From positions 1 to 29,295 of IMG/VR virus record IMGVR_UViG_3300010371_000092: a stretch of DNA of 29,295 nucleotides; one strand, written 5' to 3'. Origin of the DNA: a virus. The notes beneath the pieces were generated by a model. That model was not told where the DNA came from. It made no database searches and was given only the letters and a program-made list of their open reading frames with translations. Of this stretch, positions 1 through 29,295 are shown piece by piece (position 1 is the stretch's first letter; each line of letters begins with the position of its first letter). The translations under genes and the position numbers were made by a program.

Positions 1-287
1 CCGGCGGCCAGAGCAATACATACACCGCCGGAGGTGGCGGCGCGTACGGCACAGACGGCGCCACGCCCACAGCAGGGTCTGCCGGTGCCTCCGGCGACAG
101 CACCAAGGGCGGCGGCGGCGGGGGCGGCGGCGGTACGACTGTGACAGCCTCCACGAATGGAGCAGCAGGCGGGAATGGCGGCCGCGGCGGCGGCGGGGGC
201 GGCGGCGGGGGCGTGGGCATGAATCCTGGGCTGGGCGGCGCGGGCGGAGTTGGAGGCAACGGCTACGCCATCGTAATCTCCTTCTAG
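1..287 (+). CDS. Glycine-rich virion or fibre protein, C-terminal end (partial)
   Basis: Only the last 94 codons are present; the start lies left of the window. The reading frame begins at base 3 and stops with TAG at 285-287. The peptide is dominated by poly-glycine runs broken by Ala, Asn, Ser and Thr, and ends in GYAIVISF. A Gly-rich tract closed by a short hydrophobic beta-strand is the usual end of phage fibre and appendage proteins, so a surface role on the virion is likely. It lies directly upstream of the repeat protein and the tail terminator, where head-completion genes often sit, so a head or neck appendage is as likely as a tail fibre. The function is inferred from composition and ending only. 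Confidence 0.6.
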   Translation, partial: GGQSNTYTAGGGGAYGTDGATPTAGSAGASGDSTKGGGGGGGGGTTVTASTNGAAGGNGGRGGGGGGGGGVGMNPGLGGAGGVGGNGYAIVISF

Positions 288-294
288 GCTCGTC

Positions 295-1572
295 ATGGCA
301 CAAGCCGACGACCTGATTCTTGCTGGGTGGTTTGATGAAGCGCTGATCGCCGCAACCACCACCGGCTCCGTGTCCATCACGCCCACCGTGGGCGCGATCA
401 CGTTGAGCGGCACTGTGCCGGTGCAAGGGCGCGCAGCGTTGCCCACTGCGGGCAGCATCACGCTGTCCGGGGTCGCCGCGACGCTGACCCGCGGCACGCC
501 CATTACGCCGCCTGCGGGTGCGTTGACGTTTGCTGGCGTTGCCGGCACTTTGGGCCTTGGCATTGCCCCGCCTGCTGGCGCATTAGCGCTCGCGGGCGTG
601 GGCCCCGTCATGGGCCTGGCGCTCACCCCGGGCACGGGCACGCTCACCTTGAGCGGGGTGGCGCCCACCGCGCTCCGCAGCACCGCGCTCACTCCCGGGG
701 CGGGGGTGATCACGCTGACGGGGCTGGCGCCGGGGCTGGGCTTGGGGATTGCCCCGCCGGCCGGGGCCATTGTGTTCACCGGGCTCGCGCCCTTCCTGGG
801 CTCTCCGGTCACCCCGCCCGCCGGCGCCTTGACGCTCGCCGGAGCGCCCCCGGTCCTCAGCCTCGGGCTCGCCCCCGCCGCTGGAGCCTTGACGTTTTCG
901 GGGGTTGCCCCCGCCCTCGTCAAGGGTACCGTCCTGGTCGGCGCGGCGGGCTCCCTAGCGCTTGCAGGCGCAGCCCCCGGGGTGGCGCGGGGGACCGTTC
1001 TGACCCCGCCTGCGGGAGCAGTGGCCCTGGCCGGGGGCGCCCCTGGACTCGGCACCGGCATGGCCCCCGGAGCCGGGGCAATCGTTCTGACCGGGGTTGC
1101 GCCCTCCTTGCCGGTGGCCGGAACGCTGGTGCCGCCTGCGGGGGCGCTAATCTTCACGGGCGCCGGGGCGCCGCTGGGCCGCAGCTTGACGCTGGGCACG
1201 GGCGCCGCAGTGCTGAGCGGAGTGGCGCCGGGGCTGGGCCTGACGATCACGCCTCCAACCGGAGCCCTCACACTCACGGGCGCCGCACCGGTGTTTGGTT
1301 CGACGCGGCTTGCCCCGCCCACCGGAGCCCTCACGCTCACGGGCGCCGCGCCAGGGCAACCCGTCGCATTGGCCCCGCGCGGGGGACAGGTGACGCTGGC
1401 GGGCGGCGTGCCGCATGTGCTGGTGGGCTTTGCGCCCTTTGCCAATTATCTCCGGGCGCTCGCGGCGCAACCGCCCATGCCGCTGCCCATCACGTATTTG
1501 CCTGCTGCTGCGGCCGCTGCACCCGCGCCGCCCGGGCAGACCTATTTGCTCCCGGAGGAGGAACCGGCATGA
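295..1572 (+). CDS. Repeat protein, about 17 tandem 20-22-residue beta-rich repeats
   Basis: The 425-residue product starts at ATG 295, 8 bases after the preceding stop. After a 28-residue head it consists of about 17 consecutive repeats (roughly residues 29-377) with the pattern TPPAGALTLAGVAPxLGLGI, followed by a Pro/Ala-rich tail. Each unit has a Pro/Gly turn, a short beta-strand with small residues (GALTLAG, GSITLSG, GAIVFTG), then a second hydrophobic half. Unit length alternates between 20 and 22. There are no cysteines and few charges. Such regular short strands suggest a solenoid or fibrous fold, perhaps a virion decoration or fibre, since the gene is in the structural operon and its TGA overlaps the next ATG (ATGA at 1569). 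I do not recognise a named family. Repeat copies differ at the DNA level, so the array looks old rather than freshly amplified. Confidence 0.85.
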   Translation: MAQADDLILAGWFDEALIAATTTGSVSITPTVGAITLSGTVPVQGRAALPTAGSITLSGVAATLTRGTPITPPAGALTFAGVAGTLGLGIAPPAGALALAGVGPVMGLALTPGTGTLTLSGVAPTALRSTALTPGAGVITLTGLAPGLGLGIAPPAGAIVFTGLAPFLGSPVTPPAGALTLAGAPPVLSLGLAPAAGALTFSGVAPALVKGTVLVGAAGSLALAGAAPGVARGTVLTPPAGAVALAGGAPGLGTGMAPGAGAIVLTGVAPSLPVAGTLVPPAGALIFTGAGAPLGRSLTLGTGAAVLSGVAPGLGLTITPPTGALTLTGAAPVFGSTRLAPPTGALTLTGAAPGQPVALAPRGGQVTLAGGVPHVLVGFAPFANYLRALAAQPPMPLPITYLPAAAAAAPAPPGQTYLLPEEEPA

Positions 1573-2156
1573 CAGCGTTCTTTGTCCCGCCGGCTCCGGC
1601 TGAAGACGATGCGCTGGACAACGTGCTGCATGATCTCATTGCCGGCGTCACGGGGTTGGACGGCTCCTTGGTGCGGCCGATGTGGCAGTTCACGCTCGCA
1701 CAGCAACTGGAGCAAACCGGCAATTGGTGTGCGTTCGGGGTGATGAGTTCCGTGCCAGATGCCAACCCGGTGGTGGAGCATTTGTTCGGCGACGACATCA
1801 CCGCTCCCGCCGGTGACCGCGTCATCCGTCATGAGGAGCTGGAGGTGTTGGTGAGCTTTTACGGCCCCGGCGCCAAGAGCAATGTGGGGCTGCTGCGGGA
1901 TGGGTTGGCGGTGGAGCAGAACCGTTACGCCGCCCGTGCCGCGGGGTTGTACTTTGTGGATATGGAGCCGGCACGCAACGCTCCAGACTTCATCAATCAG
2001 CAATGGATTCGCCGCTGGGACACCTCGTTGCGCTTCCGCCGGATGGTTGCGCGGGTGTACGGTGTGAACAACATTGTGGCTGCGGAGATTGACCTGTTGG
2101 ATGACACGGGCCACGTCGACCGCAAGATTCAGGTGCCGCCAGACGGGCGCTCTTAA
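1569..2156 (+). CDS. Neck/tail terminator protein (LIC_12616, gp12-like family)
   Basis: The 195-residue protein is translationally coupled to the repeat protein by ATGA. Its order of features matches the LIC_12616 or 'neck terminator gp12-like' family of contractile phages. It has an N-terminal helix (LHDLIAGVTGLDGSLVRPMW), a strand with NWCAFGV, a central E-L-x-V-L-V-S-F-Y-G-P-G strand, and a C-terminal region with WIRRWDTSLRFRRMVARVYG. Proteins of this family cap the tail tube and sheath and join the tail to the head. Its place directly before the sheath and tube genes fits that job. The family call rests on remembered motif patterns, and length and context agree. Confidence 0.75.
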   Translation: MTAFFVPPAPAEDDALDNVLHDLIAGVTGLDGSLVRPMWQFTLAQQLEQTGNWCAFGVMSSVPDANPVVEHLFGDDITAPAGDRVIRHEELEVLVSFYGPGAKSNVGLLRDGLAVEQNRYAARAAGLYFVDMEPARNAPDFINQQWIRRWDTSLRFRRMVARVYGVNNIVAAEIDLLDDTGHVDRKIQVPPDGRS

Positions 2157-2181
2157 CCTCTTTCCTCTGGAGTAAATCAAC

Positions 2182-3669
2182 ATGCCTGGTCTTTCCGTAC
2201 AAGACGTCGTCAGCGTCACCATTCAGATGTCGCCGGTGGCTTCGCCACTGCGCAACTTCGGCAGTCTGCTGGTGCTGGGGGATTCGGACATCGTCGATGT
2301 GCAGCAACGCTTCCGGCTGTACACGACGGTTGCGGCGGTGCTGGCGGACTTTGGCAGCAATGCGCCTGAGTCTGCCGCGGCGAAGCTCTTCTTCGCCCAG
2401 TCGCCCACTCCGGCGCAGCTGTATGTTGGCCGCTGGGCTGCTGCCAATACGCACGGTACGCTGATTGGCGCCTCGCTCACGGCGACGCAGCAACTGATGA
2501 CCAACTTCACCTCCATTCTCAATGGCGGGGTGAACTTCACCATTGACGGCGTGGCACAGAACCTGACCGGGCTGAATTTCTCGCTGCAGAGCAATCTGAA
2601 CGGGGTGGCGGCGGTGATTCAGAGCGCTCTGGCGGGCGCTGCCTCTGTGGTGTGGAATTCGGTGTACAGCCGCTTCGAGATCAAGTCCTCCACCACCGGC
2701 ACCTCCTCCGCGGTGTCCTTTGCGAGCGCGGGCGCCAACCAGGACATCTCTGCGCTGCTGGGGCTGACCGCCACGCAAGGCGGATACACAGTGGCGGGCA
2801 TTTTGGCAGAGAGCATTGAGAGCGCCGTCAGCACATTCATGAATCTGACCAATGCGTGGTATGGGCTGCAAATCGCCAGCACCACCGCGGTGGCGGACAA
2901 TGATTATGTGAACGTGGCGGGGCTGATTGAAGCCTCGGGCGGCTCCTCGAGCCGCATCTTCGGCGTCACCACACAGGAACAGGCTGCGCTGCTCTCCACT
3001 TCCTCCACGGATCTGGCCGCACTGCTCCAAGCCGGGGGCTACACCCGCTCCTTCTGCCAGTACTCCTCCAGCAGCCCGTATGCTTCGGCCTCCATCTTTG
3101 GCAAAGCGTTCGGCGTCAACTTCCAAGCGTCCAACTCCACCATCACGTTGAAGTTCAAGCAGGAGCCGCTGATCACGGCCGAAACGCTCACCGAGAGTCA
3201 GGCGCTCGCGCTGCAGAACAAGAACTGCAACGTCTTTGTGAACTACAACAACAGCACCGCCATTCTGCAGGAAGGCAAGATGGCTGGCGGGTTCTTCTTT
3301 GATGAGGTGCACGGCACCGACTGGCTGCAGAACCAGATCCAGACTGACGTGTACAACGCGCTGTTCACCTCTCCCACCAAGATCCCGCAGACCGACGCCG
3401 GCATCAACATCCTCGCCACCATTGTGGCGCAGGACTGTCAGCTGGCCGTCAACAACGGGCTGGTGGCCCCGGGAGTGTGGAATGGACCGGCGATCGGGGC
3501 GCTGGTGCCGGGGCAGTTCCTCAGCACCGGCTACTACGTGTTCCAGCCCCCCGTGGCCACGCAGAACATCACGGACCGGCAGAACCGCAAGGCGCCGCCG
3601 ATCCAAGCTGCAATCAAACTCGCAGGTGCGGTGCACTTTGCGTCCGTCATCGTCTCCGTGAACAGGTAA
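2182..3669 (+). CDS. Tail sheath protein (DUF3383 family)
   Basis: The 495-residue protein matches the DUF3383 family, the sheath subunit of Bcep781-like and other simple contractile tails. It opens with VSVTIQMSPVASPLRNFGSL, a typical DUF3383 start, followed by LVLGDSDIVDVQQRFRLY. A middle section has the conserved LTESQALALQNKNCNVFVNY, and the end contains VPGQFLSTGYYVF and DRQNRKAPPIQAAIKLAGAV. These C-terminal segments form the sheath-to-tube and sheath-to-sheath contacts in this family. It starts at ATG 2182 with a TGGAG ribosome binding site ten bases upstream. The tube gene follows after 7 bases. Sheath and tube are expected to be the most abundant tail proteins. Confidence 0.93.
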   Translation: MPGLSVQDVVSVTIQMSPVASPLRNFGSLLVLGDSDIVDVQQRFRLYTTVAAVLADFGSNAPESAAAKLFFAQSPTPAQLYVGRWAAANTHGTLIGASLTATQQLMTNFTSILNGGVNFTIDGVAQNLTGLNFSLQSNLNGVAAVIQSALAGAASVVWNSVYSRFEIKSSTTGTSSAVSFASAGANQDISALLGLTATQGGYTVAGILAESIESAVSTFMNLTNAWYGLQIASTTAVADNDYVNVAGLIEASGGSSSRIFGVTTQEQAALLSTSSTDLAALLQAGGYTRSFCQYSSSSPYASASIFGKAFGVNFQASNSTITLKFKQEPLITAETLTESQALALQNKNCNVFVNYNNSTAILQEGKMAGGFFFDEVHGTDWLQNQIQTDVYNALFTSPTKIPQTDAGINILATIVAQDCQLAVNNGLVAPGVWNGPAIGALVPGQFLSTGYYVFQPPVATQNITDRQNRKAPPIQAAIKLAGAVHFASVIVSVNR

Positions 3670-3676
3670 ACAACAC

Positions 3677-4126
3677 ATGGCTGCTTATGCATTCAATGAC
3701 GTCGTCGCCACCATTAGCGGTCCGACGGGCTCGGCCAATCTGGCGTTTGGCGCCGGGGCGGCCGACGAGGGCATCGAGTTCGAAATGACCGGTGACAAGA
3801 ACACAATGCAAACCGGCGCCGATGGCTCCGTGCAGCACTCCCTGCACGCCGAGAAGTCGGGGCGCGTGATGCTGCGGTATCTGAAGACCAGCCCGGTCAA
3901 CGCCATCCTGCACCAGATGTATGACCTGCAGACGCAGTCAGCATCACTGCACGGCCAGAACATGATCGTCTGTCAGCAGAAGGCTGCGGGCGACGTGACC
4001 ACTGCGCGCCAGGTGGCGTTCAAGCGCAAGCCCCGCCTGGTCTATGCCAAGGAGGCCGGGCTGATTGAATGGGAGCTGGACGCGGGCATGATCGACACGG
4101 TGTTGGGGACGTACCCAACTTCATAA
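3677..4126 (+). CDS. Tail tube protein (DUF3277 family)
   Basis: The 149-residue product has the typical DUF3277 features: an opening with YAFNDVVATISGP, a central VQHSLHAEKSGRVMLRYLKT, and the closing GLIEWELDAGMIDTVLG. This family forms the stacked hexameric rings of the inner tail tube in DUF3383-sheath phages. Length is normal for the family. The gene sits directly between the sheath and the tail assembly chaperone, the standard order. I see nothing unusual in it. Confidence 0.92.
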   Translation: MAAYAFNDVVATISGPTGSANLAFGAGAADEGIEFEMTGDKNTMQTGADGSVQHSLHAEKSGRVMLRYLKTSPVNAILHQMYDLQTQSASLHGQNMIVCQQKAAGDVTTARQVAFKRKPRLVYAKEAGLIEWELDAGMIDTVLGTYPTS

Positions 4127-4153
4127 AAACTTTCCACTTCGGGGTAACAATAG

Positions 4154-4642
4154 ATGGAATTCGAACTCAACGCTCGTCGTTTCCGTTGCGAAAAACTCAG
4201 CGCGCTGCAGCAACTGCACCTTTCGCGAAAGATTGCGCCGCTGCTCCCGCCGCTCGCGCCATTGCTGGTGCAACTGTGGCAGCGGCGAGAAGACATGTTG
4301 GGCGAGGATCTGCTGCGGATGGCGGAGCTGATGGATCCGCTGGCGCAGGCCTTGGCCAGCATGAAGGACGCGGACGCGGAAGCTGTGGTGGAAATGACGC
4401 TGTGCTCCGTGAAGGTGGAAACGGCGCCTGGGACCTGGGTGCCGCTGTGGTTGCCGGGCGGGAAAATGGCCGCTGTGCTGGAGCTGAACGACATGGGGCA
4501 ATTGCTGCCGATTGTCGTGAAAGTGGTGGTGTTCAATCTGGGCTCTTTTACAAACGGACTCCTTACATCCCGCGGGGCGCCGACGCAAGCGAGTCCGACA
4601 TCCAGTGGGCTCGGCTCCCCGGTGGCGAGGACTGGGCACTGA
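4154..4642 (+). CDS. Tail assembly chaperone (upstream frame product)
   Basis: This 162-residue protein lies between tube and tape measure, the position of the tail assembly chaperone in nearly all long-tailed phages. It starts at ATG 4154 with GGGGT upstream. The N-terminal half is helical (KLSALQQLHLSRKIAPLLPP), and the part near 125-133 reads VVVFNLGSF, resembling the end of chaperone domains in related phages. The last 28 or so residues after that (Gly/Ser/Pro/Thr-rich) look non-conserved. The -1 frame then remains open to 4806. These proteins coat the tape measure and recruit tube subunits. The 0-frame product is probably the major, shorter form, with a minor longer form made by frameshifting. 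Confidence 0.75.
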   Translation: MEFELNARRFRCEKLSALQQLHLSRKIAPLLPPLAPLLVQLWQRREDMLGEDLLRMAELMDPLAQALASMKDADAEAVVEMTLCSVKVETAPGTWVPLWLPGGKMAAVLELNDMGQLLPIVVKVVVFNLGSFTNGLLTSRGAPTQASPTSSGLGSPVARTGH

Positions 4643-4806
4643 TACCGGTGCAGTCTGACCCGCCGCTGTGCACGCTGAAGGAGTTGCAGGATGGAACGTA
4701 TGACCTGGCGGACTTGCAGCTCATGGTGGATGCGGTGATGGTGAAGGCGGACAACCGTGAGATCATGAACGAATTGGTACGGGAACAAGCACGCCGTGGC
4801 CGCTGA
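4549..4806 (+). CDS. -1 frameshift extension of the tail assembly chaperone
   Basis: In the -1 frame relative to the chaperone, a coherent reading frame runs to TGA at 4804-4806. It encodes about 85 residues that look like real protein: DIQWARLPGGEDWALIPVQ, then LKELQDGTYDLADLQLMVDA and an Arg-rich end. The segment resembles the DUF6889-type partner seen after chaperones in DUF3383 phages. There is no ATG, GTG or TTG start near its beginning, and it ends 11 bases inside the tape measure gene, as a chaperone extension should. The shift could occur at CTC TTT TAC (4543-4551), where a TTT codon can slip back one base on a run of four T. The slip site is weak, so the exact place is inferred. The predicted fusion is about 217 residues. 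Confidence 0.6.
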   Translation, partial: YKRTPYIPRGADASESDIQWARLPGGEDWALIPVQSDPPLCTLKELQDGTYDLADLQLMVDAVMVKADNREIMNELVREQARRGR

Positions 4807-6343
4807 AACCATTCGCTCCTTCCTGGTCTCGCTCGGGTTCAAGACCGACCAGGCCACCCTCAAGAAGTTTGAGGACTCCATCACCGCCGCCACCACCAAG
4901 GCGAAGCTCCTGGCGGACGGCATCGAGAAGATGGCCAAGACGGTCATCGACGGCATTCATTCCGTCGCGGTCGATCTGTCCAATCTGTATTACGCTTCCG
5001 TCCGCATCGGCACGTCTGCTTCAAACCTGAAAGCGCTCACGCAGACGGCTGAGGATTTTGGCGTCTCCGCGGAGGAGGCGCTAGGCTTCATGGAGGGCCT
5101 TTCCAAGATTCTAAATACGGACCCGGCCAAGGAGTCCTATCTGAATTCCTTGGGCGTGCAGACTCGCAAAGTGAATGGCGAGATGCGCGATATGCAGGAC
5201 ATCGTGAACGACTTCAGCCAGGCGCTGGGCCGGTTCCCGCCGTATCTGCAGCAGCGCTTTGCGGACATGTACGGTATGAGCTACAAGCTCCGCCTCATGT
5301 TCACGGATCCTGGGTTCCTGCAGGACTTGGAGAAGCATCAGAAGCTGCTGGGTGATGGTTATAACGCCAGCTCCCGTGAAGCTGCTCAATTGCTGCAGCA
5401 ATTCCGTGAGGTGGGTGATCGCTGGGAGAAGTTGAAGCAAAAGTTCACGGTCAACGTCTTCGGGCCGATGATCCGGTGGATTGAGGAAGGGGAGAAATAT
5501 CTCGCGGCGCATGAGCCCAACATCGAGGAGTACATCACCCGTTTCGGCCAAACCATCGAGCGCACCTACAAAGTAATCAAAGCGATTTTGGGCACCGTTG
5601 ATTGGCATAAGCTGATCGGGGTTGATGAGTTCGAGCAACTGTTCAAGCGCATCGAGCAGGTGGGTCAATATCTCAACCGCACCTCGGGCAAGTTCAGCTG
5701 GGTGACGGACTGGATTCTTGGCAAGTCCGGCATCAAAGACGCCGTCGACAAAGCCATGAAGGAGCCCCTCACTTTCAAGTTCAGGTTCCCTTCCGACGCC
5801 GAGAGCGCAGAATGGCACAACCCTGGGAACCTGAAGTACGCGGGCCAGCCGGGCGCCGTGCGCGCAGGCGGCTCACCGGAACAGCGACAGTTTGCCGCTT
5901 TTCGTACAGACGAGGAGGGCATGTTGGCGATGGCGCGGCAGTTGCGGCTGTACGGCCAGCGCGGACTCAACAACATCAACTCCATCGTCAGCACCTATGC
6001 CCCGCGGGGGGACAATGACACCGCCGCATACATCGCGGACGTCGCCGCCCAGATGCACCGTGCCGCGGGCGCTTCTTTGAACCTGAACGATCCGGCGGTG
6101 CTGGCAGCGATGATGAACGCGATGATTCAGCACGAGCACAATGCCAATCCGTACTCCCCGGCGCTGGTGCGTGGGGCAGCGGAGCAGGCGACGCGCGGTG
6201 GGGCACCGGTGGTGGTGCAGCAAACCAACACCATTCACATCGACGGCTCCAAGGACCCGGCGGTGACGAAGAAGATCGTGGTGGACACGCTCTCCGAACT
6301 CAACCATAAAGCTGTCCGGGCGCTACAGCCCACCACCCAATGA
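4796..6343 (+). CDS. Tape measure protein with C-terminal lysozyme-like domain
   Basis: The 515-residue product uses a GTG start at 4796 inside the end of the chaperone extension. The first 330 residues are mostly helical, including LGFKTDQATLKKFEDSI near the start, which is typical of tape measures of short contractile tails. These set tail length and are threaded through the tube. Residues about 340-450 form a distinct domain with HNPGN, then FAAFRTDEEGMLAMARQL, NSIVSTYAPRGDNDTAAYI and a closing HEHNANPYS. That pattern matches the family annotated as 'structural protein P5', thought to be a virion peptidoglycan-degrading module. The C-terminal 65 residues are a short tail. A tape measure carrying a cell-wall enzyme would act at DNA injection. 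The length suggests a tail of well under 100 nm. Confidence 0.8.
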   Translation: MAAETIRSFLVSLGFKTDQATLKKFEDSITAATTKAKLLADGIEKMAKTVIDGIHSVAVDLSNLYYASVRIGTSASNLKALTQTAEDFGVSAEEALGFMEGLSKILNTDPAKESYLNSLGVQTRKVNGEMRDMQDIVNDFSQALGRFPPYLQQRFADMYGMSYKLRLMFTDPGFLQDLEKHQKLLGDGYNASSREAAQLLQQFREVGDRWEKLKQKFTVNVFGPMIRWIEEGEKYLAAHEPNIEEYITRFGQTIERTYKVIKAILGTVDWHKLIGVDEFEQLFKRIEQVGQYLNRTSGKFSWVTDWILGKSGIKDAVDKAMKEPLTFKFRFPSDAESAEWHNPGNLKYAGQPGAVRAGGSPEQRQFAAFRTDEEGMLAMARQLRLYGQRGLNNINSIVSTYAPRGDNDTAAYIADVAAQMHRAAGASLNLNDPAVLAAMMNAMIQHEHNANPYSPALVRGAAEQATRGGAPVVVQQTNTIHIDGSKDPAVTKKIVVDTLSELNHKAVRALQPTTQ

Positions 6344-7014
6344 GCGCCAATCTGATTGAAGGTGTTGTTCTCAATGCGCTCACGACGGCGTTTGAGGTGC
6401 CGTTGTTCAGCCAGATTGGGGACATTCAGGTTGACACAACGCTTGAGGAGCTGTACGAAGATGCCGTCGAGGTGACGGAGCACCCGGTTGAAGCTGGGGC
6501 GCAGATCTCGGATCACGCCTTCAAGAAACCAATGGAGCTGGTGCTGGTGTGCGGATGGTCAGAGTCCAGCATCTCGGGCTTGACGCAGTTTGGGGCGGAT
6601 TCGTTTGGTGGGGCACAGCTGGGTTCCGGCGGCCCCATCAACCCGGGCGTGCTGACGATTGGATCGTTCCTGGGCGGGGCGATGAATGCGTCGAGCTATG
6701 TGGCGGGGATCTATTCCCAGCTGCTGCAGCTGCAGGAGGCGCTTGAGCCAATCAGTGTGAGCTGTGGGCTGCGGTCCTACGAGAACATGATGCTCACGGC
6801 GCTACGGGTGCGACGTGACGAGCGCACGCGGTACACTCTGGCGCTCACGGCGTTCTTCCGCCAAGTGATCATCACCTCCACGCAGGTGGCGAATGTGCCG
6901 CCGGCCGCCAACCAGGCCGTCCCCGCCAGCACCGCCGGCATGGTGAACACCGGCACGCAACAGCCGCAATTGGCCACACCGTCCTCGGGCGGAGCCTTCC
7001 CGGTGCTGCCGTGA
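6340..7014 (+). CDS. Dit-like baseplate/tail protein
   Basis: The 224-residue protein is coupled to the tape measure by ATGA at 6340. Its N-terminal part (residues about 20-160) contains VPLFSQIGDIQVDTTLEEL, a region HPVEAGAQISDHAFKKP, and later VSCGLRSYENMMLTALRVR followed by TLALTAFFRQVIIT. That set is typical of the Dit-like N-terminal domain found in contractile tails, which forms a ring at the tube tip connecting to the baseplate hub. The C-terminal 45 residues are Pro/Ala/Thr-rich and probably disordered. Its place after the tape measure and before the plug agrees with this. Confidence 0.78.
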   Translation: MSANLIEGVVLNALTTAFEVPLFSQIGDIQVDTTLEELYEDAVEVTEHPVEAGAQISDHAFKKPMELVLVCGWSESSISGLTQFGADSFGGAQLGSGGPINPGVLTIGSFLGGAMNASSYVAGIYSQLLQLQEALEPISVSCGLRSYENMMLTALRVRRDERTRYTLALTAFFRQVIITSTQVANVPPAANQAVPASTAGMVNTGTQQPQLATPSSGGAFPVLP

Positions 7015-7334
7015 GCCAGGCATTCCAGATTCCGTTGCAGCCGAGCACGCCGCAATCGTTCTCTATTCAGCTCAGCGGCGTGACGTACACGCTGTCCTTT
7101 GTGTATCGCAATGACGCGAACATGCCAGGCTGGTTCATGGACATTGCGGATTCCGGCGGCACGCCCATTGTGCAGGGGCTGGGGGTGGTGACGGGGGCAG
7201 ACCTGCTGGCGCAGTTTGGGTATTTGAACTTCGGCGGCAAGCTGATTGGCCAAACCACCAGTGACCCGGACGCGCTGCCGACGTTTGATAATTTCGGCAC
7301 GGATTTTCAGCTCTACTGGGTCCCGAACTCATGA
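7011..7334 (+). CDS. Baseplate plug protein (Pam3-type family)
   Basis: The 107-residue protein is coupled by ATGA to the Dit-like gene before it and to the hub gene after it. It begins with FQIPLQPSTPQSFSIQLSGV, then has LSFVYRNDANMPGWFMDIAD and a late LIGQTTSDPDALPTF. This is the pattern of the 'phage baseplate plug' family, small beta-barrel proteins that seal the tube above the spike in simple contractile tails such as cyanophage Pam3. Length is normal for the family. Confidence 0.85.
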   Translation: MSQAFQIPLQPSTPQSFSIQLSGVTYTLSFVYRNDANMPGWFMDIADSGGTPIVQGLGVVTGADLLAQFGYLNFGGKLIGQTTSDPDALPTFDNFGTDFQLYWVPNS

Positions 7335-8359
7335 GCCAGCAATTCCTGCGTAAGCTCTCGCTTGTGGCGGCAGATCCAAATGGCAAAGGCCTGGAGCTGG
7401 GTGCACTGCGATGCGTGTTCGAGGTGAAACGGGGCGACAGCCAAACGCCCAACTCCTGCGACGTGCGGGTGTACAACTTGTCAGAGGCCACCGCCAATCA
7501 GCTCATGAAGAGCAAGAACGGCGTACCCGAGTTCACCCAGCTCACGCTGCGCGCCGCCTACGGGGATCAGCCGCTGGCCCAAATCTTCTGGGGCTCCATC
7601 ACGCAGATCCGCAAGGGCCGCGAGGATCAGAAAAATTCTTACGTCGCCATCACCGCGGCTGACGGTGACGAGCCGTACAATTTCTCGCCTACGGCGTTTG
7701 CGCTCGCGGCGGGGGCCATCCCAGCCGGCCCCATCACCCAGATCATCGCTGACATGGCACGCTTCGCGTTTGGCAATCCGCAGCAAACCAGTCAGAACGG
7801 GCAGCCCCTGAGCCAAGGCTACACCGCCCCCCAGTTCAAGAACAACAACACCCGCGCGGTGAAAGGGCGCACGTTCTACGGCAACTGCAAGGACGTGCTA
7901 CGGAAGATCGCGGACCAGAACGATTGCCGCTGGTCGATTCAGGACGGGCAGGTGGTCTTCACCCCGAAGACCGGGTACATCCCGGAGCCGCCAGTGCTGA
8001 TCACGCCGGCCACGGGGCTGATTGGCGTCCCAGAGCTCACCCAGACCGGGCTGAAGGTGCGGGTGCTGCTCAACCCCGCCATCAAGATCGCCCGCACCAT
8101 CAAGCTCCAATCCAACTCCGTGAACACGTTCCGGTATGGACTGGGCCTGGGCGAGGGCGACACCAATTTGTTCCTGCAGCAAGGTGCCGGCAAGCAGAAC
8201 GCGGATGGCCTGTACTATGTGATGCGCATCGATCACAACGGCGACAGTCGTGGTGCCCCGTGGTACACGGACCTGACTTGTTTGGCGGTGGATGCCACCG
8301 TGGTGCCCGAGAGCACCACCGCGGGCGCTGTGATCAGCAATGTGATCTATCGGTATTAA
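7331..8359 (+). CDS. Baseplate hub protein
   Basis: The 342-residue protein is coupled to the plug gene by ATGA at 7331. The opening LRCVFEVKRGDSQTPNSCDV with the following RVYNLSEATANQL is the usual start of hub proteins in this tail type. Further features are FWGSITQIRKGREDQKNSYV in the first domain, then LRKIADQNDCRWSIQDGQV and a C-terminal LYYVMRIDHNGDSRGAPWYT. Hub proteins of the gp27/gpD kind form a trimeric ring that adapts the hexameric tube to the trimeric spike. The next gene encodes that spike. Confidence 0.83.
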   Translation: MSQQFLRKLSLVAADPNGKGLELGALRCVFEVKRGDSQTPNSCDVRVYNLSEATANQLMKSKNGVPEFTQLTLRAAYGDQPLAQIFWGSITQIRKGREDQKNSYVAITAADGDEPYNFSPTAFALAAGAIPAGPITQIIADMARFAFGNPQQTSQNGQPLSQGYTAPQFKNNNTRAVKGRTFYGNCKDVLRKIADQNDCRWSIQDGQVVFTPKTGYIPEPPVLITPATGLIGVPELTQTGLKVRVLLNPAIKIARTIKLQSNSVNTFRYGLGLGEGDTNLFLQQGAGKQNADGLYYVMRIDHNGDSRGAPWYTDLTCLAVDATVVPESTTAGAVISNVIYRY

Positions 8360-8362
8360 TGC

Positions 8363-9115
8363 ATGGAGCCGCGCGAACGCTACCTGGATCTGGAGGAAAC
8401 CCTCCGCACCGCGTTTGAAGGGCTGATCTCCGGCACCTGGACCGCGCTGCCCGCCCGCGTGGAAGCGGTGACCAATGGCGGCAACACTGTGGAGGTGCAG
8501 CCGGCGGTGAATGGGCGGGTGCGGCAGATGGACGGCACCTTCAAGTCCATCCAGATGCCGAAGCTGGTGGACGTGCCAGTGTATTGGCCGGGGGGAGGGG
8601 GCGTGACCCTCACCTTCCCCATCACCGCGGGGGTGGATGAGTGTTTGGTGGTGTTTGCGTGCCGGTGCATTGAGAACTGGTGGTTCCAGGGGTTCACCCC
8701 GCCCAAGGGCAGCATCGTCGGCGCAGACGGCCGGCCGCTGAACCCGGCGAATGATGCGCCAGTGTTCCGGATGCACGATCTTTCGGATGGGTTTGCGTTT
8801 GTGGGCTTTCGCAACAAGGCACGCGCCCTCGCCGCGTACAACGCGACCACTGCGCGCGTGCGCTCGGATGACAACGCGACGTACCTTGAATTCGACATGG
8901 TGAACAAAAAGCTCACAGGCGTCTTCAGTGGCGGGATCACCTTGAACAACGTGACGATTGACAGCTCGGGCAACGTGGTCTCCCCCGGCACCATCACGGG
9001 CCAAACCGACGTGGTGGCCAAGACGGGGGGCAGCGCAGTGCACGTCAGCTCGCACAAGCACTCCGGCGTCACCACTGGGGGCAGCCAGTCCGGAGCACCG
9101 GTGGGCGGCACATGA
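8363..9115 (+). CDS. Gp138-family membrane-puncturing spike protein
   Basis: The 250-residue protein follows the hub after three bases. Residues about 15-120 match the Gp138 N-terminal OB-like domain: PARVEAVTNGGNTVEVQPAV, then PKLVDVPVYWPGGGGVTLTF and a Cys-rich strand. Residues about 160-225 read as short alternating strands, as in a triple-stranded beta-helix. The tip has His227, His231 and His233 (HVSSHKHSG), the HxH-type arrangement that binds iron at the apex of P2 gpV and Gp138-like spikes. The protein would trimerise and pierce the outer membrane on contraction. The metal role is inferred from the motif. Confidence 0.88.
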   Translation: MEPRERYLDLEETLRTAFEGLISGTWTALPARVEAVTNGGNTVEVQPAVNGRVRQMDGTFKSIQMPKLVDVPVYWPGGGGVTLTFPITAGVDECLVVFACRCIENWWFQGFTPPKGSIVGADGRPLNPANDAPVFRMHDLSDGFAFVGFRNKARALAAYNATTARVRSDDNATYLEFDMVNKKLTGVFSGGITLNNVTIDSSGNVVSPGTITGQTDVVAKTGGSAVHVSSHKHSGVTTGGSQSGAPVGGT

Positions 9116-9477
9116 GGTATCGGCCGCTCTCCCCCCTCGGGGACTACACGCTTGGCCAGCCCTTCCTGACCAACTCGCCGCAAGCCGTTGCACAAGCCAT
9201 CGGCACCCGGCTGCGCTTGTGGTTGGGGCAGTTCTTCCTCGACATCACCGACGGCACCCCCTGGCCGCAGCAGGTGCTGGGTGAGCGCTATAACAAGGTC
9301 CCCGACGCCGCCATCAAGGCCCGCATCCTCAACACCATCGGAGTGGTGCAATTGACGGCGTACTCGTCGCAGTTTGACGGCAACACGAGGATCCTCACGG
9401 TGAATGCGACCGTGCAAACCCAGTTCAGCTTGACCCCGGTGCCGGTGGTGATCCCGGTGAAGGTGCCCGCAACATGA
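9112..9477 (+). CDS. Baseplate wedge protein, gp25/GPW-like
   Basis: The 121-residue protein is coupled by ATGA to the spike gene. It has the N-terminal GDYTLGQPFLTNSPQAVAQA, then TRLRLWLGQFFLDITDGTPW and KARILNTIGV. This is the typical compact gp25-like fold sequence of simple contractile tails, where it sits at the core of each wedge and primes sheath polymerisation. It precedes the baseplate J gene, the standard order. Confidence 0.85.
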   Translation: MRYRPLSPLGDYTLGQPFLTNSPQAVAQAIGTRLRLWLGQFFLDITDGTPWPQQVLGERYNKVPDAAIKARILNTIGVVQLTAYSSQFDGNTRILTVNATVQTQFSLTPVPVVIPVKVPAT

Positions 9478-10646
9478 CTTCGCCCGTCGCTGCCCAAATC
9501 ACGCCGGCCGGTATTTCCGCGCCCACGTTTGAGGATATTTTCAATTATCTGGTGAGCCAGTACCAGGGCATCTTTGGCGCGGATGCGTATCTGGGGAACG
9601 ACTCGCAGGACGGGCAGCTGCTGGCCATTTTTGCGCAAGCGATCTCGGATTGCAACTACGCCGCCATTGCAGTGTACAACGCGTACTCACCCGCCTTCGC
9701 CATCGGCGCCGGGCTCTCCTCGCAAGTGAAGATCAACGGCCTGAAGCGGCTGGCGGGGGCTTTCTCGAGTGTGACGTTGACCGTGACCGGGGTAGCCGGC
9801 ACAGTCATCATCAACGGCCAGGCACAGGACACCGCAGGCAATCTCTGGGATCTGCCCGCCACCGTCACCATCCCCCAATCCGGCACCATCAACGTGGTCG
9901 CTGTGGCGGACTCCCTCGGCTCCATCACCGCTCCCATCGGCACCGTGAACGTGATCGCCAACCCGCAGCTGGGGTGGCAGACGGTCAACAATCCGACCTT
10001 TGCCGCCGTGCCCGGGGAAACAATGGAGCCGGACGCCGCACTGCGCGTGCGGCAGTCCACCAGCACCGCGCTGCCCTCAGTGGCAATTTTCCCGGGCATT
10101 GTGGCAGCCCTCGAGCAGGTCACCGGCGTGACACGCGTCACGGCCTACGAGAACAACACCAACATCTCCGACATCAACGGCATCCCGCGCAACACGTTGT
10201 GCTTTGTGGTGGAGAACGGGGCGCAACTGGACATCGCCAGCGCAATCGCCAGCAAGGCACCCCCGGGCACAGCCACCTTCGGCAACATCAGCACCCCCAT
10301 CACGGATGCCGCCGGGGTCACCCGCACCATCAATTACCAGACGCCCATCGAGGCGACAGTGACCGCCTCGCTCAACATCCACACCTTGAACGGGTGGGCC
10401 TCGAGCACGCTGGCGCTGATCCAAGCCGCCATCAATAGCTACCTCTCCACGCTGCCGATTGGAGGGGTGGTGAACGTGGCGCAAGTGGTCACCGCCGCAA
10501 CCCTACTCGGCACCCCGCAGGCGGGCACCTTCCTGATCAAGTCCGCCCAGGTGAACATCAATGGGGGCGCCTACCAGAGCACAGACATCCAGTTGGCCTT
10601 CAGCACCGCCGCGGCGCCGGGCACAAACGTGATCACGCTTGTATGA
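9474..10646 (+). CDS. Baseplate J/gp47-like protein
   Basis: The 390-residue protein is coupled by ATGA to the wedge gene. It matches the baseplate J family with an N-terminal TFEDIFNYLVSQYQGIFGAD and LGNDSQDGQLLAIFAQAISD, a beta-rich insert from about residue 95 to 170, then PGETMEPDAALRVRQ. The following GVTRVTAYENNTN and PPGTA segments are typical of the family. The C-terminal part includes YLSTLPIGGVVNVAQVV. Six copies normally link the wedge to the tail fibre network. Length is close to family average. Confidence 0.92.
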   Translation: MTSPVAAQITPAGISAPTFEDIFNYLVSQYQGIFGADAYLGNDSQDGQLLAIFAQAISDCNYAAIAVYNAYSPAFAIGAGLSSQVKINGLKRLAGAFSSVTLTVTGVAGTVIINGQAQDTAGNLWDLPATVTIPQSGTINVVAVADSLGSITAPIGTVNVIANPQLGWQTVNNPTFAAVPGETMEPDAALRVRQSTSTALPSVAIFPGIVAALEQVTGVTRVTAYENNTNISDINGIPRNTLCFVVENGAQLDIASAIASKAPPGTATFGNISTPITDAAGVTRTINYQTPIEATVTASLNIHTLNGWASSTLALIQAAINSYLSTLPIGGVVNVAQVVTAATLLGTPQAGTFLIKSAQVNINGGAYQSTDIQLAFSTAAAPGTNVITLV

Positions 10647-11719
10647 GCAAGGATTACACCTCCCTCATCACCTCCGAGCACGCCGACAAACCCAACTTTG
10701 TCGCTGCGCTGGGGCTGGTCGCCAACGGCGTCGCCGACATCACCGCCGCGGTGCAAACGTTGCTCGCGCTGTTTGATTTTGACACCGCGCTGGGGCAGCA
10801 GCTGGACTTTGTAGGCCAGTGGATCGGGCTCAGCCGCACAGTGGGCGGCGTGCTCTCGGTGCCGTTCTTTGGGTTCGCGGACGATGCCTCAGCGCTGGGC
10901 TTCACCGAGCTCACCAACCCCGCCACCGGTGCACGCTTCGTCGAACTGGGCGAAGACACCAGCTCCTCCGCCACACTGGCGGATCCGGAGTATCGGCTGG
11001 TGCTGGCGGCGAAGATTCTGCAGAACCAATGGGACGGGTCGCAGGCGCAGTTCGAAACCGCCCTCGCAGACATCATTCAAGCCCCCATCACGGTGGTGGA
11101 CCCGGGGGTGCATGTGGTGATGCTGCGGCCGAATGAATTACTGGACCCGGTGCTGACGCAGCTGTTGACGGGGTATGACCTGATTCCGCGCGCAGCGGGC
11201 GTGCGCTACCAGTTTGCCTTCCAATCCGCCAGCCCCAACGCCTGGACCACGGCGGGCACCGCCACCTCCCCTTCCCCCACCACGGTGCAGAAGGTCTCCG
11301 GCACCAATGCATGGAATTCGGCGGCATGGGTGGCGCAGCCGGCGGCACACATCTGGGTGCAGTGGACGGTGCCCGGGACGGGGCCGGCGATGATGGCGGG
11401 GCTGGCGCAGAACCCCAGCGGCTCGCCCAATTTCCCCACGCTGAATTTTGGGCTGGAGACGGCCGGCGGGGGCATCCAGGTTTGGGAAGCAGGGGTGCAA
11501 CAAAACGGCCCGTTCCCCAGCGGGAACTGGGGCAGTTATCTCCCGGGGGATTCCTTCGGGGTCTATTGGGACGGAACCAACGCCGTCTATCTCCACAACG
11601 GGGTGCCGTTCAAAGTGACCACCCCCGCAATAGCCAACAACCCCGGCGCATTGCAGGCGATGTTCGCGCTGTTCTCCGTCGGCGCCGAAGCCGACAACAT
11701 CAACATTGCCACCGCTTGA
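10643..11719 (+). CDS. DUF2612 baseplate protein fused to a lectin-like domain
   Basis: The 358-residue protein is coupled by ATGA to baseplate J. Residues 1 to about 186 match DUF2612: DFDTALGQQLDFVGQWIGL, then DPEYRLVLAAKILQNQWDGS and VVDPGVHVVMLRPNELLDPV. DUF2612 proteins are normally about 200 residues and occupy the gp48/gpI-like slot that connects the wedge to the fibre. Here about 170 more residues follow (187-358), with HIWVQWTV, a GLAQNP segment, GGGIQVWEAGV, PGDSFGVYWDGTNAVYLHNG and a final strand. This looks like a concanavalin A/SPRY-type beta-sandwich, often glycan binding. The fold is inferred from the strand pattern. The fusion would put a receptor-binding module directly on the baseplate. 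Confidence 0.82.
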   Translation: MSKDYTSLITSEHADKPNFVAALGLVANGVADITAAVQTLLALFDFDTALGQQLDFVGQWIGLSRTVGGVLSVPFFGFADDASALGFTELTNPATGARFVELGEDTSSSATLADPEYRLVLAAKILQNQWDGSQAQFETALADIIQAPITVVDPGVHVVMLRPNELLDPVLTQLLTGYDLIPRAAGVRYQFAFQSASPNAWTTAGTATSPSPTTVQKVSGTNAWNSAAWVAQPAAHIWVQWTVPGTGPAMMAGLAQNPSGSPNFPTLNFGLETAGGGIQVWEAGVQQNGPFPSGNWGSYLPGDSFGVYWDGTNAVYLHNGVPFKVTTPAIANNPGALQAMFALFSVGAEADNINIATA

Positions 11720-11728
11720 GGATCACAC

Positions 11729-12844
11729 ATGGCGCTGCAAGTTTACACAAAACCCGCCGTCCGTAATGCCTGGGGCGACACCGCCAGCAACACGGACCTG
11801 GTGGATCCGGGGAACACGTTCGCCTCGGCCGGGTGGCAATTGGGACTGAAGCCGCCGCGGCAATTCTTCAACTGGGTGTTGAATGTGCTCTACCAGGGCA
11901 TCCGCTATTTGTGCCAGGCGGGGATTTCGGCCTGGGACGCGGCGGACGCTTACTCAATTGGCTCGGTGGTGCGGAATGCGGCGGATGGCTTGCTGTATCA
12001 GAGCAAGCTCAACAACAACACCAACCAGCCGCCCGCCACCTCGCCCACTGCCTGGGGCCCACTCACCGCTGTCAATCCAGCGGGCGGGGACTCCAGCAAC
12101 GCACTGGCCACCACACGCTTTGTCACCAATGGATTCGTGCCCGTGGGGGGCAGCTTCGCGCTGCTGAGTGGGCAGGTTGGCAACGGGCAGATTCCGCTCG
12201 GCGGCGTGACCCAGTACCAGGGCAATTTGGCCATCGCGTTCTCCCAGCTCACCGGCAAGATCGCCAACTCGCAGATCCTGGTGGGCGCGGTGACGCAGTT
12301 CCAAGGCTCCCTGTCCATCGCCTGGACCCAGCTCACCGGCACCAAGAACGCCGACCAGTTGAATGGGCTGGTGGCGGGGCCGGCCGGCGGCTTCACCAAC
12401 AACACCCTCGCCCGCACGGACGGCAACGGGTTCACCTGGTCCCGGTACTTCAACCAGTCCTCGGCCAACAACGAGAACCCGGCCAACATCTCGCAGGTGA
12501 TTGTGACCAATGGCACGGACGGGTTCTTCCGCAAGGCCAGCCTCGCTGCGCTACTCGCCGCGTTGGGCGCCACCACGGATGCGGACTTTGGCGCTTCGCT
12601 CGCGGCCAACGGCTTTCAAAAGCTGCCCAGCGGGCTGATCATCCAGTGGGGGCTGGCGAATCCAAACGGGGGCACAATCGGCGTCACGTTCCCGATTGCG
12701 TTCCCGAGCGCCTGCTTCAGCGTGCTGCTGGGGCAGATCAGCTCCGGCCCCACACAAGGGTTCCTCACCGCCGCCGCCACCACGGGGGGCTTTTTGCTCT
12801 CCAACACCGGTGGCGAAACCTATTGGCTTGCCGTAGGACACTGA
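11729..12844 (+). CDS. Tail fibre protein with gp53-like C-terminal domain
   Basis: The 371-residue protein starts at ATG 11729. The N-terminal 60 residues (YTKPAVRNAWGDTASNT, then KPPRQFFNWVLNVLYQGI) are an attachment domain typical of these fibres. Residues about 75-110 contain SIGSVVRNAADGLLYQSK, a carbohydrate-binding-module-like strand set. Residues about 152-207 hold a duplicated 28-residue unit (QIPLGGVTQYQGNLAIAFSQ and QILVGAVTQFQGSLSIAWTQ). The end, from about residue 294, starts GFQKLPSGLIIQWG and matches the gp53-like tail fibre C-terminal domain. This domain usually forms the trimeric receptor-binding tip. The next gene encodes its chaperone. Confidence 0.9.
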   Translation: MALQVYTKPAVRNAWGDTASNTDLVDPGNTFASAGWQLGLKPPRQFFNWVLNVLYQGIRYLCQAGISAWDAADAYSIGSVVRNAADGLLYQSKLNNNTNQPPATSPTAWGPLTAVNPAGGDSSNALATTRFVTNGFVPVGGSFALLSGQVGNGQIPLGGVTQYQGNLAIAFSQLTGKIANSQILVGAVTQFQGSLSIAWTQLTGTKNADQLNGLVAGPAGGFTNNTLARTDGNGFTWSRYFNQSSANNENPANISQVIVTNGTDGFFRKASLAALLAALGATTDADFGASLAANGFQKLPSGLIIQWGLANPNGGTIGVTFPIAFPSACFSVLLGQISSGPTQGFLTAAATTGGFLLSNTGGETYWLAVGH

Positions 12845-12851
12845 CACCCCT

Positions 12852-13223
12852 ATGAAGTACTACAGCGCCGCAGCGCGTGCCTTTTACGACAGCGCCATCC
12901 ACGGCCGGCGTATGCCCAGCGACGTGGTGGAGATCTCGGAACAGGAGTGGGCAGAGCTGCTCGAGGCTCAGTCCACCGGCAAGGAGATTGCCCCCGGCGC
13001 TGGGCGCCGGCCAATGGCGTGCACCCCCGTGCTCACCTTGGAGGTTCGCGCCAGCATTGCACAGCGTCACGCGGACGTGCTAGTGCAGCGTCACGCGGAG
13101 GAACTTGCACTAGGAGTGCAGCCCACCTTGTCCCGCGAGCAACACATCGAATTGCTCACCTGGCGCCACAACTACCGACATGGTCGCATTCTTGAGCCGC
13201 CGGCATGGATCCAATCAAACTGA
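12852..13223 (+). CDS. Tail fibre assembly chaperone-like protein
   Basis: The 123-residue protein lies directly downstream of the fibre. The N-terminal YYSAAARAFYDSAIHG, then VVEISEQEWAELLEAQSTG, is the usual opening of Tfa-like fibre assembly proteins. These proteins bind the fibre tip and help it fold, sometimes staying in the virion. The C-terminal half has two similar 8-residue pieces, QRHADVLV and QRHAEELA, and then LTWRHNYRHGRILEPPAW, a short conserved-looking end. It belongs to the N-terminal Tfa group, though the middle differs from lambda and Mu Tfa. Confidence 0.72.
   Translation: MKYYSAAARAFYDSAIHGRRMPSDVVEISEQEWAELLEAQSTGKEIAPGAGRRPMACTPVLTLEVRASIAQRHADVLVQRHAEELALGVQPTLSREQHIELLTWRHNYRHGRILEPPAWIQSN
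13062..13113. repeat. Direct and inverted repeat inside the fibre chaperone gene
   Basis: The 14-base word cagcgtcacgcgga occurs at 13062-13075 and again at 13086-13099, in frame and 24 bases apart. Around the second copy an 8-base inverted pair, ctagtgca at 13080-13087 and tgcactag at 13106-13113, could form a hairpin with an 18-base loop. Both lie within codons, so duplication of an 8-residue unit explains the direct repeat. A regulatory role is not shown. Confidence 0.6.
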
Positions 13224-13366
13224 CCACTGACGGGCTGCTGGACGCAATCTTTGCCGCCCGGACGCTCGAATTGCTACAACAACAGGTGCGAGCAGCACTC
13301 ATCGAAGCAGCGCTCGGCGAATCTCCGGGGCCTCCACAGCACACGGAAGGGGAGCGCGTTGATTGA
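13205..13366 (+). CDS. Small unknown protein, 53 residues
   Basis: This small reading frame starts at ATG 13205, overlapping the last 19 bases of the fibre chaperone, and ends at TGA 13364-13366. The product has an amphipathic helical middle (LDAIFAARTLELLQQQVRAA) and a Pro/Glu-rich end. The next gene has its TTG start at 13359 inside the end of this frame, preceded by GGAAGGGGAG, so this frame would bridge an otherwise empty 135-base gap in a genome that has almost no gaps. I do not recognise the protein. The tight overlaps on both sides are the main support. Confidence 0.55.
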   Translation: MDPIKLTTDGLLDAIFAARTLELLQQQVRAALIEAALGESPGPPQHTEGERVD

Positions 13367-13796
13367 TTCAATTATTGAGGCATTGCTTGGGGCCATCCCC
13401 AAGGAAACGAGGGTACTCATCATGCGTGTGGTATGGGTGGGTGGAATATCGTTTCATGTGGCCTGGGTGTGTGGGTTGTTTGCGCCGCTCGGGCTCGAAG
13501 CACCCTTCGCCAAGGCTCAGGACGTGGTGAAGGTGGCGAGCAGCGTCGAACAGATCACCGGCGAGCTGAAGGTCTTCGCCAAGAGCACCGACCTCACCGC
13601 CATCGCCGACACGTTGCGGCAGGATCGCATTGACCGGCTGGACCAGGCGATCCAAACCGTGCGCTCGCAGCAGTGTCGCACCGCGGCCAATTCTCCCGCG
13701 CGGCAGAATTACACGTTGCGGCTGAACGAGCTGTTCAAGAAATACGTTGAGGTGGCCGGGCGCGAGCCGCACGTGCCGCAGTGTGACGAAACATGA
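13359..13796 (+). CDS. Membrane protein at start of lysis region, TTG start
   Basis: I take TTG 13359 as the start because GGAAGGGGAG lies just upstream and the earlier in-frame codons give an Arg/Ser-rich stretch unlike a protein. The 145-residue product begins with a short amphipathic helix, then one strong membrane segment at about residues 19-46 (VVWVGGISFHVAWVCGLFAP). A long, soluble, helical part follows (ASSVEQITGELKVFAKSTD, then LRQDRIDRLDQAIQTVRSQQ), with two cysteines near the end. One N-terminal membrane anchor with a coiled-coil-like tail is the layout of an inner-membrane spanin, but no lipoprotein partner is embedded. It is coupled to the endolysin by ATGA, so a lysis role is likely. 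The exact class is open. Confidence 0.6.
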   Translation: MIDSIIEALLGAIPKETRVLIMRVVWVGGISFHVAWVCGLFAPLGLEAPFAKAQDVVKVASSVEQITGELKVFAKSTDLTAIADTLRQDRIDRLDQAIQTVRSQQCRTAANSPARQNYTLRLNELFKKYVEVAGREPHVPQCDET

Positions 13797-14245
13797 CGCC
13801 GCTCAGCCCGCATTTCTCGCTGGAGGAACTCACGTTCTCCCAGCTGGCCGCGCGCAAAGGCCTCGACAACACGCCCAACGGGGAGCAACGCGCCGCGCTG
13901 ACACGGCTCTGCGTCACGCTGCTAGAGCCTGCCCGGGCGCTGCTGGGGGTGCCACTGCACGTGGACAGCGGGTATCGCGCCCCAGCCATCAATCTGGCCG
14001 TGGGCGGGGCAGCCAATTCTGCGCACATGGAGGGGCGTGCCGCGGACGTGATCCCCATCGGCATCACGCTACAGGAAGCGTTCGACCGGTTGCGGTTCTC
14101 GGCGCTGCCGTTTGATCAATTGATTACGGAGTGTGACGCGTGGTTGCACCTGGCCGTGGCCCCTGCCAATGCGCTGCCGCGTGGCGAGGTGTTGGCGGCC
14201 ACCGGCGGCCCCGGCCGCTGGAGCTATGTACGGGTGACGCGATGA
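13793..14245 (+). CDS. M15 family peptidase endolysin
   Basis: The 150-residue protein starts at ATG 13793 overlapping the previous stop. It matches the M15A (M15_3) peptidases: an opening HFSLEELTFSQLAARKG with DN, then PARALLGVPLHVDSGYR, and the zinc site. Probable ligands are His78 and Asp85 in SAHMEGRAAD and His119 in WLHLAV, with an acidic residue shortly before. This family cuts the L-Ala-D-Glu or D-Ala cross-link region of the peptidoglycan peptide and is a common phage endolysin. No signal peptide is visible, so release would depend on a holin. The size is normal for a single-domain enzyme. Confidence 0.9.
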   Translation: MTPLSPHFSLEELTFSQLAARKGLDNTPNGEQRAALTRLCVTLLEPARALLGVPLHVDSGYRAPAINLAVGGAANSAHMEGRAADVIPIGITLQEAFDRLRFSALPFDQLITECDAWLHLAVAPANALPRGEVLAATGGPGRWSYVRVTR

Positions 14246-14697
14246 CTGAACGCATGACACAAGTGGCCCCCTTTCCGCAGGCGCTGGCGGAGCTGGTTTC
14301 GCGGGCAACGTATCGGCCCGGGTGGAGGCTTTGGCTGGGGCACGTGCAACGTGACAAAGACTCCTCCGGGCAGTATGTGGGCGAGGGGCTGACGCTGGTG
14401 GTGACGACGCGGGGGTACAACTCCTACCAGCCCAGTGATGGTGAAACATACCGCGTGGCGCATTTCTTCATTGTCCCCGCCGCCACATACGATGAGCGCG
14501 CGTGGCAGCGGTGGCTGTTTGACCGGTTGGTGGATGTGGAGACGCACGAGTGCATGGAGTTCTTCAAGATCGACGGCCGGCGCCCTTATGCCCCGTCCCA
14601 CGGCCCCGGCAACAACCCATACACCGTGCGCGACCGGCAGACGGAAGAGGACGCGCACACCATGTTTGACGGCACCCGCACAAAGGGCACTGTATGA
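14242..14697 (+). CDS. Conserved-type hypothetical protein in lysis region
   Basis: The 151-residue protein is coupled by ATGA at both ends (14242 and 14694). It is soluble with aromatic-rich strands: YRPGWRLWLGHVQRDKDSS, then GEGLTLVVTTRGYNSYQPSD and later HECMEFFKIDGRRPYAPSHG with PYTVRD at the end. The His-Glu and Pro-His pairs near the C-terminus recall proteins of unknown function that occur widely in phages. I do not assign a function. No membrane segment or signal peptide is present. Confidence 0.75.
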   Translation: MTERMTQVAPFPQALAELVSRATYRPGWRLWLGHVQRDKDSSGQYVGEGLTLVVTTRGYNSYQPSDGETYRVAHFFIVPAATYDERAWQRWLFDRLVDVETHECMEFFKIDGRRPYAPSHGPGNNPYTVRDRQTEEDAHTMFDGTRTKGTV

Positions 14698-14999
14698 ATC
14701 ACTTCATCGCGTTGTTGGCCGCCGCGCTGCTGGCGGGAGTGGAAGTGCCGCCGGATCCTGCGGCGCCCACGGTACCGGACAGGCCGCTCACGGGCGTGGT
14801 GGTCACGCAGTGCAATTTGATTGTGGCGGTGTATCTGACGATGCCGGATGGGCGGCTGCTGCGCTTTGACCATTCTGCTGGACTGCCGCCGGAGACGTTG
14901 CTGGCCATGGCCTATGGGGCGGCGCGGTCTGAGCGGGTGGAGGTGGACTGCAACGGCAACGACGGCCCCGTGGGCTACGAGAGGCACGACCCGATATGA
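14694..14999 (+). CDS. Small exported protein with signal peptide
   Basis: The 101-residue product starts MNHFIALLAAALLAG, a short hydrophobic segment that reads as a signal peptide or signal anchor, then a Pro-rich stretch (PPDPAAPTVPDRP). The remaining 65 residues have strands and two cysteines (near positions 40 and 85) that could form a disulfide in the periplasm. It is coupled to both neighbours by ATGA. Its place between endolysin and holin candidate suggests a part in envelope disruption, but there is no lipobox cysteine after the hydrophobic segment, so it is not an obvious outer-membrane spanin. Function unknown. Confidence 0.65.
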   Translation: MNHFIALLAAALLAGVEVPPDPAAPTVPDRPLTGVVVTQCNLIVAVYLTMPDGRLLRFDHSAGLPPETLLAMAYGAARSERVEVDCNGNDGPVGYERHDPI

Positions 15000-15223
15000 A
15001 TCGCGCGCACACAACTTACGCCGCCGTGGGGCTTGGCGCCAACATTGCGGTCATTCTGCCTTGGCTCTGCGCCCTGGGGCACATCACCATGCCCGCCGAA
15101 GTCGCTGTGGCGGCGGGCGGGCTGATTGCCGCGGCGGTGGGCTGCTTTCTCCATCGACTTCCGGGGACTCCGGTCCCTCCTACGGCGCCGGGGGCACCGG
15201 CGCAAACACAAATGCGGAGTTGA
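14996..15223 (+). CDS. Holin candidate, two membrane segments
   Basis: The 75-residue protein has two predicted membrane helices at about 8-28 (YAAVGLGANIAVILPWLCAL) and 32-53 (AEVAVAAGGLIAAAVGCFLH), a short turn and a Pro/Ala-rich soluble tail. Small size, two helices and location in the lysis region fit a class II holin. It overlaps the preceding gene by ATGA. In this layout holin would follow rather than precede the endolysin. A different membrane role is possible, since holins are defined by function rather than sequence. Confidence 0.7.
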   Translation: MNRAHTTYAAVGLGANIAVILPWLCALGHITMPAEVAVAAGGLIAAAVGCFLHRLPGTPVPPTAPGAPAQTQMRS

Positions 15224-15228
15224 CTGAC

Positions 15229-15630
15229 ATGAGTGCAAATGCATTGAATCCTGCCGTGCCCTTCCTGGTGAAGGTGAACACGGACCTGATTGTGGGCGCG
15301 GTGATCCGGAACTCGGACCCCGCCAAAGAGGCCGCGCGGGCCGGAGCGGTGATCAAGGTGGCCGCTGCGCTGCAGAAGCTGAACGGTGGGGATGTGGCCG
15401 GTGGGCTGGCGGACATTGAAGCTGCCACTGCAGCGGCTGCGCTGGATCCTGCGGAAAGTGCCGCACTGGCAACCGCCATCTCCTACGTGGCAAGCAAAGC
15501 CGCCGCCGTGCAACAGTTCCTTGCCGGGAGCATCACGGGGGCACTGGTTTCACAGATCGTGCAGCAGGTGGCCACAGAAGCCACGGCGGTTGCCCAGAAG
15601 TACTTGACTCCTGCTGCAAAAGCTGGTTGA
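15229..15630 (+). CDS. Ala-rich unknown protein at the end of the late operon
   Basis: The 133-residue product starts at ATG 15229, five bases after the holin candidate stop. It is Ala/Val-rich and probably all-helical: VPFLVKVNTDLIVGAVIRNS, then a middle with GGDVAGGLADIEAATAAAAL and a C-terminal QFLAGSITGALVSQIVQQVA. There are no cysteines and no clear membrane segment, though the helices are amphipathic. It is the last gene before the terminator at 15653. I do not recognise the family. Proteins of this sort often sit beside holins in phages, but a function cannot be assigned. Confidence 0.65.
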   Translation: MSANALNPAVPFLVKVNTDLIVGAVIRNSDPAKEAARAGAVIKVAAALQKLNGGDVAGGLADIEAATAAAALDPAESAALATAISYVASKAAAVQQFLAGSITGALVSQIVQQVATEATAVAQKYLTPAAKAG

Positions 15631-15652
15631 CCGGTTGCGTTACCCCGGAATT

Positions 15653-15681
15653 GACGGCGTGGCTGACGCGCCGTCCTTTTT
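15653..15681 (+). terminator. Intrinsic terminator closing the late operon
   Basis: A perfect 7-base GC-rich stem, gacggcg at 15653-15659 and cgccgtc at 15669-15675, encloses a 9-base loop and is followed by CTTTTT (15676-15681). This is a textbook Rho-independent terminator reading rightward. It sits 22 bases after the stop of the last lysis-region gene and 20 bases before the next start. Confidence 0.85.
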
Positions 15682-15700
15682 GATTGAGAGGAGTGCGTTC

Positions 15701-16468
15701 ATGAAACTCGGCCGCCTGCCCCGCAAATTCAACCCGCGCATACCGCATCTTTCGGCACTGCTTGCGGGGAAACGTCGCACGCTGGCCCCGCCGCCCTCCT
15801 CCGCTGATTACACGCTCGGCATGCCCGCAGCGTTGGGGATGTTTGCGAATGACTCCCTGGGGGACTGCACCTGCGCTGCGCTGTACCACGCGCTGCAGGT
15901 TTGGTCTCTGGCGGGGCAAGGCACGCTCGACACCGAGCCAGACAACAACGCCGTGCTGCTCTACGAGCAGACATGTGGGTATGTGCCGGGGGACGCCGCC
16001 ACAGACCAGGGTGGCGTGGAACAGGATGTGCTGAGTTATGCCATGCTTGCCGGCATCCCCATTGGCGCTGACGGGTCCGGGCAGCACCGCATCACGGCAT
16101 TCGTGGAGGTGGACCCCGCCAATCAGGCCGACGTGAAGCTCGCCATTGCACAGTGCGGTGTGGCGTATATTGGCTTCGATGTCCCGGACTACGCCATGAA
16201 CACCACCGGGCTCTGGGATGTGCAACCGGGCAAACCCACCATTGTTGGCGGGCATGCAGTGGTGCTGGCGGCGTATGATTCCGTGGGCCCTACCTGCATC
16301 ACCTGGGGCCGGCTGCAGAAAATGACCTGGGCGTTTTTCGATGAGTACACGGACGAGGCGTACGCCGTGATCGACAAGGAGTGGGTCCGCAACACCGGGC
16401 TCACTCCGGCCGGCGGCACGCTGGAGCAGCTCGAAACTCAGATGGCCGCCATTCGGGACGCTGCATGA
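15701..16468 (+). CDS. Papain-like (C1-type) cysteine peptidase-fold protein
   Basis: I choose ATG 15701 (GAGAGGAG upstream) over a TTG at 15635, because MKLGRLPRKFNPRIPHLS is the natural start and the longer version spans the terminator. The product has 255 residues. Cys56 lies in NDSLGDCTCAA (a second Cys at 58), followed by a helix. His185 lies in GGHAVVLAAYD, and the next strand has CITWGRLQKMTWAFFDEY. This order matches papain-fold proteins, with Cys56 as nucleophile and His185 as base. The usual Asn-Ser-Trp is replaced by Ile-Thr-Trp, so activity is uncertain. There is no signal peptide. It is coupled to the lipase by ATGA, so they work at the same time, perhaps during host takeover or release. 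Confidence 0.72.
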   Translation: MKLGRLPRKFNPRIPHLSALLAGKRRTLAPPPSSADYTLGMPAALGMFANDSLGDCTCAALYHALQVWSLAGQGTLDTEPDNNAVLLYEQTCGYVPGDAATDQGGVEQDVLSYAMLAGIPIGADGSGQHRITAFVEVDPANQADVKLAIAQCGVAYIGFDVPDYAMNTTGLWDVQPGKPTIVGGHAVVLAAYDSVGPTCITWGRLQKMTWAFFDEYTDEAYAVIDKEWVRNTGLTPAGGTLEQLETQMAAIRDAA

Positions 16469-17319
16469 ATGATTGGGAGCTGATGCTGCTGGAGTGGTAC
16501 TGCGAGGCGCTGTTTGACGCCAATGGCCCGGCGGTGCTCGCTCCGGCGCTGGACGCACGCTTTGCGGGCTGGCAGCTGGTGGGGCATGTGATTGGGCGGG
16601 ATGTGTTGCTGCCACGCAAGGCGCGCATGGCGCTGGCGCCACGGGACCTGTACTATGGATTGCTGCTGCGCTCGGTGGCGATGCCGAAGCAGCTGCTGTG
16701 CCTGGTGCGGGGGACGGCGACATTTGTGGAGTGGATTGAGGACGGGGAGTTCCTGCCCATGCCGCACCCGATTGCGGGTGAGGTGGAGACGGGATTCTAC
16801 TCCGCTTACCACACGCTCTATTTCCGGGCGCTCGACGGCAGCATCGCTCCGCTGGTGTCAGCGCTCACCGCGGAGGCACGCGCAGCAGACGGGCTCATGG
16901 TGGTGGGGCATTCGCTGGGGGCCGCCATGGTGACGTACTTGGTGACGGAATTGGCGGACGCTCGCCGACTGGGCACGCGGGTGCGGGGCCGCTTCATTGC
17001 CTCACCCCGGCCGGGGGATCGCACATTCGGCAAATGGGCAGTGGGCGTGATGGGGGTGAACTGGGCGGGTTACGCCTATGAGATGGACCATGTGCCGCGG
17101 GTGCCCATCTTCTTCAATTATGCACCGCTGCCCGGCACGGAGGAGATTCTGGCAGCCACAGCCAAAGCCCGCATCGCTATCAATCCTCGCTGCTCTCATC
17201 ATGTGGTTTGCTACGCAGCGCTGCTTGGAGGTCAGGCAGCCATTTCAGCAGCCAAGGCGGCGACCGCGGCGGAGCAGCAATTCTTGGGATGTGTGCTAGG
17301 CGCTGCCGTGTCTCCGTGA
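16465..17319 (+). CDS. Class 3 lipase-like alpha/beta hydrolase
   Basis: The 284-residue protein starts at ATG 16465 overlapping the preceding stop. It has the lipase class 3 layout: LLCLVRGTATFVEWIEDGEF with the oxyanion strand, a helix, then VVGHSLGAAMVTYLVTELAD with nucleophile Ser150, then FIASPRPGDRTFG, Asp208 in YEMDHVPRVP, and His245 or His246 in the SHHVVCYAALL segment. All three catalytic positions are filled, so it is probably active on a lipid or ester. No signal peptide or membrane segment is seen. Phage-borne lipases are uncommon. It could act on the host envelope or on a cytoplasmic ester. Its last 140 bases are antisense to the end of a convergent gene. Confidence 0.8.
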   Translation: MNDWELMLLEWYCEALFDANGPAVLAPALDARFAGWQLVGHVIGRDVLLPRKARMALAPRDLYYGLLLRSVAMPKQLLCLVRGTATFVEWIEDGEFLPMPHPIAGEVETGFYSAYHTLYFRALDGSIAPLVSALTAEARAADGLMVVGHSLGAAMVTYLVTELADARRLGTRVRGRFIASPRPGDRTFGKWAVGVMGVNWAGYAYEMDHVPRVPIFFNYAPLPGTEEILAATAKARIAINPRCSHHVVCYAALLGGQAAISAAKAATAAEQQFLGCVLGAAVSP

Positions 17320-17620
17320 AGGAGAGCGCGATTCCATTCTCGAATGCAACGGTAAGCACTGCCGTGGGTAGTAGTACTATGGGGTCCTCAATCCAGCGCA
17401 TGTCCGTGTGCAACAATATGTCTCCCGCAAACACCCCCACTCCGCCAATCGGGCGCCACCGGGCCAACCGGCTGTAAAACAATATTGGCCTCCCCGCCAC
17501 CACTACCCGCTGCCCCTCCACCCGCGTTTCCTCTTCCAGCCGCTGGCGCTCATAATCCGGAGCATCAAGCTCCACCCCACGTGTGTCCAGCAGCCCACAA
17601 CTCCACCCAGACCATTTCAT
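17180..17620 (-). CDS. Unknown protein, last gene of the leftward operon
   Basis: The 146-residue product begins at ATG 17620, one base after the preceding stop, with GGAAGGGAAG upstream. It contains ETRVEGQRVVVAGRPILFYS, then RWRPIGGVGVFAGDILLHTD and PIVLLPTAVLTVAFENGIAL, which reads as a beta-rich soluble protein. The last 46 codons are antisense to the lipase gene, ending in a Pro/Arg-rich tail (about 35 residues) less likely to be conserved. I do not recognise the family. The coherent N-terminal part and the tight junction support it as a gene. Confidence 0.55.
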   Translation of the reverse strand: MKWSGWSCGLLDTRGVELDAPDYERQRLEEETRVEGQRVVVAGRPILFYSRLARWRPIGGVGVFAGDILLHTDMRWIEDPIVLLPTAVLTVAFENGIALSFTETRQRLAHIPRIAAPPRSPPWLLKWLPDLQAALRSKPHDESSED

Positions 17621-17621
17621 T

Positions 17622-17936
17622 TCAGCCACTTCCTTCCCTATGCCACACGCCATCTGGCGAGAACAGGATGATGCGCTCGCCGCCTTCCTGCGATAGCCCC
17701 TCACAGTAGGAACAGGGCATCGTCAGTAGTACAGCGTGTTTGCACCGGATCTCGTCCGTCTCGTGAGTGCAATGCTTATCCCATAACAGCTTAAATGCAC
17801 GCTCGAAACCGGCTCGAAAGATAGCCTCGTCGCGCAACGAACTTACGAGCTGCGGACGCGCTTCAAAGTACTCATGCATGGCATCGTTGCGGGCGGCTTC
17901 CATCTCGGCGTAGTACAGCTCGGTGGAATCGTTCAT
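17622..17936 (-). CDS. Small protein with Cys/His-rich C-terminal half
   Basis: The 104-residue product starts at ATG 17936, overlapping the previous stop by ATGA. The first half is helical and acidic (TELYYAEMEAARNDAMHEYF, then a Phe-rich helix FRAGFERAFKLLWDKH). The second half has Cys and His at CTHETDEIRCKH, then CSYCEG, spaced like a small zinc-binding knuckle, and a final ILFSPDGVWH. Zinc binding is inferred from spacing. Base composition here is near 52-57% GC in lines I counted, lower than the tail genes. Function unknown. Confidence 0.65.
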   Translation of the reverse strand: MNDSTELYYAEMEAARNDAMHEYFEARPQLVSSLRDEAIFRAGFERAFKLLWDKHCTHETDEIRCKHAVLLTMPCSYCEGLSQEGGERIILFSPDGVWHREGSG

Positions 17937-18205
17937 CGCCTACGCTCCACTTGCTGCCGAAGGATCTCGCACATATCGCCTTTCAGGCGCTTGCCGTGAC
18001 ACTTCCGGCAAACCTTCTTAGCGGGACTCATGCTGTTGCGGTCAGGAACTTCGCGCGGCCCATCGTGGCAAACAATGCAGAGCTTCGCTTTTGAGGGACG
18101 CAAGTCTTCGACTCCCCGCTCGCACAGTGCGCACCGGCCGCCGCTTTGCACAAGGTTAACGCCATGCTTGTCGCAGTACGTTTCCGATGTGAGCTGATCT
18201 GTCAT
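17933..18205 (-). CDS. Small zinc-ribbon protein, two Cys-pair sites
   Basis: The 90-residue product starts at ATG 18205 (ATGA with the upstream gene). It has a first site, YCDKHG with CALCERG (C-x2-H and C-x2-C, 11 residues apart), and a second, LCIVCHDG with VCRKCHGKRLKGD (two C-x2-C pairs about 20 residues apart). Such double ribbons bind zinc and mostly serve in nucleic acid or protein contacts. The end is Arg-rich. A function is not assignable. It lies in a run of tiny overlapped genes. Confidence 0.7.
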   Translation of the reverse strand: MTDQLTSETYCDKHGVNLVQSGGRCALCERGVEDLRPSKAKLCIVCHDGPREVPDRNSMSPAKKVCRKCHGKRLKGDMCEILRQQVERRR

Positions 18206-18390
18206 GGCATGAGCCCCATGTGATCGGAGGGACGCCGGTCGACGGCGCACATGAGCGTTCGCGTCTCCCACCCTGGAATAGAGCGCAGGGCATCAGCTAA
18301 ATCCGGCCTGCGCTCGCGCTCGAAGGCGTCAATGATTTCCCGTACCGGGATCGGTACGCGCTCATCTTCGGGACGGTGCTCACCATTCAT
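18202..18390 (-). CDS. Small unknown protein, 62 residues
   Basis: The product starts at ATG 18390 with ATGA overlaps on both sides. It is charged and probably helical in the middle (VREIIDAFERERRPDLADAL), with a single cysteine and a Met/Pro-rich end. No family recognised. The perfect overlap with its neighbours is the main support for a gene. Confidence 0.6.
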   Translation of the reverse strand: MNGEHRPEDERVPIPVREIIDAFERERRPDLADALRSIPGWETRTLMCAVDRRPSDHMGLMP

Positions 18391-18599
18391 TCTAACCACT
18401 CCGGGCCTGCGCCACAACGCATGCACCTATGCGCAACCGGGCGTATGGCATCGCACTTGATGGCTCTTAAGCACGCCGCACACGTCACTTTTGACGGAAC
18501 GCCAGTGGTCGTAAGGCTGCGACTTGCGCGCCCGCACCAAGTTCGCCCCTGCGACAACAGGGCATGGACCTTTGGCACTGCTGTCCGCTGTTGGGTCAT
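18387..18599 (-). CDS. Small Cys-pair protein, 70 residues
   Basis: The product starts at ATG 18599, overlapping the upstream stop by ATGA, and ends at 18387 overlapping the next start. It is basic, with TCAACLRAIKCD and HRCMRCGAG, which are two C-x2-C pairs about 17 residues apart, the layout of a minimal zinc ribbon. The N-terminal half is basic and Ser/Thr-rich. Nucleic-acid contact is possible but not shown. Confidence 0.65.
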   Translation of the reverse strand: MTQQRTAVPKVHALLSQGRTWCGRASRSLTTTGVPSKVTCAACLRAIKCDAIRPVAHRCMRCGAGPEWLE

Positions 18600-18802
18600 T
18601 GGCAGGCCGGCACGTAGCGAATGAAATGGGACTCCCAGCGCATTTGCTTCAGCCGGGCGCGCAAGTCCCCGCTCCAGTCGAGCTGCGCAATGGTGCGGCA
18701 CTTTTTGTGCACCCGCACGGCCTGTCCCGCCGGGTTCTGCACCACAGCGAAATGGGGCAGCACCAATAGCCCCGCGCAATAACAACAGTAACGACCGCTC
18801 AT
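18596..18802 (-). CDS. Small CCHC-like zinc-binding candidate, 68 residues
   Basis: The product starts at ATG 18802 (ATGA overlap). It opens with YCCYCAG, then a hydrophobic strand (LLVLPHFAVVQNPAGQAV), then RVHKKC, so the ligands C-x2-C and H-x2-C are 23 or so residues apart. This spacing fits a small zinc-binding fold. The C-terminal part is Arg-rich (DLRARLKQMRWESHFIRYV). Unknown function. Confidence 0.65.
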   Translation of the reverse strand: MSGRYCCYCAGLLVLPHFAVVQNPAGQAVRVHKKCRTIAQLDWSGDLRARLKQMRWESHFIRYVPACQ

Positions 18803-19236
18803 ACGTGCTTGATCCTTTTGATGCGTTGCCCCCGAATCTCCGCCGGGCGATCTACAAACCGTGCATCCGCCGGGTGCGTCACCATCCAGAGCGAAACCTC
18901 CCGGTAATGGGCGGCGCGGATGCCCTGAATTGTGCGCAGCCGGGCCCACAACGCGCGATACACCCTGCGTCCCTCTGGGTTGACCTTGAGCCGGCGGCCG
19001 TGATACATGAAGCCGCGCGGATTCATCTCTCGCAGAATGCGCGTGAAGCGGTCGGCAGGCGAGAGCCTGACACGGGCACGGCCGGTGATGGCCCAGGGGC
19101 CGTAGCGATCCTCCCCGTACGCGGTCCAGAAGTAATACTCCCCGCGTTCAAATCTCCCCTCCGCTCCTGCCGCAAAATGCACCTTTGACCGTTGCGGGCT
19201 CACCGGCACCCATTTCCCCCGCACTCGCACCTTCAT
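18799..19236 (-). CDS. Basic unknown protein, 145 residues
   Basis: The product starts at ATG 19236, overlapping the upstream micro-gene by ATGA. It is strongly basic, with many Arg residues. Segments include FERGEYYFWTAYGEDRYGPW, then FTRILREMNPRGFMYHGRRL and YREVSLWMVTHPADARFVDR, suggesting mixed strands and helices. No family recognised. Charge alone would suit nucleic-acid binding. Codons and overlap pattern match the neighbours. Confidence 0.65.
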   Translation of the reverse strand: MKVRVRGKWVPVSPQRSKVHFAAGAEGRFERGEYYFWTAYGEDRYGPWAITGRARVRLSPADRFTRILREMNPRGFMYHGRRLKVNPEGRRVYRALWARLRTIQGIRAAHYREVSLWMVTHPADARFVDRPAEIRGQRIKRIKHV

Positions 19237-19364
19237 AACACTCTCACCCAGTCATACCACCGAATGTTCGGATTCAACGCCGCCACTCGTTCTCGCCACC
19301 GGTACAAATGCCAGTCTTCAAACATCCATCCGCCCCACACAATCTGAAAGCGTCGATGGGGCAT
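19233..19364 (-). CDS. Micro-protein, 43 residues, Trp-rich
   Basis: A reading frame of 43 codons runs from ATG 19364 to TGA 19235-19233. Its start sits in the upstream gene's stop (TGATG) and its stop in the downstream start (ATGA). Without it there would be a 128-base gap, unlike anything else in this operon. The peptide contains RFQIVWGGWMFEDWHLYRW with six Trp in total, and several Arg. Aromatic and basic content suggests binding to a nucleic acid or protein surface, but this is a guess. Confidence 0.65.
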   Translation of the reverse strand: MPHRRFQIVWGGWMFEDWHLYRWRERVAALNPNIRWYDWVRVL

Positions 19365-19564
19365 CACGGCAGCACCTCATAACGCCGCGCCCCGCACCCG
19401 CAATAAAGCGTGCGATGCGTCCACGGGCCGGAGGCGCTGTACCGCTGGGTCACGCTGCGCCCAACCCAAGAATGATTGATGCACGTGTAGCGCTGTTGCC
19501 GGGCGTCTGTGAGCGGCACACAAATCACCACCACCTCACTCGCCCTTGGGATACGTGTGCTCAT
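19364..19564 (-). CDS. Small protein with Cys-rich end, 66 residues
   Basis: The product starts at ATG 19564 within the end of the upstream gene and ends at 19364 overlapping the next start. It has a strand SEVVVICVPLTDARQQ, then YTCINHSWVG and a C-terminal RTLYCGCGARRYEVL. The YCGCGARRY piece is typical of small zinc-ribbon ends. The start overlaps the upstream gene by 29 bases. Function unknown. Confidence 0.6.
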   Translation of the reverse strand: MSTRIPRASEVVVICVPLTDARQQRYTCINHSWVGRSVTQRYSASGPWTHRTLYCGCGARRYEVLP

Positions 19565-19790
19565 CGGTGTGTCCGGCGCCCTTGGTGCAGCGGCCCAGCG
19601 CTGACTCCACTTGCGGGCAGCGCAGGTGATGCGGCGGGGCGCCTTTGTCTTGTGGGTGGGTGCGGGCGTAGCGGTCGGCTTCCGTCCCGCGCCGCTGCAC
19701 CAGCTCCAACGCCATAGCACGCGCGTCGGGGTGCACCCCGGGCGTGCTCAAATACTCCCGCAACTCTGCGTCCGACAAAGGCGCTCTCAC
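19536..19790 (-). CDS. Small protein with C..GH..EH motif, GTG start
   Basis: I choose GTG 19790 because it forms GTGA with the upstream stop at 19789-19787 and no good ATG is present. The 84-residue product has DAELREYLSTPGVHPDARAM at the start, a basic centre, and an end with C..S, LGRC and KGAGHTDEHTYP. A Cys pair followed by G-H-x2-E-H is frequent in small phage proteins of unknown role and may bind zinc. Confidence 0.6.
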   Translation of the reverse strand: MRAPLSDAELREYLSTPGVHPDARAMALELVQRRGTEADRYARTHPQDKGAPPHHLRCPQVESALGRCTKGAGHTDEHTYPKGE

Positions 19791-20029
19791 GGCGGCAACA
19801 GGTCGCTGGGCATCTTGGGCATGGAAATCGCGGCGGCCACTGTGACGTCGGCGAGCAGCTTGATGATGGATTGGTCGCGCATATTGGTGGACCAATTGGC
19901 GCCGTCCTCCCCGGGCGCCGCCCAAATCACCACCACCGCCGGCACCTCCTTGGGCGGGTAATGCTTGGCGATCAGAGCCACGATTTCATTGCTGATTGCC
20001 TGCCGCAATTCGGGGGAGATGCTGCTCAT
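19787..20029 (-). CDS. Small unknown protein, 80 residues
   Basis: The product starts at ATG 20029, overlapping the upstream stop at 20026 by ATGA. It has a helix (SPELRQAISNEIVALIAKHY) then a strand EVPAVVVIWAAPGEDGANWS and a helix of TNMRDQSIIKLLADVTVAAA. There are no cysteines. I do not recognise it. Confidence 0.6.
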   Translation of the reverse strand: MSSISPELRQAISNEIVALIAKHYPPKEVPAVVVIWAAPGEDGANWSTNMRDQSIIKLLADVTVAAAISMPKMPSDLLPP

Positions 20030-20214
20030 GATTGTTGTGCCTCGTTCAATACTGTGAGCTCCAACACAATGCGGCCAACCTCCCAAGATTGGCCTTGCCA
20101 GAGCATGAACTCAAATTCCTCGTACGCCGCGGGCGGCTTGGGCATTGTTTGGGCAGCCAGCCGCAACGCTTCCTCAACAGAGCGCACAGTGCCGAGCGGA
20201 ATGGCGGCGCTCAC
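20026..20214 (-). CDS. Small unknown protein, 62 residues, GTG start
   Basis: GTG 20214 overlaps the stop of the DUF1643 gene as GTGA, so I take it as the start; the longer in-frame region upstream is Gly/Arg-rich antisense sequence. The product has RSVEEALRLAAQTMPKPPA, then EEFEFMLWQGQSWEVGRIVL, a mix of helix and strands. No family recognised. Confidence 0.55.
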   Translation of the reverse strand: MSAAIPLGTVRSVEEALRLAAQTMPKPPAAYEEFEFMLWQGQSWEVGRIVLELTVLNEAQQS

Positions 20215-20675
20215 GGGAACGGCACCAGCGGCGTATCCCGCCGGACGTAGAGCGGATGCTTGGGGGAGCCGTCCCGGTTGCGGCCCAGCGCCCAGCAATT
20301 CGTCAACGGCAGCACCCGCGCCACGGCCAACACGCGGTCCGGGGCGCCCTGGCCGCCCCACGCACACACCACCTTGTCAGCTTCAGCGCAGGTGGTGCGG
20401 ATCCATTGATCATTCTCCGGCCCCACCGGATCCTCACAACGCCACAGTTCCCGCGGGTCCCTGGCCCGCAGTGCGTACAAGTTGACCACGTCAATGCGCG
20501 TGAAGCACCACTGCATACTGAATGCGCAAATGGCGTCAATGGTGCGGTCGTTCTTCACCGCGTCCGCGGTGCTCGGGTTCAGCATCACCCACACAATGCG
20601 CCGTATTGGCAACCCGGGGAAATCCCGTGAGAGCTTGTAGCGGTACCGGCCGCAGGGGCTGATGACCGCGCTCAT
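20211..20675 (-). CDS. DUF1643 family protein
   Basis: The 154-residue product starts at ATG 20675, overlapping the NADAR gene stop. It matches DUF1643: SPCGRYRYKLSRDF at the start, then VWVMLNPSTADAVKNDRTID, then RIDVVNLYALRARDP and PVGPENDQWI, with a late strand KVVCAWGG. The MLNPSTAD and VVNLYALRA pieces are the signature of the family. The function is unknown; it occurs in many phages and bacteria. It is directly downstream of NADAR. Confidence 0.88.
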   Translation of the reverse strand: MSAVISPCGRYRYKLSRDFPGLPIRRIVWVMLNPSTADAVKNDRTIDAICAFSMQWCFTRIDVVNLYALRARDPRELWRCEDPVGPENDQWIRTTCAEADKVVCAWGGQGAPDRVLAVARVLPLTNCWALGRNRDGSPKHPLYVRRDTPLVPFP

Positions 20676-21235
20676 ACCGGCCACCATGACTTGCAATCAA
20701 GGCACTCCAGCTTCATGCCCGGCGGAGCCAGCCCGGAAATGAACTCTTGTGTGTTGGCGCTGCCGCATGTGCCGCACTGCCGTAATGTGGTGCGAATTCC
20801 CATCCAGAGTTTGCCCAACATGTTCAGCCCGTTTTGCCTTGGCCCCCAGCCCCAAAAAGAATCCCGCCATGAATTTTCCACCAGTTCCCGGTTCCGTGTC
20901 TCCAAGAGCTTGCGGCGAACGTAAGGGTGCTGATGGACTTTGGCTAACAGAATCTCTCGCATGATGCCAACCTTCACGTCCTCCCAATCATGCCGGCGCC
21001 ACGGCTTTTTCCGTTCAGCGGTCTTGAATGCGTCATGCGCTGAAGGCGCATTGGCAATTTCAAACCGGATCACATTGTCGAAGAATTTCTCTGTTTGGTA
21101 GGCGTGCTCGGCTGTGGGGTAAATGTGCCCGCCATACTGCAGATTGAAGGCGGAGAAGTTTGACAGAACATAAAAGTCCTGCTCGTAAAAGCACACTCGT
21201 TCCGGCGTGTCCAACCCATGGCACAGAACACTCAT
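20672..21235 (-). CDS. NADAR domain protein with C-terminal zinc ribbon
   Basis: The 187-residue product starts at ATG 21235, overlapping the upstream stop. Residues about 13-150 match the NADAR (YbiA/DUF1768) domain: DFYVLSNFSAFNLQYGGHIY, then PTAEHAYQTEKFF and, at 127-148, FWGWGPRQNGLNMLGKLWMG. This family includes N-glycosidases acting on riboflavin intermediates and, in toxin-antitoxin systems, hydrolases that remove ADP-ribose from DNA. Residues 154-187 add a four-Cys zinc ribbon (Cys154, Cys157, Cys178, Cys181), not part of the standard domain. A zinc ribbon would suit DNA binding. In a phage, undoing host DNA or nucleotide ADP-ribosylation is possible but inferred. Confidence 0.88.
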   Translation of the reverse strand: MSVLCHGLDTPERVCFYEQDFYVLSNFSAFNLQYGGHIYPTAEHAYQTEKFFDNVIRFEIANAPSAHDAFKTAERKKPWRRHDWEDVKVGIMREILLAKVHQHPYVRRKLLETRNRELVENSWRDSFWGWGPRQNGLNMLGKLWMGIRTTLRQCGTCGSANTQEFISGLAPPGMKLECLDCKSWWPV

Positions 21236-21441
21236 ACCTTCTCCAATCCCGCTGCCGCGTCCAGCATCACATTGCGGAGCTTGCCGAGCGTGGGCTCGCC
21301 GGGCGGCGCGTATTGCATGGCCCGCAGCACGGCGGGCGCGATGAGCGCCATCGCGAGCACCTTACGGTCATCCGCAATCATATCCCGCAGCATGCGCGCG
21401 GCCAGTTGCGTGAGCTTGCGGTTGGTGACGTCTTCGGTCAT
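21232..21441 (-). CDS. Small helical unknown protein, 69 residues
   Basis: The product starts at ATG 21441 (ATGA with the upstream gene) and overlaps the NADAR start by ATGA. It reads as all-helical: LTQLAARMLRDMIADDRKVL, then APAVLRAMQYAPPGEPTLGK and an ending LRNVMLDAAAGLEKV. No cysteines. No family recognised. Confidence 0.65.
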   Translation of the reverse strand: MTEDVTNRKLTQLAARMLRDMIADDRKVLAMALIAPAVLRAMQYAPPGEPTLGKLRNVMLDAAAGLEKV

Positions 21442-21698
21442 GCGGACGCCTTCACCGGCGGCCGCCAGGGGCAATCCGCCCAGCGGCCCAGCGGCTCTTT
21501 GTTCCCGGCGGGCGGGCGCCGCGGCCGGAGTCTGTGCTCAAGGAATCCGAGGGATTGACCTTCGATATCGACGTGGTAGATCATTTCCATGCCCGGGCGA
21601 TGCGGGCCACAGTCACACACCTCAATGACCACCCCAAGCAATTCCCCATGCGACGGACTGAGGTATGCCCACACCGGATCTCCAGGGCTGAATTTCAT
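21438..21698 (-). CDS. Small beta-barrel-like protein, 86 residues
   Basis: The product starts at ATG 21698. The first half, FSPGDPVWAYLSPSHGELLG then VVIEVCDC and YHVDIEGQSLGFLEHRLRP, looks like a small SH3-type barrel, as in proteins with a 'GDxVW' opening followed by paired strands. The second half is Pro/Arg-rich and probably disordered. It is a common layout for small phage-encoded proteins. Function unknown. Confidence 0.62.
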   Translation of the reverse strand: MKFSPGDPVWAYLSPSHGELLGVVIEVCDCGPHRPGMEMIYHVDIEGQSLGFLEHRLRPRRPPAGNKEPLGRWADCPWRPPVKASA

Positions 21699-21946
21699 TG
21701 CAGCAGCACCTTACGAATGGTGGGGGTGGAGAGCCCAGTGAGCGCGGCGATTTGTGCGGGGGTCTGCCCTTCACGCTTGAGCGCCTTCACCTGCTGCCGC
21801 AGCTCCGGCGTGACGCGGCGACGCTGGTCCGTGAGGGCTGCGGCGGCGAACGCTTCAAACCGCTTCAGCACCGCGGCGCGTGTAGGCGCGACACGGGCCT
21901 CGGCGAGCGCCTGATCCAACATCACCTTGAGTACGTTTTTAAGCAT
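21695..21946 (-). CDS. Small helix-turn-helix protein
   Basis: ATG 21946 is preferred because CAGGAG lies eight bases upstream; ATG 21922, which forms TGATG with the upstream stop, is an alternative that removes 8 residues. The 83-residue product has an N-terminal helix (MLDQALAEARVAP), then a C-terminal segment RRRVTPELRQQVKALKREGQ and TPAQIAALTGLSTPTIRKVL. The latter is a resolvase-type helix-turn-helix. It could be a regulator or a DNA-binding adaptor. No other domain is present. Confidence 0.75.
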   Translation of the reverse strand: MLKNVLKVMLDQALAEARVAPTRAAVLKRFEAFAAAALTDQRRRVTPELRQQVKALKREGQTPAQIAALTGLSTPTIRKVLLQ

Positions 21947-22341
21947 GCCGCAAACTCCTGCCAATTCACTCTTCGTTCCCAGCGGCAGACAGCATGATTC
22001 CGCAGCCCCTCCGCATTTTCCTGGTTCACCACAAACAGCGCTTGCCAGGTGAACAACAGGTATTCTCGCTCTACTCGCAGGAACAGGAAACCTTTTCTCT
22101 GTTCCAGGAAGTCCCGCTGCAGCGCCCAGCGGTTGGGGTCCGGCTCCACCACCACCCGCGTTTGCGGCCGCTTGGGCCAGTGCGGCAGGTCCTTCAGCTC
22201 GATCCACACTGTGCCGCATTGCGGCATGAAGGCGGAGACGTCCGGCACACCAATGGTGAAGGACTCACAATGCTTCACGGGATGCTGCCACAGCCCAAGC
22301 ATCCCGGCGAACAGGTAGGTCTTCAGAGAGGTCTCAGCCAT
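21922..22341 (-). CDS. PD-(D/E)XK nuclease (VRR-NUC-like)
   Basis: The 139-residue product starts at ATG 22341, overlapping the upstream stop by 8 bases. It has FTIGVPDVSAFMPQCGTVWI followed by ELK. Asp34, Glu48 and Lys50 form the PD...ExK metal site, and the later QRDFLEQRKGFLFLRVERE fits the last strand of VRR-NUC and related nucleases, with Gln75 placed as in that group. It is a small single-domain enzyme, consistent with Holliday-junction or structure-specific cleavage in replication or recombination. The substrate is not known. Confidence 0.82.
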   Translation of the reverse strand: MAETSLKTYLFAGMLGLWQHPVKHCESFTIGVPDVSAFMPQCGTVWIELKDLPHWPKRPQTRVVVEPDPNRWALQRDFLEQRKGFLFLRVEREYLLFTWQALFVVNQENAEGLRNHAVCRWERRVNWQEFAACLKTYSR

Positions 22342-22864
22342 CCGCGTATGGGTCCGGCATGTCCGGGTTCGGCACATAGTGCCCCAGGCGGAATGATGCC
22401 CAGGAAAAGAGGTCCGCCTCATGCGGAAAGAAAATGCCCCCGGCCACCGCCTCAATGAATTCCTCATGCTCCCGCCATGTGGCCGCAATACCCCCACGGT
22501 CCACCGGCAAGTACCCGCCGTCTTTGTTGTGCTGCAGCGCGACACACTCCGCTGGCTTGCCGAGGGTGTGAATGGCGCAGCGGCCGGCGATGAGCCAGTG
22601 GCACACGCCGCGCGGATCCTTCCCGATCTGCGTGCCGCCGCGCTGCCCTTTCAACCGCGGCACCAGCATCATGGTCTCCTCGTGGTCCGTTTCCGGCCCG
22701 GCCCAAAAATCGATCTGCAGATGCTTGCGCACCAGCTCCGGCACGGTCAGCCCGAGTGCCGCCGCCAGCGGCTCGATTTGCTCCCGGCGGAAGAACCCCG
22801 GCCGGTAAGCGCAGGCCTGCTGGCACCCGGCGCAAGTGCAGGCGTTGTTCACGGGGTCAGCCAT
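22334..22864 (-). CDS. YkgJ-like cysteine-cluster protein
   Basis: The 176-residue product starts at ATG 22864, overlapping the end of the polymerase gene by 16 bases. Cys9, Cys11, Cys14 and Cys18 form the first cluster (CTCAGCQQAC). A second part, PRGVCHWLIAGRCAIHTLGK with PAEC, supplies more cysteines. Together these match the YkgJ family (zinc or iron-sulfur binding). Between them is QIEPLAAALGLTVPELVRKH, a helical piece. The C-terminal 50 residues include PHEADLFSWASFRLGHYVP. Role unknown. Confidence 0.8.
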   Translation of the reverse strand: MADPVNNACTCAGCQQACAYRPGFFRREQIEPLAAALGLTVPELVRKHLQIDFWAGPETDHEETMMLVPRLKGQRGGTQIGKDPRGVCHWLIAGRCAIHTLGKPAECVALQHNKDGGYLPVDRGGIAATWREHEEFIEAVAGGIFFPHEADLFSWASFRLGHYVPNPDMPDPYADG

Positions 22865-25566
22865 TTGACATTCTCCACTTGCAGCATTTTGAAGTCTGAG
22901 GGGAACCGCCCTTTCACCGCCAACCACTGCCCCAGCGCCGCACGCTCCACGATCGGAGCGCCAAGCTGTGCGTAGCGCCGCGCATTGATGCAACATAGCA
23001 CCCGGCCGCTGTCATCTTCCAAGTGAAACAGCAGCATATTGCGTTCCGAATCCGCCACCCGTCGCCCGCTCCGCCGCACCAAATACTTCTCCTCATTCAA
23101 GTCCCGCAGGTTCTTCTTGATCAACCGGCCGAGCACCGCGAACACCCGGTGCGGCTCCCCCACGTCAATCTCGCCGATCTGGTTGAGGTGGGAGATGGTC
23201 TTGAAGTGCTGCTCTGGATGTGCATAAAGATGGGCCCAAAGCCGACGGGCGGGCGAGTGGTCCGCGTAGCGGGAGGGTTTAGCCAGCAGCTTCTGTTGCC
23301 GCGGGGCGAGCGGTTGCCCCCGGCGGCGGCGGGCCAGAATGTCCTCCGCGGTGGCGGCGCCTAGACCATCAATGCCAGTCAGCGGCCCCACGAGCTTGCC
23401 CTCTGACAATTCCCATTGCAGCGTGCTGTGCTGCGGGTCCACGGGCACAAAGGCAATCTCTGGATTTTCCTGCAACAGCTCCCGCAGCATCACCAGTGCG
23501 GATTCCTCGTCCCTGGCGTGGCGCAGATTGGCCACTGCAAAGGGCAACGGGTGGTGAGCCTTCAACCAAGCCGTCCAGTACGAGACTAACCCATACGCCA
23601 CTGCATGGCTTTTGTTGAAGGCCCACGACCCGAAAGTGTTGATTGCTTTCCACAGCCGCTCCGCGTCCCCGCGGGCCATGCCGTTCTCCTGTGCACCTTT
23701 CAGGAAGTTCTCCTCAAACTTACCGAATGCCTCGTTGCCTTTGCGGTCGGACATGAGCTTGCGGATCTTGGCGGTATCGGCCCAGGAGAACTTGCCGATC
23801 TGCCGCGTGATCATCATCACCTGCTCCTGGTACAGGATCGTGCCGAACGTCTCCGCGGTGTAAGGGCGCAGTGCAGGATGAAGTGGATCTCCGCGCCCGG
23901 CATTCTTCCCCAGGATCCATCGAGTGGTTTCACCTCCACTGAGTGGTCCAGGACGCGCAAGCGCAGTAATCGCGGCAACGTCATCGAAACAATCAATCTT
24001 GATCTGTTTGGCGACGCTTTGTAGAGCGATACCCTCATACTGGAAGATGCCGGAAAACCGCCCCGCGTTGAGGAGATCGAATGTCGCTTGGTCACTCAGT
24101 GGCACCTCATACATGCCCGCCGGGCGGATGTCCGCCAAAGCGCTGCACTCTTCAATGATAGTGAGAGTGCGGAGCCCGAGCGCGTCAATCTTGAGCACAT
24201 TCAGCTCCGCAGCCATCTTCTTGTCCACATGCGCTACGGTGTCCGCGCCCGCAGCCGTGACGCCACAAAAGTGACTCACCGGCTGGTTACACACAATCAA
24301 CCCGCTGGCGTGCACCCCAGAGGTTTTGGCGTGGTCTTCCAGCCGCTCCGCCACTTTGAGCACGGGGTATTTCTTCAGCAGCTCGCGCCCGATGCCGAGT
24401 TCTTGCAAGGAGTCCGCGAGACAACTGCCCGCGCGGGAATCCCCGGAGCTGCGCTCGATGATCACGTCTTTGAACTTATCGAGCTCAAACAACGGCACCC
24501 CGGCGTTCTTGGCCACTTCAGTCAGCGCGCTCTTGGCCTTGTACCGCAAAACATTGCCCACGTGCGCTACATTGTGCTCACCGTACCTCTTCCGTAAATA
24601 GGTCAGGATCAGGTGGCGCTTGCTGTCGGGGAAGTCGATGTCAATGTCTGGGAGATCGAAGCGGTTGATGTCGATGAAGCGTTCAAAGATCAGTCCAAAC
24701 TTCAGCGGATCAATCTCCGTGATGCGGGTCAGCCAGCACACCACAGATCCCGCCGAGGAGCCGCGTGCGGGGCCCACCAGCATGTGGAGCTTGGCGTAGT
24801 TCAGCAGATCCCAGATCACGAGGAAATAATCTGCGAACTTTTTTTCCGCGATCAGCCTGAGTTCATACTCCAGCCGTGCGGCATACGCCTCCCCCAGCTC
24901 CCGCCGGGTCAGCTCCGCGCGGCAAAGTGCCGCCAGCTCCCCGTCCGGGTCCGTCACGGGGTATTTGATGTTCTGGGCCTTGGGCAGCGGGGTGTCGCTT
25001 TCCTCCACCAGCCGGCGCATCGCCTCCAGCCACTCCGGGCGGGCTCCTTCCATCCGCAGCTCCGCCGGGGTGAGAATGTGGCGCGAGCCGGTGTGCTGCC
25101 GGGCCTTGCGGCCGAGCATCAGCGCCCAGGCCTGCGCGTCCCCGGGGAGGGGGTAGAGATTGTCCCCGGAAGCCAGCGCCGTGGCCCCGGCCGGCCGATT
25201 GACCCCGGGGCTGAAGCAGTGCACCGCCCCCGGGAGGGAAGTCGGCGCCTGGACGATTACCGCCCATTCCCGGCCCTGCTCCAGCACCTGCGCCGCGGTC
25301 AGCGGCCCCCCGGCGGCGATCGCGGCATAGAGCCCGGCCAGCCCCGCCGGGCTCCGCGGCACCACAATCACCCCCTCCCCGGCCGGGCCGGTGAACCGGC
25401 TGCCGAGGACGGCCTTCTTGCCGGCCTTGGCGCAGGCCTGGGCGAACGGGACATGCCCCCAGCCACCGGGGTCCGCAATGACACCGCCCCAGGCGGGGAG
25501 GCGCGCAACCACCTCCCCCATGGGGCCGAACGCCGTGCCGAAGCTGAACTCAGTGCGGATGATCAT
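22849..25566 (-). CDS. dnaE: DNA polymerase III alpha subunit, phage-type, short
   Basis: I take ATG 25566, which forms ATGA with the GIY-YIG gene stop, over an upstream in-frame codon. The 905-residue product has the family-C palm: GPARGSSAGSVVCWLTRITE, PDIDIDF at 306-312 (Asp309, Asp311) and a third catalytic Asp461 in KIDALGLRTLTII, then LYQEQVMMITRQIG, AFNKSHAVAYGLVSY and a C-terminal OB-like region RVFAVLGRLIKKNLRDL. All three catalytic Asp are present, so it should polymerise. At the N-terminus the PHP part is present in outline (RTEFSFGTAFGPMGEVV, then ADPGGWGH) but the usual metal ligands HxH and DH are missing, so PHP proofreading is unlikely. A separate DnaQ-like gene lies upstream. 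Bacterial DnaE is near 1160 residues, so this is a compact form. Confidence 0.95.
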   Translation of the reverse strand: MIIRTEFSFGTAFGPMGEVVARLPAWGGVIADPGGWGHVPFAQACAKAGKKAVLGSRFTGPAGEGVIVVPRSPAGLAGLYAAIAAGGPLTAAQVLEQGREWAVIVQAPTSLPGAVHCFSPGVNRPAGATALASGDNLYPLPGDAQAWALMLGRKARQHTGSRHILTPAELRMEGARPEWLEAMRRLVEESDTPLPKAQNIKYPVTDPDGELAALCRAELTRRELGEAYAARLEYELRLIAEKKFADYFLVIWDLLNYAKLHMLVGPARGSSAGSVVCWLTRITEIDPLKFGLIFERFIDINRFDLPDIDIDFPDSKRHLILTYLRKRYGEHNVAHVGNVLRYKAKSALTEVAKNAGVPLFELDKFKDVIIERSSGDSRAGSCLADSLQELGIGRELLKKYPVLKVAERLEDHAKTSGVHASGLIVCNQPVSHFCGVTAAGADTVAHVDKKMAAELNVLKIDALGLRTLTIIEECSALADIRPAGMYEVPLSDQATFDLLNAGRFSGIFQYEGIALQSVAKQIKIDCFDDVAAITALARPGPLSGGETTRWILGKNAGRGDPLHPALRPYTAETFGTILYQEQVMMITRQIGKFSWADTAKIRKLMSDRKGNEAFGKFEENFLKGAQENGMARGDAERLWKAINTFGSWAFNKSHAVAYGLVSYWTAWLKAHHPLPFAVANLRHARDEESALVMLRELLQENPEIAFVPVDPQHSTLQWELSEGKLVGPLTGIDGLGAATAEDILARRRRGQPLAPRQQKLLAKPSRYADHSPARRLWAHLYAHPEQHFKTISHLNQIGEIDVGEPHRVFAVLGRLIKKNLRDLNEEKYLVRRSGRRVADSERNMLLFHLEDDSGRVLCCINARRYAQLGAPIVERAALGQWLAVKGRFPSDFKMLQVENVKWLTP

Positions 25567-26285
25567 GAGGACGCGACGTTCTGGGCCGCTCTTGCCGTTG
25601 CCAATTCTGGGTGTGCTTGAAGTGCTGCCGCTTCCACCAGTTGGCACTCCAGGGGCAATGGGTCAGGAAACATGTTCTGTCCATTGAAATGGCTCTGCAT
25701 CTTGTCATTTACGTAGCTGACGCCTCTCACAAGCAATGCTTCTCGCAGCACTGAGAGGGCGAGCTTTACTGCATTGTCATTGATAGCATCAGCAACTAAT
25801 TGATAGAAATGAGTAGTGCTGATGCGGTGCGCTTCGGTCATGCCTCGCGGCCAGTCGAATGACGCATAAGTTGGTCGCACCACAATGCCTGTCAATTTGC
25901 CCGCTCGTGACAGCCGCCAAACATATGCTAACCATGAAGCTGCATCCGCAGTCAACTCACCATTTGGCCGCTGCTTTTTTGGAAAGTACACGCCGCCGCC
26001 ATCACCCCCGTCTGTCAAGTTTGTGAGAGCACCACGCCCGATCCGTTTGATCTCTTCAATCTCAAACGCGTATGCTTCTTCCTCATCGGCAAATTCCTGC
26101 ACCACAACATATGAAATTTCAAGTCCCGCGTCCCAGATTTCCCTGATCATGTCGCATTTTGGGTGAACAACACCTCGTTTTGCTTCTTGTGCATGATGAT
26201 ACATACGGTTGCCCTTGCCTTTGCCAACATAGAATACCAGCCCGTCGCGCGGGTCAAGCAAGTGGTATACGTAGTAAGTCTTCAA
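25563..26285 (-). CDS. GIY-YIG nuclease domain protein
   Basis: The 240-residue product starts at ATG 26285 (ATGA with the upstream gene). Residues 4-27 hold YYVYHLLDPRDGLVFYVGKG (the GIY-YIG pair, as VYH and FYVGKG), then GNRMYHHAQEAKRG, an acidic strand with EEAYAFEIEEIKRIGRGAL and a final NLTDGGDGG, all typical of the nuclease fold. The C-terminal 130 residues (TTHFYQLVADAINDNAVKL and others) have no named domain and may direct target binding. GC is about 48% over four hand-counted lines, against about 70% in neighbouring polymerase lines, a mark of separate origin. A free-standing homing or mobile endonuclease is likely, though a repair or defence role is possible. Confidence 0.85.
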   Translation of the reverse strand: MKTYYVYHLLDPRDGLVFYVGKGKGNRMYHHAQEAKRGVVHPKCDMIREIWDAGLEISYVVVQEFADEEEAYAFEIEEIKRIGRGALTNLTDGGDGGGVYFPKKQRPNGELTADAASWLAYVWRLSRAGKLTGIVVRPTYASFDWPRGMTEAHRISTTHFYQLVADAINDNAVKLALSVLREALLVRGVSYVNDKMQSHFNGQNMFPDPLPLECQLVEAAALQAHPELATARAAQNVASS

Positions 26286-26554
26286 AACGGTATGTCGTCT
26301 TCCAGGTCATCCCGCGGCGCCGGGTTGCGGTTGAGCCGCAGCGGCTCGTCCCAGTCCGCCAGGATGCAGAGCCAGTGCAGCTGCCGCGGGGAGAGGAACG
26401 TGTTCAGCCCGTGCTCCTTCGCCTTCATAACCATCTCTGCGGCAAAGTCCTGCGCGTTCTCCGCGCGTGCCTGGGACTGCGCGTCACCGCACAGCTGCCG
26501 GAATTCGGCCTCGTCGGTGAACCAGTCGGCAGCGGTGGTACGGTCGGTGTTCAT
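26282..26554 (-). CDS. Small protein with SSB-like acidic C-terminal tail
   Basis: The 90-residue product starts at ATG 26554 and overlaps the GIY-YIG start by ATGA. The core reads as two helices (EAEFRQLCGDAQSQARAENA, then AAEMVMKAKEHGLNTFLSPR) and a short QLHWLCILADWDE. The last residues are DDLEDDIPF, almost the same as the Asp-Asp-Ile-Pro-Phe tail of bacterial single-stranded DNA-binding protein. That tail recruits many host replication and repair proteins. The protein lacks an OB fold, so it is not an SSB. Its place beside polymerase and exonuclease genes supports a replisome-related role. The tail call is direct; its partner is inferred. Confidence 0.75.
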   Translation of the reverse strand: MNTDRTTAADWFTDEAEFRQLCGDAQSQARAENAQDFAAEMVMKAKEHGLNTFLSPRQLHWLCILADWDEPLRLNRNPAPRDDLEDDIPF

Positions 26555-26738
26555 GATCTCTCAACCTCCGGATCAGTTGTTCGCGGTGAAGCATCCACTC
26601 CAGCACCGCTTCGGCCTCTGCTTTGTGACGGTAATATTGGCTGGAGCCGCCCAATCGACCCGTGAGCGCCAGAAAGTGCCGCACCCGCGTGTCTTGCACA
26701 AACCAGCCCACATGATTGTAACAGAGGACATAGCGCAT
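26484..26738 (-). CDS. Small unknown protein overlapping the next gene
   Basis: ATG 26738 forms TGATG with the stop of the exonuclease gene. The 84-residue product has MRYVLCYNHVGWFVQDTRVR and LGGSSQYYRHKAEAEAVLEW, then a His/Arg-rich end. The last 71 bases overlap the start of the next gene, longer than other overlaps here, so the C-terminal 22 residues may be less constrained. No family recognised. Confidence 0.6.
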   Translation of the reverse strand: MRYVLCYNHVGWFVQDTRVRHFLALTGRLGGSSQYYRHKAEAEAVLEWMLHREQLIRRLRDHEHRPYHRCRLVHRRGRIPAAVR

Positions 26739-27247
26739 CACAGCTTCAAACTCTTGTAACACTCCATCAGCAGCTTCACGTCATCCAGCGCGCGGTGCGT
26801 CTGCCCCGGGAACCGCGCCCCCATCACCTCCTCTGCCCAATTCACCAGCCTCTTCCCACCGCTGAGCGGGACGGTGTCGATCTGCCGCCACCACCAGGGG
26901 AACCGGTGCTCGCACCCGATGCGCCGCAACTCGAACAGCAGCATGCCGAGATCGAACGGCGCATTGTGGGCCACGACCGCGTTGTCCATGTCTAGCCGTA
27001 CGAATTCAATCAGCTCCGGCAGAATATCCGGGAAGCTGGGCGCGTCCTTCAGGTCTGCGTCCCGCAGCCCGGTGATGCGGATGATGTCGGGGGAGAGAGG
27101 CACCCCCGGGTTGAGCAACCGTACAAAGGACTCTTCCCGCTGTGGCCCTGTCCGCACCATGGCCAGCTCAATGATCTGTGGCTGCTTGGCTGGGTCCGGG
27201 ATGCCGGGCAGGATCAGGCCTGTGGTTTCCGTGTCGAAGAAGATCAT
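26738..27247 (-). CDS. DnaQ-type 3'-5' exonuclease (DEDDh)
   Basis: The 169-residue product starts at ATG 27247, overlapping the upstream stop by ATGA. It has Exo I as DTETTGL (Asp5, Glu7), Exo II as VAHNAPFDLGMLLFE (Asp99) and Exo III as HRALDDV (His151, Asp156), so it is a complete DEDDh exonuclease. The length is near that of the epsilon catalytic domain without its C-terminal alpha-binding tail. It lies three genes upstream of the DnaE-like polymerase and is the obvious proofreader for it, since the polymerase PHP site looks dead. How it binds the polymerase is not apparent. Confidence 0.93.
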   Translation of the reverse strand: MIFFDTETTGLILPGIPDPAKQPQIIELAMVRTGPQREESFVRLLNPGVPLSPDIIRITGLRDADLKDAPSFPDILPELIEFVRLDMDNAVVAHNAPFDLGMLLFELRRIGCEHRFPWWWRQIDTVPLSGGKRLVNWAEEVMGARFPGQTHRALDDVKLLMECYKSLKL

Positions 27248-27441
27248 GCCAACCGCCTCAATTGCCGAATGGTTGCGTGGGCCTGCGCCAATTGCTCCTT
27301 GGTGCGGGCGACAATGTCGCGCAACTCCGCGCTGGCCTCCCGCGCCCGGTCCCGCTCAAACGCCAGCCGCTCCACGGTCTGCGTATGCTGCGCCATGAGC
27401 TTGCCCAATGCGCCTTGCGCGGGTTCCGGCCAGCGAATCAC
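27244..27441 (-). CDS. Small coiled-coil protein, 65 residues, GTG start
   Basis: GTG 27441 forms GTGA with the upstream stop, with AGGA just before it. The product begins VIRWPEPAQGALGKLMAQ (first residue read as Met) and then forms a long charged helix (TVERLAFERDRAREASAEL and later TKEQLAQAHATIRQLRRL), with heptad-like spacing of Leu/Ala/Ile. It probably forms a dimeric coiled coil. It is next to the exonuclease gene, with which it overlaps by ATGA. Function unknown. Confidence 0.62.
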   Translation of the reverse strand: MIRWPEPAQGALGKLMAQHTQTVERLAFERDRAREASAELRDIVARTKEQLAQAHATIRQLRRLA

Positions 27442-27782
27442 GGGTCCTGATGCTCCGCGGCAAGCATCGCGGCGTACGTGATCAAGTCCGCAGCGGAATC
27501 CGCATGTCCGTCCTGCTGCAAATTGGCGGCATACCGCCGGAGCTTGTCCACGCAATGCACCACCAGGAACAGCCGCAACGCCTGCTGCTCGGTGGTGATT
27601 TCGGGGATGCGCCCATTGAACAGCTCCAACAGCATGCCCCCGGCGCTCTTCCAGGAGGTGCCATACTGCGGGGTGCGGTTGCGGTAAGTCTCGGCGGCTT
27701 TGGCCAGTGCGCGGACGGCTTGTTCCCCCGGCATCACGGGCCGGTCCATCGGGGGCATTGCCAGCGGTTTGCGCTTACTCAT
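27438..27782 (-). CDS. DUF6378-like protein, possible pyrophosphohydrolase fold
   Basis: ATG 27782 overlaps the upstream stop (GATGAGTAA). The 114-residue product is helical: AVRALAKAAETYRNRTPQYG, then GGMLLELFNGRIPEITTEQQ and RLFLVVHCVDKLRRYAANL, ending GHADSAADLITYAAMLAAEH. The RxxxYG start, the K-x-x-R helix and the D-x-x-x-D-L-x-x-Y-A end recall DUF6378 and related all-alpha proteins in the MazG-like group, but an intact EExxE metal site is not seen. An effect on nucleotide pools would fit the nearby ThyX and polymerase. The family call is tentative. Confidence 0.6.
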   Translation of the reverse strand: MSKRKPLAMPPMDRPVMPGEQAVRALAKAAETYRNRTPQYGTSWKSAGGMLLELFNGRIPEITTEQQALRLFLVVHCVDKLRRYAANLQQDGHADSAADLITYAAMLAAEHQDP

Positions 27783-28101
27783 CTTTCTCTCCTGCGTGTG
27801 TGGAAATGCCGCCCTTGCGGCCCGCGCGGCGCGCCAGCTCCCGATCCTGCGAGAAGGAGCGTTGCTGCGGCTCGAGAGAAAGGCCGCCCTTGCGCCCCGC
27901 CTCGGAAGCCAACCGCCGGTCCTGGCTGAAGGAACGCTTCTCCGGGGGGACTGAGTGCCCGCCCTTGCGCCCTGCCGCGGCGGCGAGCTGCCGATTCTGC
28001 GAAAAGGAGCGTTGCTCCGGGCGCACCTTGCTGCCGCCCATGGAGGCGATCTCACGCTGCCGGGCAGGATCCATGGAAGCGAACCCTTTCTTGCTTACCA
28101 T
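27775..28101 (-). CDS. KGG-repeat protein (stress-repeat family)
   Basis: The 108-residue product starts at ATG 28101 in TGATG. It opens KKGFASMDPARQREIASMGG, the classic start of bacterial KGG or Con-10/YmdF-type stress proteins, then has three 25-residue repeats with the core RSFSQDRxLAxxAGRKGG, with KGG at 46-48, 71-73 and 96-98. The repeats are basic and disordered-looking. In bacteria such proteins are linked to general stress and desiccation. The SFSQDR segment replaces the usual spacer, so this is a variant. The role in a phage is unknown. Confidence 0.85.
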   Translation of the reverse strand: MVSKKGFASMDPARQREIASMGGSKVRPEQRSFSQNRQLAAAAGRKGGHSVPPEKRSFSQDRRLASEAGRKGGLSLEPQQRSFSQDRELARRAGRKGGISTHAGEKDE

Positions 28102-28541
28102 CAGAAGTCTCCCGGCGCCACCTGAGCGCATAGAATGCCTTTGCTCCGCCAAAATGCCACCATCCTGTCCCGGTCATCAAACACCAGCTCAATGTGCCAC
28201 CCTGCGGCCAGTTGCAGCGCGAGCCAATTGCCCTTCAGCTGCTCGTCGGGGCGATGGTCCCCGGTGGGGCGCATCCGCGTGCGTACATCCAGCAGGTGCG
28301 GCGCCCAGCGTCGGTACCATTGCTCGGTGAGCTCGCGGTAGGCCTCGTCCCGGCCGCTCCACACTTCCACCTCCCCGCGGCGCTGCTGAATCAGGGCGCG
28401 CGCAATCTCAATAATGGGTTGGCGGGGGCGGTCCTGGATGCAAGCCGCATGGAACGCGGGCCAGTCCTTCTTCGGACCGGACACATGATGCCGCCGGTGC
28501 TCGCAGTCCGTCAGCGTGCCGTCGAGATCAAAGATAATCAT
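28101..28541 (-). CDS. HAD-family phosphatase, polynucleotide 3'-phosphatase-like
   Basis: ATG 28541 overlaps the upstream micro-gene by ATGA. The 146-residue product has HAD motif I FDLDGTL (Asp5, Asp7), motif II in VWSGR (Ser62), motif III Lys103 and motif IV FDDRDR (Asp122, Asp123). The CEHRRHHVSGPKKDW stretch and SGR resemble the 3'-phosphatase half of T4 polynucleotide kinase and related stand-alone phage phosphatases. There is no kinase domain. A 3'-phosphate removal or nucleotide phosphatase role is likely; the substrate is inferred. Confidence 0.83.
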   Translation of the reverse strand: MIIFDLDGTLTDCEHRRHHVSGPKKDWPAFHAACIQDRPRQPIIEIARALIQQRRGEVEVWSGRDEAYRELTEQWYRRWAPHLLDVRTRMRPTGDHRPDEQLKGNWLALQLAAGWHIELVFDDRDRMVAFWRSKGILCAQVAPGDF

Positions 28542-28708
28542 CGGTCCCTCGGACGCGGTGGGTCCGCAATCTTCACCAGCCAAGCCAGCATCGCCAGCAC
28601 CACGGAATGCTTGTGCGGGCCCCGAATCTTGCAGCGGCTGCACTGCACCCAGGAACAGCGATCCCGCTCGGTGCGAATGATCAATGTGCGATGCGTACAA
28701 CGCCTCAT
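28538..28708 (-). CDS. Zinc-finger-like micro-protein, 56 residues
   Basis: A 56-codon frame runs from ATG 28708, which forms ATGA with the ThyX stop, to TGA 28540-28538, which overlaps the phosphatase start. The peptide has four cysteines and several histidines: CTHRT near the start, then CSWVQCSRCKIRGPHKH, and a short hydrophobic helix SVVLAMLAWLVKIA. The Cys/His spacing could bind one zinc. Without this gene there would be a 163-base gap. Confidence 0.65.
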   Translation of the reverse strand: MRRCTHRTLIIRTERDRCSWVQCSRCKIRGPHKHSVVLAMLAWLVKIADPPRPRDR

Positions 28709-29295
28709 TGCGTCTTTCCTCCCTTGGCGACGGGGGTGGCCTCGTGGCGGGTGCGCTCGGCTTCGCGTTGGATCTGCGCCAGCAACGCGTCATGTTGCCC
28801 GCGGCGTTCTGCCCGGTTGTACGTCAAGGGCTGAATGGGGCACTGGGTGTACCGCGGGAAAATGCACACCCCGGTGTTGGCACAGGCCACCTGAATGAAC
28901 GGCGCGGCCCAGGGGTGCATCTTGATCACCTCCCATCTCATGGCCCGGAACACGTCTTGGTACTGCCCCTGTGTGCGGGTGCAGAGCCGCACCTCCGCCA
29001 TATCGTGGAGCGTCCGCAAGGAGTACTGCGCGATAATGGAAGTGTGTAGCCCGGTGGGCAGCAACTCCCGCGCATGCTGCACCGGCACGCCTTCATCCGC
29101 CAGCTGTGCGTAGCACTCCAGCACCGCCCGCATCATCACGTCATACCCCTCCTGCTGCTTCGCGTTGGCACCGGCGAGCGGCTGCCAGGCGTGATCTCGC
29201 ACGTCCACGGTGCGCTGACTTTCCTGCGCGTAGGACCCGTGGCGAGTGCGCACCAGCTGATGCGTGAAGGAGCGGGAGACGCCGCTGATGCGGAA
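28705..29295 (-). CDS. thyX: Flavin-dependent thymidylate synthase ThyX (partial)
   Basis: The frame continues off the right edge, so the N-terminus is missing; the 196 codons present run to the stop at 28705. The start seen inside the window at GTG 29253 is not the real one, because the upstream residues FRISGVSRSFTHQL are also typical of ThyX. The signature RTRHGSYAQESQR corresponds to the family motif RHRX7S, with the middle His of RHR replaced by Thr. The segment PTGLHTSIIAQYSLRTL then supplies the flavin-site and substrate region, and the C-terminus holds HPWAAPFI. The enzyme makes dTMP from dUMP using flavin and methylene-tetrahydrofolate, feeding phage DNA synthesis. Confidence 0.88.
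   Translation of the reverse strand, partial: FRISGVSRSFTHQLVRTRHGSYAQESQRTVDVRDHAWQPLAGANAKQQEGYDVMMRAVLECYAQLADEGVPVQHARELLPTGLHTSIIAQYSLRTLHDMAEVRLCTRTQGQYQDVFRAMRWEVIKMHPWAAPFIQVACANTGVCIFPRYTQCPIQPLTYNRAERRGQHDALLAQIQREAERTRHEATPVAKGGKTQ

Follow-up and report, generated by a model that had tools for sequence, protein, structure and literature searches.

A papain-like protein and a predicted class 3 lipase encoded past a strong terminator in a myophage genome recur as a gene pair in other phages, in several of them near lysis genes

We analysed an IMG/VR record of 29,295 bases, called here the window in its whole length, which we judged from its gene content (Pfam and PHROGs matches) to be a myophage. 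Its features are listed in Table 1. The rightward late genes stop at 15630 and are followed by a gap of 70 nt, after which two genes are encoded on the same strand, one for a papain-like protein and one for a putative class 3 lipase. The ATG of the first gene lies 19 nt past the T-run of a predicted terminator, with AGGAG upstream at 15689-15693, and its stop overlaps the start of the second in the four letters ATGA (16465-16468). A first-pass annotation of the same DNA had described a coupled protease-like/lipase-like pair placed just past a strong terminator, and both elements were confirmed. The holin-like and endolysin genes sit 0.5-1.9 kb upstream of the pair. The identified genes to its right (DNA polymerase, thymidylate synthase) are on the opposite strand.

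Table 1. Features of the window discussed in the text.
Feature	Position	Strand	Basis
Sheath gene	2182-3669		Pfam/PHROGs matches
Tape measure gene	4796-6343		Pfam/PHROGs matches
Baseplate and fibre genes	up to 13223		Pfam/PHROGs matches
Endolysin, peptidase M15	13793-14245	+	PF08291, E 1.1e-19; phrog_894 (endolysin), E 2.9e-33
phrog_1540 protein, unknown function, true start uncertain	14140-14697	+	E 9.5e-24
101-aa protein, hydrophobic N-terminus, possibly exported	14694-14999	+	hydropathy 2.71 over 12 residues
Holin-like protein, 75 aa	14996-15223	+	phrog_9284 (holin), E 2e-4; 19-residue hydropathy up to 1.99
Ala-rich protein of 133 aa, final gene upstream of the terminator	15229-15630	+	frame within ORF 14848-15630; start chosen by us
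Predicted intrinsic terminator, boundary of late operon and pair	15653-15681	+	hairpin and T-run
AGGAG, ribosome-binding-like site of the papain-like gene	15689-15693	+	read from the sequence
Papain-fold cysteine peptidase-like protein, 255 aa	15701-16468	+	phrog_19005; AlphaFold model; xylellain match
Predicted class 3 lipase, 284 aa	16465-17319	+	PF01764; triad columns invariant

Some of the small proteins around the pair remained without a convincing family, namely the 101-residue protein in Pfam and PHROGs, and the product of 15229-15630 in Pfam, PHROGs and NCBIfam. NCBIfam gave no match for either protein of the pair, and PADLOC gave none for the three proteins submitted. The ATG start of the papain-like gene is backed by homologues, since Gly4 is kept in 71 of the 76 papain-like sequences described below. 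A longer protein starting at the TTG at 15635 was rejected because it would place the hairpin inside the gene and because the homologues start at the ATG.

The hairpin (15653-15675) begins 22 nt past the stop of the last late gene. It has nine pairs, of which seven are Watson-Crick (GACGGCG/CGCCGTC), followed by T.G and G-C. Seven of the nine are G-C pairs, the loop has five bases, and CTTTTTG follows, such that the terminator including its five T spans 15653-15681. Under a strict rule (at least nine pairs, at least seven G-C pairs, five T in eight), this is the only site on the + strand across the 29,295 bases. The same rule gave a mean of 0.05 sites in 60 dinucleotide shuffles, three of which had a site as good. 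Looser rules gave 15 sites in positions 1-20000 when 14.3 were expected from shuffles. Such sites are no commoner than chance, and hence only its strength distinguishes the hairpin. The RNA of 15645-15690 folds at -21.4 kcal/mol (z -4.72, none of 200 shuffles as low), and the longer stretch 15625-15705 is unexceptional (z -0.98), with no special structure beyond the hairpin.

Because this strong hairpin lies in the 70-nt gap past the late genes, late RNA should mostly end there. The first-pass annotation had suggested a promoter inside the previous gene as a way around it. We discarded this bypass: RNA started within 15229-15630, or at any other promoter upstream of the hairpin, would still cross 15653-15681. 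No sigma-70-like promoters were found in 1-20000, where 3.1 were expected by chance, a result that is uninformative on phage-type promoters. The routes that remain for the expression of the pair are readthrough, antitermination, or a promoter hidden at the very end of the hairpin.

The papain-like protein matches phrog_19005 over nearly its full length (residues 2-251, E 9.8e-37), a family that PHROGs lists with unknown function. Pfam gave no family at E ≤ 1, and thus no peptidase C1 match. The AlphaFold model adopts a papain fold (pLDDT 95.5). Its best structural match is xylellain (3ois; Z 21.6, rmsd 2.8, 212 residues, 18% identity), and the next PDB matches are cathepsin zymogens and mature cathepsins. 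A profile of 65 relatives also matches xylellain (E 1e-5); this set leaves out rows longer than 320 aa, L052, L067 and the rows from annotated GenBank regions, and includes L143. Alignments of the model to many zymogens start at its residue 1, a hint, taken from the first and last aligned residues, that residues 1-30 may occupy the place of pro-segments. Hydropathy revealed no hydrophobic N-terminus. Among the structural neighbours of the model in BFVD is the endolysin of Gordonia phage OneUp (E 6e-4).

We compared 76 papain-like sequences, window included, obtained from 137 loci by removing three short sequences as well as L079 and L080 (intein), and by thinning at 70% identity. Asn50, Cys56, Tyr88, Asp102, Gly104, His185 and Trp202 are invariant in all of them. 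The letters C56 and S150 named in the first-pass annotation for the two proteins are correct, and the catalytic residues are kept in the relatives: the Cys and His in 76 of 76 papain-like sequences, and the lipase triad in the seven phage lipases aligned. The likeness to xylellain extends to the fold, the Cys and the His. The sites that we take to be those of the papain-type catalytic Asn, before S-W-G, and of the oxyanion Gln are different. Asn50 stands six residues before the Cys, where xylellain has Gln, and by alignment this oxyanion position is Asn in all 76 sequences. The position of the catalytic Asn of papain corresponds, by profile alignment to 3ois, to residue 200, which is Ile in the window and mostly Val, Ile or Leu elsewhere (the eight commonest letters are V 38, I 15, L 8, D 6, A 2, S 2, N 2 and K 1); T/S-W-G is preceded by one of these three residues in 61 of the 76 rows. 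Given these two altered positions, and unlike xylellain-type C1A peptidases, which it also differs from in its lack of a Pfam match, we describe the protein as papain-like and stop short of placing it within C1A itself. Its protease activity may be low, since the catalytic Asn is absent by alignment.

Two relatives have unusual architectures. In L079 an intein begins directly past the catalytic His, and the gene of L080 equals it in length and in identity to the window. Inteins commonly occupy functional active sites. In L082 the papain-like protein is fused to Big_2 and copper-amine-oxidase-N domains.

The second gene is predicted to encode an esterase or lipase. It matches PF01764 (Lipase_3) with 49 bits, for a curated cut-off of 22 (E 7.5e-13), and has a Ser150/Asp208/His245 triad with a GxSxG nucleophile. 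Solved lipases are among its sequence relatives in the PDB (3tgl, E 1.8e-5). The AlphaFold model is poor (pLDDT 61), hydropathy indicated no clear signal peptide, and a weak PHROGs match is named endolysin (phrog_102, E 0.086). Two of the class 3 lipases that we collected sit in Pseudomonadota contigs.

The first-pass annotation regarded the pair as rare in phages. This holds for GenBank, where papain relatives occur in four of 50,697 phage records (two further papain queries recovered the same few phages, in two and four records) and where neither the window lipase (tblastn, E 0.01) nor that of L143 used as a query had a relative. It holds less for metagenomic phages as regards the papain-like protein: we confirmed 138 relatives in IMG/VR, of which 80 were kept. 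The IMG/VR scan returned two close relatives of the lipase, in L143 (41%) and L144 (39%). Plasmids had no papain relative, and scans that used one protein as the query recovered either no relative or the source itself.

The pair itself was found at ten distinct loci after merging near-copies, in both gene orders, which bears out the expectation in the first-pass annotation of a conserved pair in relatives. The two genes overlap in four of the ten (window, L086, L088, L173). L143 has the order of the window, with the genes 3 nt apart, and L030 has a lipoprotein gene between papain and lipase. The order is lipase then papain in the other loci: L037 with its near-copies L038, L040 and L042 (about 0.2 kb apart), L086 and L088 (contigs titled Proteobacteria), and L160, L161, L163 and L173 (with the widest gap, 0.8 kb, in L160). 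In L173 a lipoprotein gene comes first and the last two genes overlap by ATGA; L161 encodes a highly divergent papain-like protein. The lipases are of two kinds, long in the window and L143 and short in the other eight. A tie between the pairing and Gram-negative hosts was set aside, as too few hosts are named. In phiKX1 the gene next to the papain gene was considered as a candidate lipase and rejected, as its product is a lipoprotein and none of three records had a Lipase_3 match.

Broader scans place these loci among many unpaired ones. Among the 80 viral papain records kept, five had a Lipase_3 match, in every case no more than 0.6 kb from the papain gene. Conversely, a wider lipase scan gave 58 loci, nine with papain genes, of which five had already been seen. 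Of 52 genome loci, 35 had their genomes checked for Lipase_3, as did L143 and L144. This gave ten genomes with a match; the lipase is beside the papain gene only in L086, L088 and L143, and in L092 the match is outside the retrieved stretch around the papain gene. In a tree of 81 papain-like proteins, no lipase was noted beside the papain gene in 71 rows (some contigs end nearby), and the ten paired rows require seven changes, at least six by well-supported branches. Shuffled labels required 9.6 on average, and only three of 500 shuffles were as low as seven. The pairing is therefore partly inherited, yet was repeatedly gained or lost.

Hairpins before the papain gene are recurring, not general. 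In phiKX1, phiKX2 and close relatives a hairpin of 8-10 bp with a T-run lies 17 nt before the first in-frame papain ATG; the GenBank starts of phiKX1 and phiKX2 are annotated later, and homology extends upstream of them. Strong hairpins directly before the papain start are thus found in two separate lineages, that of the window and the Komagataeibacter clade. A conserved terminator before papain genes in general was rejected, because just two of the 76 diverse loci have a strong hairpin within 250 nt upstream; a looser scan adds L008, L024 and L032. At lipase loci, L167 has a hairpin of 14 pairs whose end lies about 10 nt upstream of the approximate start of the lipase, and 11 strong hairpins fall in the bin 1.0-1.5 kb upstream (55 loci, 500-bp bin, 34 in 425 kb overall), a cluster to which we gave no test value because many of these phages look related. 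One could read the hairpin as a deliberate low-dose or conditional switch (an attenuator) for the pair, and not as the leftover end of an operon. The two lineages and the L167 hairpin speak for such a switch, but its scarcity across papain loci makes it highly improbable in our view. A terminator before an add-on block fits the gain of the pair at the end of the late operon.

The genes around the papain gene point to lysis. We searched Pfam with the two upstream neighbours (134 ORFs) and the one downstream neighbour (69 ORFs) of the papain genes, most of them without a named family. ORF picking was crude and includes false ORFs. The upstream set results from 138 picked ORFs minus four, with L032 and the window losing two each; two L037 ORFs were replaced by hand, one by its known lipase, and hence one of the two Lipase_3 matches was put in. 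The downstream set leaves out the window lipase and has the phiKX1 lipoprotein put in. Among the families listed, those cutting peptidoglycan (endolysins) are the commonest identified neighbours, as a plain count of matches pooled across loci. The best 25 of 35 upstream and the best 25 of 27 downstream families include GH25 (3 upstream and 1 downstream), Amidase_2 (2 and 1), Rv2525c-type GH (3), DUF5675 (2), M15_4 (2), and one each of Amidase_3, GH46, phage lysozyme, C71 and holin. Single cases are a T4-lysozyme-like protein just before the lipase in L160 and L161 and a 2is5/7dnp-type protein in the same place in L163; in L160 and L163 these genes share about a dozen bases with the lipase gene. 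In ctsHD2 the papain gene is overlapped by one for an amidase, and L037 has a peptidoglycan-binding protein 1.3 kb before the lipase.

We propose that the pair is an accessory envelope-degrading unit of the phage lysis programme, and give this an about even chance. The ten pair loci, the endolysin neighbours, the L082 fusion, the BFVD endolysin neighbour and a published lysis-cassette lipase (see below) argue for it. Other observations argue against it: the terminator cuts the pair of the window off from its own lysis genes, most papain genes have no lipase noted beside them, the catalytic Asn is absent by alignment, the lipase model is poor, and, with no signal peptide, the proteins could just as well act on something in the cytoplasm. 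Several loci also have other contexts. The papain gene of L006, among the closest relatives (52%), is in the head module, between a head morphogenesis gene and DUF2213, and that of L007 follows a weakly glycosyltransferase-like gene. Papain genes are near an integrase (and tRNA) in phiKX2 and phiKM1, and the lipase of Shewanella phage vB_Sb_QDWS adjoins an integrase. Other phage class 3 lipases, e.g., that of P-SSM2, sit elsewhere, and hence the family is not tied to lysis everywhere.

These contexts suit the chief alternative, moron cargo past the late terminator, directed at the host while it lives or at rival phages, e.g., by an envelope change that excludes other phages or by cytoplasmic host takeover. 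Such cargo would fit the placement directly behind a terminator, seen both in the window and in Komagataeibacter phages, the integrase and tRNA neighbours and the head-module gene. It accounts less well for the repeated endolysin neighbours and for the overlapping endolysin and lipase genes of L160 and L163; moreover, no promoter of its own is visible in the window, where there is hardly room for one. We regard moron cargo as conceivable, if rather unlikely. The suggestion in the first-pass annotation that the enzymes could attack the envelope at release is favoured by the lysis-gene surroundings, and its interpretation overall is partly supported.

Lipase genes are often preceded by a lipoprotein gene. 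Using a home-made pattern to recognise lipoproteins, we found one whose end is at most 20 nt from the lipase start in 27 of 49 non-redundant loci and in four of 406 control ORFs, a heuristic comparison in which the control is worth less because its ORFs come from all loci, were not thinned and include false ORFs. A lipoprotein gene, recognised by eye, overlaps the lipase gene by ATGA in BgManors32 and vB_Sb_QDWS, both of them cultured phages, and phiKX1 has papain and lipoprotein genes without lipase. The arrangements observed are lipoprotein-lipase, papain-lipoprotein, papain-lipase, lipoprotein-lipase-papain and papain-lipoprotein-lipase.

The lipoprotein-lipase layout resembles that of the T6SS Tle3-Tli3 system, in which, according to the part of PMC9860674 available, a lipase has an outer membrane lipoprotein partner. 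We compared the layout alone. Together with the head-module context of L006, it would suit virion-borne or ejected entry enzymes, or Tle-type antibacterial effectors with the lipoprotein as immunity protein. However, the context here is that of a phage, no such lipoprotein was recognised beside the pair of the window, the two lipoprotein-like genes of L143 precede the papain gene and not directly the lipase, and none of the 30 window proteins scanned had a PHROGs match named VgrG or PAAR. We regard entry enzymes or effectors as very unlikely. The variety of arrangements would also be allowed by a cascade, that is, by a modular device opening the outer membrane of Gram-negative hosts, in which the lipoprotein would restrain the lipase, and the papain-like protease would free it or cut envelope proteins after holin opening. 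In such a device the N-terminal 30 residues of the papain-like protein could be a pro-segment. We offer this extension tentatively and consider it unlikely as it stands.

If the pair acts in lysis as proposed, every step beyond the gene layout being inference, late transcription would mostly stop at 15681, and part of it would read through, or a phage antitermination would act. Readthrough would yield a modest dose of the pair, and the ATGA overlap would couple lipase translation to that of the protease. Both proteins, having no signal peptide, would gather in the cytoplasm late in infection and exit via holin lesions like an ordinary endolysin. The lipase might then cleave lipids at their ester links (acyl chains of phospholipids or of LPS), with the protease acting on envelope proteins, and the two together would help to strip the outer membrane of what we assume to be a diderm host.

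Parts of such a programme have precedents. In the available text of PMC6116114, lysis of Gram-negative bacteria is described as the work of holin, endolysin and spanin, and the LysB of mycobacteriophages (Ms6, D29) as a cutinase-like lipolytic serine hydrolase with GxSxG, encoded downstream of lysA in the lysis module, which cuts the mycolate-arabinogalactan ester and so acts on the outer envelope layer at release. Compared by these descriptions, both enzymes are lipolytic with GxSxG, and the one studied here differs in belonging to class 3 (PF01764) and in its papain-like partner. A phage of Pseudomonas syringae pv. actinidiae has a lipase gene upstream of holin and endolysin in its lysis cassette, and the lipase has esterase activity, helps kill with permeabilisers and has a measured antibacterial effect (PMC12173070, passages available). 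As described there, it carries a carbohydrate-binding domain, and these passages mention no papain-like partner. The acquisition of xylellain-type C1A peptidases by tailed phages is reported in a passage of PMC10380794 that names neither lysis genes nor lipases. The main text of the phiKX paper (PMC8566455), as available, has none of the words lipoprotein, protease, lysozyme and moron. Lipolytic lysis enzymes, a lysis-cassette lipase and xylellain-type phage peptidases are thus already in print. In the available portions of these sources we did not find the pairing with class 3 lipases, and none of the open-licence papers listed in our searches described a papain-like and class 3 lipase pair in phages.

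A protease-lipase(-lipoprotein) block that recurs among lysis genes would add another enzymatic route across the outer membrane. Were the lipoprotein-restrained device real, it would provide an enzymatic alternative or supplement to spanins, and a counterpart of LysB outside mycobacteria. Such a block would offer a ready set of phage envelope enzymes, and phrog_19005 gains a candidate function.

The first part of the window has an unusual composition. At positions 1-1500 the G+C content reaches 0.74-0.75, far higher than in the remaining window, and the AT skew is negative (-0.29 at 501-1500). An ORF in this region had no match in the PHROGs search at E 0.01. Further along, a homing-endonuclease-like frame adjoins the DNA polymerase gene.

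Coordinates of features in the window and in phages encoding papain-like or lipase relatives
Sequence	Positions	Strand	Feature
Window	295-1572		ORF
Window	25563-26285	-	Homing-endonuclease-like frame (phrog_314, E 1.1e-7)
L144	3974-6690		Lipase relative and flanking genes
BgManors32 (OK665842.1)	27149-27691		Class 3 lipase match
phiKM1 (L005)	6641-7820	opposite to papain-like gene	RelA/SpoT-type synthetase and HicA/HicB-like genes
L079	6007-7851		Papain-like ORF with intein
L082	5869-7224		Papain-like protein
L068	5977-7089		Papain-like protein
L160	5053-5424		Truncated papain-like frame

A close relative of the window lipase, in the IMG/VR locus L144, is flanked by a transglycosylase-like gene and by a collagen-like fibre frame (the latter judged by eye), and the 8.7 kb covered of this locus contain no papain-like gene. 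The class 3 lipase of the Burkholderia phage BgManors32 is annotated as a glycerol dehydrogenase in OK665842.1 and as an esterase/lipase in NC_070955.1. The records of Shewanella phage vB_Sb_QDWS (OK094664.1) and of "Hujiaoplasma phage zrk29-1" (OP650936.1), the latter with a Tenericutes host, are both 47,902 long and gave equal lipase match scores; the host label of one of them may be doubtful.

In phiKM1, the synthetase and HicA/HicB-like genes lie just upstream of the papain-like gene. The L082 protein carries Big_2 and copper-amine-oxidase-N domains at its C-terminus; for the L068 protein there was only a weak copper-amine-oxidase-N match, below the cut-off (E 0.012). In L079, an HNH-domain intein starts immediately past the catalytic His of the papain-like gene; L080, with an ORF of identical length, is probably similar. 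Finally, the truncated frame of L160, a locus with the lipase and papain-like pair, immediately precedes an intact copy, as if the two had arisen by tandem duplication.
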